Of a stretch of DNA of 64,000 bases, positions 1 through 64,000 are shown piece after piece. The notes under the pieces were generated by a model that ran no database searches, was not told the origin of the DNA, and saw nothing but the letters and a program-made list of their open reading frames with translations. Numbering within the stretch: position 1 is the first letter of the stretch; each line of letters begins with the position of its first letter. The DNA is taken from positions 201,190 through 265,189 of the forward strand of contig CACVBU010000948.1 of assembly GCA_902728285.1 (NCBI GenBank), in the 5' to 3' direction. Made by a program: the position numbers and the translations under genes. The DNA is from Clytia hemisphaerica. Lineage: Eukaryota; Cnidaria; Hydrozoa; Leptothecata; Clytiidae.

Positions 1-190
1 ATCCTCAGGATATCCTCGCTAAAGCCTGAGGACCCTAAGGATCCTAAGGTTCATATTTTAAGAAAAAAAGAAAAAATGTTAGGATCCTCAGGTTATCCTC
101 GCAAATGCCCGAGGACCCTAAAGATCCTAAGGTTCATATTTTGAGAAAATACAAAAAAAGGTGAGGATATCCTCAGGATCCGGAGGATAA
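1..190. repeat. Minisatellite, about 85-bp unit
   Basis: At least two copies of a unit of about 85 bp are visible. Each holds the phrase CCTGAGGACCCTAAGGATCC or a near variant, followed by an A-rich tail. The array is cut by the left edge of the window. The interior is rich in the palindromic words AGGATCCT and CCTCAGG. Confidence 0.75.
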
Positions 191-217
191 ATGTGAAAAA
201 TCCGTGCTTAGCTCCCC

Positions 218-292
218 AAGGGTTATCGACATGCGGAGGTAGATAGCTATAGGAAAAGGTAATATCCAGGTCGCCATCTGTTGTCGCAAAAG
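218..292 (+). mobile_element. 3' scrap of the tRNA-derived SINE family
   Basis: The words TAGATAGCTATAGGAAAAGG and CAGGTCGCCATCTG, ending GTCGCAAA, match the 3' end of the complete SINE at 19189-19448 in order and spacing. The 5' part is absent. Identity is low, so this is an old fragment. Confidence 0.5.
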
Positions 293-329
293 AGTGAAGT
301 AATCATTATTTCCATTCATTATTCCACAG

Positions 330-1626
330 ACTTTCGCATCACAAAACTACAACAGTAATGAAGAGAAGCGATCAGCGGACGGTAAAGGCGGAACAACATG
401 GCCTTTTGTTCTGTTCGTACCCGATAATGTGGTTATGTGGCAGAAATACTGGAAAGAAGAATGTTACAGGTTGGTAATATTTCTTAGAAAAGAAAAATTA
501 TTTCCTCAATGCTCTCTCATACAAATTGTTTCTCAAAAGCCCGTTGAGCTCCTCAAACAATAATAGTACTTGGATAGTTAACTTATTTTAGAGGTCAAAC
601 TTCAAATCCACCTTTGGACTATCTATATGTTTTCAAGTTTTAAAATTTCGAATTCCTTCATTTTGATCCTTATAATCTTTTCTTTTCAGCTCCGACTCGG
701 ATGAGGAAACGACGGAGAAAAAGGAGCGTCACTCGAACGGTTCGGTACGTGACAGTATCACACGAGACACGGCATCTCTACTCGAATTCCTTACTTCCGT
801 AGAGTCGAACGAGAAACTTTTACAGCACGCTGTTATAGGGATCCGACCGTGGAGCTCGTTCCAAGACGAGGCTGGGATACCGATATGTGTTCGTACTTTC
901 TTTGAAGATTGTTTCCTGTTAGATGTTAATAAAACACAACAAATTCAATATTCGCCGCACGTTTACTCGGGTGAAAACTTGGATTTCCATTTAAAAGTTT
1001 TGGATGAGAAGCTACCGACTTGTCGTTTCGAACATTTTACGTTCATGTTGAAAGTGACGTCTAATAGCAAGTGGCGAACGCGCAACGGCTCCGTGCTCGG
1101 TATTGAACCCTTATCCAGTCAAGACGTCACACGTTTTGTTTGCCAACCGGACGTTGATACGCTAACGCCTTTAGAAGCTAACCCGCATCATGTTTTCCAA
1201 AAATACTTGAAATATACGGGTTCTACAATTTTCCCGTTTTCCGTTCAAAAACCTGATAATCCGGTTTTGGTTATCGGTGGCTATTTAAATCTTGGCCCGC
1301 AAATTGATGTTTGTGTTTTAAATAATGGTGACTTTCAAGATAAGATTATGAACACTTGTTGTTATTCTTCCACGGAATTCTCTGGACTTATCATATATAA
1401 CTGTTCACGAAAACTTTCAAAAGATTGCTTTTCAGCTATCAAATTTGTCAAGAAAAGCAAATTAATTTTCGTTTGTGAGGAGCGTGCGGAACTGCGGAAT
1501 GAAGCTATCAGGCTAGACTTGGAAGAGGATTGGAGATTCAGGCTACGTGATGAATATCAAACAGCAACGAAACCTGTTGAAGGACTGAAAGCGTTACATT
1601 TCTTAACTGGAACGAAAATATTCTAG
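330..1626 (+). CDS. 3' end of an unidentified multi-exon gene
   Basis: Two coding exons are visible, 330..469 and 690..1626 (stop TAG). They are joined through a split serine codon (AG|C), with acceptors at CCACAG and TTTTCAG and a GTTGGT donor. The first exon opens in phase 0 right after an acceptor, so the start lies to the left of the window. The visible part is 358 aa. It contains the segment WPFVLFVPD, an acidic patch SDSDEETTEKKE, then IGIRPWSSF, and ends LTGTKIF. No signal peptide, membrane segment or motif that I can name is present. The general look recalls the GREB1-like C-terminal region, but this is memory-based and unverified. It is a real gene because both exons are long, open and correctly phased; the product is unknown. 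Confidence 0.75.
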
Positions 1627-2466
1627 TAGAATTAGTTCAAATTTTACTGAAATCTGGACAAAATCCCTGACAAGCTAAAATTTGGCACAACAGTCTGTAA
1701 TAAGATAACTAACTATCAGAAAAAAAGCCCCGTTGATAGAACGATGGGTATGGAAAAACCTTTTTGTCCGAAAAGTGAAGGGTCGAAAAGAGGGATCTGC
1801 TTATATCACCACAAAGACTAAAAGCGATCTGAGATTAGCAATATTCAGTTGTCTTAGCTTTCTTGGCCAGCCTTGATAGGTACACGGAGTAGGTTGACTT
1901 TGGTAACTCAGCATCCTTTTAGCAATTTATCTAAGAAGTCTTAGCTTTTTGATAAATTTGTCCTTGTAAAACGCAAATTCTACCGGGCTAAGCGGCTCTT
2001 TGATGTCAGAAAATTTTTCATCCAAATAATTTCGCAAGTTAAGTTTGTCTTGGAATTTTACGGAATCCGCGGAAATTTTGGTTAGCGATTTTAGCTGTCA
2101 GTTAGCTCTGGGCGTAAAATATTATGTCATTAAGGTAATACCCGCTAAGATTTGTTGTTGTTGTAAATTACAGATTTATACTTCTTTCCTAGAGATTAGT
2201 TTACTGTAATTTATTTTTTTCATATTCATATTTTTTATTTCACATGCAACCAATTCTATTCAGTATTTTTATCTTCGTCTAGAAACAAGTCTATTATTAA
2301 GGGGTAAGAATTGTTGCGAAACTTCATTGCTCAAGCCAATCAAGTGAATATTTTCCTGAAAGATGCCAAGTAAAAAGTGTATAGTGGTATGGTCACGTGT
2401 AAAAACACCGGCTAGGCACCGCTCACTTTCAAGGTTTTGTTTTTAAAAGTTTTATTTTTACATAAG
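1627..2466. other. Gene-free stretch, probable 3' UTR then intergenic
   Basis: This follows the stop codon of the left-edge gene. It has no convincing open frame and no repeat that I can match elsewhere in the window. Confidence 0.5.
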
Positions 2467-2642
2467 TGTTCCCGTTTCATATCAGACACATGTTTCATAT
2501 CAGGACAGTGTCTGCCTATTGTTACATTGTGCTGATAATTTATCTTGTGCTCTATGATTTAAGGCCTTTATTCAAGCTTTTTTATATTGAATTGACACGG
2601 TTGTGGAGATTGGTTAGATATGTCTGATATGAAACGGCAACA
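2467..2642. mobile_element. Small MITE, TIR with GTTTCATATCAGACA
   Basis: The ends are inverted copies of about 24 bp around GTTTCATATCAGACA (left at 2467, right ending 2642). They enclose about 130 bp with no coding potential. The left end also holds a partial direct repeat of the same word. Confidence 0.6.
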
Positions 2643-2766
2643 TGATTTCAGAAAACAACTACCAATTACTATTTTCATTTTCTTTATCTTGCAGCCCGTT
2701 TCAAAGAGGACAATGCCTGAATCGATGGTTTTTTTAACCGTAACTATTAAAATAAGGGTGTTCACT

Positions 2767-3352
2767 ACTAGGTCAAAAAACATTGATTAGACCCATGTTC
2801 AATGCTTTTCATTGACTGTCAGCGAGTTTTATTGACTGTCAAAAACAAATTATCAATATTGACAGTGAATTTTTTGCATTGAACGTTCATTACTTACATT
2901 GACAACTGGCAACAAAATAATTGACATTCAGTCCCGGGGGGGCACTGGGTTTGCGGACTGACGGTATGTGCGGGCCAAAAATTGGCTTTTAAAATTGCAC
3001 CCTTACAGTGCAGCAAAAATCAGTGAAAATCATACCCTTAGAGTGCATTTTTCCCCCAAATTTTCGATCCCTTTCGTGCAAAAAATGGTCAAAATTATAG
3101 CATTTTTGGTCAAAATATCTAGATTTTTCAAGAATTTTCTGAAATTTCTACCCTTACAGTGCATTTCTAGTTTTTCCGACCCTTACAGTGCATTTTAAAC
3201 ATATTGGAAAAGGTACCCTTAGGACCCGCACATACCCGTCGGTCCTTTTGCCCAGCTGCCCCCCCCGGGCATTCAGTACATTGACTGTAAGAAAAGAAAC
3301 ATTGTCGGTCAATGTAAACAATTTCGTGTCAATACTTGTTTTTTGACCTAGT
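2767..3352. mobile_element. Outer element, phrase ATTGACTGTCA, carrying a nested insertion
   Basis: The terminal inverted repeats are ACTAGGTCAAAAAACA (2767-2782 and 3337-3352). Both flanking arms are built of repeated ATTGACTGTCA/AATTGACA words. The element was later split by the insertion at 2933-3269. Confidence 0.6.
2933..3269. mobile_element. G-cap MITE, CCCGGGGG ends, 8-bp target duplication
   Basis: The element starts CCCGGGGGGG and ends CCCCCCGGG. It is flanked on both sides by CATTCAGT (2925-2932 and 3270-3277), an 8-bp target duplication of the length seen in hAT transposons. The interior repeats the phrase CCCTTACAGTGCA(TTT) about five times. The end near 3210-3260, read on the minus strand, is clearly homologous to the left part of 52019-52351 (words TATGTGC and AAGGGTACCTTTT), so both belong to one family. 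Confidence 0.8.
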
Positions 3353-3529
3353 GCCTAGATGTTTTTGTATGAGTTACCTATTTTTACTTGAATTTTTTAC
3401 TTAAATGTTTTTTTTGTTTTTTTTTATACATTTCAATCAAATTTCAGTGTATCCTCATTATATTCTTGTTTACGAAAGAAACAAATTTTCTTTCAGAAAA
3501 TTGGACCATTCCATTTTATATCCATACAT

Positions 3530-3740
3530 GGGGTGGACGAACACTTCCAGAGGGTAATCCAAGAAATTTCCAGGGGAAAATTTGTCATTTTTCCAAGGGG
3601 GTAAAAAGTTATTCTAAAATTTCCAGGGGGTAGAAGACGGATTTTTAATTCGTCCACCCTCACTTTAAGGTATGAAAAGAATATTTCCAAAGGTATCTTT
3701 GTAAATTTTGCCATCTTCCAGGGGGTATCCACACATTTTC
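3530..3740. repeat. Phrase element, CCAGGGGGTA
   Basis: Several copies of CCAGGGGGTA or close variants occur about 40-60 bp apart. An inverted pair GGGTGGACGAA / TTCGTCCACCC lies near 3533 and 3648. Open frames here are by-products of the repeat. Confidence 0.5.
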
Positions 3741-3841
3741 AATAATATTTTTTGACTCGAAAGAGCTCGTCTACGCCCTTGCATGTTTTTTTTTCAATGG
3801 AACAGCCTATTGTTTATTGTTATATGGTTAAATAGTCTTAC

Positions 3842-4020
3842 TACCCGGGGGAGGCACTCAGGCAAAATTGGCATTTTTGCCACTTTTCAGGATGAAAATG
3901 CAGGATTTGCTTGTCAATTTTCCTTCCAACAGGGTCCCAAATTTTCCAAACATTCATACCTGACAGGGTCCACTTTTCAAACTCTAGCGGCACGTCCTCG
4001 TCGGTCGTCACGGTCAGTAC
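3842..4020. repeat. G-cap type element, one end clear
   Basis: It begins CCCGGGGGAGGCACTCAGGC, like the other G-cap elements. The interior has spaced CAGGGTCC words. The right end lacks the expected C/G cap, so it is truncated or a different subfamily. Confidence 0.4.
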
Positions 4021-4611
4021 TATAAGCAAGTGGGTTTTCGACTTTTGATATGATAAATATGATAATTCTTGCTTAGATAGAACGAAACTTCGGATAGTAG
4101 ATCATCATGAAAAGTAATAACATACTAAAATTTGATAGGATTCTGTGAGATTACTTCTATGGTGAGATGAAATTCTGTGAAATTTACAAAACAAAAGCTC
4201 AAAAAACAAATTATCGTAGGAGAAAACGATACAAGATAATTTTATTCCGCCCAAACGACACCGCCCTCACACCCAAATTTTTTAAGTTCATAAACAACAA
4301 AGATGGTACCCTCAGCAGTGTAACGTTCGAAATTGAAAAAAATCAAGCACGTGTGAGTATTTTCTGAATGCCTAATGACTGTTTTTTTTGTTTGTCTAGT
4401 CAAATAAATTTAAATTTAAATTTAATTTGATTAAGTGAAAATTCCTAAGAAGTTAAATCATTGATTTCATTGATTTTAATTTTAAACTCTACACAACCAG
4501 ATCGACCAAAAGATACAGCACACAAACATTTTTGGATTGGAAAATGAAATGGGCTGTTTAGACCCAGCCCAGGCAATGTTAATCGCATCGATTTCAATCG
4601 AATGATAGGTG
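4021..4611. other. Gene-free stretch
   Basis: AT-rich, with no supported coding frame. The short frame at 4167-4367 has no flanking splice signals or family resemblance. Nothing else seen. Confidence 0.4.
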
Positions 4612-4676
4612 TTTGATTAGGGGGTCACTCACAAATCAATTTTAGGTTAGAAAAACGTCAATTGACGTTAGTGGGT
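4612..4676. repeat. Arm of an inverted repeat pair (partner at 7011-7085)
   Basis: The words GGGTCACTCACAAATC, TTTTAGGTTAGAAAAACGT and TTGACGTT occur here in order. They recur on the minus strand at 7011-7085. The pair may be the ends of one 2.5-kb composite element. Confidence 0.55.
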
Positions 4677-4744
4677 GGATGGGTTATGGGTTAAAGGTTG
4701 TTGTCTTTTTTTTTCAAATTCAGAAACATCGATTTTTCATTCCA

Positions 4745-5290
4745 TGCCAAATATTACTTCTCGCCCAAGGCTCGAAATAACGATTTCAAGTGGGTCTGAC
4801 AAAATGTCCAATCAGGGTTGCTTTAGCTTGAAAACTATTATTTTTGGGCGGACATGAAGCTCTTTGAGTCAGACAAGGACCCTGCTGACGCACCGGACTG
4901 TCCGGTGTATTTGTCCGGTGGCAAAAAGTATCCTTTCGCTACACCGGACGTAATAAGTCCAGTGTCAGTCCGGTGTTGCATACAGGGAATTTTGGACGTC
5001 AGACATTTATGAAACAAAAAATTAAGAAACACCGGACGCACCGGACTTGTCATGTCCATCCCGGTGTGTTTTGATTGTCCGGTGGAAAAAATATCCTTCT
5101 CCGAAACCGGACATCCGACTTCCTTAAGTCCGGTGTAGAGATTGTCCGGTGGTAAAAAAAATTCTCATTCTACACCGGACTTTCGCATGTCCGGTCGTTC
5201 GTTAAGTCTGGTGCATCGGCAGGGTCCTGTCAGACAATGTCCGATGTCCGACCGTTATTTCAAGCACTGCTCGCCATGTTTCTGTTTGAT
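4745..5290. mobile_element. Foldback element built of CACCGGAC/GTCCGGTG
   Basis: About fifteen copies of GTCCGGTG or its complement CACCGGAC lie between 4885 and 5215. The outer arms are inverted copies of each other: GTCTGACA and GACCCTGC words near 4795-4885 against GCAGGGTC and TGTCAGAC near 5218-5235, and CTCGAAATAACG against CGTTATTTCAAGC. Coding frames across it are by-products. Confidence 0.65.
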
Positions 5291-6500
5291 CGCTTCGTCT
5301 GTTTTGAAAACCAAAACAAACGACGACCCGGTGTTTGTGTATTTTCTTTGTTTGATGGCCCGAACTGCCCTTGAATTTTTACAGAAAATCAAGATGGCTG
5401 ATGAAACAGCAATGATGAAGGCAGTTTTTCATCAATTTTCGGGGTATTTTCAAGTATTTGACATTTTCAGTGAAGTCAAGTTTGAAGATATTCTTTATTA
5501 GAAAAACAGTTAAAAGCAGTCAAAACGCAATTTACCTTACCTCCTGAATTTGTCTTTGTTATGCTATAAAATATAACAAACCCTTGTCATGCTGTCTAAT
5601 TACAAAAACCTCCAATCACTACTTCTCCGCCATCTTGTTTCACTTTAAATGCCGTATTTTAAAATTTTTTAGGCAATTACTTTTTTATTTTCTGGTTTAC
5701 GGACATTTTGAGGAAAAGTTTTGAACAGGAGGATGGAAAAAAAATAAAAATAAAAATCCCATCACACTTTTCTGGTATGCCTATTTTTATATCTACTCAT
5801 GAATTTTATCAATCACATAAAGGACTTTAAATAAAAGCGATTACAAATGAAAGAAAAAAAAATGATGAAAATCCACTGTGTACACAAAGAGTTATTATAA
5901 TTTAGTTTGTTTGTTGTGGATAGGGAAATTCCATGGGGAAGTTCCCTGACATTAAGGGAAGGATTAAAGTATCTTTACATTGGCAGAATATGGCACAGCT
6001 GTGTTAGATCATTTAACCCCTTCACTCTTTCTCTTCTTTTCTTTTGTTTTCCTGTTTAAGTAAAGGTTTTTTATTTATTTCTTCTTTTTTGAAGGTCGGA
6101 GGAGAAAAAGTAAATAAAAGTTTTTGAAATCTCTATTTTATTTTTATTTTAATTTGGCAAAAATAACGTTGGCGGATCCGTAAACCAATAAATAAAAAAG
6201 TATTTGCCTTAGCTACATTATATAGGGAAAAGGTTTTCTCCAGGTTTTTTCAATCCCGGGATTAAACTACGAGGACGGTTCCGCCCGCTTATTTTTCTTT
6301 CGGCGTTGAGCGCCCCGGGGATACTTAACAATAAAAGAGATTTTAAGATTAATGTTGAAATGCATATTTTTTCAATAAATTTAGGCGATACTCAACAAAA
6401 AATAAGGTGGTTTTAAAAACAAATCTTTGACAAATTGGCGTTTCTTTCTGTTCTAATATATGCAAATCACGTCGAAAAAAGAATATATTTCCGCCTTTAC
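5291..6500. other. Gene-free stretch
   Basis: Low-complexity AT-rich DNA with T-runs. A CCCCGGGG word occurs near 6313. No coding or RNA gene seen. Confidence 0.45.
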
Positions 6501-6514
6501 TTTCACTTTCGCTT

Positions 6515-6685
6515 TCGTGTTACGCGATTCCAATTGGATGAATACCGCTCGCTAACAAATTCTGATTGGCTGTAAGTTTTTAGCTTCGGGATTCTGATTG
6601 GATCATTTCCCGCGTCACGGTTGAATTTTGATTGGTTGAAAGTTTCTGAGCGTGAATTCTGATTGGATGAATACCTGAAAAGTAA
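6515..6685. repeat. Phrase element, ATTCTGATTGGATGAATAC
   Basis: Four to five copies of ATTCTGATTGG(ATGAATAC) are spaced about 35-50 bp apart. The minus-strand open frame across it is a by-product. Confidence 0.55.
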
Positions 6686-7010
6686 ACAATAGTATGTAAG
6701 TATTTTGCTTATCAAAACCTAAAGATTTCCAGGGGGTTTTATTTACTTTGCATGACGATAATTAAGCCTACAAAACACCGAGAAAAAAACCCAACATAGA
6801 ACAGGTGTATTTTGTAATGTAGAATATGATAGCATGAATCTTTTTGAAATTCTATGTCAGGATTTTTTCTCAATGCCCCGTAACTATGCCCGGGGTACCC
6901 GTTGCTAAGACCTTATGTTAAAAACGAAAGCGATTACGGCAAAAAGTAGCGATTTTCGTAATACCTCAAATATTGATACTTGACTGTACTGATTTTAGGG
7001 TGTGTGTGGG

Positions 7011-7085
7011 TGGCTCAGCTTTGAAAACGTCAATTCACGTTTTTCTAACCTAAAATCGATTTGTGAGTGACCCCTTACCAAATCA
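7011..7085. repeat. Inverted partner of 4612-4676
   Basis: The minus strand here repeats the 4612-4676 arm (GGGTCACTCACAAATCGATT, then the TTAGGTTAGAAAAACGT word). Confidence 0.55.
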
Positions 7086-7479
7086 AAAAGTTCAATTACT
7101 GTAGTTCGATTGATGTTTGATGTGTTCGATTTACAGTTTTCGTTCACAAATCATTCTTGGAGCGTATGAACAACTCTTTTCTGCTAATACACCACCTTTC
7201 CAGTAATTCAAACTTCTCATAAATGGCCCAGGAAAATGTGCCCTCCATCGTTGTGTATAAAATTGTTTGAGAGGTAACCAAACGTGTTTTTGCCTGCGAG
7301 GGGTTTAGGGAAAGTGGGTTTTCAGCTTCTAACTTTTGATAGCGATCTTCTTTTGGCAAAAGATTTTCAGGGTGGTATAATATCATGAATAGATTGAACA
7401 TACTAAAATTTGAGGGGATTGTTTGACAGAACTTAAGAAAAGCCAAACTTTCCCTAAGCCAGACCCGATCAATCAAACT

Positions 7480-8130
7480 TGTCGAACCAATCAAACAATC
7501 GAACTAATCGAACTCCATGGAACGATTAAAGTTTGATTTAAAAAAATAATCAAACCTAATCGAACACTCACAATCTTTGAAGCAATAGCAGTTCGATTAG
7601 TTCAGTCAGTAAAAACTTCGATTAGTTCGATGATATTAAAAATCCTCATATCTTCCCGCGCTTGCAAAAACTTTTCCTGGCACGCGATTGCCATTTCGAC
7701 AATTCCCGGACTTAACGCTCAATGTTTATTGTATATACCCGGATATTTGTCTATCCAGAATAAAGTCCGTAGCCCCTCTGTTGCGATTTTGCGCGCACCA
7801 CCGAGTGGCGGAATACTACGCCCCAACAAACCGCCTCTGGTGCTAAAAGGATATACAAGAATAGTGTGTAATCCGTTATTGGAAGTAATTTCCTGATTTA
7901 TATACATTCCGAATTTGGCTTTGAAAAGAAGCTAATATACGGTGGCAGAGCAGCACAAACTTGTCAAACAAAATTGGTTTATCAAACTGATCGAACCGAA
8001 GCCCATTGATCGAACCGAAACCCATTGATCGAACTTAATCAAACACTCACAATATCTTTTAAAAATCTTAGAGTTTGATTAATTTTTTGAAATTCGATGA
8101 TTTGATTACAAAAAAGTTACAGTTCGATAG
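7480..8130. repeat. Phrase region, TCGAAC/GTTCGATT
   Basis: Two blocks (about 7480-7640 and 7965-8130) are packed with ATCGAAC and GTTCGATTA words in both orientations, including AATCGAACACTCACAAT near 7556 and a TCGAAC variant near 8030. They enclose about 330 bp of unique DNA. The composition is like the element at 55319-56761. Confidence 0.5.
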
Positions 8131-8764
8131 GGCCTCCTTTTCTTCTTGACGAAAATTCGAAACTTTCCAACCCCCTGACCTTATTAGGACCACCCCCCCC
8201 CCCCCGCCGTTTATTTATTTTTAAGAATATTTTCAGTTGGCAAAAAGAAGTCCCCTTATTTTGCTCCAAAAAGCCTGATTTACCTTATTTTTGGGTTTTC
8301 AGAAGTACAATTTCCAACCCACCCGGCAATTAGTTAATTGAACCCCCCTCCCCCCGTTTATTTGCCACCTAACAGTAAAGCGCAAAGTCACACAAGACCT
8401 AAAAGAGCTAGAAAAGCTATATTATTATTAAAGTCCGGGGAAAATGATTTGTTGTCAATCTTGGGGAATTACTTAAGTTTCATCACCTCCAATCTGGTCA
8501 AAACAAACCTCATCCTATTGTTAATGTATTATCAAATCATAATCATACCATCAGCTAAACTCCTATATCAGGATTAGAAACTAGGATAGTCTTACCTCTT
8601 TTATCTTTCCCTTTACAACAATGCAATGCTGACAAGTTGACACAACACATTGACAAGTAATCCATGTGAGAGAAGTTTATATTGAAATCTGCAACAAAAA
8701 CGAAAGTGGTCTCTTCTACTGATTGCTTCCCGGTGCTCCTTCGCAGCTGTTTATCAAATTTCCA
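8131..8764. other. Gene-free stretch with two C-tracts
   Basis: C-runs occur at about 8191-8204 and 8342-8357, with pyrimidine-rich DNA between them. The frame starting at 8338 begins inside a C-tract and is not credible as a gene. No other structure seen. Confidence 0.4.
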
Positions 8765-9100
8765 CCAGGCATTGTGGTATAGTGGACATCAACCTTGATT
8801 CCTGTACAGGTGACCAAGTTTCAATTCCCATTCCAAACGGTTCACTTGGCAAGTGAACAAACCTTTGCCCGGATCAACCCATGCCATGTGAATTGGGTAG
8901 TCAGTTCAAGGTGCTGACGGGATGCTTACTCAAAGCATCTATAGTTGTGAGAATGGGCTTCCAGAGCCTCCTGTAACTCAACCATAATAGATAGAGACCA
9001 ATGAGATTGCCACATTTCACATGGAAGAAGGGTCTTTTTGGCACCCGTGGTCTATCAGTGCCTTGCATTACGGGCGGCTCTAAAATCCCACCCTTCTATA
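8765..9100 (+). mobile_element. tRNA-derived SINE (second family)
   Basis: A Pol III A-box-like TGGTATAGTGG lies near 8773 and a weaker B-box-like TTTCAATTCCC near 8819, the usual spacing for a tRNA head. About 250 bp of non-tRNA body follows, then ACTCAACCATAATAGATAG. No target duplication was found, so the 3' limit is approximate. Confidence 0.5.
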
Positions 9101-10344
9101 TTTGTTTCAATCTGATAAGGCTTAGGTTTTTTCTCATCTTCAATTTAATAAAGAAAGCAGGGATTTGATGCAAGAGTTAGATGACAACAAAGTGCTGTAT
9201 ATAAAAAATCATTGAATAAAAGAAGAACTTTATTAAATCTTAAATATTTTCATTTTGAAGAATTGGTGCAAAAAAGTGAAACATGGAAAAATTTCTTTTT
9301 TTAACGGTTCAATAGAAATAGGGGATTTGGAAAACTTTCTATATTTGTTTTTTTGCACAAACCCTGTAACTATGGGAGAGCATCCCATTGCTAAGATGTT
9401 GGCTCGAAATTGTAAGTCAAACCACTGAAAATGAAAGTAAAATCGGCCCGTACTCCACTCCCGTAATCTTGTTATAGGAGTTTAAGCATAGACTGACCGT
9501 GAAGTCAGGTAACATGCCTCAGTGGAGGGAAACTTGCATCAGTGGAGGGAAACTTGCATGGTTACCCGACTTAGCGGTAGGCATAATTCAATTCCAAATT
9601 GATAATAAATTTTGAGATTTCACGTCTGAAAACCATCCAGCAGTTTAGCTTGATCTCCCCAATCTCTAGATTTTAAGTTAGCAAAATGAAGAAAGATTTA
9701 GTTTCCTCAGATATTATTTTGAGATTTTGAGATATTTAAATTAGCGCTATTAAAATGCTTGAAATGAATAAGTAAATAATATTCAATATACTATTTGTAT
9801 CTTTCAGAAAATAAGTTACACTTAAAAAATGAGATATCTTGTCATTGTCTCTACCATATTTAGATCATTCTATTGTGTGGGGCAAAATAAACTGGAAACC
9901 TAGCACCCTTGCAAATTTGCAAACGACAAAATTTCTAACTAATTTGGTTCTTTAGAAATGCCACTCTTTTAAAAAGGTGTGATGCTCATTAAAGGGAAGG
10001 GCTCCTTTGAAGATCAGTGATCAAAGTTCTTCCGTCTCAGACGGATTTCCGTCTCACAGAATTTTTTTCAAAGTTTTCGGTCTCAATTATTTAGCAAGAA
10101 AAAGTGATTTTATTCTCTAGAGTAATTCCATCAGAAAGAAATCTCGTATTAAAACTATGTTTATGGCTGTTTATGGCTGATTTTATATTTTGAGTTGTTT
10201 TAATTAACAAATTTTTGTGCCTTTCTACTCAATCTTGTAAGTCATAATACATTTTTAAGACAATTAGCATTGAATTCTAAAAGTTATAGTCTTGGATGGT
10301 TTCTGGCTGAATTTCCATTAATATTTATACCTTTCATTATAGCT
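9101..10344. other. Gene-free stretch
   Basis: It contains a 20-bp tandem duplication, CAGTGGAGGGAAACTTGCAT, at about 9520-9560. A related word, CAGTGGAGGCAAACATGCAT, occurs near 57322, so this is a dispersed repeat. The last 100 bp probably hold the 5' UTR intron of the next gene (acceptor TTATAG at 10342). Confidence 0.45.
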
Positions 10345-11177
10345 ATGGGTGATGAGGCAAAATTAAAGAAATTAAAACAAGCTTACTTAGACGACTTACA
10401 TTCACATGCTGGGAAATTGTGTCTATCTCATAAAAAGAAGTTTGCAAAATGCATGTCTGAGTCTGTATTCAACTTTTGTGGTGTTCACTTGAGAGAATTT
10501 ACAGTCTGTGCGAGGAAGACTTTTGAAGAGCTCAAAGAAGAAAATAAAGAAATTCTTGAGTTCAAAATAGATCCCTCTGAAGAAGTGAAAAAGGTACAGT
10601 TTTCTACACTTTATAATATTTTGAACTTTAAGTGACTAATCTTTTAATTCATTAATTAATGCATGGCTCCGACTGGGTTCTAGGTCCCCCCGCCAAATTT
10701 AGGTCTCCCCTGAGAACAAGGTCCCCCCTGAGAACAAGGTCCCCCCAGCCTGATAAAATTTTAGGTCCCAGTATAGGGGAAAAATTTTATGGCATTCACA
10801 AAGCTCTATCTACATGGGTGTGCACTTTTAGAGAATGCAAGCTCGGTCGTTACTTGACCTCGGGCAATATGTCTTCATTTTTTCATTTTAAGGATCAGAT
10901 CACCCTTTGCATGAAAACATAAAGGTTTAGAGAAATTAAAAACCAACATTAAAGAAAAATATTTAGGAAGTGTTATTTAGCCCCCAGAGTTACATAAACT
11001 AATGCAGGTCCCCCCAAGATAGAGCTCCCCCCGTCTGTCGGGAAAAACAAGCAGCTCCCGCCTCTTATATGGCAAATTTTAGGTGTAGGTCCCCCCGCTC
11101 AGGCAGGGGGGGTGCGAGCCATGTAATGTAGATAAGAAGTCTCCTTTTAGATGACAATGATGGGGGCAGACAATTGA
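10345..11177 (+). CDS. Small twin-CX9C (CHCH-type) protein
   Basis: Exon 1 (10345..10593) encodes 83 aa starting MGDEAKLKKL. Exon 2 (11151..11177) adds eight residues and a TGA, giving about 91 aa. Cysteines at 26, 36, 45 and 55 give C-x9-C-x8-C-x9-C, within two predicted helices and with a Lys/Glu-rich tail. Twin CX9C proteins are typically imported into the mitochondrial intermembrane space by Mia40 and serve in respiratory-complex assembly. I cannot say which member this is. An acceptor (TTATAG) 2 bp before the ATG suggests a 5' UTR intron or a trans-splice site. The intron holds the repeat element 10661-11129. The next gene, a mitochondrial RNase P-like protein, starts 50 bp after the stop, so both may act in mitochondria. 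The short second exon is the least certain part. Confidence 0.65.
10661..11129. mobile_element. Phrase element, AGGTCCCCCC, in the CX9C gene intron
   Basis: The ends are inverted CATGGCTC / GAGCCATG, flanked by TAATG on both sides. Eight or so copies of AGGTCCCCCC and close variants sit in two clusters near each end. It lies wholly inside the intron at 10594-11150. Confidence 0.55.
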
Positions 11178-11191
11178 TAAGTCTTTCTGGG

Positions 11192-11200
11192 TTTTCTAGG
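11192..11200 (+). promoter_or_regulatory. Splice acceptor between two genes (possible trans-splice site)
   Basis: The pyrimidine-rich GGTTTTCTAG ends at 11200. That is 23 bp after the stop of the CX9C gene and 27 bp before the PRORP ATG. This is where a spliced-leader acceptor of a downstream operon gene would sit. An ordinary 5' UTR intron acceptor is the alternative. Confidence 0.4.
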
Positions 11201-11227
11201 ACTAAGTTTGCCCATCATCAAAGCAAA

Positions 11228-12825
11228 ATGCTACGATTTAATCACATCAGATGTTTGAAGCAATCCGTACAAATCAGTGGTTGGTATGCTGCTGTGAGAG
11301 CCTCAACTCAGTGTGTAACAGATGCTGAAAAGATGATCCAAAAGGTCTTGGAAACCAATTCCAATCATCCAGAATGGAAAAATATTAACAAAGATCGAAA
11401 ACTTTTACCAATGATTGCAAACAATCTTTCGAGTATGGGAAGGTTTGAAGAATTAGACCAGCTGTTTGATAAAGTTGGTATTGATAGTTGCTCCCTTGGT
11501 ATGCAAACCACATTGCTGAGGTCTTACATAGAGAGGCAGAATTGGGAAAGTGCCTTTGGCTTATTAAAAGTAAGTATAATAAGATATTTTGTAAAGCAAA
11601 TTTAAAACTTTCCAAATAAAAAGGTGAACCCTACTTCAGGTAGAGACTTTTATATATAAACATTTGATTCTGCCCTGTGCTTTCCTTTATCGACCTGTCA
11701 TTACTGCGGTATTGGTATTTGCGGCGTTAGCTTTTTTAGGCTTATGCAAATAAAGGATAGAAATAGAAATAGAAAGGTAAAAAACTTATCTATGATACTA
11801 ACGTTCAACTTTTCTTATAGAATTTAGAGGGTAAATTGAAGCATACAAGGATTCATCATGAATTAGTTCAAAACCTTTGCATATACAGTGATGTTCAAAA
11901 GGTGTTCCATCATTTTGGAATGCTTGTTGATAAAGAATCTTGTTTCAAATTTAAGCGAAGTCAAAACACTGCCCAAGAGACTTTTCAAGCAATTTTACAA
12001 TTCCTTATGGAAAATGAACATGCCATCTCTGAAAAAATGTTGAAAAGTTTGATCCAGTTTATGCATATTGCTGATATTTCTGTTGACTTGATAGCTCTGG
12101 AGAATTTACACAAGTTATTTTTATCTTTGGAATATGAATGTAAGCTATCCAAAATTGAGGAGCTGGAATTGTTAGACGAGATAAAAGAAAGTCATAGCAA
12201 AGATGAGAAATCTTTTGTAACAGAATTGAAAGTAGGTATAGAAAAAAAACTTATTGAAAATGGAGGGCATTCATTTCTCGAGAATTTAAAAGTAATGAAA
12301 AAAGAAGCTTACATTATCGATGTTGCTAATGTTTTATACTACCAATCTGAAAAACAAAGCGGACCTAATATTTTGAGATTAAAGAACATTGTCAGTAGTC
12401 TTGTATCTCTAAATCAACACAAAAAACGCTCAAAAAGTGTGATATTTGTGGTGCCAAGAGGTGGATCTGGAAGAAAACTTCATCTTGTAAATTATTTGCA
12501 TCATCTGAAACAAGAATTTATAATGACTTGTAGTATAGATTTAATTTCAAACCAAAAGGTTGACGATGATTTACTGATCATGTACTTAGCTCTTCAAAGC
12601 CCAAACAAATCTGTTGTCATTTCTAATGATAACTTTACAGAACACTTAGCACTTATATCGGAATCAAAACGATCAGACATGATTACTTGGTTGAGATCAA
12701 CAGTGAAGGACTTTTCTGGAAATGGAACAATCCAATTATCAAACTACATACCAAGTGTTATGGTTAATAACGGTAGATTATGTATTATTAGTGATAATAA
12801 TGTTTTGTATATAAAAAAGTCATAG
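11228..12825 (+). CDS. PRORP: PRORP-like protein-only RNase P (mitochondrial)
   Basis: Two exons, 11228..11569 and 11821..12825, joined in phase 0, encode 448 aa. The N-terminus MLRFNHIRCLKQS is Arg/Lys-rich without acids, fitting a mitochondrial presequence. A helical repeat (PPR-like) region follows. The C-terminal NYN metallonuclease domain starts at YIIDVANVLYY (Asp281), then DDDLLIMYLAL (Asp362-364) and VISNDNF (Asp384). These match the catalytic aspartates of protein-only RNase P, and the 20-residue step from the DD to the last Asp is as in PRORP. The family cuts 5' leaders from tRNA precursors. It is shorter than human PRORP (583 aa). I see no CxxC before the nuclease domain and no Trp-His pair near the C-terminus, so the zinc site that ties the domain together appears lost. 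A poly(A) signal AATAAA is at 12935. A diverged paralogue is possible. Confidence 0.7.
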
Positions 12826-13408
12826 GTGATTTTAATAGTTTTATAAGATTCTAGTGATAAACCATTTTACACAACAATATTTTAGAACACAGAGTAGACC
12901 TGTTTCATCTTTTCATCTTGAAATTGAAAAATTGAATAAAGCATCCATGAGAATAGATGCAACAAACTGTCTTTTCTGGTTTTATTCTCGATATTTCAAA
13001 TTTAAATTCTAGAATATTAAAACATTATGTAGATATTACTATAATAATTATTTTTGTGTATATTCAACTTCAGTTTGTAATTAAAAGCATATCAACATTG
13101 TTGAATATCTTGTTGTTTTTTGTTTCGTATTAAGCAGTATTAAGTAATCATTTTTGATTTGGAAGATTTTCAAGATTGCTTTTGAAAAATTTGATGTGAC
13201 AAGAAAGTTTTCTGTGGAAACCAACCCTTAGAGGTTTATTATACAGCATAAACAATACTATATCTTTTAGAAAAAGGCCCTCAAATAATCATGTATTGTA
13301 CCCGTCATTATCATTACCTTTATTTTTCTTTTAAAATCGAGTGCCTGTTTTTTTCATTTATTTAGATAACAAAGAAAAATAGAAAAATAAGAAAATCAAC
13401 AAATTAAT
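12826..13408. other. Intergenic gap between PRORP and EXOSC9
   Basis: Holds the PRORP 3' UTR with AATAAA at 12935-12940 and the EXOSC9 promoter region. It is very AT-rich and has no repeats that I can match. Confidence 0.5.
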
Positions 13409-16400
13409 ATGAAAGCATCCAGTGTAAGGTTTACAACTTGTGAGAAGCAGTTTGTTGGCAAGTCAATTGAAAGTGGCATTGTAAGATCTTATTTTCTCTC
13501 AGATTGTTTAATGGTCACATATTTTTGCTTCAAATAAGTCTTATAGCATACCAGCTAGTTGAGTTAAAAAAGTTTCCGTAATTTTTAAATTTCATGATAC
13601 AAATTTTGATAACAATCCTGTACATTAGGCCAAAAAACCCAACATTTTCTCTTGACTCTATTGTACTTTTACTTTCAGAGATTGGATGGTCGACAAGCAT
13701 ATGATTACAGAAATCTTGAAATCAACTTTGGATTAGATTATGGCTATTGTGAGGTCACATTAGGAGATACAAGGTCTGTCTAGAAACTACCATTATCAGG
13801 GTTACTTTCATGGTGGAGAAATGCTTTTTTTCAGAAAAGGTTTAAATACATGCTTTAGAAGAAGAGGGAAGGGCAATGAATGTCCCTTACTCTAGCCCCT
13901 CAACCTATGTGTGATTCTTGCACTGCAATTCTTTATAAGGTACACTAAGAATTTTGATCATCAAGATCATCTTTAAATGGGTAAGTAACCTGAGGTCTTA
14001 CAATACGAAATTGAAAATTAAAACAGAGATGTCATTTCATTTTTACACGGCAGTGAAGTTTAACATCTTGAAGAATTTTATTAAATTTTTACTTGCTTTA
14101 TTTAGAGCACTTGCACAGACGTCTTGTGAGTTGATCAAACCATTAGATTCACGACCAACTGATGGCCAGCTCTTCATCAATGTTGACTTATCACCTATGG
14201 CTTCCTGTTCCTTCGAAAGTGGAAGGTGGGACATTATTTATTTTCTTCAAATGGAGTTTAAATTCAAAGTTTTAGTTCCTAAGAAGAAAAAATTGCCAAT
14301 TGAACTTTTAACTTTAAATTTTAGATATTGCACTTGATGAGTACTTTAAATTACTCTTTTCTGTTTAGACTCCTAGTTCTTTTTACTAAGTTTTCATTTT
14401 GTATATTTTTATTTTATTTTTTGACAGAATGACAAGTGAAGGGGTTGAGATTAACCGACTGATCGACCGAGTACTAAAAGAATCTAGACCAATTGATACT
14501 GAGTCTTTATGCGTTCTTGCCGGAGAAAAGGTTTGTTTTCAACACAGAAATATTTGTGTGTTATGTGTATCATTTTTTTCGTACATTACAACAAAATGTA
14601 AATTTTTTTTTAGAATATTGAATTTATGTAAACTTAAAATGTAGAAGCAGCAAATTAATAGAACAGAAAAATGAAGCGACTGCTTATGTAGAAATTTGCG
14701 TCATCTTTCGTGACTTCATCAGCATATCATATCATAGAATTTATGTAATATATATAAGTCTGATAACCTTTTTGTGAATATTCATTCTAAATATTTGTTG
14801 TGATTTGTCTTGTCCTTTTGTTTTGTGGGTTTTGTTCTCTGTGTTTCCATTGAATAGTTGAAGGTTTCATACTTCTAGACTATATAAAAAACCTTAAATT
14901 ATTTTTTTTTCAATATTCTACTTTTACTTTTAATATTATTTCGAATTCAAAATTTTAGGTTTGGTCGGTTCGTGTTGATGTTTTGGTTTTGAATCACAGT
15001 GGAAATATCTTGGATTGCTGTTGTATAGCTGCCATTGCATCTCTGGCCCATTTCAGGTTGGTTTTCCGTATGATATCCTGTCCTACATTGAGTAAACGAT
15101 AATGTATCGTGTTAACTGTAAAAACAGGAATATCTGAGTTGAAGGACATCATTCAATGTATCTCCTATTTGCTTTACACAGCAGTTTTGTACGAAAGAAA
15201 GAACAACTTTCTCCCCCTCCCTTGCTGAGCGAGCACAAATTATGAGAATTCAATTTTGTTAATTCTGCTATGTCAGCATTAGAGGCTCGCCTCCTTTCCA
15301 TGTAGGCTTTATTATTAATCTTCTGGTCATTCTTTCAGGCGACCAGATGTTACGGTAACTGGGCATGACGTGACAATTGTAAGTTTGATTTTTTGTCTGG
15401 ATTACCTTTCGGAAGGTATGATCCTTCCCTATTAAAATTGTAGTTTAAAGAAGATATTTGGGAGATTTTAACCTGTCTGTAGTTTTAGAATATTGTAATG
15501 GGGTGCAATATATCCAGTGGTGTACTTAAACATTTACTCTTGAAGTAGTACTGAAAATAAATCTTGGGACATTGAATTTTTCTATTTTCAGCATTCGTTG
15601 AAAGAAAAGGAGCCAGTACCTTTGAATGTTCATCATATGCCCATCTGTATTACTTTTGGATTTATCGAGGACGAAAAGAAAGGGTTTGTCACTTTTCGTT
15701 CTAAATACTATGTCATGGGTTTCGCCTACAGAAATTATTTAGAAGTTTTATGAAGTTGCTTGTAAGAAGAATTTTTTATTAGGAAATTTTTTCAATTTTC
15801 TACTGGGGGGTTTTCACTTAAGGGTCGAGCTTTCTTACTTGAGATTCACAACACTTGGGTCACCCCAAGGGTCATATGAACATATCAACCAAATTGAATC
15901 TCTGACATCCAGGGGAAACATACTGGGCACCCCCCCCCCTGGATTCTGGGGGGGGGTTGAGGATTTTCAGATTTTTAAAAATAGGTGGGGGTTGGGTTGA
16001 TGAGAAATTTCAGGTGGGGGTAACCCTATGTAGGTGGGGGTAACATTTTTCAGGTGGGGGTTGTCAAATTTTCTGTATTTAACTTCGTTTGATTTTGTAC
16101 TTTTTTGTCTTTTTCAACTTTCCACATACTATACTAGATAAAAATATAAACAAATGACCAATTTTAATGAGTGAGTGTTCAAACAAAGCACATCTCTTTA
16201 TATCCATTACCTATGACATATGTTTCCTAAAGGAAAAAAGGATAAACTGAATTTTCAGGTGGGGGTTAAAAGATTTTACAAATTTAGGTGGGGGTTGCTG
16301 AAAAAGGTGGGGGTTGGGCTGATATGAGATTTCAGGTGGGGGTAACCCTATGTAGGTGGGGGTGACCTTTTTCAGGTGGGGGTTGGAGGGGTGTTGCCCA

Positions 16401-19400
16401 CTATGGGAAAGTATGATAACGCCATTCCCAGACTTCGAATGAAAATTCTTCGGGTCGCCATCGGCTCACTTTGAATAAAAACATTCCATCAAATTGATAA
16501 AGATATTTTTTGTTCTCATATCAACCATCTGTATTACTTTTGGATTTATCGAGGACGAAAAGAAAGGGTTTGTCACTTTTCGTTTAAATACTATGTCATG
16601 GGTTGCGCCTACAGAAATTATTTAGAAATTTTATGACGTTGCTTGTAAGAAGAATTTCGGTTTAGAGTTTCAATTTTCATTTTTATTTCCTACTTGAGAG
16701 TCATCATAATAATTGAGGAGAGAGGGTCTCGAACATATCAACCAAATTGAATGTATGAAAAGGGAAAGCATGAAAATGCCACTCCTAGACTTCGATTGAA
16801 AATTCTTCACGTCACACTCGTTTGCAAAAAGAAGGGATAAATATATTGGAGTTTTTTTGGTTTTTTTGTAACCCTTAGGGGGACTGAAATTAGATATTGT
16901 GATTTTTACAATCCTTAGAGGGATTTTGAAGGTCCAAAAAAGGCATTCTTAAGGGCAGCACATGCCCATACACTCCATTGCCTAAGTACCCCCGGACTTT
17001 CAGCTTACTTTGGTTTAAAAGTACTTGGTACTGCTTTGTTTTCATCTCGCCAAATTGATGAAAATATTTTTTGTTTTCACACCATTCAGCCAGCAGTTGA
17101 TCATAGACCCTGAAGAAAAGGAGGAGAGTATTATTGATGGCAAACTAATGATGGCTTTCAATATCCACAATGAAGTGTGTTGTGTTCAAATGAGTGGTGG
17201 TGTATCTGTCGATTATGAACAGGTTTGCCGAAAAGCTTTATTCTATTTCTGAAAACCATGCACCCTTTAAGAGATATTTTCTAAAATATCCACAACGTAA
17301 ATGAAGGGAATTGCATCTTTGTGTTTTAGGTTGCTAACTAATGTTCTTTCGAGATTCTCTCAAGATTCACTTTGTTTTATTTATTGGGGTTGAACTGGGC
17401 ATTGTCTGGGAACTGTGACAGTTTAGATGTACATGTCTGGAAAAGTTGATGTTGATTTCTTTTAGCGTGCTATAAGCTTCTTGTGCAAATCTCTGAGTAT
17501 TTTCTGTAATACCTTATGGTATGACACACGTAAGAAAAAACTAGGTGAAATATTTTTGAAAGCGCAGGTAATTTGTTTCGAAATACTCGATGGTTGTAGG
17601 CTTGTGTGTGTTACGATCAAACTATCAAGACCGTTCTGAATACGAATGTTCACTGGAAGCCCTGAAGCCCCAGTGGAAAATATTTGAATAGTATATTGCT
17701 AAGCCATGTGAAATACACACAGAAAGATAAAACAATAGCTTAACATAATATTAATTCATAATATAAAACTTAATTTTCATAGTGTCCTTCAGGGTCTCTC
17801 CCCCCCCCCCATGCCTAGAATGAAAATCCCCCCCCTCGTTTTTCAAAAAAAATTCTTCCCAACATACGTCCTTTTGGCCTCTAAACCCATTCCAGGGGGG
17901 GGGCACTATGATTGACTTCAAGAGGAATTTGCAACCATGACATGGGTTATGAAGAAAAGGTGTTTGTTTAATTGTTTAAGATATCCAGTTGAGCAAACAC
18001 TCAGATAATGGAATCATAAAAACTCAAACTTGGCCAAAGATGAAGAAAATTAAAATATTCAAGTCGATAGACCTTTTCATAAATTACGTCACGAACATCA
18101 CTTGGCTCGTATTCAAACAATTACCATGGTGATTATGTCTCTTCAGATCTTAAATGATTTTTTTATATGTAGAAAGTAGTTTTAATAAAATTCGCTGGGA
18201 GTTGATCACCATGGCAATAATTTCGAGGTAAGTGATGTTCCTGACGTAGTTTATGAAAAGGTCTATTGGAACGGTCAGTTAATTATCGGGGTATTTTTAT
18301 ATTGGAAAAAAAATGACATGGCATATTGCTCTTTCCCAGTTTGATCAACGCTGAACGAATATGAATTATTATGCTACGTTTGATTTGCCCTGGCCTGGAT
18401 ATTCATGATATGCGCCATTGCAATGTCTTCTGACATTACATAACGTATAACAGCTGATTGGTTGTAATAGACGTAAATCAGTCAATACGTCACTTTCAAC
18501 CAATCAGCTGTTGGGTCTTAGGAAGACAAAGCAATGATGCATATTATGGATAGGCCATAAACTCTTTTATTATTTTGATGTTTCTGGTATACCGTATTTT
18601 TAAAGTCGTTTAACATTCCAAATTCAGAAGGCAGCGCTTGTCGACTTTGTCAACTCGAAAATATCGCTTTCAGCGAAGAATTTACCGGCCCTGTGTTTAT
18701 AAACATCTAGGAAAAGTAGGAAGCGAACAAAATATATTTGCAACTCAAAAATTCAGGCTAGATTCGTGCTGGCGATCAATACTTATTTTTCAAGCTATCG
18801 TTAATCAGGTTTACCTGTTGTTTATTTTACAATTTCTTAACTAAACTTTATGACTGATGGAACATTTCATTCGTGCACTTTTAATTATATTAACCTCATT
18901 CAGGACTTTTTTTTACTGCATATCATCTGCTCTTGCTGAAAACAACCTTTTCAACACTCTGACCTATAGTTAAGGTTTTTAAATTTACCGTAGAACATTC
19001 CCTTCTTCGCCTCAAAGGATCAAAATCAGCAAAAAAAGTTTCGTATACTAGAAAGAGTTTAAAGTTGACCGGCAAATATTTATTTTATAAAGCTCTACAA
19101 GTCCTGCACAAGCTAAATATTTAAAGGTCGCAGTTCGTTTTAATTTGAGAGTTTGACATGGAAATCGTCGAGGTTATTAGAAGTTCAAGTGACCGTAGCA
19201 TGAAGGTAGAGCATCCAGCTACGGTGCGCAAGATTGTGGGTTCGATCCCCAGCCGGGTCATACCAAAGATTCCCAAAATGGTACTTGATGCCTCTCTGCT
19301 TGATGCTCAGCAACTAAAGAGACGGATCAAGGGTAAGTGGAGAAATTCAGGGAAAGGAGTGGCGCCCTCCCCTACCTTCGGGTAGACAGCTATACGAAAA

Positions 19401-22400
19401 GGGAGCCTTCGGGTCGCCCTCGACTGCGGTCGCAAACTTACTTTGCTTTTAGAAGTTCAATTACGATATTCTCACCATCTCGGTGGTCAATTTAATCTAA
19501 GTGAGATCAAAACATCCTTCTGAAATTGTCGTTGAATGATGAAAATCTTGAGTTGAACGAAACACATATAGTGTCTTGGGAATTTCAGCATATGACAGTA
19601 TAATCTCACCAATTTTTGACCATTTGATAAATTAGGTATCTTTGATATTGTTAAACATGCTCTAATTCATTAAATGGTCAAAAATCGGTGAGAATATACT
19701 GTCATCTGCTGAAATTCCCAAGACAATTGTGCTCCATCCCATTTCCAGTTTCCAATTTACTTTAGTCAGTAAAGTGAAACCTGAACCGTTAAGTCAGTCA
19801 GAAGTATGAGGTTATCGATATGTTTGTCTATTTTATTGTTCTTGTATGTGCAAAATGTGCAAATTACAGAAGCCAAATCTCGAACCAGCAATAAAATGAA
19901 AAACAATTGGAATATGAAAAGACGACCATTTTGGAGTAAACATAATCGCGATAGAAAAGGCCGGAAAACAACTACTGCGGTCACATTAACATCGGCAACA
20001 ATGACAACCACCCTATCAACAATGACGACCACCCTGTTAACAGAAACGACCACCCCAACCACAACGAGCCCAACAATAAATTTCCGAATGCCTCAGGTAC
20101 CGGACAGCAATCGACCACCTGGATGTCAGCTCGTGACATTCCTTAAAACTATCGATGTATGCGTACAAAATAACTTTTGCATAACGGTTGAATATTATGA
20201 AAATGTGTATTTATGCTTTTAATTAAATATTCATCATAACCCTGAAATCTTTTTTACTTTCTTTCCTTTCTTCATGTGAAAATCCTCGGAAAAAACTCTG
20301 AATACCGTCCTTGTGTGACAACTGTTTTATAACTTGATACGACATATGTTTTTAGGTCAATTTCTCAATCACAGTAGTTTTCGAGTTCCTTTTATTTTCG
20401 CACACCTCTTAAAATAAAGTATTGGTGCACCCTATAATTTTCGCGAAACTCTTGACTCACTTCTAATTTTATTTTAATTCTTTTGACGAAAAGGCCATGA
20501 AATCATGAAGGTTTTTAGTCTGCACTTTAGCATCTTATACACCCATAAGGTATTTTTAATCTAAATGGAGGGCTTTGCATTAGTTATCGCATAGTGCAGA
20601 ATGCAATATGTGTAATATCAAAATCAAAACCAACATTTGAGTTTTTTGTCTCCTCTAAAAAATGGAAGACGAACAATTTTTGATTTGTTTTAATTCGTGC
20701 TATGGCATTCCAAAGGCTTATAGTAATTTACGGAATAAAATTCCGCCTTTTAATTTACGGAATTTTATTCCGCAAATTACTAATCTACGGAATACGTTGA
20801 TATCTCTTGAAGCAATAGAGGTATATTGTTCAAAATTCACACATGTCTTCATAATGGATCAATGCTGCTACATGCCAAATTTGGGAATATGAAACTTACG
20901 TAAACCGTAATTACGGCCAATAAAGCATTTAGTGCCGTACTGATTACAAAAATTCCGCAAATTACTAATCTACGGAATTCTTAAATAACTTTCGAACCGT
21001 TGAATATCCTATAACGAAATTTGGCACGTATCTTCGTATCCGTCTGCTTCACATAAATTAAATCTCCTACCCGACGTGGGAAGTAGATACGTAAGAAAAA
21101 CGTAACGTGACATAGTGCAAGAATACAAGTCTGCGTATCTCTGGAACGAATATGTTTTTTAGAGAGGACTTTCATAATATACCTTACGTGTTCACACGAA
21201 ATTTGGGCTTGTTGGTCAGATTTCTCTTTAAATTATAGCAGTTTTAAGTTTTGGTGGTGAACGGTTATGGGATGACTACGTGATTTTACGTTTTTCTTAT
21301 GTAACTCCCGTCAACAAGGTACCACAGATCTGATTTTTGGCATGAAGCAGCGTCTTTTAGATACTAACACACGTGCTAAATTTCGTTGCAAGATATATAA
21401 CGGTTCGAAAGTTATTTTAGAATTCCGTAGATTAGTAATTTGCGGAATTTTATTACGCAGATTAGTAATTTGCGGAATTTCAACGTAACTCTCGATGACG
21501 TCATTGTATTGGTCTGAAATTTTTCATGTGAGCTTTGGTCACAAAGAGGCTACTCTGTGCAAATTTTCATGTTGGGAAACATATTCGTTCCAGAGATACG
21601 CAGACTTGTATTTTTGCACTACGTCACATTACGTTTTTCTTACGTATCTTCTTCCCACGTAGGGTAGGAGATTTAATTTTTTTAGAGAGGACTTTCATAT
21701 ATACCTTACGTGTTCACACGAAATTTGGGCTTGTTGGTCAGATTTCTCTTTGAATTATAGCAGTTCTAAGTTTTGGTGGTGAACAGTTATAGGATGACCT
21801 ACATGATTTTACGTTTTTCTTATGTAGCTCCCGTCAACAAAGTACTACAGAGCTGATTTTTGGCATGAAGCAGAGTCTCACGGATACTAAGATACTTGCC
21901 AAATTTCGTTTCAAGATATGTAACGGTTCGAAAGTTATTTGAGAATTCCGTAGATTAGTAAATTGCGGAATTTTATTCCGCAGATTAGTAATTTGCGGAA
22001 TTTCAACGTAACTGCCGATGGCGTCGTTGTATTGGTCTGAAATTTGGCTTGTGATTTTTTATCACAAAGGGGCTTCCCTGTGCAAATTTTCATGTTGCGA
22101 GACTTATTAGTTGCGGAAATACGGACACTGGTATTTTTGCACTACATCGAAATACGTTTTTCTTACGTAACTCCTGTCAACAAGGTTCCACAGAGCTGAT
22201 TTTTGGCATGAAGTAGAGTCTTACTTACTTTTTAAAGAAACGTCTATTGGCACTGTTTAGGGTTACATACCCGCAAATTGACCTAAAGGTCAAATTTTGC
22301 ACCACTCTTCGGATTGCGCATTTGTTTAATTTCAAAGATAAAATACCTTTAAGGTTTCGAGCTTGGATTGTGTATGGAATGCACTGCACAAATTGCAATT

Positions 22401-25400
22401 CTTTCTACGTGGGTAAGACCAAAAGACATGTCGCCACCAGATACAAAGAACATTGTAACCCCGAGAAACCCTCCGCGGTTACAACTCACATAATGACTGA
22501 AAATCATGATTTTTCCATAGATAATATGAAAGTTTTACATAATAGTAATTATCGGATCGATGAAGAGCTTTATATAAAAGAAACGCTGATCATAAGGGAC
22601 CTCAAACCGGACTTGAATGAGCATGTCTCTTCATTCCCCCTTGAGCTCTTTTAGGATGTATGCGTTCCTTTGTGAAATTTAACAACTTGTAATTACCTGG
22701 TAGTAATTTTTTAATTTTGTGATTTTTTGAATGTTGTAAATTGAAATTCGTTTTGATTTTTTTTTTACTATACTTGTGATCATGGTGCAAAGAAGACACC
22801 GAAACGTCAAACATGAATAAAATTAAATTTTTAGTTTTCACTTTTTTTATCAAATTTATCTGGCCCAGCAAGAAATTTTTAGAGTCTTACGGATACTAAG
22901 ATACGTGCCAAATTTCGTTATAAGATATACAATGGTTCGAAAGTTATTTAAGAATTCCGTAGATTAGTAATTTGCGGTATTTTTGTAATCAGTACGGCAC
23001 TAAATGCTTTATTGGCCGTAATTACGGTTTACGTAGGTATCATATTCCCAAATTTGGCATGTAGCAGCATTGATCCATTATGAAGACATGTGTGAATTTT
23101 GTTATTATTTGCACTGTTTTTGGGGAATGACACGTTTATGCACTCGTTCTAAGCCAATCAGATTGCTCATATTTTTTGCACCATACGATAATTCTAAAAA
23201 GAAGACACTTAGTTGAGATTTCTATGCATTTACAATGATTTTTAATTCGCGCATCTTTTTTAGCCCCATTAATTTTCGGGCACTCGGCTACACTTAACTG
23301 GGACTAATGTTTATTTCATGTTGATGGAAAGATAGCAACAAGGGCTAATAAAAGTCAACGAACGGACTAACGTAAAAATGAGTTTTAAAAGAAATCTAAG
23401 AAGGCAGGAATGACCGAATGTAAATATGATATAGCGCTTAAAAGGACATAAAAGTAGTAAAATGTAAACATTGCGTGAACCACGTGTGATTAAAGAGAAC
23501 AATTAAAATCACGTGTCCAAAGCAAACTTGTTAAACGATTGAAACAATCAAAATCAGCCATATTTATTTGTCTCGATTTTTTATTTTGACATATTTTGTT
23601 TTGATTTTGTATCCCGCTGCATACGGTTTGTTTACAAATTTCGTCAGTACGTTTATGTCCCTTTAATGCCAGATTTGGGCAAATTGAAAAAAACGCCATC
23701 AGTGTTTTAAACTCGTTTCCACTACACTATGAATATATCAGGCCTTTCTGATATCTGATATTCCCATGGCGGATTGGCGGCCGCCCACGCTAAAGCTCTA
23801 AAGGAGCGGAGCAATTTCCCATCGGAGAGAAATGATAGTCGGCTTTTGATGTGCCGCACCCCCAGTCGGGGTCAACAGCCTTTGCGCGTAAACCTATAAA
23901 TATTTCGGTTGGACCCGCCAATCCCCGATAACGAGGGCTGGGTTACCAGACCTCCCGCTGCAAAATTCTTGACGTATGTAAACCTTCCAAATGTTGAAAA
24001 TTTTCCCGACCTTTCAGAGCTTTAGCGTGTCGGATGAAAATTTCACCATCTGGGTGCCAGATAAGCCTTTCTTTCGATTTCAATAGAATCATGAAATGCT
24101 AATATATTTAATGAAGCAAGTGTTGATTATCCCAGTGATAAGAATATAGAAGTTAATCGAATTTAGTACTTAAAACTTATTTCCTTTCAAAACAGAAAAG
24201 GAGGGGAAACAGTTTTCACCATGAAGTCAAGAATTGCAATAATTGTGCTCTTGCTTACAATTACCACGACTCATTTTAACCAGTTCATTATTGTAGCGGC
24301 GCAAGATAACTATCCAATGCCGCTTTCGTCAGAGCCTGATGTAATTATACGTAATAATTGTATGACGACGCAGGTATACAAGACAGAACCAATTTTTATT
24401 GGGAACGACTGCTTCTTTATTGAGTACATTGAAGAGATATACATTTGTTGATCGTACTACGGGCACTTCAAGAAGGCAAAAAGAGCGATACTCAAAGAAC
24501 AAGAGAAGAACTTTAAAGAATATTTATTTATTTGTGTTGTATTTTCTTTCTATGAGCAAATAAATTTCTTTAAATCGACTGCACTTATAGAGTATTTTCA
24601 CGCTTTCCAACATGTTCCAACGGTGGTGACTTAAGCTCCGGATTATCAAATTTAACATGCAGTGAACATTTAGCATGCAGTGAACAGTGGCAAGAGAAAT
24701 ATTAGACACGGGCTAATAATAACTTACTTTCAATTCTTTGTATATAAGAGCTATTTCATAAGAACAATTTCAGAACAAAACTGAATATTGAAGGAAGGGT
24801 TAGATTCTATGCAAGTTAAGGGAAAGTGTCTCAATTTTGTTATTTTCTTAGGATAAGAACAGTCGAGCTTTAAAAAGAAAACTGCTTCTTATAAAAAAAA
24901 AGTGTAATTCATCGCTTTGGTAACAGGTATTAGCACATGTATCTACAATCGTGGCTATAACCTGATATCCGGTTACCTTTTACCACCCGCAAGTCCCACC
25001 TCTTTCCCTAAAATGATGTTGAAGTTGACGAATTTTTGCACAGTGTTCCTTCCATCAACATTGATATTGGGGGGGGGGGTGTTTCCAGGATTATAGTTTG
25101 ACCACTTAAATACCTCCAGAACTAAGAGTTATCAGGAACTAAGAGAATAATATCGTTGGAAAGAGGGTTTAAATGTTTGAAGAATCGGCTGAATTCAAGC
25201 ACAGTGTCCAGTAAAGAAATATTAAAACTAAATTACACTTTTTTTGTTTTGTAGGAACAATTTTATAAGAACTATGAGGCTCAAAATCGCTAAAAAGTAA
25301 GAACATTCTAAGAACAATGCTAAGCTTGGAATTACTTATTTCCAAGCAAAGTAATAAAATTATATTTTATTATAAATTCTAATTCAAGGACATTTTTGTC

Positions 25401-28400
25401 CAAAAAACACCATTAAAAAAGGAAAAACCTTTTTTAAAGCCTGAAATAGCACACATTTGGGGGAATAAACAGAGCAACTTAAATTTGGCGGGAATTTAAT
25501 TTGGCGGATGACGGAAAAAATTAAATTTGGCGGGAACTTAAAATTTGGAGGATTTGGACCAAATCCGCCAAACTTTCTTCCCACCAAAATTTCTTCCTTT
25601 AATGTACTTCGATTTCACCCCATAAATAAGAACAGGTTAAGAACAATTTACTGTTTCCTACATGTTAAAGTGTATTCACTTTTCATATAAAAAATACGGT
25701 TTTGTCTTCTTTCCTTTTATTTTAATGTTCTATTTAATTTCTTTTTATTACTTTAATGGGATAAACTTTCGCGGGGATTAAATTTCGTGGATTTCGCGGA
25801 TTTGGGTGTCATCCGCGAAAATCCGCGAAATTAAGTCCCAATTGAAATTTGGAAGGGCCTCATCCGCGAAATATTTCTAAATAAAACTCAAAATATGTCA
25901 GATAAATACTATTTGAATGGTTACTGGCATCAAAGAAGCGCTAATGATGTTTATTTCAACAACCAACATGCATGATTTGGCAGTAAAAGCCACAAAATCG
26001 TGAAAATATTGCCACCAAATAGTGCTAACCGCTAACTAGTGCTAACTAATATTTGAATTTCGCGGATAGGCCCAACCGCGAAATTTAATCCCCGCGAAAG
26101 TTTATCCCATTAAAGTATTCTACTACCCAGACGATGCTTGTAGACCCAGGATGAGAAATTTCTAATTTCGCTCATTAATTAAATAGGTATTTCCTTCAGG
26201 TTTTGCAATGAAAATCACTTTGATAAGACCAGGCGGTAAACCAGAAACATCAGAATAGTGGGGCTGCGTAACAAAATAATCGAGTTTGCGACCGTAGTCA
26301 AGGGCCACCCCCGCCCCCTGATATGGCTATCCACCCGAAGGCCCCCACTCTTTTCCTTGGATTGCTCCACTTATTCTTGATCTCTCTCTCTTTAGCATTA
26401 AGCAAAGAGATACCAAGTACACACCCCATTTCGATTCTTTTGTTTTCAAGTCAGAAAATTCAGTGAGGATGGGAAAAATAGCAGTTTTGCAGTGAGGATT
26501 GGTTTATTTGATTATTTTCAGCGGAGGCAAAAATGAGAGGATAGTTTTCTACCGGGGACGATATTTTGGACAATTTTTCCAGTGGGAAGAACAGAGGTTC
26601 CAGTGGGTCTTTGAGAAGGGGTGTCTGCTCAAAAATCTTTTGGTGGTTCCATTGTTATTTGCTTGGAACACTCAACTCTCCTGTCTAGTGAAGACATTTG
26701 CTCGTACAATTTGGAAATATTTCACTCGTTCCGGATTTTCCGTATATTTTCCGTATATTGTCGTAAAGTATTTCTCATATTGTACTCGGGGTGTACTCGC
26801 AACTGTCCGATAACTATTACGTATTTTTTTACTATCGCCATTTCCTAAATTTTTATTCTTAATATTACGAAATTAAACATACATAGGTTTGAACATTATA
26901 TTTGAATAACACACATCCATATTCGTCCGTACTAACTTCACTCGTTCTTATGTCCTCATGGCCCATGCATTCTCCAAAATTTCTAAAAGGCCTAGTTCAA
27001 ATTTTATATCGGTAGTGATTGTCGGTATGTTTGTCGTTGTTCTGGTGTTTCCGACTATAGTGGTGTCCGTCGCTGTGACGAACGTCGTCGGATTTTGCAT
27101 GGTCTCTTCTGTTGATTTTGTTGGTTGTTGTTGTGTTGTTGGTATTACGACCGTTGTTGGGTTTTGAGTGGAATCGTCTGTTGTGTCTTTGTTTTCAATT
27201 TTTACGAGGAAAAGAAAATGGCAAAAAAAATTGACAAAAATTGTTGAGGCGATGCAGTTGTTTTCGGCGGGAGAAAATGAAAAGTATTTTGAGCAGCCGA
27301 TGGCATTGTCCTCACCAGTTATTAGCCGCCAGGCCCAATGTCAAATATTACTTGACATCGGCATGGAAAGGGCTAGGTAGCTTGTTGGTGGTTGTGCTAT
27401 CGCTATCGTCGGGGTTTGGCTAACCTCTTTGGTTGTCTTTGTGGGTAGAAGGGTTGTTGGTTGTTGTATTGGCGGCTTAACAGTTTCTGTTATTGCCGTT
27501 GGTGTTTCAGAGTTGTTTTGATCACTTCAGTTGTAGTAGCGAGATTATGTATCTGGAATTCTCTATGGCTACGGCTAAAGCGGCGAGGGAAATGACGAGT
27601 AAGGCAAGTAATGGCGGGTGAAAGCAAGTTCGATATTTGACGTACGGCATTATGTCGACTTTGCTTATACGGTGTTTTGGTGTTTTTCCCGTACAGAGCA
27701 AAGTAGACAACGCAGGACAACGATATGTCGCCTTTGGTGCCGACCCGCATGGGCAGCCCCGCAACCGTAGCCGTAGAATATCTCCGATACATAATCTCGC
27801 TAGTGTGTTGTTTTATAAGGCGGCTCTTTAACTGGGACCACCAGCAGGCCTCGCTTAAGTTATTTGATTACATAATCAGTAGAAACACAGTCCTGGCGGA
27901 ACAACGGTAAGGTGAGCAGGGTGAAGGCTCAAAATGAGATAAGAAAAAATCTCATTTGCTCAAAAGTGGGGAGGCTGAAGTCTCAATGTAATTTTATTTT
28001 CTGGAAAACTTTGTATTGCCCTCTATCACACTTTTTGTTACTGGATGCTAATATTAGAGAATTAAAATTAAGTGAGCCAAATGTGTCTTAAACCAGAGCG
28101 AATATAAGTCTTAATTACTGCCAAATAGCATGCACAGTAACTAATATCATGAAGGTAATAAAGATGGAGAGTCAATGCCTTTTGTTCTATTCTGATTTAT
28201 CATCGGAAGCAAACAGCTGTTTGGTTGCTTTGGGAATAAGATGATTAATTTTGGGTATACTCGTAGGAAATATTTAAGATGAATGAAAAGACATTACATT
28301 TTTAACAAGTATATTGAAATATAATAGCCTAGTCATGAAAAATTGAAAAAAACTTCACATAATAAGCACAATTCTCCATACTTCTAGGGGGAGCTGCCCA

Positions 28401-31400
28401 TAAAGCCATCGATAGATTTAAAAAAGAATTACGTGTTACGATTAGGAACCTTGTATCGATCATTTTGTCAGAGTATGAAAACCGCTGCCCACCTAGACGT
28501 GAAGATTTTAAGATAAGAAACTTTCAATGATAATGTGATGCAACTCTCAATGTTAACAAAATGCCAACCCAAAAATGTGTCCTTATGAAATTAATATACT
28601 CTTTTAGTCCTACATCAGTTGAAACTATTTCGAATCGCATTTTAACAAGGATTTTCGGCAAAATTAAGTTTTTCAAAATCAACAAAACAGTCTCTTTCTG
28701 TTCTTATAAATTAATAAATTGATGTTTTTTGCTTCCAATGATGGTACATCAAAGAAAAGCCGATTTGAATAGATTTAAAAAAGATTTCAACAACCATTTA
28801 GATCATCACCAAGACGTTTTCTCTCCATCTATTTCTTTAATACCTTCATGCTAATATATTGTGATTTTGTGATTTTGAAAATCCGTTAACAATTATGAAT
28901 TTTGAAATGATTTTATTAATCTGTTTAAAATTCCTTCTGCTTATCCCAGCTGAAAAATCGGGGATCCTCTAGGTTGATACCGACAAACCCCTCCTTGGTA
29001 AAATGGTTAAATTTATCCTTTATATTGCTTAAACCTAGCCCCATAGACGGATTATTTGATACCCCTGACAATGTGTCCTTTACTCTCATTATAAAGAGGT
29101 ATTACTTAGTCCATATTCTTAGTAGGTATATCGGCTAAGTCGAAAGTAAAACTTAATACGATTAAGATGCAGAATATTTATTCGTTCAACAAAATTAAAT
29201 ATCAATACTATATTCCGTCAACGTCTGGTAAGCACATTTTCGACTCTGTTCATCATTTTCGATAGGTCTATTCTTGTCCGTTATTGTCGTTGTCTTGGAG
29301 AAAGGCAATAATGATGTCATTACCAAGAAACACCATACCACACAAACTTTAGAAAATGCTTTCATCTTTCATCAGTGTTTATGCTCTTTTTCACAAATTT
29401 AGCGAATAAGCTTAGTGACCTTAATATCTATGTGCAACTCGTTTTGATCCTTTTGGCAGGTGTCCCAATTTTTCTTTACTCGAAAAGTTGAGTTATGTTA
29501 TTACTGTTGATAATTTCTCTTTAAATTAGCCTCTAATTTTGATATTGATGGTGATACGGTCCTTAAGCTCGAACGATTTCGCTGGTCTGAAATTATCAAC
29601 AACAATAAAGAGAAATAGGAACAGAAGAGAACAATAATGGAACTTCCGCCTTGAATAAAGGCGTGGTTTTAGGAACCGTTTTTAAGATATCATTGTGACT
29701 TTTTCAATTTTGATGATAATGTCCACTGCCACCACCATCAATTACAACAAGGTCTTATGACTTGTAATGTAGGTAGTTCTGATCTGTTTTATTAAAATAA
29801 GATGTTTTCATGTAGTTTTCACTAAATTACAAGCAATGTTTTAATCTCTGGGTGCCAAGTGAGCCCGTCCCCACAACCGAAACCAAAAATAAAATCTGAA
29901 ATGGACATTTCCATAGAAACCATTTTGTTGAGATAAGATAACCAACAGTTCTCATAGCCCAAACTATCATTTTAAGATGCAGACTTTTTAATAGGCCATT
30001 TCACAGTCGCAAAGCGTAATGGGTAATCAGAACCACTGCGCGCTAATGACGACTTACTATTGGTCCAAAGATTTTAAAAACTTTGAAGATTATTGCGTCT
30101 CGCCAACAGAAAGCCGTTATGGAGGCGCAATCAGTCCTGATTACCCATGATTCATTTCGACTGTGAAATGGCCTCTAGAGATTGCTAAAAAGATGTCAAT
30201 TTTTCAGATACAAAAGACTTATTTCGTAATTCAGTCTTTTTGGCACGGGTCGTAAAAAAGTCGCGGTATTTTACCAACCACCTAACTCGATAAAAATAAC
30301 TCGATATTTTAAGAACAGTCAGCTCAAGAGGATGTGGTATTTTTGGTACGGACAAATAAAAAGTCGCAGTCGATGAAAAATTAAAGTATTCTTAGGTTAG
30401 GATCCCAACACTACCTAAAATTAACATGAAATACATTACATATTATTCTCAATTTTTCGGCTAATTTAATCATGAATCTTGTAAAGTACAGTGGTTGATC
30501 CTCAGAATGCAGTTTCGACGTAAATCGTTGATTACAGGTCGCAAAAAAGTGTTAGAAGGATACTTATTATTTAATGAGTTAAAAAAATGCTATATTTTCT
30601 CGAGAATTAATATAAATCTTGTCAAAATTTGCCCTTTTTTTAGGAATTTGAAGAGCGATACTTTTTGACTAAGTTTGACGATGGGGCGCGTGATTAGAGC
30701 AGGTTATGTTGTAAATATAAAATCACGTTGTATAGGAAGTTTCATATTTATATAAGGAATTCGGAAGAAATCATTCGAAACATATCAGTATTTTGGTATT
30801 TGATCCAGAGCCGGTGAATTAACAATAGAATTTTGGGGGCAGTAGATTTTACAAAATTGACGTCAAAAAGATAAACTCGAAAGACAGAAACTTTGATTTT
30901 CAATCATTATGATATCTGAATATATATTTTTACACAGTGCAATCAAATAAACTTACTAAATTAACAAAACAAAAAAATTCACGACATTCACGGGACTATC
31001 AAAGTTCAATCGCCATTCTTATAAAAAAGCGTGTATTTGATTGTATTTGACTTAAGTTTTTAAGTTCTGTATACCAAAATACCTACATTATACAGACATT
31101 ATATTCGAACTCAACACAGCCATATTCTGTACAAACTTCACTCGTTCTTGTTTCCTCGCTGCCTTCACATCCTCCAAACATTCTGTGAACAGGTGTCATC
31201 GAGGCGATGGTAGTGGGGATGGTCGTTATTGTGTTTGTAGTGTGAGTGTTGTGTTGTGAGCTAGCCGCTGTTGTTTGGGTTGTTGAAGCTGAGGGATGTG
31301 TTGTCTTTGGAGACTTTGAAGAGAAATCTGTTGTTCTCATCTTCGGGTTTTCTTGGATGGTTTCAGTTGTCTTGGTGGTTGTAATCGATTGATGAGTGCT

Positions 31401-34400
31401 TGTCGAGTGTTTCCTTGTAGACATCACGGGTACCGTCGCCGTCGGCAATGTATTTTCCGTTGCCGGTAATGTTATCATTACTGTCGGCCTTTGTCGCATG
31501 CGCCATGCCTTGAAGCGTGACCACTTGCTTTTACCGAAGCCCTCGGTTGGTGTTGTTATTATCATCATAATAAAAATGCATTTCCATATTTTCGCTTTCT
31601 CCATCATATTGTTTTTTGCAGATTTCACCGTTTTCTTCGTACGATGTTCATCAGAGAATTCATTGACATCGAATAAAGTTGAAGTTTGATTTTCACGTCA
31701 TGACACTTATATATTTAGTGTTATCACACTTGGATTTTACCAAACGCTAATATAGAAAATTCGATACATTTAAATGATGAATTAGAATTTCCTGAATCCT
31801 TATGTCGCTTAATACAGACCAAATATACTCTAGGCGTATTAATTTTTGCGAAGTTGAAAAAAATCGCGAAATTTACGACATTTACTTTCGCGAATTAAAT
31901 GAAAAGGAATTTTTCGCGGGCATAAATATTTGCCGCGAAGCAGGTATATTTTTAGTAGAAAATTTGAGTTTTCGGTCCATGAAACCAGTGTTTTGATCGT
32001 TTAAATGTACTGAACCATAACTTTTACACTAAAGTTTATCCTTGATTTCATCAAAGAGGAAAATTTGAGTAAATTTTCTTTTCAGATTATTTTTCGCAAG
32101 CATAAACTTTCGCGAATTGCCATAACAAGAATTTTCGAATTTTGCGAAAAAGGCTAAAATTCGTGAAAATCGCGAAAGCTTCTGCTCGCGAAAGTGAGCC
32201 ATTGCTGCTGAATAGCGTTACAGGTTGTTGAAATAATAAACCTCGTCTAGCGAAGACTTTGAGCAAAACGGGCGCGACTGAAGAACTTCAGGTTACTCTT
32301 ATTGAAATGTCTCTTCCCACCCAAACAAATTTCCTGATTTTATGGTATGGTTATTAGTATGATTCAGAGCTTATTCAAAAATCAGGCACTCTAAAAATTG
32401 ATAAACCCCAATGCACATAATTGACCAAGTTCACTTTTATTTACTAAAATCTTAGGCTGGGATTGTTCTTAACTTGTTATTAGGTTATTGTAAAAATTGA
32501 TCCTGTGTCTTGCTCTTATTAAATTTGTCTTGCAAAGAAAGCAAAGCGTATAAATATGCAAAAAAATGTGTTTAGGAGGCCTCCTGTAATGCCCAGTTTG
32601 AGTTAGAAATCGTCATTTTTGGTCTAACTCGTAAAAATTGGATTGGGATTCATGGTAAAGCAAAAAAAAAAATCAAAAGTGAGTCTTTCCAGCGAGACTT
32701 TAAGCTAAGTTTTTGGACCATTTTTGGTCTACCAGTGATCCAAGAACCTCCAAACTTGGCCCTGCTTTACTTGATTCTGTCCTCCAGCGAATTAATTTGA
32801 AGTTTTACCACTGGGAATCTTTCTATCACTCAGGCAGGTCCTGACTGCTTTAATTCCTCTAACCTACCCCCCCCCCTCTAACCTACCCCTACCACCGCCT
32901 AATCCGCTCTTCCCGCGGCAAGAAAGAGGATACTCTAAGCTATCCAACGAACCATAAAACGAGCTTCTAACTACTTCTAGATCCGGAGATATAAGGCTTT
33001 AAAGTTTGAACTAGCGATTTTCTTTTAAAAAATGACCGTGGCACTTAAAGGGTTAAAAGAAGAATCAGTATTTTTTGTCTGTATAAATCTTTCGTTTCTC
33101 AAATAACTCCACCGATGTAAAGAACACACTTTTGATGTTTGAGGAATCGATACAAGTTGACAACCAGGGAGTCGACCATACCTGGACGTCAAATCAATGA
33201 TAGCCCTTTTGGAGTGATATCGATTTGGTCCATTTTCAAAAGATCTTTCGAACATCTTCTTATTTTCGGTGATGGTTTTTGTTTTGGAGAATGGCAACAG
33301 TGTCGCGCTAACGAGCCAGAAAAATAGCACGCAAAATATTTTCATCTTTCGCCAGGCTAAGGTGGATTCTCTCCTCTCTTGCTCACAAAATATAGCGAAC
33401 GAGTTTCTTGGACATTATGACTGTACCACGATTTCTTTCCATCTTTCTTTGAAAGTGTGACAATTTTAGCAGGTGCTTGAAATTTTCTATATTGGCAAGG
33501 TTCATTTATTTGTCAATTGTTAGAAGTAACCAACAGTTTATTAAATATTGAAAATGTAATTTTTGTGATTTTTAACCCTTAACCCTAACCCTCTAACTTT
33601 GTTCCAAAAAATACACAGTATTCCTCCTGTTTGTTTCTTAGTAGTCCGTTTGGTTGACGGTGCAACCTTTTCTGAGAAACTTGAAAATATAAACAAATAG
33701 AAAAAACTTTTCAGGAAGATTATTTATTTTCAAGAGTTCGACAATATATCTGTCTTTATTCTGGCTTTCCTCCTTTTTTGAAAGACTGGAGACGTCAAGA
33801 ATGGTATAGTTTGACTAGAATTTAGGTGAGAATTCGACCCGCACCAGTAATCCCTCACAAGGTAGTCAAAAAGCAATGTGAAAACCGGCAACAGATGACA
33901 TGACGTCACAAAACGACATGACAAACCTCATCGTCGGGGGAATCCCTTGGGAGCAGTTGGGTGTGTTTTTCATTACCTTAAGGTGAGAGTCACATGAAGT
34001 TTTGAGATTTGGTGAAAAAATTATCGATTTCGAGATTTTGCGCGTTTTATGACCCTATACCCTTTCTGAACACACTCTGAAAATTTTAAGGCCGTAACAT
34101 TTATATTTCCTGAGATATAAGGTTTTTTCTAGACCCTGATCTAAAATATTTTCCTTAGCAACGAAAAATCATACCCGTTGCTAGGGCCCGATTTCTTAAT
34201 GGTTGATCTAAACATAGGATCGTGACATACCAAACGAAAGATCTTTTTACGCCCTTTTCGGGCGTCTAAATCAATACCGCCTTTTTTCGCGGGATTTCCT
34301 AATATGACCTAATCAAAGATGGTAACCAAAGAAATGATAACATGCGGCTAAATCCTGACAATGCGGATCTGTTTTTCCACTTCCTATCTCTCGATCTCCT

Positions 34401-37400
34401 TGTCTATTTTCTGACTTTCTGACTTAGTTTCTCATTTCTGACTGAGTTTTCATACCTGTCAATCATTTGTCCATCAATTTCGACCAGTCTAATTTTCGCA
34501 CCGAGTGGGATTCGAACCACCACCAAAGAAAGACCTTCAGATTCGGAAGCCAGCGCTCTATCCCTTGAGCCAGAAAAAATGCACGCTCGCCACCCTCAAC
34601 GGGGGAAAAGAAGTAAAAAGGGGGAAAAAAGAAGTTGCGCAATCACGAGCAGAGTGGATTCATTTTAATTAAATGCACCTTTGTTTTGAAGGCGCGAAAG
34701 GAGGCAAAATGGTAGCGCGAGAAGGCTTTTCTCTGTGAATGCCGAGGTACGCTATATCATTAAAGAAATCCCAGCGTACCAGAACATATATATCCTCTGT
34801 CAAAGAATATATAAATGTCTGGATTTTTGATTGTGGTGTAAAAATTGCCTCAGAGACAGGGTACTTCTTGCCAAATATCTACTTGTGGTTCCCATGTCAC
34901 ATAAAAAAACAACGTATTGGGTTTTTATCTCGGCTATTTGTATTATATTCATGCGTATTACTACTTTGAATACGGTAAATTGGGAGTAAATTAAACTTTT
35001 TGAAAACATTTAAGCACTTTGAGACATAGGGAAAAAACATACTAATAACTTGCAACAACAGTTTATGTTTTCTTATAATAATAAATCGAAAGGATAAAAC
35101 GAAATAACTCAGCAATTGAATTTTGAAAGATTGCTCCACAACAGAGTTATTTTGATATAAGTGAAATATGAGGCAAATCTGGTTTAGATATTTGAGAGAA
35201 TTCTATATGGTGGGGTGTAAAAAACATCAGAGAAAGAGTTTGTCATTGTATTGTAGGAGTACTATTTTCTAAAACATTAAATAAATGAGAAGAAACATGT
35301 TTCTATAAAGTGTTATACCCTAACATACAGAATAAAGTATCCCAAAGAAGAGATTTTTTAGGTTAAAAATCAGTCTAAAAATATTCATGGTAAGTTTTCA
35401 CGATGACACCTTTTAAGTCAAAATTTTAATATGTCATTTTCTAAGAGTTTATTACAAAGCACAATAGAGTAGGCTACCGGTCCCCAGAGATGTTTCCCTG
35501 AATTAGCCGCTCAAGACGGCGGCTTTCCAACAATTCCTACTGAAATTGAATAACAAAAAATATATATTTTAGATTAATTTCATGTGTGATAAAGAATATA
35601 CGATATAGGATATATTATTGGCACACATTTACCCACAATTGTTTTTAATTATATTATAGTAAATAGTCAAAGTGACAGCGCAGTAGACAGCCGGCTTAAG
35701 CAAGAAAATTGACCAAATCCAGTGATTTATCATTTTGGCAATGCCTTTATGAAAAATATACCAATATTTACAAAGTTTCTGCAGAAGCTACATTAAAGTA
35801 TGCTTGATTGAAGTCTTAGTAAAGGTTTTTTCTGAATGAATATGTGTCTATACTCCATTTTATAAAAACCACAGTTGTCGGGCGGGCACCGGTCAAGCAC
35901 AAAACAAGGGAAATGGTAAACGGCTAACACCTGCAACGGGCCATAACTTTATGAAAAATGAGTCAATTTCTCCCAAATTTCTGCATAAGCTTTACTGAAG
36001 TATAAGCTTAATAAAGTTTCAGTAAAGGTTTCTTCCTACTTGTACATTATTCAAAATGACAATGTCCGTCGGAACAAGCATGATAACTCTAGCCATACTC
36101 CACGGTACCAATTCATTCCTTTAGGCCATAACTTTATGAAAATTTAGTCAATATTTTCCAAATTTCTACAGGAACTGTATTGAAGTATACTGAACCTAAT
36201 TCTAATAAAGGTTTCTTCTAAATAAATCTGTATCCATGATGTAAAATAAAGGTGACGGCCGTCAAAAGCACGGTTAGGATTGTTGAAGTCCAGTTTGGCC
36301 TAATACTTCATGAAAAATTGATCAATGTTTCTCAAATTTATACAGGAGCTGTACTGAAGTATGCTGAGTCAAATTCCAAAAGAAGTTTCTTCTACATAAG
36401 TCTGTGTCAGAAATGTAAAATCAAAGTAATAGCCGGTACAATCATGAACATTGGCCGTCTCCAGCGGTGCATCATTTTGGGTCATAACTCCTTCAAAAAT
36501 GGAGCAATCTGTCTCAAATTTCTACAGGAGCTGTAATGAAGTATGCTCAATCGAAATCCAGTTGAGTTTTCTTCTGAATAAAATCGTGTCCATGATGTAA
36601 AATCAAAGTGACCAACCAACCAAGTACAAGAAATCAGTTCTGCATCAAACATTCAAATTCCACAGCAAAAGAAAAAAGAACAAAAAAACTCCCAGTAAAT
36701 TGGGATTAGAGAAACCAACTACTCTATCACAATTTTTAATACTTTTCATGTTCTTATATCGTTGATTTGGTAGTATATTTCATAGAAAATGAAGAAAGAA
36801 GAAATTTCAGTCAAAAATTCTGCTTGAAGCTGTGAAGGCTTATCCACTTCGGCAGACATCTTGTTTTGATTTTTTTAACAAATCAGATCACTAGAATTCT
36901 CTAATTTTGCCGTGAACCAATCAAAACGCGGGATTTCAAAATAAAGCAATATGATTGGTCAAAATAGAGAAATAGAGAATTCTTTTGTCGGAAAATAGAG
37001 AAAATAGAGAATTCCCGTGAAGTGATTGGTTAGAATTCTCTATTTTTCTCTATTTCAACAAAAGGCCTATTGTTCAAATTCTCTATTTTTGATGGAATTC
37101 CGAGTGCTTTTCTCTACACCATCGCCGCACAGCAAAATCACGCAATTCATAACATTTAATACCAAACTGGCAAAAGACGGGGGTAATGTTATTATAATAT
37201 GGGTAAAAGTACCCCTTTTTTAACCGGACTGAAATTCGAGCCGTTACTAGCAACCCTGCGGGGCCCAAGGCGCCGAGTATGCACCCGGCACAGTGACAAG
37301 CCGTTACTAGAAACCCTGGCCCTACATTGAAGACGCCAAAAAATAAAAATTTAAAGTTTCCGCATTGTCAGGATTTAGCCGCTTCTTCTAAATGATATTT

Positions 37401-40400
37401 TTAAAAACATACAAATTTTGGAGGCTGTCAGCCAGTCAGCAGTGATTTTGACTATGAAAACTGCTTTAATTTGGAAATGTTGGATTGACTGATGACATTT
37501 TTAGCTCTTTAATGTCATTCTTCTCAACTAAGAAAGCTTGAGCTAGGTGAAACCAAAGACTTGATTCTCAAACTCAACGTTTTCGATATGAACTTAGTTT
37601 GACGACACCGAAAAACTTATTAAAGGACGAAGACCAAAGGCATATTCAATGATGTATCTATTTAAAGATCCAAGTGTTAAAGGAATTGAAAGCCTGGAGG
37701 CTGGTTTAACAATTGTATGTGATGAATTATTGAAGGTCTGGGGCACTCCCTCTGCCTGCCTGCGCCTCCGCCCTTTGCTTTGGCTGGATTATTTACATTC
37801 ACGAAGAAATCGTGCACGGCTAGATGTCCAAGTGGATTCTTGTATCACAACAGATCAACTTGAGATTAACCTATAACTGGCAGAATCAGTGAGGAAAATA
37901 TACTAGGATGATCTATTACATTGAAAATATGGTTTTTGTTGTGAAAACACATGTAAATTTTGACTTAGATCAAGGTTGATGTGGAGTTTGGCGCAAAATT
38001 TTAAGGATTGACGCACATCACGTGAAAGTGATAATTTGGAATTTCTGGACTATTTTGATATTTCAAAGCCATTTTTAAAGTATATAAAGTAGAACTATAG
38101 TCCATTTTAGTCAAACAGCAAAAGAATTTTGTAAAACGGTCGATTTATTACAGAGAAATAGAGATATATATCTACTTCTGACTTTACGGACCGTTTTCTC
38201 AAAATAGGTTTCAGGGGGTTTTCGCACACCTTGGCAACGTTTTCTCAGGATTGACAAGTGCTATGGACTTGAAATTTTCAGTAGAAATTCAATTTGTGGT
38301 CTAGAGTGTTATGAATGGATTACATTTTTGAAAAAATACTTTTTAGATTTCTAAATTCAAAAAATGCATTTTTTAGCTTCCAGACCCCCTGGAATTAAAT
38401 TTCAAAAAAAAATTCCATTCATAACACTCCTTATCCAAATATTAACAAGCTGCAAAAAAAAATTTTCTGATAGGTTTTGTAGATTTTCCTAAAGCGTTGA
38501 CACAATATTTTCACAGCACATTACCCCCTGGCTGGTTTTACCCCCATCTTGGCTATTTTAAGACTTTTTTTTACATTTTTGAAATCATCTATTGTTAAGT
38601 TACCTCTGTAGAAAATTCATTTAAAAATCTCTTCAAGTTTAAAAGTTATACAGGAAAATGTAAAAAATCAACTTTCTCAATTTTTCATGTGACTCCCACC
38701 TTAATTCCATTAATTTTCGCGCGCCTTTTGTTTTCGCGCAGAATACATGCGCGTAAATCGTCAAAAACACTAAAAAGAGGATATCTTTTTACTGTTTTTG
38801 AAACAAAACTGCAAGATGCGCAAAAATTAAAGAATGCGCGAATAATCTATTTTACGAGCTGCGCGAAAATAAAAGGCGCACGAAAATTAACGGAATTTAG
38901 GTATTTCGAATCTCTCAATTTTGGGTGTTTGGTCGATTTTTATTGCTTTAAAGAAATCCGACTTTTTGTCAGCTTGGGAGAAGTGAAAAACGGCCCAATA
39001 TAGTCGCAAATTTTGGCAATGCTGGTTGTTTTTGCTTTGTTTTTGATAGACTGGTGAATTAGAAATCAATCCCGGTGAATTCTTAGCAATATATTGATTA
39101 GCGTGAATATGTACCTGAGGCTGCAAACTGATTTTTTTAGGCTGGCGAATTGAAAATTCTTTCGTGCCTTGTACCGGCGAAATTTGTCGATCGCCGGACC
39201 TAAATATGACCCCCTGGCTTTTAAATTTAATCTTCATATCTTGAAGTACTTTTGGGGAAAAAACCCTAGAATCTTCACTAGGTAAACCATTCGTCTATTG
39301 AAAAAGAGAAGTCAAGATACACCTTCATTACCCCGTTGATGGTGGCTATATACTAGACTGGAGTTGTTTATTATAATGCGTGTAATACAGTAGTATAGGC
39401 GTTATATGATAATACGATAATTGTTACGGGATTAGTTTGTATACTAAAATTTGTTCCCTCCATTACTTTTTGTTTTATTTCTACTATATCTGAATTAGTC
39501 GTCTAGCTTGCTAGACTAGCTATATACAGATGTATTTTTATTCGGTAATGCCGCCTTTAAAGTAGGGGGTTTTCGATGCGGGAAGCAGCAAGAATCATGA
39601 CCTGCATGTAACCTAGTAGGGCTGGATTGGGTTAGGTTAGATTAGGTGTATGTTTCTTTTCTTTAAAGTTGATGTAAAGTAGTACAATGTGTACGAGGCT
39701 AATCAATAGCAACAAGGTTATTCAACAAAGGTTATTCTGAGAAGCTTGAAAACACAAACAAAAGGGCTAAACTTTTCAGAAATATTATTTATTTTCAAGA
39801 GTTCGACAAAACTGGTGGCCAGGTATCAAGTAGGGTCATAGTGCGGAAAGGGGTCTGACCCCCCCCCCCCTTAACCTTTCAAAATGCGTATTCCCCAAGG
39901 ATTTTTGCGGACAAAAATAGCTAACAAATATATGTTTGTTTGTTTTTTTTTGTTTTTTTTATATATGATTTGAAAAACTACATTACACTTACGAACATAT
40001 ACTACCTACAAAAACAAACACAGAAAAAATAAATAGCTCCTCCCCCCGCAAGGCACTAAGTGATATCGCCAAGGGCAAGTGTCAAATATCTTTAGAGAGA
40101 GAAAGCGAAATAATATAAACTAAGACCAAATAGCAATGCTTAAAAAATAATCTACAATATATATGTAAGCCCCCCTTTTTAAATTATCCCCCTTCCTTGC
40201 AATCCCCCCTTTTTTCATGAAAATTTCTGATCCCATTTTTTCATTTTTTCGGAAGGTGTCACCCCCCTTCCTCCCCCCCCCCCCGTTAAGAAAGGGGGAT
40301 CCTATGCGGGTTGGAATCAGGTTGTAATCAGTTATTTCGACTCCCCTGCAATAGTTTTGGTTTTTATATCATTTTTTCATAGATTTCAATAACATTCCCA

Positions 40401-43400
40401 ATACAATGATACTTTTAAAAATTGATAGCACTGTTTGAAAATGCAAAATTCGTGAATCTTTTCCGTACGCACTTTATGACAAGTGAACTTTCTTTGTTCA
40501 CTTATCTTTATCAGCGATAATTCTTTTGGACTTCTTTTTTCTAATACGACTCCATTTGATCTGGTATTAGGAGTCGTGGATGGTGCCAGTTTTGATGCTT
40601 CAGCTGACGTCGTTGTTGCCAGTGTTGCGTTCTCCTCTTCTACTGTATCGACCCTTGGTGTTGTCTCTGGTGAAAAAGTGTTCAACTGATGATACGGCTT
40701 TTTCTTTCCCCAACTACTATGTGGCCATCTATTCGATACTATCCTTTTAGTAGTTGTGTCATCAAAAGAAGGCTTACTCGTGAATGTGTCTTTAGGGAGA
40801 AAAGATTCGCCCAGCACTCTCCCTTCACATAGGCTCACATAACAGGTACCAATGACAAGGAATAAAATCACATAAAATTTCGGTGAAAACATTTTAAAAG
40901 GAAAGTAAGCCTTCATAGATCTGATACTTTAGATCTAATAAACCCAATACAAACTCATCCACTTTTTTATCCTACCTTCGTAATGACCGGGGTATTGTTT
41001 TATCTGAAAAGTGTTATAATTGGCCTAGCTGCTTGAAATACATGATCTATATGTTGTCCATAGTTTTAGTTTAAGATTCGACTCCCCACAAAGATTGCTT
41101 TTTTGGATTTTGCGGTTATTCAAACTTCAGTGCGTTTCGTTTCTTTTCCTACGCTAAGTTTTAGCCAAGTCCACGTCAGTACTTCTAAGTTGTTTTAAAA
41201 GATTATAGAAAACACAATTGACGTTCAAAAACCTCAGAATTCTTTTGCAAAAAGCCCCTCTTTAAAGCATTTCTGCAAAATTTCAACCTCCTCTAAACGA
41301 AAATGTCTCCAATTTCCTCGAGAAAAAAACAAACCCAAAGATCAATCAGGTTAAAAGAAAAAATGGGATAGGAAAATTACATTTCTTTCTTTCGCGGTTG
41401 AGAGAATGTTTTGTTCAAAAATTGGCCTATTTTGCCTTAAAAAGACCAACTTTAGAGGTAATTTTTTAAATTCTGCTAATATTTATGTTTCGTGGAATTT
41501 GATTTTGCGGATTTATTAAAAAACATTGAAATTACATTCCGCGAAAATTTCTTCCCGCGAAGATTTCTTCCCTTAAGGTAATAGTGAGAGCCACTATGTT
41601 CTGAAAGCATCCTTCGTGTGCACAGATTTGTTAAAAGCAAACTAACTTTTTAAAATGATCAATTAGGTCCATAAGATCACAAAAACGAGTGGTGAGAAAA
41701 TTTTTGACCATTTTGCTGGTCCCCATGTGACGTCATCACTTTTGCTAGTGCTTGAAAATGAAAGTGAAAATTAGAAGCTCATATATGGCTCAAATGTAAG
41801 ATATTTATCCAAGGATTCCAAAAAATATCACAACATATACCTGAAAATCAATATTTGAGAAGCTATAAAAAATAGCTTAAAAATGACGTCATCGACAATC
41901 AAAAAATCGTCAAAATCGAAAAAATTTTGTTTCGTTTGAAAGAGGACCATCTAGTTGACAAAAAGTATTACTCCAAAAAAATCTGAATTAAAAAAATAGT
42001 TTGCTTTTAACAGGTCTCTTCGCGCGAAAAACATTGTAGCTCTCACTATAAGCAGATATTCAATAGGTAAAAGTTGGTTATTGAGATTTATTAACACAAG
42101 GTGATGTAATATTCACCGAGTTGGATATACATTACCGAGGGTTAATAAATCCAATAACCAACGAAAACCTATTGAATATTATGTTTTATTATATACCTAG
42201 AGGCAAATAATATTAGTCCCATAATCGAACGTTCGAATGTTTTTCTTTATTATATTAACGATTTTCATAATTAAAATTAGTTCATGAAATCGACAATAGA
42301 TTTATTTTAATAAATTTGTTTGATAATGAACAAGAGCGAAAAAAAATCAAACTTTGAAAGAAAACTTTGAAAAAAAATTATATACATGTAGGCAAAAACA
42401 GCCGTTGAATAATTCCTGATATACGATGGCTATTATACCAGGGTAGAATTTTTTTCTTCAAAGTTTTAGTAACAATGTAGCGTATATCTGTATGCTTCAA
42501 CGTCCACACATACATTTCCAAGGCATACTTGCATTTTGACGAGCTTCTTGACCTTGAAACAAAATACTGATGCTGATGGGCGGTGGTGTAAAATATTTGC
42601 TTCTTTCAGAGCCTCTGATCGGATATTAAAGCCGTCGGCTGGCGGAAAATGATGTTGGGTTACTATAAAAACCATACAGAACACAACCATTCTTATTTTA
42701 TTGTTCATCAAAATCATAATTTTTTCAGAGAGACAAGTCGTAATGTGTCTTTACGAACTTGCATAAGCTCAACGACTCTAAAAAAGGTCAAAGGTCTTCT
42801 ATTAAAAAGCTACTTAGGCTTATGTACAAAAAATATTCACGACTTGAGATATATTTAGGTTTAGCCACTATTATAAATGGTTGCAACTAAAATACAGATT
42901 TAAACATTAATAAAAGTTACACTGGAATCGTTTTGATAGGGAAGCAATTTATCAGCCTTTGATAAAGTGAATATGAAAGATCTTTTATATCGCAAAGTCG
43001 TACAAATTCAATGGGTCAAGTATATTAAATCAATTAGCAAATTTGACGAGACCAAGCTGCATGAAATACATGCTCTATATATGATCTGATGAGAGAACTC
43101 GGGAAAATAAACCCGTTCTTAATTACAAAGTATTTAAATTAGAAAATTCAAAAATAAGTTAGAGTTCAAGTTTTAGCGCTATTGTCAATGAAATTAGTTG
43201 GCAAAAGATTTAAGAGCCATTTTTCAAAAAAATTAAAGTCTGTCTCAATATAATTTGCAGTGGGGACAAAAAAAAGGCTATAACTTTTGATAAAATTCGA
43301 ATTAGATAGAGGTTTTGTGCTTGTTGAAAAGACAAACAGGAGTGGAATATTATCAACAACAAAAAATTCAAAAAAATCGAAAAATGATGATTGAAAATGA

Positions 43401-46400
43401 AGAAAAAGAAGAAAATCAACTTCTTTAATAATTGTGCTATAATCATCACTTATTGAACGGTGAAAAAGAAAGCGGCTATTATATTTAGATTTTCCCGACA
43501 TGTTTTCGGACGTGCTATAATTTTAATCATCATTTTCACACGAGTGATTCTTTGATCTTAAAACATCATCAACGTGAAAACATTTTCAAAAAAAATTATT
43601 CCATCGAAAGATATAGTCGAAAGTTTATCACTAGTTAACTTCAAAAACCACCAAAAAACAACAAAAAAGAGCCATTTTTTAAGTCAACCAGGGCAAAGTT
43701 TTAAGCTGTAATTTTTGACTGAATAAATATTTTTGAATTTTTTTTCGCATTTATGACGTTCTAAGATAGAAGAAATTCTGATATAAAAATGAAGATCATA
43801 GGAATAATCTATAGGAAGATAATTTTCTTCTTCGTTTTTCATCTTCATTTTCCTTTGTTTAAAGATTTTTCTTTTTTGCTAATATTCCACTCTGGATTAT
43901 CTTTTAAACGAGCACAAAACCGTTTTCTAATTCGAATTCTATCAAAAGTTACAGCCTTTTTTCTCTCCAATGCAAATTATGTTGAGACAGACTTTAACAT
44001 CAGACTTTGCTGAAATTTGGACTAAATTCCAGCTTGATATATCGGTAGCTAACTAAGCAAAAGCCGGAAAAAACTTAAGTTTATACAAAAGAGAGGGTCA
44101 CAAAGGATATTCGCATTATTATCCTTTTAAATTGAAAACATCATTATAATAAGTGTAATTGCAGTTAGGGACATGGTCAAAATCTTGATCAGGCTCATTC
44201 TTCTTTTCCAGCTGTTGAATTGTGGGAATATTGCTGCATTGAAAGCGGAAGAGATCACAGTTGTATTGAAAGAAATCTTGGAAGAAGAGCGAATCAAAAG
44301 GTTTGTTGTAGTTTATGCTTGTTGTTTACCAGAGCTGAAGGATATACTGCATACTAACGCACACTTGAATTATCCAATCAGAGAGTTTTTTTACTTGATA
44401 TTCGTGCAAATTACACGGAACCGGATCCGTGATCTAATTTGAAACCCTTCCATTCGATTTGTCCGTTTGTTTCAGTTTTGTTTTTGCTCCTTTTTTATCG
44501 ACTCTCCGTTCTATGAAATACATAGGTTGCCGAAGAAGATAGAAAAGAAAGCGGGTTTGAAGACGCCAGCCACACCACGCGAGTTCATCACCAAGACAAC
44601 GGCCGGACCAACCGAAGTGGAAATGATCACACTATCCTCTGATGAAAACGACACCGCTAGAAGTAAGTCTTTGGAAAAAAAGCTTTTTGAGTTTACAGTA
44701 GGGTATAATGGTTGAATTAAATAATCCAGTGCAGACTGATACTTATACGAGTTCTCTGTAAGCATTACCGAATTTATGTATCACATTTTTCATGCAGCGG
44801 AGACGGTAAGTTTTTTATTTTTCTAGATCCTGAATGACTAGCGACTGACTGAAGTCGTTTATGATCCGTATAATACAGTAATATTGGTGTTACAAGATAA
44901 AGCGATCATCGTAACGGGATAATATCAGTTTATATAATAATATTTGTCCCCTTTTTTTGCTTTACTTGGATTAGTCGTTTAGTATGCTAGACTAGACCAA
45001 CGACGACGGTAAATCATTACTTTTACCGTCTGGGTCAAAACTGTCCGTTGTTTCAAATCGTTAAGACACTCCTTCATTATCAAAAGGGTAGCAGGACGAG
45101 TGAGTTAGAGCACCCGCATTTTTGACTCTTGACTTTTGAAAATTGAGGAAAGTAAAAGCGCTTATTAACCGTCAGAGTCATAGGCTTCTGCTCATCCTCT
45201 AGCGAAAAGTTATATCTATAGAGGTCTGCGATTCAGAGTATCGGAGTCAGGATTAAAAGTAAACCTACATGTCGCAAAAAACCAAACATATATAAACTTG
45301 CTCCTATTATTTCGGCGACAGTCGGTTGGTATTTCATTGCGATGCTTCCGATTGACTAATAAAGGGGTGGTAAACTTTAACTGTCCGTATGAGCGTATAG
45401 TTGCATCAACTCACTCGTTGAATAAAAGTAATGTTTCCTTTTATTTTCAGACCCGATCGCGATTGTTAGCGACGAAAGGTTTGTGTGTGAAACCTTTAAT
45501 TTAATGGCAATTTAAAGAATTTCTCTAGAATTTCTTCAATATTCTTCATATAACTGGAATTAATTTTGATAACTTGTGAACCACTGAATTTAATAAAAAT
45601 CTATTCGTTTTCACATTTGAAAAGAATTTAGTGAAAAGTCAAATTATTTTAGACATGGTTGGCCATCAAACCCTTAAATTTATAGTATTTTGTGGATGTA
45701 CATGCACATATTACGATTCCTTTCTTCAACTTCAATTGATTCTCTTGTCCATAGCGAACCACCCAAAGAACAAGTCACAAATTACCTGGTAAGTCTATTA
45801 TGAATATGATCATTGCCCTTTATACCTTGGACAAAGCAAAATCTTTGATCGGAGTTTTTTGAAAGTGCTATTCTAATGGTAAAACCTCCAATTAACAGAC
45901 ATTCTAAAAGATTAACACCTGTGATTAGCCATCAATAGGCCATTTCCATCCTAGCCAAAAAAGTTTCCAAAATGCGGACACTCGATTAGCTGACCCTCCA
46001 ATTAACAAACAAAGTTTTTTACACAAAATCGCCCAAACCCTACTTTTCTAAAAGGCGGACACTTCTAATTAGCGGACACTAACCCTATTCCCCGATGGTA
46101 TCCTCTAATTGGAGGTTCCGTTCTTGTAGCTTGATCCAGGGTATAAGGTCAATGATTGTGATTCTAATCTTAGAATTATGAAACATGGAGAAAAAGATAT
46201 ATCATAGATACCCCTAAATGCCCAGTTTCTTACTGACACAGACCCTCTTGGACCCGTTAGTTTCATATCCTGAACTATTCGGGAACGAACTATTTCGAGA
46301 TGTCGAGATGTATAAAAATATCTATCCATGACTTAAATTCAGTTTTTTAAAAGGTAAATGCTGTCAGTTGGACGAACAAAAAATCCTCTTTCTTTTTTAG

Positions 46401-49358
46401 GGTAAAGGGACAGCATCGTTAGGAGAAGGTGGTGAAAGTGCTTGGGTCATGAGTTCTGGTGGAGAAGAAGAAGATAATGAAGGTGAAGACATGGAACATG
46501 GTAGTAGTAAGAAAAGAAAATCTCATTTGAGGGTGAACGTCTTAATGGGGAACTTGGTGTTTCTTTGGGTATATCTGTTTGACCTATATTCATATCTTGA
46601 TTATATCATACAATTCACGAAAATCTATACCTCTATGTCTAAGTAATCATTAATGTGTTGGACGGTGAAAAAGAATGCGGCTATTATATTTTGATTTTTC
46701 CCAAGTAATCATTAATGTATGTTGTTAAATTCCCTTAACAATCGTTGTTAAAATAAGAGGTATTCCCACAACTTTGGCTTATGAGAAGCTTTTAGACATT
46801 TCTTCCTTTTTATCTTTTTAGACGAAAAGATGGTGGATAATGACGAAAGTGAAGATTCTGAAGAAGATGAATTTGTCGTCATGCAAGCTGATGTACTTGC
46901 TGAAAAAACACAGTAAGACTATCATAATGAACCCTATCATTAAATCAAACTCCTCGTATGTCTCCCTAAATCAAATGGCTTTTCTGACCTATTGAGTAAA
47001 TCCTTATTTTGCCCTTCCCTTACTCGAACAACTAAACTCGAATCTAATTTTGTCACTGTAATTTTGTCATCACATTACTGCGAAATTAGAACATAGAACT
47101 TTTAAAGAGTCCTTTGAATAAAAAAATTAAATTCGAGAGAGCAGTGTAAGTCCTTGCGAGACCTTCCATCCGTTTCAGAACTGCTTTTTGTTTTGTCAAC
47201 AACGGAATGTAGTTTGTCATGCTTTCAAGTAGGACGTCTCTAACCTGACATAGACTTCGTCCCAGTTCCGTGTTGCAACTTTTTGTCTGTAAACGAAATC
47301 CGCCCTGTTGATGTATGAATGCTGCTATCCATCATCAGTCAGGGAAAACTAAACGCTACAAACCCTTTCAGTATACACCCTTTCGACCGTAGCCAATTGC
47401 TGTGCGGGCATTTTTTGTCCGTTTTACCATCCTAAAACCGTCCCAGTTTTTTTTTTCGCACCTAAAAACAATAGAAAAAAGTGTAAAAAAAAGGATTGGA
47501 TCGAGTTCGGGCTGGTAAATTAAAATAATAAAGTGGCACGCGTCTGACCGCGCGACTACCGTCGAAAAGGTGTATTGGGAGAAGGATTATTTCTATATAA
47601 TGATTTTACTTATCCTTTTTGGACCTACCTAAGGTAGTCCTTTAAATTAACCCTTGTCCGTTCGTTCGTTCGTCCGTTCGTTCGTCCGTTCGTCTGTTGC
47701 CAGCTTTTCTTGGGATCGGCTCATTAGTTTTTTCAAATTTTTTGCACAATGATGCAAAATGGCAATGCCCAAAATGTGACGGAACCTGATTTTCGAAAAA
47801 AAAAATTTTCCGGCCGAAAATGGTGGAAATATGCCGGAAAAACTGGTTTTTCGGCATTTTCTCGAGATTTCATCATTAGTTTTTTCTGAATTTTTGCTCA
47901 AAGATGCGTATTAACAATGTCCAAAACATGGCCCAGTCCGATTTTTGAGAAAAAATTTTTTGCGGCCGAAAATGCCGGAAATCGTCGTTTTTCTGGATTT
48001 TCATTTGACTTTTCCATATAATTGGTTGTTTTTTTCATTCAAAAACATTATTAATAGCAATGTCCACCATCAAGCATGTTTCAATTTTCAATAAAATTGA
48101 TTTTTGAAGCCGGAACTTTCTAAAAATCGCCAGAACAGCCGATTTTCGCCAGAAAAACGGTATTTCTTGAATTTCTTGAGCTGTACTTTATATTTTTTCA
48201 TGAAACTTTGCACGCTGATGCAAAATGTCAATACCTAAATTGTGACGGAGCCCGATTTTCGAAAAAAATTAATTTCCGGCCGAAAATGGCGGAAATATGC
48301 TGGAAAAACTGGTTTTTTGGCATTTTCTCGAGATTTTATCATTAGTTTTTTCTGACTTTTTGCTCAAAGATGTGTATAAACAATGCCCAAAACATGGCCG
48401 AGTCCGATTTTTGAGAAAAAATTTTTTCCTGCGGGAAATGCCTGAAATATGCCGGAAATCGCCGTTTTTCTAGATGATCATTGGACTTTTTCCTTTTAAT
48501 TGGTTGTTTTTTCATTCAAAAACATTATTAATAGCAATGCCCACCATCAAGCGTGTTTCAATTTTCAATAAAATTGATTTTTGAAGCCGGAACTATTTTA
48601 AAAGTCGACGGAACAACCTATTTTCGCCGGAAAGACAGTATTTCTTGAATTTCTCGAGCTGTACTTTATATATTTTTATGAAATTTTGCACACTGATGCA
48701 ATATGACAATACCTAAAATGTGACGGAGCCCGATTTTCGAGAAACATTTTCTTCCGGCCGAAAATGCCGGAAATATGCCGGAAAACCGGTTTTTTGACTT
48801 TTTCTCGAATTTTCAGTTTTAGTTTTTTCTGATTTTTTGCAGAAAGATGCGTATTCGCAATGCTCATAAAATGGCCGAGTTCAATTTTAGAGAAAAAAAT
48901 TTTTCCGGTTGAAAATGCCGGAAATCGTCGTTTTTGCAGATTTTCATTGGATTTTTTCCTTATAATTCTATGTTTTTCACACGAAAACATTATTGATAAC
49001 AATGCTCACCATCAAGCATGATTCAATTGTCAATAAAACTGATTTTTGCGACCAGAACTTCCTATTTATTTTTTCCCTACAACCCTTCCCCTCCCCCCCC
49101 CTATCAACAATCAATGATGAATTTATTGTGTTGTGTATTTTCGCTAAACGCTATATTTTCTGACTGATTTTTTTCATTTTTCTTTTCGCATTGCTATCTA
49201 ACTTTCATCATCAGGTAGGTCCATTCAGCATGTTGCTTGTTTATTTCAGGACAACGAATAACAACATGAAGATAGATACTTCACCCAAACACGATGAAAT
49301 AAACGCCGATAAAAAGAAGAAAAAAAGAAAAAGGAAGAAGGATCAATCTATAACTTAA
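13409..49358 (+). CDS. EXOSC9: Exosome complex component EXOSC9 (Rrp45)
   Basis: RNase PH-like ring subunit of the RNA exosome, which degrades and trims RNA in nucleus and cytoplasm; animal EXOSC9 is catalytically inactive and structural. I place 15 exons: 13409..13480, 13679..13773, 14106..14225, 14428..14530, 14959..15056, 15339..15378, 15592..15683, 17090..17222, 44212..44300, 44526..44662, 45451..45478, 45755..45788, 46401..46500, 46822..46912, 49250..49358. All introns are GT-AG and all phases agree, giving 446 aa (human 439). Family signatures: SGIRLDGRQAYDYR near residue 22, HFRRPDV at 161, HHMPICI at 190, then LLNCGNIAALKAEEIT at 252. The last begins exon 9, which proves the link across the 27-kb intron 8. 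The tail has two SUMO-interaction-like motifs (MITLSSDE, IAIVSDE), GTASLGEGGESAW, an acidic stretch and a Lys/Arg-rich end. The human segment after the second RNase PH domain is replaced by unrelated sequence. Confidence 0.9.
15637..16790 (+). repeat. Duplicated EXOSC9 exon 7/intron 7 segment
   Basis: The end of exon 7 and the following about 120 bp (15637-15775) recur at 16526-16660 with only a few differences, including the exon words TTACTTTTGGATTTATCGAG and the donor. A second block (16396-16525, words CAGACTTCGA and GAAAATTCTTC) recurs near 16757-16830 and 17050-17075. The copy at 16526 carries an exon fragment without an acceptor directly joined to it, so it is probably not spliced. Confidence 0.8.
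15922..16397. mobile_element. Phrase element, AGGTGGGGGT, in EXOSC9 intron 7
   Basis: The ends are inverted TGGGCACCCCC / GGGGTGTTGCCCA. Ten or so copies of CAGGTGGGGGT lie in two clusters, near 15985-16065 and 16255-16385. The middle is unique AT-rich DNA. The duplicated sister segment at about 16740-16775 lacks it, which gives an empty site. Confidence 0.65.
16850..16992 (-). mobile_element. Decayed G-cap element
   Basis: Read on the minus strand it starts CCGGGGGTACTTAGGCAATG, then has CTGCCCTTAAG, CCTTTTTTGGAC and CTAAGG phrases, as in 52019-52351. Its other end is missing or blurred. Confidence 0.55.
17785..17912. repeat. C/G-capped repeat element
   Basis: C-run at about 17800-17810, a second at 17828-17838, and a G-run CCAGGGGGGGGG at 17893-17901. 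Similar in style to the other G-cap elements, but no target duplication was found. Confidence 0.4.
18067..18266. mobile_element. MITE with 37-bp inverted ends
   Basis: The ends start ATAGACCTTTTCATAAA and run about 37 bp inverted with four mismatches, including ACATCACTT / AAGTGATGT. The core has a second inverted word, ACCATGG. 200 bp, non-coding. Confidence 0.75.
18402..18552. mobile_element. MITE, inner palindrome ACAGCTGATTGGTTG
   Basis: Inner arms ACAGCTGATTGGTTG and CAACCAATCAGCTGT are perfect complements. The outer arms CATGATATGC / GCATATTATG with TGTCTTC / GAAGACA pair imperfectly. About 150 bp. Confidence 0.65.
18553..19176. other. Gene-free stretch of intron 8
   Basis: AT-rich with no repeat or coding signal that I can support; the frame at 18638-18844 has no family resemblance. 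Confidence 0.4.
19189..19448 (+). mobile_element. Full-length tRNA-derived SINE with 12-bp target duplication
   Basis: Head with A box TAGCATGAAGG and perfect B box GGTTCGATCCC, then a body of about 190 bp with words TCTCTGCTTGATGCTCAGCA and CTTCGGGTAGACAGCTATA, ending GTCGCAAACTTA. It is flanked by TTAGAAGTTCAA at 19177-19188 and 19449-19460. Partial copies lie at 218-292 (+) and 26283-26430 (-). The tRNA cloverleaf is not intact, so it is not a functional tRNA. Confidence 0.85.
19573..19724. mobile_element. MITE with about 53-bp inverted ends
   Basis: GTCTTGGGAATTTCAGCA at the left is mirrored by TGCTGAAATTCCCAAGAC at the right, and pairing continues through the TTTTTGACCATTT word. It lies 80 bp upstream of the secreted-protein gene at 19806, within its likely promoter. 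Confidence 0.8.
19806..20222 (+). CDS. Secreted C-terminal four-Cys protein, member 1
   Basis: 138 aa, single exon. Residues 1-23 form a signal peptide (hydrophobic ICLSILLFLYV, ending ITEA). A basic Trp-containing stretch follows (KRRPFWSKHNRDRKGRK, about 38-55), then a Thr-rich linker with three TMTTTLxT-type repeats (about 56-90), suited to O-glycosylation. The C-terminal domain has Cys107, 119, 125 and 137, spaced C-x11-C-x5-C-x11-C, with a final Phe. VEYYENVYL precedes the last Cys. Likely secreted through the ER. Same plan as the genes at 24221, 31083, 40386 and 42466, all within EXOSC9 intron 8. I recognise no known family; a venom, antimicrobial or signalling peptide are open options without evidence. 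Confidence 0.75.
   Translation: MRLSICLSILLFLYVQNVQITEAKSRTSNKMKNNWNMKRRPFWSKHNRDRKGRKTTTAVTLTSATMTTTLSTMTTTLLTETTTPTTTSPTINFRMPQVPDSNRPPGCQLVTFLKTIDVCVQNNFCITVEYYENVYLCF
20223..20724. other. Gene-free stretch after member 1
   Basis: 3' flank of the gene at 19806 (ATTAAA just after the stop), then AT-rich DNA without recognisable features. Confidence 0.4.
22247..22654 (+). pseudogene. GIY-YIG endonuclease domain of a Penelope-like element
   Basis: An open frame of 135 aa, the C-terminal end of a truncated Penelope-like polyprotein. The domain reads VYGMHCTNCNSFYVGKTKRH, with the YxxxCxxC-YVGKT-xxxxxR order typical of GIY-YIG nucleases in Penelope elements. RYKEHC, EELYIKETLIIRDLKPDLNEH and a short tail follow. 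In the intact element this domain nicks the target DNA for retrotransposition. Here the start is internal and the reverse transcriptase is absent, so it is a dead fragment although the frame is still open. Confidence 0.8.
22775..22808 (+). ncRNA. Decayed hammerhead ribozyme core in the Penelope 3' tail
   Basis: TGATCA (22777) stands where TGATGA is expected. Then come the stem GGTG, loop CAAAGAAGA, stem CACC, and GAAA followed by CGTC (22784-22808). Penelope-like elements are known to carry small hammerhead ribozymes with a GAAACGTC ending. The changed base in the first core block suggests it is inactive. Confidence 0.5.
23102..24220. other. Gene-free stretch
   Basis: No coding frame or repeat supported. 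It includes a GC-rich patch at about 23765-23960. The last 40 bp before 24221 contain an acceptor-like TTTCAAAACAG, so a 5' UTR intron for the next gene is possible. Confidence 0.4.
24221..24451 (+). CDS. Secreted C-terminal Cys protein, member 2 (short)
   Basis: 76 aa, single exon. Residues 1-27 are a strong signal peptide (IAIIVLLLTITTTHF, ending IIVAA). There is no basic stretch or Thr linker; the mature part is about 49 aa. The C-terminal domain keeps Cys47, Cys64 and Cys76 of the family frame, but the second position (59) is Phe: C-x11-F-x4-C-x11-C. The protein ends on the last Cys. IEYIEEIYI before it mirrors VEYYENVYL of member 1. An odd cysteine count (three) suggests altered pairing or dimerisation. 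AATAAA follows near 24560. The start has a purine-rich context (CACCATGAAG). Confidence 0.65.
   Translation: MKSRIAIIVLLLTITTTHFNQFIIVAAQDNYPMPLSSEPDVIIRNNCMTTQVYKTEPIFIGNDCFFIEYIEEIYIC
24452..25748. other. Gene-free stretch
   Basis: Contains the 3' flank of member 2, an 11-bp G-run near 25070, and a TTTGGCGG phrase region (25487-25600) related to the TTTCGCGG MITE next to it. Confidence 0.4.
25749..26117. mobile_element. MITE with 39-bp perfect inverted ends, TA target
   Basis: Left end TACTTTAATGGGATAAACTT continuing through TTCGCGGGGATTAAATTTCG. The right end is its exact complement ending at 26117. The ends are flanked by TA, as in Tc1/mariner-type MITEs. The interior repeats ATCCGCGAAA words. 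Confidence 0.85.
26283..26430 (-). mobile_element. 5'-truncated copy of the 19189 SINE
   Basis: On the minus strand it matches the SINE body (TCTCTTTGCTTAATGCTAAA, CTTCGGGTGGATAGCCATAT, GTCGCAAACT). The tRNA head is missing. Confidence 0.75.
26865..27530 (-). pseudogene. Broken member of the secreted four-Cys family
   Basis: Closest to the gene at 31083. The last exon part (26865-26990) reads FRNFGEC, then IRTSEVS, DEYGC and FKYNV, ending in a Cys and LIS. The spacing is C-x11-S-x5-C-x11-C, with the second Cys now Ser. A Thr-rich linker lies just upstream (about 27010-27175), but in another frame. In the domain frame a TGA stands about nine codons before the first Cys. One indel near 26990 therefore breaks the gene, and the region upstream of 27175 is further disturbed. 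The P-type linker continues in patches to about 27480. Next to it sits the MITE at 27537-27802. Confidence 0.7.
27537..27802. mobile_element. MITE with about 40-bp inverted ends
   Basis: TAGCGAGATTATGTATC at the left and GATACATAATCTCGCTA at the right, with pairing continuing through the CTACGGCTACGG word. The paired open frames on both strands here are by-products of the palindrome. Confidence 0.75.
27803..29992. other. Gene-free stretch with one dispersed repeat
   Basis: The part 28441-28712 recurs inverted at 53472-53718 (words AACCGCTGCCCAC, ACTGATGT-type and GTTCTTATAA). The rest is AT-rich with no coding or structural signal that I can support. Confidence 0.45.
29993..30174. mobile_element. 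MITE, ends AGGCCATTTCACAGTCG
   Basis: AGGCCATTTCACAGTCG on the left and CGACTGTGAAATGGCCT on the right, with GGGTAATCAG / CTGATTACCC further in. 182 bp, non-coding. Confidence 0.8.
30175..31082. other. Gene-free stretch
   Basis: AT-rich; 3' flank of the minus-strand gene at 31083. Nothing else seen. Confidence 0.4.
31083..31628 (-). CDS. Secreted C-terminal four-Cys protein, member 3
   Basis: 181 aa, single exon. The start is Met1 or Met8; IFIMMIITTPTEG forms the signal peptide, ending near residue 30. The basic Trp-containing stretch is GKSKWSRFKAWRMRQR. A Thr/Ser-rich linker of about 100 residues follows (TTKTTET, TTQTTAASS, TTNTITTIPTT), probably mucin-like. The C-terminal domain has Cys154, 166, 171 and 179: C-x11-C-x4-C-x7-C-IM. 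The broken paralogue at 26865 keeps x11 in the last interval, so this gene seems to have lost four codons there. A TATA-like AAATATATAAG lies about 75-90 bp upstream on the minus strand (near 31704-31718). Secreted; function unknown. Confidence 0.75.
   Translation of the reverse strand: MKSAKNNMMEKAKIWKCIFIMMIITTPTEGFGKSKWSRFKAWRMRQRPTVMITLPATENTLPTATVPVMSTRKHSTSTHQSITTTKTTETIQENPKMRTTDFSSKSPKTTHPSASTTQTTAASSQHNTHTTNTITTIPTTIASMTPVHRMFGGCEGSEETRTSEVCTEYGCVEFEYNVCIM
31800..32210. repeat. Phrase element, TTTCGCGAA
   Basis: Ten or more TTCGCGAA/TTTCGC words in both orientations cluster at 31845-31945 and 32090-32205, with unique DNA between. It resembles the elements at 25749, 38703 and 41520. 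Confidence 0.5.
32211..33024. other. Gene-free stretch
   Basis: C-run at about 32867-32877 followed by TCTAACCTACCCC repeats. No coding signal. Confidence 0.4.
33025..33345 (-). CDS. Secreted family member 4, C-terminus diverged
   Basis: 106 aa, single exon. The signal peptide is MKIFCVLFFWLVSATLLPFS. A dibasic SKR at about 45-47 could be a processing site. The first half of the family domain is intact: GCQLVS, then TSKVC (Cys62, Cys74, x11), nearly identical to member 1. Beyond Cys74 the frame runs on for 32 residues with no further Cys and ends TVIF. Another frame of the same DNA (about 33070-33115) shows a Val-Glu-x-Phe run like the family tail, but without the cysteines. A frameshift after Cys74 is likely, so this may be a recent pseudogene or a member with a new tail. 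Confidence 0.55.
   Translation of the reverse strand: MKIFCVLFFWLVSATLLPFSKTKTITENKKMFERSFENGPNRYHSKRAIIDLTSRYGRLPGCQLVSIPQTSKVCSLHRWSYLRNERFIQTKNTDSSFNPLSATVIF
33346..34489. other. Gene-free stretch
   Basis: A short telomere-like run (CCCTTAACCCTAACCCT near 33575) is too small to mean more. The segment 33655-33748 recurs at 39730-39808 (TATTTATTTTCAAGAGTTCG). GCGGCTAAATCCTGACAATG at 34346 recurs inverted near 37380. Confidence 0.45.
34490..34572 (-). mobile_element. tRNA-Arg-like SINE head or decayed tRNA
   Basis: On the minus strand: A box TGGCTCAAGGG, a CTTCCGAA anticodon-loop-like word, and a perfect B box GGTTCGAATCC. The anticodon and acceptor stems do not pair, so it is not a working tRNA. 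The body probably extends to lower coordinates. Confidence 0.55.
34573..35734. other. Gene-free stretch
   Basis: AT-rich; no coding, RNA or repeat feature supported. Confidence 0.4.
35735..36620. repeat. Degenerate satellite, about 180-bp unit, five copies
   Basis: GGCCATAACTTTATGAAAA-like words start copies near 35742, 35938, 36123, 36296 and 36478. Each is followed by CAAATTTCTACAGGAGCTGT and GAAGTATGCT variants, then AAAGGTTTCTTCT. The 'GCC/GTC' variable segment between copies is not conserved. The frame 36252-36536 is a by-product. Confidence 0.75.
36885..37100. repeat. Phrase element, AGAGAATTCTCTATTT
   Basis: Six or so copies of the palindromic word GAATTCTCTATTTT or its complement AAAATAGAGAATTC, with GTGATTGGTT / AACCAATCA inverted words. 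Confidence 0.55.
37101..38702. other. Gene-free stretch
   Basis: Contains two CCGTTACTAG(C/A)AACCCTG words 60 bp apart (37239, 37301) and TGTGACTCCCACC at 38687, the inverse of GGTGAGAGTCACA near 33983. No gene seen. Confidence 0.4.
38703..38897. mobile_element. MITE with about 37-bp inverted ends, GCGCGAAAA interior
   Basis: Left AATTCCATTAATTTTCGCGC and right GCACGAAAATTAACGGAATT are inverted, with pairing continuing through the GCGCCTTTT word. The interior is rich in GCGCGAA words. Confidence 0.8.
39354..39518. mobile_element. MITE (TAGACTGG family), 9-bp target duplication
   Basis: 165 bp starting TAGACTGGAG and ending TTGCTAGACTA. Flanked by GCTATATAC at 39345-39353 and 39519-39527. 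Related copies at 44846-44995 and 52756-53146. A 9-bp duplication is usual for Mutator-like elements. Confidence 0.85.
39840..40300. repeat. C-tract-capped repeat region
   Basis: C-runs at 39858-39871, 40168-40180, 40203-40212 and 40266-40284, with CCCCCCTTTTT words. Style as other G-cap/phrase elements, but no clean ends. Confidence 0.4.
40386..40916 (-). CDS. Secreted C-terminal four-Cys protein, member 5
   Basis: 176 aa, single exon. The start is Met1 or Met9; FYVILFLVIGTCYVSLCEG is the signal peptide core. A basic Trp-containing stretch (NRWPHSSWGKKKPYH) is followed by a Ser/Thr-rich linker and a dibasic EKR (about 127-129), a plausible furin-type processing site. The C-terminal domain has Cys146, 158, 163 and 175: C-x11-C-x4-C-x11-C-Y, matching member 6 exactly in spacing. 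Sequence between cysteines is otherwise diverged, so the scaffold is conserved more than the surface. Secreted; function unknown. Confidence 0.75.
   Translation of the reverse strand: MKAYFPFKMFSPKFYVILFLVIGTCYVSLCEGRVLGESFLPKDTFTSKPSFDDTTTKRIVSNRWPHSSWGKKKPYHQLNTFSPETTPRVDTVEEENATLATTTSAEASKLAPSTTPNTRSNGVVLEKRSPKELSLIKISEQRKFTCHKVRTEKIHEFCIFKQCYQFLKVSLYWECY
41580..42050. mobile_element. Long-hairpin MITE, ends ATAGTGAGAGC
   Basis: TAATAGTGAGAGCCACTATGTT at the left pairs with AACATTGTAGCTCTCACTATA at the right. TTAAAAGCAAACTA (41630) pairs with TAGTTTGCTTTTAA (41998). 470 bp. Confidence 0.75.
42056..42180. mobile_element. Short hairpin MITE, ends ATATTCAATAGGT
   Basis: ATATTCAATAGGT...GTTGGTTATTG and its complement enclose about 50 bp. 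The arms pair over about 40 bp. Confidence 0.8.
42466..42717 (-). CDS. Secreted C-terminal four-Cys protein, member 6
   Basis: 83 aa, single exon. The start could be any of the Met codons in the first nine; RMVVFCMVFIVT is the signal peptide core, with likely cleavage after ADG (as TEG in member 3). There is no Thr linker. The C-terminal domain has Cys53, 65, 70 and 82: C-x11-C-x4-C-x11-C-Y, the cleanest example of the family pattern, with VDVEAYRYTLH before the last Cys. The mature peptide is about 55 aa. It is the member nearest the 3' end of the host intron. Confidence 0.75.
   Translation of the reverse strand: MILMNNKIRMVVFCMVFIVTQHHFPPADGFNIRSEALKEANILHHRPSASVFCFKVKKLVKMQVCLGNVCVDVEAYRYTLHCY
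43222..44010. mobile_element. Foldback element with about 230-bp arms
   Basis: The arm 43222-43450 is repeated inverted at 43785-44010 (words AAAGTCTGTCTCAA, AATTCGAATTAGA, GAGTGGAATATTA), about 80 percent alike by eye. The open frames on each arm are the same repeat read twice. A 44-bp word at 43453-43496 recurs at 46657-46702. Confidence 0.75.
44846..44995. mobile_element. MITE, TAGACTGG family, decayed
   Basis: Starts TGACTGAAGTCGTTTAT and ends GATTAGTCGTTTAGTATGCT followed by AGACTA, as the copy at 39354. The target duplication is no longer clear. Lies in EXOSC9 intron 10. Confidence 0.65.
45883..46117. mobile_element. Phrase element, CCTCCAATTAAC/GCGGACACT, in EXOSC9 intron 12
   Basis: Inverted ends AACCTCCAATTA / TAATTGGAGGTT. 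The interior repeats CTCCAATTAAC, GCGGACACT and CTAATTAGCGGACAC. Confidence 0.65.
46657..46702. mobile_element. 46-bp insertion with 16-bp target duplication
   Basis: Bounded by perfect AAGTAATCATTAATGT copies at 46641-46656 and 46703-46718, in EXOSC9 intron 13. The inserted DNA (GTTGGACGGTGAAAAAGAAT, then GCGGCTATTATATT) matches 43453-43496 with few changes. Confidence 0.75.
46913..47649. other. EXOSC9 intron 14, first part
   Basis: Unique AT-rich DNA; no gene or repeat supported. Confidence 0.4.
47650..49080. repeat. Tandem array, about 470-bp unit, three copies, with TTCG microsatellite
   Basis: A CCGTTCGTTCGT microsatellite (47655-47700) is followed by three copies of a unit marked by TGTGACGGAGCCCGATTTTC (47775, 48240, 48718; period about 465-480). 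Each holds CCGGCCGAAAATG and AAAACATTATTAATAGCAAT. Within a unit CCGGAAA words recur. It fills most of EXOSC9 intron 14. The minus-strand frames are by-products. Confidence 0.8.
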
Positions 49359-49859
49359 AAACCATCAAATTTCATGCTGGTTTTGATTAAACCCACACTC
49401 CTCATCTGTAAATATTTTTATAAACTAATGCTTATAATCAGGAAGGGTAAAAACAGACATTTTCTTTATACATTTTGAAAATCAAACTTGATTGATCTCT
49501 TTTATTTTTCGAAAACCGTCGATTGAAATTTTGCCAGCTAAAGCAGACCTTTAGCTCAGATTCTCGTAATAGCTCTATAGTCTCTATTTTTTTTTCGGGC
49601 ACTTGTTCCAGCTATGAACTAAATATTGGTTTTTTTAGTTGTTGTTTTTTTTTCATTCCGAACACAAGTAAAGCGAAGATTTCAATTAATCTAAACTTTC
49701 GAAAGTTAAATAAATTTACAATTCGTTCCATACACAAACAGTGGGAAAAAAATACTTACTACTGTATAAAATTTTAAGTTTAACATTGAAAAAAATTCTA
49801 AATATTTCTATAAAATATACAATTAAAATTTTACATATGATTACAGTTATATACAGTCT
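49359..49859. other. Gap between convergent genes
   Basis: Shared 3' flank of EXOSC9 and the minus-strand gene. AAATAAA at about 49707 could end EXOSC9. Confidence 0.5.
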
Positions 49860-50777
49860 TTATGGTAAGTTTGCAAATTCTTTTTCTATTTGACTCATTA
49901 GGTCTAATTCATCATCATTGTAAAGATCATTATCGCTATCTCTCTTTTGTTTGATTTCAGTTCCCTGGCTCAATGAGGCCAGTGGCTGTTCGACGTCGTT
50001 AATTGCAAGGGCCATAGTTGCGGGATCTTCAGGCTCACTTGGTGAAGGGGTCCTTGATGAGGTTTTAACGCTCGAATCAGGATATTTAGCAATTGAGATC
50101 GGTTGAACCTTCTTTTGTTTACTTTTATCGATCATTTTTGTAGTAATCATTATAGGGGCACTTGAGGTGGCTTGCGTTTCTGGTATTTGTGATGCATCCA
50201 CCTTCTTCTCTAATCTCTTCAAGAAATCTTTGTTCACTGGTACCAACTTTTTTGGGATCGAAACATCGATAGGTTCTAAGACAATATCACCACCCTTCTT
50301 ATTGGAAGTCAGTCGTTTATTTAACGCAATCTGTTTCAAAGGTCGTAAAACTTTTGGAGTGTCCTTCAAATTTTGTTGTGGTGTCAGGTCCGTTTTTTTA
50401 CTTAATCTATGAAAAGGATTTTTTGAGGTTGTATCGTCGTCTTCGTTCGAATAAGAGAGAGTTGTTTTCGTTTTTTGGTTTCTCGTTTTGCATAAAGGTG
50501 ATCCTGCTTGAATAGCAATTGTCTGTTTTTGAACTTGAACTTTATTACCATTTTGGTCATTCCTTTTTGCTGTGTCTTGTTTCAATGTTATTGGACGCGT
50601 CTCTGTCCTTTTCTGTTGTTTATTCGGCCCTTTGTTCGGCCTGGATGGAGTCTGTTTACGGTTGTTTGTTTTCGATTTTTTCAATTGTCCATATGTTTCC
50701 AAATGAATATCGGATGAAATTGCCAACGGTCTGATAGCTTTAACATTGTTCGAGCCACAGCAACATAAAAAACTCAT
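49860..50777 (-). CDS. Unidentified basic protein with N-terminal CCC
   Basis: Single exon. I start at the ATG at 50777 (MSFLCCCGSNN), giving 305 aa; an upstream in-frame ATG at 50843 would add 22 residues. The Cys cluster right at the N-terminus looks like an S-acylation (palmitoyl) anchor, so membrane attachment is possible. The middle is Lys/Gln/Thr-rich and low in hydrophobics, with no globular domain evident; a short SRTPSPSEPEDP run could be a phosphorylation site. The C-terminus is acidic and helical, DDELDLMSQIEKEFANLP, and may bind a partner. It converges on EXOSC9, with the stops 500 bp apart. Length, lack of repeats and uniform composition support a real gene. I do not recognise the family. 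Confidence 0.7.
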   Translation of the reverse strand: MSFLCCCGSNNVKAIRPLAISSDIHLETYGQLKKSKTNNRKQTPSRPNKGPNKQQKRTETRPITLKQDTAKRNDQNGNKVQVQKQTIAIQAGSPLCKTRNQKTKTTLSYSNEDDDTTSKNPFHRLSKKTDLTPQQNLKDTPKVLRPLKQIALNKRLTSNKKGGDIVLEPIDVSIPKKLVPVNKDFLKRLEKKVDASQIPETQATSSAPIMITTKMIDKSKQKKVQPISIAKYPDSSVKTSSRTPSPSEPEDPATMALAINDVEQPLASLSQGTEIKQKRDSDNDLYNDDELDLMSQIEKEFANLP

Positions 50778-51499
50778 AGTTATTGTATAAAGTTGTTGAA
50801 GTTCGTGATAAAAATATGATATTTCTGCTACTATACTAATCAAAAAGTCTTCTGTCCATTCGTTTTGCGTGACTCTTCTTTACAAGTGATTTAATGTTTT
50901 TCTTTTGTTAAAACACGCAGTATTAATTTACCAATTTTCAAATGCAGCGCTATTTTGTTGACGGTTGAAATCTACTTTTTTTAATCCGAATTTTATTTGA
51001 CGTCAATTTTTAACAAATAAATTTCAGCAAAAAAAAACACTCCAAAAGCTCAATTTTCAACTTAGCAACCAAAATATGTCTTGCATAAAAATTTCTTATT
51101 TTGATAATTTTCTTTCCACATATGTTTTTTTTCACAAATAAAGACGTTAAGATACTTAGACGTCAAATCAGCTGTTTAAAGTTTTTTTCGTCACCATGAC
51201 ATAGAAAGAAAATTCTCTGTAATTCGATCCTGTCTTCATTCTTGACAAAAATTGATGTGTTTGAGAACATTTTTTAGCTTTTTGATGACCCCAAATTTAG
51301 TTTTTGTCATAAATAAAAGGATACACAAATTTTTTTATCCGCTTCAAAATTGAATACCTTTGTATCGGGTATATAAATCTAAGCGTTCTGCTGTGATCAG
51401 ATGAGATATAATTTTAGTTTTAAAGTATATTTGTCACAAACAACCTGTTTATATCCGAGTCTTATCCTGTTTCCCGTTGAAAATCTGTTTTAGATTTTC
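50778..51499. other. Gene-free stretch upstream of the minus-strand gene
   Basis: Promoter side of the gene at 49860; AT-rich, nothing else seen. Confidence 0.4.
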
Positions 51500-51920
51500 A
51501 TCCCAATAGGGATAGAAATTTTATCATTCCAAGGTTAAAAAATCCAGTGGGGATGGTTTCGGAGTGCAATTTTTAGACATTGATTTTTGAGTGGGGATGA
51601 AATCAAAGTCAATTTCCCAGTGGGGCTGAAATTCCAGGGCATTTTCCCACCGGGACAAAATTTTTGTCTAATTTTCCAGAATTTCAGAATCCCAAAGTAA
51701 AATGGGTCTTTGGCATGTGCAAGCTACAAAGGTTCCTGTTTTTACACCCTCGAAAATCTTCCACAGGAAATAAATTTATTGACAGTGTCCCTATATTGCA
51801 AAATATCAGAAAACGACTTCCTTAAAGGGTCATGGAAGTGTTGGCTGAAAATTCTCAGGGTCGTAAAAATTAAAAAGGTCAAGAATGGGGCATAATTATT
51901 AAAGTCTCTCACTACCCGAG
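51500..51920. repeat. Phrase element, CCAGTGGGGATG
   Basis: CCAGTGGGGATG, GAGTGGGGATGAAAT, CCAGTGGGGCTGAAAT and CCACCGGGACAAAAT are spaced about 40 bp apart. A CAGTGGG phrase region near 26465-26620 is similar. Confidence 0.45.
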
Positions 51921-52018
51921 GGTACCAGAGCTCAAGTTTTCAGAGAAAATATATTTATTCGGGCTGTGATACTCACCTTAGTCTCTCATAGATTTTCAAT
52001 AAGGTTGGACTAGAAAAT

Positions 52019-52351
52019 CCCGGGGGGGGGGTACTTAGGCAAATGGAGGGTACAGTATGTGCCGCCCTTAAGGGTACCTTTTTTGGACTTCCAAAGTCCC
52101 GCTAAGGGTCGGAAAAATCAGAAGATCAAATTTCAGTCCCACTAAGGGTCGGAAAAATAGGAAAATTTCAACTTTTTACCCCCTGAAAGATCGAAATTTG
52201 GTCAAATTAGTCCCGCTAAGGGTCGTAAAATTCACAAAATTTTCCTTGGTTTTCTCTTTCTTAGTCCCGGTAAAGGTCCAAAGTTCGAAAGTCGGGCGGC
52301 CCCCCCCCCCCGTCAGCTCGCAACCCTAAGTACCTCCCCCCCCCCCCCGGG
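52019..52351. mobile_element. G-cap MITE, 8-bp target duplication
   Basis: Starts CCCGGGGGGGGG and ends CCCCCCCGGG, flanked by TAGAAAAT at 52011-52018 and 52352-52359. The interior repeats AGTCCCGCTAAGGGTCGGAA about five times. 333 bp, close to the 337 bp of its relative at 2933. Confidence 0.85.
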
Positions 52352-52755
52352 TAGAAAATCCAGCACCTTCAAAGACTCGAGCTAGAAAAAGTTTTGACAA
52401 CAATGAGCTGTGGATACTCTCACGTTAGATGTTGTCGTTGTTCTAAGCATGAAAATAATAAAGATATAGGTGGAGAGAAATAACTTCTCGGTAATGACCT
52501 AAAGAGGGGGGGCGTACGGGGTTTGCGATTTCCGAAATAGCGATTAATTTTGCTAAAATTTCCGATATTCCATTTAAAAAAATACTTGCAATAGCGCTTC
52601 GTCGTGCAAACGTCATGATTATTACTTCTCTCATTTGACCGAAATTCAATCCCACAATCCTTTTCGTCTTAATTCAAGTCGTGGAAGTTATTACTTGTTC
52701 TTTGTAATTGAGTGTACTTTGCGTGCAAGCGTAATCAACGCAAAGGGTGATGGGA

Positions 52756-53146
52756 TAGACTGGAGTCGTTTATAATGCATGTAATACTAATAATAAACAC
52801 AAATAATGATACGGGATTTAGTTTGTATAAACGACTGGAAGAATCCGGTGTTCCAGCCTTATAGATACCGGGCCTAGCTACGCAGAAACTTGCGTAGCGA
52901 GAAAACAATTTATTAAGCAACAACAAACTCTCAAAATAAAATCAACTCAAATGAAACATTTTTAACACACAAATCCACACACATTTTATTTTCAAGAATT
53001 TTTTTTGAGCGGGAAAAAATTTTAATTGCGATATTGACACTTTTTTTTTGTTTGGAGTTGGTGCACAAAGGTTTCTAGACGTCTAAAATTTACTTTTTTG
53101 CTTTATTTCTAATATGTCTGAATTAGTCGTCTAGCTTGCTAGACTA
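52756..53146. mobile_element. Composite MITE, TAGACTGG family, 9-bp target duplication
   Basis: Starts TAGACTGGAGTCGTTTATAA and ends TTGCTAGACTA, flanked by GTGATGGGA at 52747-52755 and 53147-53155. It is 391 bp instead of 165; the middle (about 52835-53090) is extra sequence with a GCTACGC / GCGTAGC inverted pair. Confidence 0.85.
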
Positions 53147-53471
53147 GTGATGGGATTGAATTTTAGTCAAACATAAAAAATCAATGTCTATTTTTAGATT
53201 CGCGACGGTTATAATACCGAAATTCCAAAGCAAAAATTCATGGATTTCCGATACCGAAACAATTTTAGCATTTCGAAATAGGAAATTTGTAGATTTTTGC
53301 ACGATTTCTGCAACGAAGAAAAAAGGGTCGATTTCCGCGATTCCGAAATACTGTACACCACCCACCTTAATTTAAAAATGGTCGTTGAAATCTTTCATAA
53401 ATCTATTCAGATCATCATAGAGCGGCTTTTCTTTTGGTGTACCATCTGGAAGCAAAAAAACATCAATTTAT

Positions 53472-53718
53472 AGCTTTATTATAAGAACAGAAAGAGGCTG
53501 TTCGGTTGATTTTGAAAAACTTAATTTTGCTGAAAACTTGTTAAAAAATGCGATTCGAAATAGTTTCAACTGATGTAAGACTAAAAGAGTATATTAATTT
53601 TTGGCTGGCAGCATCACATTTTCATTGAATTGAAAGTTTCTTATCTTAAAATCTTCACGTCTCATCAGTGGGCAGCGGTTTTCATACTTTGACAAAATGA
53701 TCGATTAAAGGTCACAAG
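53472..53718 (-). repeat. Dispersed repeat, inverted copy of 28441-28712
   Basis: Long co-linear similarity on the minus strand, including CAACTGATGTAAGACTAAAA against its counterpart near 28605. No ends resolved. Confidence 0.65.
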
Positions 53719-53734
53719 GTCGCACTTTATCCTT

Positions 53735-53790
53735 CCGGAGGCGATACCCCCGCTCGTCAGCTCGCAACCCTAGTACCCCCCCCCCGGGCT
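53735..53790. repeat. Fragment of a G-cap element
   Basis: CGTCAGCTCGCAACCCTAGT followed by a C-run and GGG matches the right end of 52019-52351. Confidence 0.6.
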
Positions 53791-55318
53791 TTATCCACAT
53801 TGCGACTTTTTCGAATGTTTAGACCCCACATTCGATTTTTTTACGTCAATTTTAACTTTCGAACCTCCTGCAGTTAGTAGTAGCAAAAAGATCGAGTTTT
53901 CGTCAAAGCACTTGAAAGGCTTTTATTTTTTTCAAAAATCACTCACTAAACTAAGTAAGAAATGGAATGAAAAATCCCGTTTTTTGGTTAGATAGATTGC
54001 GAGGAGGAGGTAAAAACAAGTCTAGTAAAAATCGCGTATGGAAAACTAAAGCTTTTACGGGATAAACCACAGATCTGTAAAGCCCGAAGGGCTAGATTTG
54101 CGGCTTTTATCGAAAAGTGAAGCCTAGGTTTGGAAGGATTTCCTACCAAAGTCACGTGACTAAAATATGCAATTTCACCGGTTTGAGAGATGTGAAATAG
54201 CGTTTGCGTTTGGTTTTGAAGCCTGAGAGTAGATGCAGACTGGCTCTCTAGCTCTTCTCGAGGAGAGATAAATTTCACTAATGGCGACAAACGCCGCCAT
54301 GTTTATCATAATCCATTTTTTCGAAATATTATCACGTGATAACCTGATTTTAGCAGAAATGTGCTAGAGAATCACGTGGTACAAATTTCTGATTTTTCAT
54401 CAAAATCTACGCAGATAGATTATTGCACATCACTCTGGTTTCGGAAAGACACAAATCATTTTCTTTGGATCCAGATTGGAATTTTTTATTAAGCATGGCC
54501 TATAGACTACTGCTTTTTATTATATCCTCTACAAAGAATTTGGCATTCTGTCCTTCTAAGTTAAAGTGAATCTAAATTTAGATTAGATTCTGTGATTTTC
54601 TGGTAAATTTTTAAATTTCCTGTTATTTGGTTTATACTCCATCATCTATAAAAAAGTTGGGGAGGGTAGATAGAAGCATGAATTTATAAATTCATGATAG
54701 AAGTGACAGGGTACCTCATGTGCTGTTTGTGTTAATGTATAGTTATCTTTAATAGGAGAAATAATTACGCATTAGGAGTATTTCGAGCTAGTTTTGAAAC
54801 CTAACCTAACTATTAAGGATCAACAGGGTGCAACGCATGCGTGCACTGGACTGGACTGGGGTTTTTTTAGTAGGGACCATTCAAAAAGTATGTACACTCT
54901 GAGGGAGGATAGGTTTTTCTTTAGAAAGCATACTTGGGGGGAGGGAGTACAATCAAGAAATGTACATACGCTTTACAAATTTTTATAAACCAGTTTTTTC
55001 TAACCTTCTTACTTGTGTTATCCATTTATCAACCTATTTATTATTATCACTTTAACTTTCTTTGTCTTTCATCTGGTCTCTTCAAAGAATTATATTATAG
55101 AATCAAGACCAAAGTTGCGTCAGTCAGCGTCAGTTAATTTCTATTTTAATTTTAAATTCTTTTCCAATATCCGATTAAATTATACTTTAATCTGTGGGTT
55201 GTTGTTCCTGTTGAGCAGATCCATAGTTGCCAATCAGGTGGAAATTTCTGGCATCTGCACAAATATATTTTCCAGCAGTTTTGAAAAATCATCCAAAATC
55301 AATTTTTAAATTTGATGG
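53791..55318. other. Gene-free stretch
   Basis: No supported gene. A long CATGAATTTATAAATTCATG palindrome lies near 54678. Confidence 0.45.
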
Positions 55319-56761
55319 CCAGGACGGTGTCAATCAAACAAATCAAACGCCGAAGCAATTGAACGCAATCGAATAATTGCAATTCAATTGTCGAACACAA
55401 TCAAATCGCCATAGAATATTACCCAGGATTTGCTGTTCGATTACGTTTGATTGTATTCGATTACGTTCAATTGATTCAATTATATTAGATTTTATTCGCT
55501 TTGCTACGGTACTTAAGCACTCAGCCGCCCGCTAAAAAGCCCTAATGGAGTGACCCAATCTAATTTAATCAAACTCATCAAACATAATCCTCTAATCGAA
55601 CGAAATCGAAGATTATTAGAATGCAAATGACAATCGAACATAGTTCAACTATCAATCAGTCTGAGAAATCCTTCTAATTGCACGCTTAAAATTCCGAGAT
55701 TTAAACGCGTAATTGCACGGCTATCAAATTGTAAGGTTTTTAAAAGTGTTTTTACCTATCAATTTCATGTTCCAAATAATCTAAGTCACTATTATAATCA
55801 TTGCCAGTTCATTGCTTACATTGAGATACATCATCCATTTATTAGAAAAGAAATGAAAACACTTTTCGTTTGTGCGAGTTCAAAATAGACGATTTTCCTC
55901 AAGTTTTCTTGGAAAAAATCTGGAATGCTTGGTCAATTTTACGCAAAATTTTACGAAGATTCCAATTCAGAAATCAGTTTTTGTCTGTTTGACCATGGTT
56001 ACATCCGTTTAAAAAAAAAGTCTCACTATATTGCTCAAGCTTCTTCAAGCAGGGCGGGAAATTAAGCGTGCAATTGCACATGGGTGAACTCGGGCGGACT
56101 ATGATAAGCGCGCATTTACAAGTTTACACCCGCGGAAGTTAAGCGTGCAATACACCGTTTAGGAGTCTCGCTATCTTCACGGTACTCCATTGCAGAGGCC
56201 GGTAAAAATGGTAGGTAAAAATGCGCACTTTAGTACTGTGAAAGGTTAGAGGAATGTAAACATTGTGAATTTTTTTCTCTCCTTTAAAGAGAATGATTTA
56301 GATATTTGAACATGATATCAATGATAATTTTATAAGTCTCTCCTGAAAATTTCACAAAAATTCATCAAGAGGAAAAGAAGTTATGATTAAAAGGAGTTCT
56401 TTACCTACCATTTTTCTGCTATGTTTCCTTATGAGAACCAGATGTTTACCTACCGTTTTTTTACGGAGGAGAGTGAATTTTCCGTGGTCGCTAAAATCAA
56501 AACAATGGAAAATTGGATTGACGCGTGCGCAGTCGACACTCCTAAACGGTGTATTAGAAGGATTTCTCAAACTGTCAATCGAACTAATCTAACCTTACTC
56601 AAACGCAATCAAACACAATCGAATATTACCCAGGAATCGGCCGTTCGATTGAGATTCGATTGCGTTTGACAATCAAATCGCAATTATTCGATCGCGTTCG
56701 ATTACGTTCGATTGGTTCGATTGCGATTTTTGTTTGAAGTTGTTCGATTGACACCGTCTGG
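55319..56761. mobile_element. Phrase element, AATCGAA/TTCGATT, 1.44 kb
   Basis: Ends CCAGGACGGTGTCAAT / ATTGACACCGTCTGG, flanked by TGATGG (55313-55318 and 56762-56767). About 200 bp at each end is packed with CAATCGAA and TTCGATTG words; ATATTACCCAGGA occurs in both arms (55417, 56624). The middle holds AAGCGTGCAATTGCAC words and unique DNA. Frames at 56352-56669 are by-products. Confidence 0.7.
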
Positions 56762-56767
56762 TGATGG

Positions 56768-58758
56768 GTGTTGGAAATTTACCCACATTTGATTTGACGA
56801 GCATTGGGATTTAGCATACAAAATACTAAATAAGAAAATATGTTTTTGAGAAACTTATTCTTTGATCAACCCTAAATGGTGTTATCGATCGAGGGGTGAC
56901 ATCCATACACATCTTTACAAGGCACCAAATGTCAGTACTAGGGTTTTTTACCTAATAGATATTTTGTTTTGTGGCAAAATGTTACTTGTGATATTTCTTG
57001 ATATTGCTGTCAAGACCAGACATCCAACATTTGCCGCAAAACTAAACAGCCCACTGTTTTAGCTGTGTATATTTTACTAAACGTAAGAGTGATGTATGTC
57101 ATTTGTTTGGTTTTCTTTATTAGTTTGTTAATATATTATTGACCCTGAGGCCTGACTAAAAATAAATAGATTAATAACAATGATTAGTCATAATATATCA
57201 ATCGTGATGCTCCTTGGATCTCACTATACAGTTGGATCTCCCTCTTTTATAACGCAATACGTATCTCTGTTTTTATGATTGAGGAGATTACAACATATAC
57301 CATGAGATTGGGTAACTTGCATCAGTGGAGGCAAACATGCATATCCTTCAAATGACTGACCTTCCTGGTTATTAAAATACAAAGTTAAATCAAAACAAAA
57401 ATGGTAGAGTAGATCTGCAAGCGGAGCTGCGTAGTTCATTTGTTTTGAAATTTTTCTGCTTTGATTGGTTACTTCGATAATCGAATTTATCGATTAGTAA
57501 GTACCGTCTGGTTTAAAACATAGCTGTTACAATATTTATCTGGTTTGTATTGGCCGAGGGAAAGTAATGTATGTTGGAGTAATTTGTTATTCATTAGACC
57601 GTTGCATTCTCCCAGACAACTATTCCCTGCAAACCTGTTGGAAAGACTTTAGGCGAACCCGAAAAATATTTTTGTTTCCAATCCACCACTTTAAAACTTG
57701 ACAGTGCTGTTATTTTCTGCAACATGAACTGATAAGAGATAATTAGGCTGAACTTAAAAAAATGTTTGTTTCCGACCAACCCTACCTAGAAAACTATTGT
57801 CGCAAAAAGTTTATTGCCACTTTAAAAGAAACTTTTTTTCTTTATTGTGTCTGTCTGTCTTGTTCTATCTTAAGCTTAAGAATTGTCATTCTAGCTCTTT
57901 TGTTTTCATTTAAGTCCTTTCTAGGATTTTTTCGTAAAAAACACTACATCTTGAACTTTTTGACTTCACCTCAAAGTTTTTCTTGAAGCCCTATCCTAGC
58001 CATGAGTTCACTGCCACTCAAATCAGTCCCATTCTCTTTAACTATTTTAGGGAAACAGGGAAAACAACATTAAAAATTGTCAATACATCTATTTTTTATA
58101 AGCATAACAATATTAGCATATTAGCCATCCTAAAATATCTAATTATTTAATGCTCTTTATTTCAGTGTAAAAAGAAAAGTTGAAAAGTTGAAAATTTTCA
58201 AGAGGAAGCTGTTGGAATTTTCAAGCAAGATACTGATTGCAGTCTCTAAGTATTTTTATTGAACTTTCCAGCAGCATATTGACAATTCTTTCTTTGTTGC
58301 AATGTTGAAAGAAATTCCAGATTATGATCTGCTAAAATGATAAATATAATAGTTAAAATAATAAGATTAGAGGCATAATGTTATAAAATTGTTGCTATAT
58401 TGTAAAAAGCTTCTTTATCCAGTAGTATTTATCAGTGGTTTGAATAAAAAATTATTCTGAAAACTTTTAAAATTAAATCAAAGTTATCATTACAAAGCAA
58501 GGGTAATTTACATACAGTCTAGAATATGTACAAGATATTTTATTTCAACTTTAAACAAATATATAATTTATATAATTTTTTTTAAATTTTTTATTTCAAA
58601 TTTAGAAAATACCTCTTAGCAGCTTATTTCTTTTCATTTTTCAGATTAAAAAAACTTTTTTCAAAACCAAAATACCATTGCAAAGAAATAAAAATTAAAC
58701 AGATTAAATTTACTTGTTCATTTTAAAAAGAGACCAAATATTTTGATTCTGTTTCCTG
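56768..58758. other. Gene-free stretch upstream of the NFAT5-like gene
   Basis: A 9.5-kb-type repeat word CAGTGGAGGCAAACATGCAT lies at 57322. The rest is AT-rich; the final 100 bp are probably 5' UTR. The frames at 57594-57986 lack support. Confidence 0.4.
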
Positions 58759-61700
58759 ATGCATTCAAATGACCATGAGTTTTCAAAACCTGCTTCTCCG
58801 TCTGTGCCATACATGAATGATTCTGAACTTCAAATCCAAACAAGATTCGATGGAACACCCAACAAAACTATCTATGTTACCAGTCTGAATCATGCTCGCA
58901 CTCCTTTTGATCTACCAGAAGAATCATGTGACAGTTTCATTGACATTGAAGAAGCCAGTGTCAGCTTACCTGGAAAACCAATGAAAGATGGCTCTGAAAC
59001 CTATCATCACTCATTTATGGCAGCGCTTTCATATGATCAAGATTTGCGCAATCAAAAGAGGGATCAATATGAACCTTATCACAGAATGCAGAAATCAACA
59101 AATGTATCTCCTCACCAAGAACTGAATGAGTTGATGAAAACTGTGGATACGAAAAAATCAATTTTTGAATTTGAAGCACCGCTTAGCCCTAAAGAACCAT
59201 CAATTGATCTTTTAACATTAGATCCTCCGCGGATAGAAATCATAGAAGAGCCTGAAACTGTAAATTTATTTTATTTTTGTCCTTTGTATTTTCTTAATTT
59301 TCTAAGTTTAGTAAATCTTTCTTCTAAGAAACTTAGATATTTCACTCAAGCATTGGCCCTTATAGCTACACTAAAACTAGTAAAGCAATAAAACTACCTT
59401 CAGACAAAAATATTTTGTGGGAAGAAATTTTTGCAGAATTTAATTTCCTGGTTTTTTGCCAAATCTGCGAAATTAAATTCCGCAAAAATTTGAGACAAGC
59501 TGGAGTTTTTACAAGCTCTTAGTTGATTTGGTTGGTCATTAAGATGTAATAAAAGAATCTCATTACTTATTCTAAAGAACACGTCATCTCTATCACTTTA
59601 AATGACTAATTAGTGAAGTATCTTGTAAAAACTCCAGCTCATCCCAAAAATTTCTTCCCTTAATCGTCAGCCGTGCAAAATTACTTGAATCTGATTGGTT
59701 TAGAGGGTGCGATTAATCGTTAATTGCACTATTACCATTTTTTGCACTCTTCGCCGGGGGGACACTTTTGTCCCCTTAGAAAATTTTCCCTATTTCTAAA
59801 AAAACTATGATTTACTAATGATTATTTACTGACGATTACCTCGCAATCGTATGTTTTGTCGTGCAATTAACGATTAATCACTCATGGAATCGTGCAAATT
59901 ACGATTTTCTCCTTTGTTACTCGTGATTAATTGTTAATTGTACTCCAAACCATACGATTACTAGTACTAATAAGGTATCAGTTCACCAATCTAATGCAAC
60001 AAATTAAATCAAATCAGCTAGATTTTTCCAGGCACATTATATTGCTTTTTAAAATTCATTGTATTATGAGTAAATTTTTTTATTTTATAATGCAAGGCAT
60101 GAACTTTTTATTTGTAATTCTTGAACAAGATAAAAATTGATGAAGAAATATCATGTTTCTTCCATTTTTGTACGTTCCAAGAAAAACTTCTTATCTTAGG
60201 TTTAACAAATTGGATTTTATACTGCTCATAAATTGATAGTCTCTAGCTTTTATTTCTCTGAATTGAAAGCTTTTGTTGGTTTTTGGACTCTTTTCTAGTT
60301 TTTGATGGTACATGCATTGGGAAGTATAAGATTCAATTTGGTTTGCCTTTTTAAGATTAACCTGCATGATTTTAATGAAAGATTCTTTAACTTTCCAGAC
60401 ATACAGGGCTCGTTATGAAAGTGAGGGATGCAAAGGGCCTATACACGGGGCTTCAGAAACAGGCTTTCCTTCAGTCAAGGTTAGTTTTCTTAATGTTTTG
60501 TTAAAATTTTATAGTTAGATTTTCTATTTTTTTTAAGAGATCATTCAACAGTAAATTTTTAAAGTGTCTATTATGTTTGTTAGAATAAAATCATTCTCTC
60601 AATTAGAATCCAACATATTTTTAGATTGTTGGGTATGTTGGACCTGTCAAGCTTCAGGTGTTTGTTGTTACAAGTGATCTTGAGCCGCATCTTCATGCTG
60701 CAACAGGACCTGGCTCAAGTAAGACCACTTGTGAAGAAATATGTCTCGATGATCAATACAAGACTCCTGCAATTGAAATGACCATTACACCTACTGACAA
60801 CAAAGATGAAATGGTTGCTGTGTAAGAATTTGTTTTCTCTAAAAGTTATTCTCAGTTTTCTCTATTTTTGTATTAGCCTAGTTAACTAAGCCCATATAGG
60901 CTAGGGCACACAGCTAATGTCAATATAGTGTTTTCAGCGCTTAAAAGATTTTTTTATATTTACTGATTTTAAGTTTGCCTTGGAACTCTAGGCTATTTTT
61001 GTAGTTCCGTAATAAAATTTAAAATTACAAAAGGCATTACTCAAAGTTATGGTATGATACAAAACAAAATTATTCAAGCTGTCTAAGCTGCCAACAATTT
61101 TAATTGTTTTCCTTTAGATTCGACCAATTGAGTATCAGAAGGATAAGAAACTTCGAAGCTGACCGTGAATTGAGGAAAAGAGGCATTGAACCTGCTTCGT
61201 GGAAGTCCAAGAAAAAGGAAGCCAAGTTAGCTTTTCGGGCAAAGATTCCTTGCACCAATCTACATCCAAATTATGTTATCACAAGCTTTTCAAGATCTTT
61301 TTTGTGCAGTAAGTCTTTTTCGGTTTTTCTTTAAGATTCTTAATGATTTTGCCGCTTGAATGTTTTAGGCTCTCAGGTTGATTGACAGCTTAAATCAAAT
61401 AGTTTATCTATTTCAGAAAACATGGGCAAGGTCAAAGAGCATTCTATTATACCAGAGAACTTTCTCGTGTTTTTTTAGCTTTTCATTTTTAAATTGACAT
61501 CCTTATGTTTTTGTTTAGCTGCACCATCTGGAAACCCAGAAATTTGGTGGATCAGTAAAACAGAATCGTATGCAGAAGGAGGTGATGAACTAGGATTTAT
61601 TGGCAAGAAATTTGCATCTGGTTTCAAAGTGCGTTTCTTCTCCAGAGAGGATGATGGTATGTAAACTTTTCAGATTTTAAAAGGATATACTTGATATGCG

Positions 61701-64000
61701 TAAGTCATTTTTCGGAGGTCAAAAACCGGCTTTTTTGGGTGCTTCCGTTAAAAAATATGACGTCATCTTGACTTACGCATATCAAGAATACTGGTTAAAG
61801 AGGGAATTCCAGACCAAAGATTACTTTAATAATCCTGGGAAAGATTATCAAAGTATAAGATTGTGTACAAGATAATGATTTGAAATCTTAGTTTTTTAAC
61901 TTACATATACCTCATGTTGAAATTCTATAGTTCAGCACAAAAATGTATAATTTCAAAGGTTTTGCTTAGGACTGTCAGGACTCTTATTTGTCTGGATACC
62001 CCTTTTAAGTATCTTTCTTGAACTAACAGATAAGTATGTGAATAGTTTCCAGAATTTTTTGTGGAACATTTCTTTGAGAACTCAGATAATACTCACAAAA
62101 TTTCACAACTATTTGATGTTGTTGACATATAAATGCCATAAAAAGCTATCTTACGAAACCAGCTTTTTTGGATAAAAGTGATATCGAAACACTCAACTTA
62201 TTTAACTGAAAGATGTTTAGGCAGTATAATTGAAAAAAGTAGATAGCTTTGGACTGAAGTATTTTAATTCATTTAATTCTCTCTGTTCCTTTCCAGGTAA
62301 TAGCTGGGAAGTTTATGCTGACATCGATAAAACTAAATCGAATCTTGTAAGAATCAATTTCTAAGCTTGTTTTCTATCTTTGCTCTGTACCGGTTGTTTT
62401 ACACAATCGCAACTTAATTTATGCAGTACAGCATTGCGTAATATCATATAGTTGGCTTTTATTAAATTGGATCAGTTTTTAAGAAAATAAAAAAAACAAT
62501 GTTTTGACATGATCAACAAAAACAATTACATAATTGTATCTTTAGAATGCATGTGTCGTGAGAATACCACCTTACAAAGATACACTTCTTAAAGAAAATG
62601 CTGTCATCCATGTCGAGATCCGTGTTGGCTCTGATAAAGAACCTCGATGTAGCGAACCATTCCTATTCACTTACATAACGAAGGCTGCTGAAAGATGTCA
62701 AAATTGCACACAAATCAAAAGCTATCTGAAAAAGATTTGCAATGGAGAAACAGCCGACCTTTCTCCTTCACCTGAGAATCTTGATATTAAAACAGAAGTT
62801 CAAAGTCCTGTTCGTAAAATTGTTTCTACTCCAAAACCATCACCACAAAGACAACCTGTTCAATCACCAGCTGTCGTCAAATCTGCTCACCCACACAATC
62901 CCAATTCCTTGCTAAACATTGCACCAAATCTGAAAACCCTTCTCAGAACCCAGACTATACCAAATTCACCAGTCGCAAATTTAATGACAATGCCATCATC
63001 TGGTAGTTCATTGAAGAGTGTTGCTGTCATAGCTCCATCCTCAAGTGTACCCTTATGCCTACCTTCGACAAAGGTTGTCCAAGGATTGCCAAAACCCGCT
63101 TTGCCTAATGCAAATGTTTCGATCTTACCAACATTGTTTCAAAATTCTCAGCCACAAATTTCTACACAGATTTATAATGCTATGCAGCCAACACTTCAAA
63201 CAACAGTCCCTATTGCAGCACCTACACCAGCAAATAACCTAATGGTCAGTTATCCAGCTGTAAATCAGCCAGTGCAAGTTCATCAGATCAAAAGTTCACT
63301 ACCCAGCAATTCACCGATAAATCAAATAGCACAAGTTGTTTCCATGCAGAATCATCCCTCAATAAAGCAAGAACAAGCCTTCATTCAGAATTGTCCGACA
63401 CCCCTGCCCCAACAACAAATCTCAATACAATCTCAAAGTATGTTTAACAGTCAAACTGCTGTTACACCACTCCTCTCTATTGCTCCTACCATTGGCAATC
63501 CTGTACCTGCTACCAGTTGTATGCAACCTAGCAATATCACTACCCCTCAAGTGCAATCAGTCAACACCTTACTAATCAACCACCAACAACAACACACTCC
63601 AAACAATTCAGTTCCTTCATCGCCTCTCCAAAGTTCTCCAGTCGTTCAAAAAATGGAAACGTCAACACCACCTGCCCCACTCACCGCTCCAGTCACCATC
63701 CCTACAATCAACTGTAATACAACTGGAACCGCTAATAATTCAGCATCTTTGCAGCACCAACTGGTCACTTTGACTAATATCATGCAATCATTGAAAAAGC
63801 AAATCGAGATGAGCACAGGACCAAATTCTGCCCAACTGGCCAATCAACAACAAGTTGAACCGATGAACATAGTCAAACCAACCTACTCTATGCAGTTTCC
63901 CATACCGCAATCTAATCAACAAAGCATAGCACAAATGCAACAGAACCCGCTTAGTAGTATGGGAATGTCTCTACAACAAATCCAAACTTCCCTTGCCACT
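58759..64000 (+). CDS. NFAT5: NFAT5/TonEBP-like Rel-homology transcription factor (3' end outside window)
   Basis: Exons 58759..59259, 60399..60479, 60625..60821, 61118..61308, 61519..61656, 62297..62346 and 62546..64000 (open at the edge), all phases consistent; 871 codons visible. Residues 1-160 are a Ser/Pro-containing N-terminus. The Rel-homology DNA-binding part starts PRIEIIEEPET, then TYRARYESEGCKG (the RARYxxEG recognition loop of NFAT5) and FPSVKIVGYVGPVKLQVFV. It runs to FLCTAPSGNPEIWW (about 320), where the IPT dimerisation domain begins (GNSWEVYADIDKTK, VVRIPPYKD, PFLFTYI). A tail of over 400 residues is rich in Gln, Pro, Ser and Asn, as in the NFAT5 activation region. NFAT5 binds DNA as an encircling dimer and drives osmotic-stress genes in vertebrates; that role is not shown here. 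The start is the first ATG of exon 1; upstream non-coding exons are possible. Confidence 0.85.
59401..59660. repeat. Inverted-repeat element in NFAT5-like intron 1
   Basis: GGGAAGAAATTTTTG near 59420 and AAGCTGGAGTTTTTACAAG near 59497 are both mirrored in 59620-59660 (CTTGTAAAAACTCCAGCT, AAAATTTCTTCCC). Confidence 0.55.
59690..59960. repeat. Phrase element, TAATCGTTAATTGCAC
   Basis: GTGCGATTAATCGTTAATTG at 59707 is mirrored by GTGCAATTAACGATTAATCA at 59861, with further ATTACGA and TTAATTGT words. GGGGACA / TGTCCCC lie in between. Confidence 0.6.
61690..61786. mobile_element. 97-bp hairpin MITE in NFAT5-like intron 5
   Basis: Perfect 18-bp ends CTTGATATGCGTAAGTCA / TGACTTACGCATATCAAG enclose about 60 bp. 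Confidence 0.75.
61787..62296. other. Rest of NFAT5-like intron 5
   Basis: AT-rich intron; nothing supported. Confidence 0.4.

Follow-up and report, generated by a model that had tools for sequence, protein, structure and literature searches.

A cluster of small secreted proteins sharing a C-terminal domain of regularly spaced cysteines

Within the 64,000-nt stretch of DNA analyzed here (the window), we identified eight related loci between 19.8 and 42.7 kb encoding small secreted proteins, or decayed copies of them, with a cysteine-patterned C-terminal domain (Table 1; loci are named by their lowest coordinate). A preliminary description had reported six open genes and one broken copy; the family held up, the count did not. 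Five of the eight loci (19806, 24221, 31083, 40386 and 42466) are open through the C-terminal domain, while 33025 departs from the domain after its second cysteine (C2), 26868 lacks a continuous reading frame, and 29195 is a truncated copy that had been missed. The family's ORFs lie where they had been placed and have hydrophobic N-termini, in agreement with the signal peptides assigned earlier: a signal-like hydrophobicity cut of 2.4, chosen with the members' values already known (lowest member 2.44), was passed by 8 of 42 ATG-initiated ORFs of at least 70 aa, and 6 of these 8 are 19806, 24221, 31083, 33025, 40386 and 42466. A GREB1 gene (12 GREB1 relatives, 39-81% identical) neighbors the cluster, which therefore belongs to an animal genome.

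Table 1. Coordinates of the family loci, their domains and the shared upstream element within the window
Feature	Position	Strand	Description
19806, open gene, 138 aa	19806..20222	+	Signal peptide, basic Trp-containing stretch, Thr-rich linker, C-terminal domain
19806 domain	20124-20219	+	x11-x5-x11
24221, open gene, 76 aa	24221..24451	+	No linker; residue similarity to 19806, p = 0.0002
24221 domain	24359-24448	+	Phe exactly at the C2 position; arms still x11/x11
26868, domain of copy not open in one frame	26868..26972	-	C-x11-S-x5-C-x11-C (Ser at C2)
29195, truncated copy, 56 aa	29195..29365	-	N-terminus matches 33025, tblastn E = 5e-5
31083, open gene, 174 aa	31083..31607	-	Signal peptide, basic Trp stretch, long Thr/Ser linker, domain
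31083 domain	31086-31169	-	x11-x4-x7; second arm 4 residues short
33025, degenerate copy, ORF of 106 aa	33025..33345	-	Signal peptide; 17-residue tblastn match to 19806 around C1-C2, E = 0.03-0.06
33025 C1 and C2	33124-33162	-	Domain lost after C2
40386, open gene, 176 aa	40386..40916	-	Signal peptide, basic/Trp stretch, Thr/Ser linker, domain
40386 domain	40389-40481	-	x11-x4-x11
29-bp element, TATA-like start	41024..41052	-	Lies 108-136 bp 5' of the 40386 start codon
42466, open gene, 83 aa	42466..42717	-	Signal peptide plus domain, linker absent; resembles 19806 (p = 0.006)
42466 domain	42469-42561	-	x11-x4-x11
Same 29-bp element as 41024..41052	43052..43080	-	Lies 335-363 bp 5' of the 42466 start codon

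Intact copies consist of a signal peptide and, at the C-terminus, a domain of some 30 residues (28-32 from C1 to the chain end in the five open genes), to which the three longer copies add the basic Trp-containing stretch and a probably O-glycosylated Thr/Ser linker. These three (19806, 31083 and 40386) contain 27-37% Thr, Ser and Pro; 19806 uses all four Thr codons, and within its linker a 21-bp unit is repeated in tandem, in 2-3 copies, at 19996-20055. In open genes where C4 is readable, the protein ends at C4 or at most three residues past it. The spacing had been called fixed, which is true of three of the eight loci (19806, 40386 and 42466) but not of 24221 and 26868, where C2 is absent, nor of 31083, whose shortened arm is most simply a four-residue loss because its near copy 26868 has x11/x11 arms. 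If the position of the missing C2 is counted in 24221 and 26868, the two arms are equal (11/11) in five of the six loci readable to C4, around a loop of 4 or 5.

We compared these patterns with second-order Markov shuffles. The strict pattern C-x11-C-x4/5-C-x11-C, at most three residues from a stop, occurs three times (19806, 40386 and 42466) and in 0 of 200 shuffles; a looser version occurs four times against a shuffle mean of 0.385 (maximum 2), falling to 0.01 (maximum 1) when an in-frame ATG at least 35 residues upstream is added. Because the pattern was derived from these same genes, the control is in part post hoc. Residue similarity beyond the cysteines, pooled over the five open genes, gives p = 0.0002, the lowest value that 5000 shuffles allow. 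Leave-one-out profiles ranked 31083 (E = 6e-7), 26868 (E = 3e-6) and 19806 (E = 0.011) first, with the ranks of 31083 and 26868 owed mostly to each other, and placed 42466 15th, 24221 19th and 40386 914th among non-training ORFs. That this is a real coding family we regard as close to certain.

Membership is less even than the shared plan suggests. Locus 26868 closely resembles 31083 at the DNA level (blastn E = 5e-11, 75% across 92 bp), with a signal-like stretch at about 27567-27650 and, between it and the domain, a Thr-rich linker in another frame. The truncated 29195 has a signal peptide similar to that of 33025, one cysteine, a 12-residue tail and a stop, and 33025 is not counted as a full member because it abandons the domain after C1 and C2. 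Beyond the cysteines, 40386 shows no residue similarity to the other five domains (p = 0.14 to 0.64), and we count it as a member because of its spacing, its architecture and the upstream element it has in common with 42466. The two copies of this element are identical at 26 of 29 bp (blastn E about 1e-4), with a local score of 43, where shuffles reached 40 at most, and among 21 pairs of upstream regions only 40386/42466 passed z = 3. A 26-bp element pattern has two matches and appears in 0 of 100 shuffles; support comes mostly from the full length, because for an 18-bp core the chance expectation is 0.26 at up to 3 mismatches, and 1 of 100 shuffles gave two matches.

The paralogues are highly divergent, with 2 to 7 identities per 22-27 non-cysteine positions except in the pair 31083/26868, and to this extent the earlier suggestion of fast evolution stands. 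In that pair, the sole DNA-level match, silent sites have nevertheless diverged further (28 codons, dN = 0.19, dS = 0.78, dN/dS = 0.24, Fisher p = 0.007), and for this reason we read it as constraint (purifying selection). Two other pairs, 19806/33025 (17 codons, dN = 0.29) and 33025/29195 (30 codons, dN = 0.39), have saturated silent sites and count for little, as protein similarity guided the choice of their stretches and so biases toward low dN. The dN/dS values of the three pairs give no support for positive selection.

Searches for relatives agreed with the earlier statement that the family carries no named domain. No family member matched Pfam above cut-off, the only matches below it being Mucin (0.071), AJAP1_PANP_C (0.11) and US29 (0.96); nor did any match NCBIfam, whose models are built for prokaryotes and where TIGR00066 came up at 0.027, within the Thr-rich linker of 31083. 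A PDB profile search returned only Bloom helicase (E = 0.26-0.27), which is no credible relative. In a set of 5.8 billion proteins, a six-locus profile (42466 and 24221 whole, with domain pieces of 19806, 40386, 31083 and 26868) yielded 10 candidates, all above E = 1; with 40386 as the sole query there were 30, all above E = 10. Both searches depend on shared exact words, which distant relatives can escape. Viral contigs yielded nothing for 42466, 19806, 24221 and 31083, prokaryotic contigs nothing for 40386 and 19806, and Rfam and tRNA scans no match.

In the open-access literature searched, we recognized no described four-cysteine family with this cysteine pattern. Partial likenesses are the CX11CX4C of TAFA4, which in the passages describing it sits within a longer motif continuing CX5CX10C, and the CX11CX4CC printed for avian AvBD11/ovodefensin and gallin. 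The earlier remark that no named family with the pattern was known calls for one reservation: in the passages of PMC12897845 on them, the scorpion alpha-C6Tx venom peptides, a family whose role is unknown, carry the formula X2CX11CX5CX11CX12CX7CX5, with the first four cysteines spaced as in 19806. Of 440 papers found for C6Tx, this was the only one among the 10 listed that concerned the family. These proteins (HtC6Tx2 and relatives) are likewise secreted, but have six cysteines with x12 and x7 spacings in the same printed formula, whereas ours have at most four in the domain and end within three residues of C4, and the two are likened by spacing alone. None of the five open genes matched BRICHOS in Pfam at E <= 1.

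The turn of tachyplesin is spaced C-x4-C, and beta-hairpin antimicrobial peptides of the tachyplesin, protegrin, arenicin and capitellacin type would resemble the family in the single hairpin with cross-strand disulfides proposed for it, as they do in the C-x4-C spacing and in the C-terminal position within a secreted precursor. They are given as 11-25 aa long with charges of +1 to +8 in the passages of PMC13001179 that define them, whereas here the domain spans 28-32 aa with 11-residue arms and is positive in only two of five cases. Hydra antimicrobial families (periculins, arminins) are described in the relevant part of PMC10945409 as clustered, paralogous, taxonomically restricted proteins with signal peptides, and our small, clustered paralogues, which found no outside relative in word-limited searches, would be similar; unlike ours, in which bipartite charge is seen only in part, they are characterized there as cationic, and their cysteine pattern as complex. 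Domain net charge here ranges from -6 to +3 (+2 and +3 in the two cationic domains; -2, -4 and -6 in the others), unlike classical membrane-active hairpins and cationic Hydra peptides, and a basic N-terminal part with an acidic domain occurs only in 19806 and 31083. Cnidarian SCRiPs have more cysteines in a different framework, whereas our proteins have at most four domain cysteines and gave no Pfam match. The likeness is in being small, cysteine-rich, secreted, tandemly clustered and expanded within a lineage, the last two as reported for octocoral SCRiP-like genes in the portion of PMC11896702 concerned with them.

The equal arms together with alternating hydrophobicity suggest a long hairpin, and we consider it somewhat probable, judging from sequence, that the domain folds as one. 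It would be a long amphipathic beta-hairpin formed by pairing of the two 11-residue arms, a C2-C3 bridge spanning the turn (x4 or x5) and C1-C4 clamping the open end. Hydrophobic residues lie opposite the cysteine face in four of five domains tested (p = 0.0035), with the alternation reversed in 40386 (-0.65), and the short arm of 31083 and the C2 loss of 24221 fit a strict two-bridge ladder poorly. Spacing alone does not imply a hairpin, because the six-cysteine scorpion family has the same first four spacings. The domain might then serve as an outward-facing binding or membrane-active head with the linker as its stalk, and the copies may be extracellular effectors at the body surface, acting on microbes or other organisms in defense.

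Several other explanations deserve weighing. That these are unrelated secreted ORFs sharing a cysteine pattern by chance would accord with the failure of leave-one-out profiles to single out 24221, 40386 and 42466, but is very improbable given the shuffle results for the strict pattern and pooled similarity, the common upstream element, the single cluster and the same architecture. A glycine followed by dibasic residues marks an amidated-peptide site, and the KR-...-SSW-GKKK of 40386 and the GRK ending the basic stretch of 19806 recall one, as if the stretch were the active peptide of a signaling or neuropeptide precursor and the cysteine domain its carrier; however, a Gly-dibasic site is missing from 31083, the stretch itself is missing from 24221 and 42466, and alignment of the copies shows no conserved peptide in it, making this reading improbable. 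Structural or mucus-layer glycoproteins, with the linker as mucin stalk and the domain dimerizing or binding matrix, would suit the Thr, Ser and Pro content of the long copies and the odd number of domain cysteines in 24221, which would permit intermolecular bridges. We consider this unlikely, with 24221 and 42466 lacking such a linker and the Mucin match on 19806 (13.6 bits against a cut-off of 34.7) probably compositional.

Shortened peritrophin-type chitin-binding domains, retaining the first four cysteines of a six-cysteine fold, come to mind through alpha-C6Tx, whose printed N-terminal fragments are reminiscent of peritrophin-A domains. The formula CX11CX5CX11CX12CX7C, as printed (PMC12897845), has the first three spacings of 19806, but the likeness is one of spacing, the last two cysteines are missing from every readable copy (all end at C4), and no CBM_14 or chitin-binding Pfam match at E <= 1 was found in the five open genes; we judge this origin highly unlikely. 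Venom or gland peptides, in which stinging or gland cells would deliver a disulfide-rich toxin-like head and the Thr/Ser region would be a propeptide, would parallel the tandem, lineage-expanded octocoral SCRiP-like genes (in that portion of PMC11896702) and the spacings printed for the scorpion venom family. Against this, that family's two further cysteines, as printed (PMC12897845), are absent here, Pfam gave no match, and a KR site at most 20 residues before C1 occurs only in 40386 and 33025 and not in 19806, 24221, 31083 or 42466, so that we hold it rather unlikely.

The explanation we prefer, though short of an even chance, is a lineage-restricted, clustered animal family of small secreted proteins that duplicate and decay, with a hairpin domain and members that are organism-facing effectors. 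Of its parts, a defense or other organism-facing effector role is tentative. It is possible, if doubtful, that the domain is an undescribed one, a disulfide-laddered extended beta-hairpin head at the C-terminus of mucin-stalked proteins, with surface chemistry varied among paralogues for interaction with microbes or other organisms. The surprise is moderate, because clustered orphan secreted families are a well-known and common phenomenon. The present genes are open in a single frame and have a compact domain with a simple cysteine rule, intact copies beside decaying ones, and measurable constraint; orphan secreted families make up much of the species-specific chemistry that invertebrates direct toward microbes, prey and neighbors.

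Across about 19.8-42.7 kb of the window we identified eight loci of one family, named here by window position and ordered as two on the plus strand and then six consecutive on the minus strand, which together form a real, constrained and partly decaying orphan family. The preliminary description had counted six open genes and one broken copy; the broken copy (26868) stands, but only five genes are open through the C-terminal domain, 33025 having left it, and the truncated locus at 29195-29365 had been missed. For 26868, splicing is conceivable in place of a broken frame, but 31083, to which it is closely related, reads through in one frame. A hydrophobic N-terminus is present in all five open genes and in 33025, in agreement with the signal peptides originally described, and these six are among the 8 of 42 window ATG-ORFs (≥70 aa) that pass a signal-like hydrophobicity cut chosen after the members' values had been seen. 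The window holds 26 ATG-ORFs of ≥80 aa vs. 12.85 expected and 8 of ≥130 aa vs. 0.575 expected; an ORF length like that of 24221 or 42466 is unremarkable alone. All four Thr codons are in use in the Thr linkers, and the 19806 linker is partly a 21-bp tandem repeat (19996-20055).

Family loci and neighboring features, by window position
Feature	Position	Strand	Length	Observation
GREB1 C-terminal exon	676-1626			Pfam GREB1_C, E 6e-34
ORF read as RNase P protein PRORP	11.8-12.8 kb			Pfam match E 0.0004, 20.5 bits, under curated cut-off
Self-complementary stretch	19572-19725		154 bp	Matches own reverse complement (86%)
Family locus	19806	+	138 aa	Open through domain
GIY-YIG ORF	22217-22654	+		Nuclease domain, E 4e-6
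Family locus	24221	+	76 aa	Open through domain
Family locus	26868	-		C-terminal domain readable; Thr-rich linker in other frame; signal-like start near 27.65 kb
Family locus	29195-29365	-		Truncated; signal peptide like that of 33025; N-terminus shared with 33025 (tblastn E 5e-5)
Family locus	31083	-	174 aa	Open through domain
Family locus	33025	-		First two cysteines kept, then sequence leaves domain
Family locus	40386	-	176 aa	Open through domain
Family locus	42466	-	83 aa	Open through domain
Small ORF	44173-44442	+		Signal-like N-terminus; C-terminal end without cysteine domain
Tandem repeat	47740-49048			466-bp unit, 2.8 copies, 85% matches
Long open frame	62546-64000	+		Gln/Pro/Ser/Thr-rich; continues past window edge

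The claim of fixed spacing holds in part: all four cysteines with x11 arms on both sides occur in 3/8 loci, but C2 is replaced in 24221 (Phe) and 26868 (Ser) with arm lengths unchanged, and the second arm of 31083 is x7, most simply read as a four-residue loss relative to 26868. Among the six loci readable to the end, C1, C3 and C4 are always present and C2 in four. Close to a stop codon, C-x11-C-x4/5-C-x11-C in its strict form occurs three times in the window and in 0/200 shuffles, and a looser pattern four times (shuffle mean 0.385, maximum 2; mean 0.01 inside an ORF), a test that is partly post hoc because the pattern was read from the same genes.

In a first profile search 26868 was the sole independent match (3e-6), E-values for the five query loci being inflated because those loci were built into the profile. 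With leave-one-out profiles (2138 ORFs), 31083, 26868 and 19806 each ranked first, the former two largely because each sits in the other's profile, while 42466 ranked 15th, 24221 19th and 40386 914th. Holding cysteines fixed and shuffling the remaining residues (5000 shuffles; 15 pairs, uncorrected), we found 19806 similar to 24221 (p = 0.0002), 42466 (p = 0.006), 31083 (p = 0.006) and 26868 (p = 0.011), and the five open genes pooled reached p = 0.0002, the floor of 5000 shuffles. The same test shows no resemblance between 40386 and any of the other five loci (p = 0.14 to 0.64); its tie to the family lies in its architecture, the spacing of its cysteines and an upstream element of 29 bp shared with 42466 (26/29 identical, blastn E about 1e-4). 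Of 21 pairs compared upstream, this one alone exceeded z 3, its local score of 43 lying above the highest shuffle score of 40; a 26-bp pattern of the element occurred in 0 of 100 shuffles, with weaker support from its 18-bp core alone. A TATA-like run stands at the start of the element, which is possibly a core promoter.

The family had also been described as fast-evolving; we observed constraint and age, but not positive selection. Over 28 codons, the pair 31083/26868, which was picked for its similarity at the DNA level, has dS 0.78, dN 0.19 and a ratio of 0.24 (Fisher p = 0.007), a constraint that may partly predate the decay of 26868. Silent sites are saturated in 19806/33025 (17 codons, dN 0.29) and 33025/29195 (30 codons, dN 0.39), values biased because these pairs were picked by protein similarity.

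Both arms are 11 residues long in 5/6 readable loci (counting the lost C2 position), with a loop of 4 or 5 residues between them; an antiparallel hairpin requires such arms of equal length around a turn that varies. Of the five loci compared, 31083 being excluded for its short second arm, four show hydrophobicity alternating along the arms with a polar cysteine face, and 40386 is the exception (-0.65). The difference is 1.73 (p = 0.0035), with p = 0.008 when the comparison is restricted to the four open genes. The head of the protein would thus be predicted to form an antiparallel hairpin.

The surroundings are animal DNA (GC about 30-42% per 2-kb block), and the GREB1 exon has 12 relatives in public assemblies (39-81% identity). 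The putative PRORP identity leans on motifs of that protein. The 62546-64000 frame, which probably causes the strong GC skew there, may at its start resemble the final part of a Rel domain of NFAT type. Immediately upstream of 19806, the self-complementary stretch looks like a palindromic mobile-element remnant; the GIY-YIG ORF is probably a retroelement remnant. The frame at 44173-44442 had no Pfam match.

As originally proposed, the family matches no named domain: we found no relatives in Pfam, NCBIfam, PDB, the protein set or viral and prokaryotic contigs, and relatives in sister species may well exist, since the protein search picks up only sequences with short words in common and the contig collections are limited to viruses and prokaryotes. 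Searches of an open-access library likewise turned up no paper with the cysteine formula as such, but that of 19806 lies inside the closest one in print, scorpion alpha-C6Tx (X2CX11CX5CX11CX12CX7CX5, role unknown; PMC12897845), to which we do not assign the family because alpha-C6Tx has two further cysteines. Beta-hairpin antimicrobial peptides, given as 11-25 aa and cationic in a recent review (PMC13001179), differ from it in both length and charge. Clustering of small secreted orphan paralogues is shared with Hydra antimicrobial families (PMC10945409) and with octocoral SCRiP-like genes from a venom study (PMC11896702). Clustered secreted orphan families are a common kind, of which this family is a variant; judging from that kind, our best guess is that its members would act as effectors of surface or gland, carrying a hairpin head.
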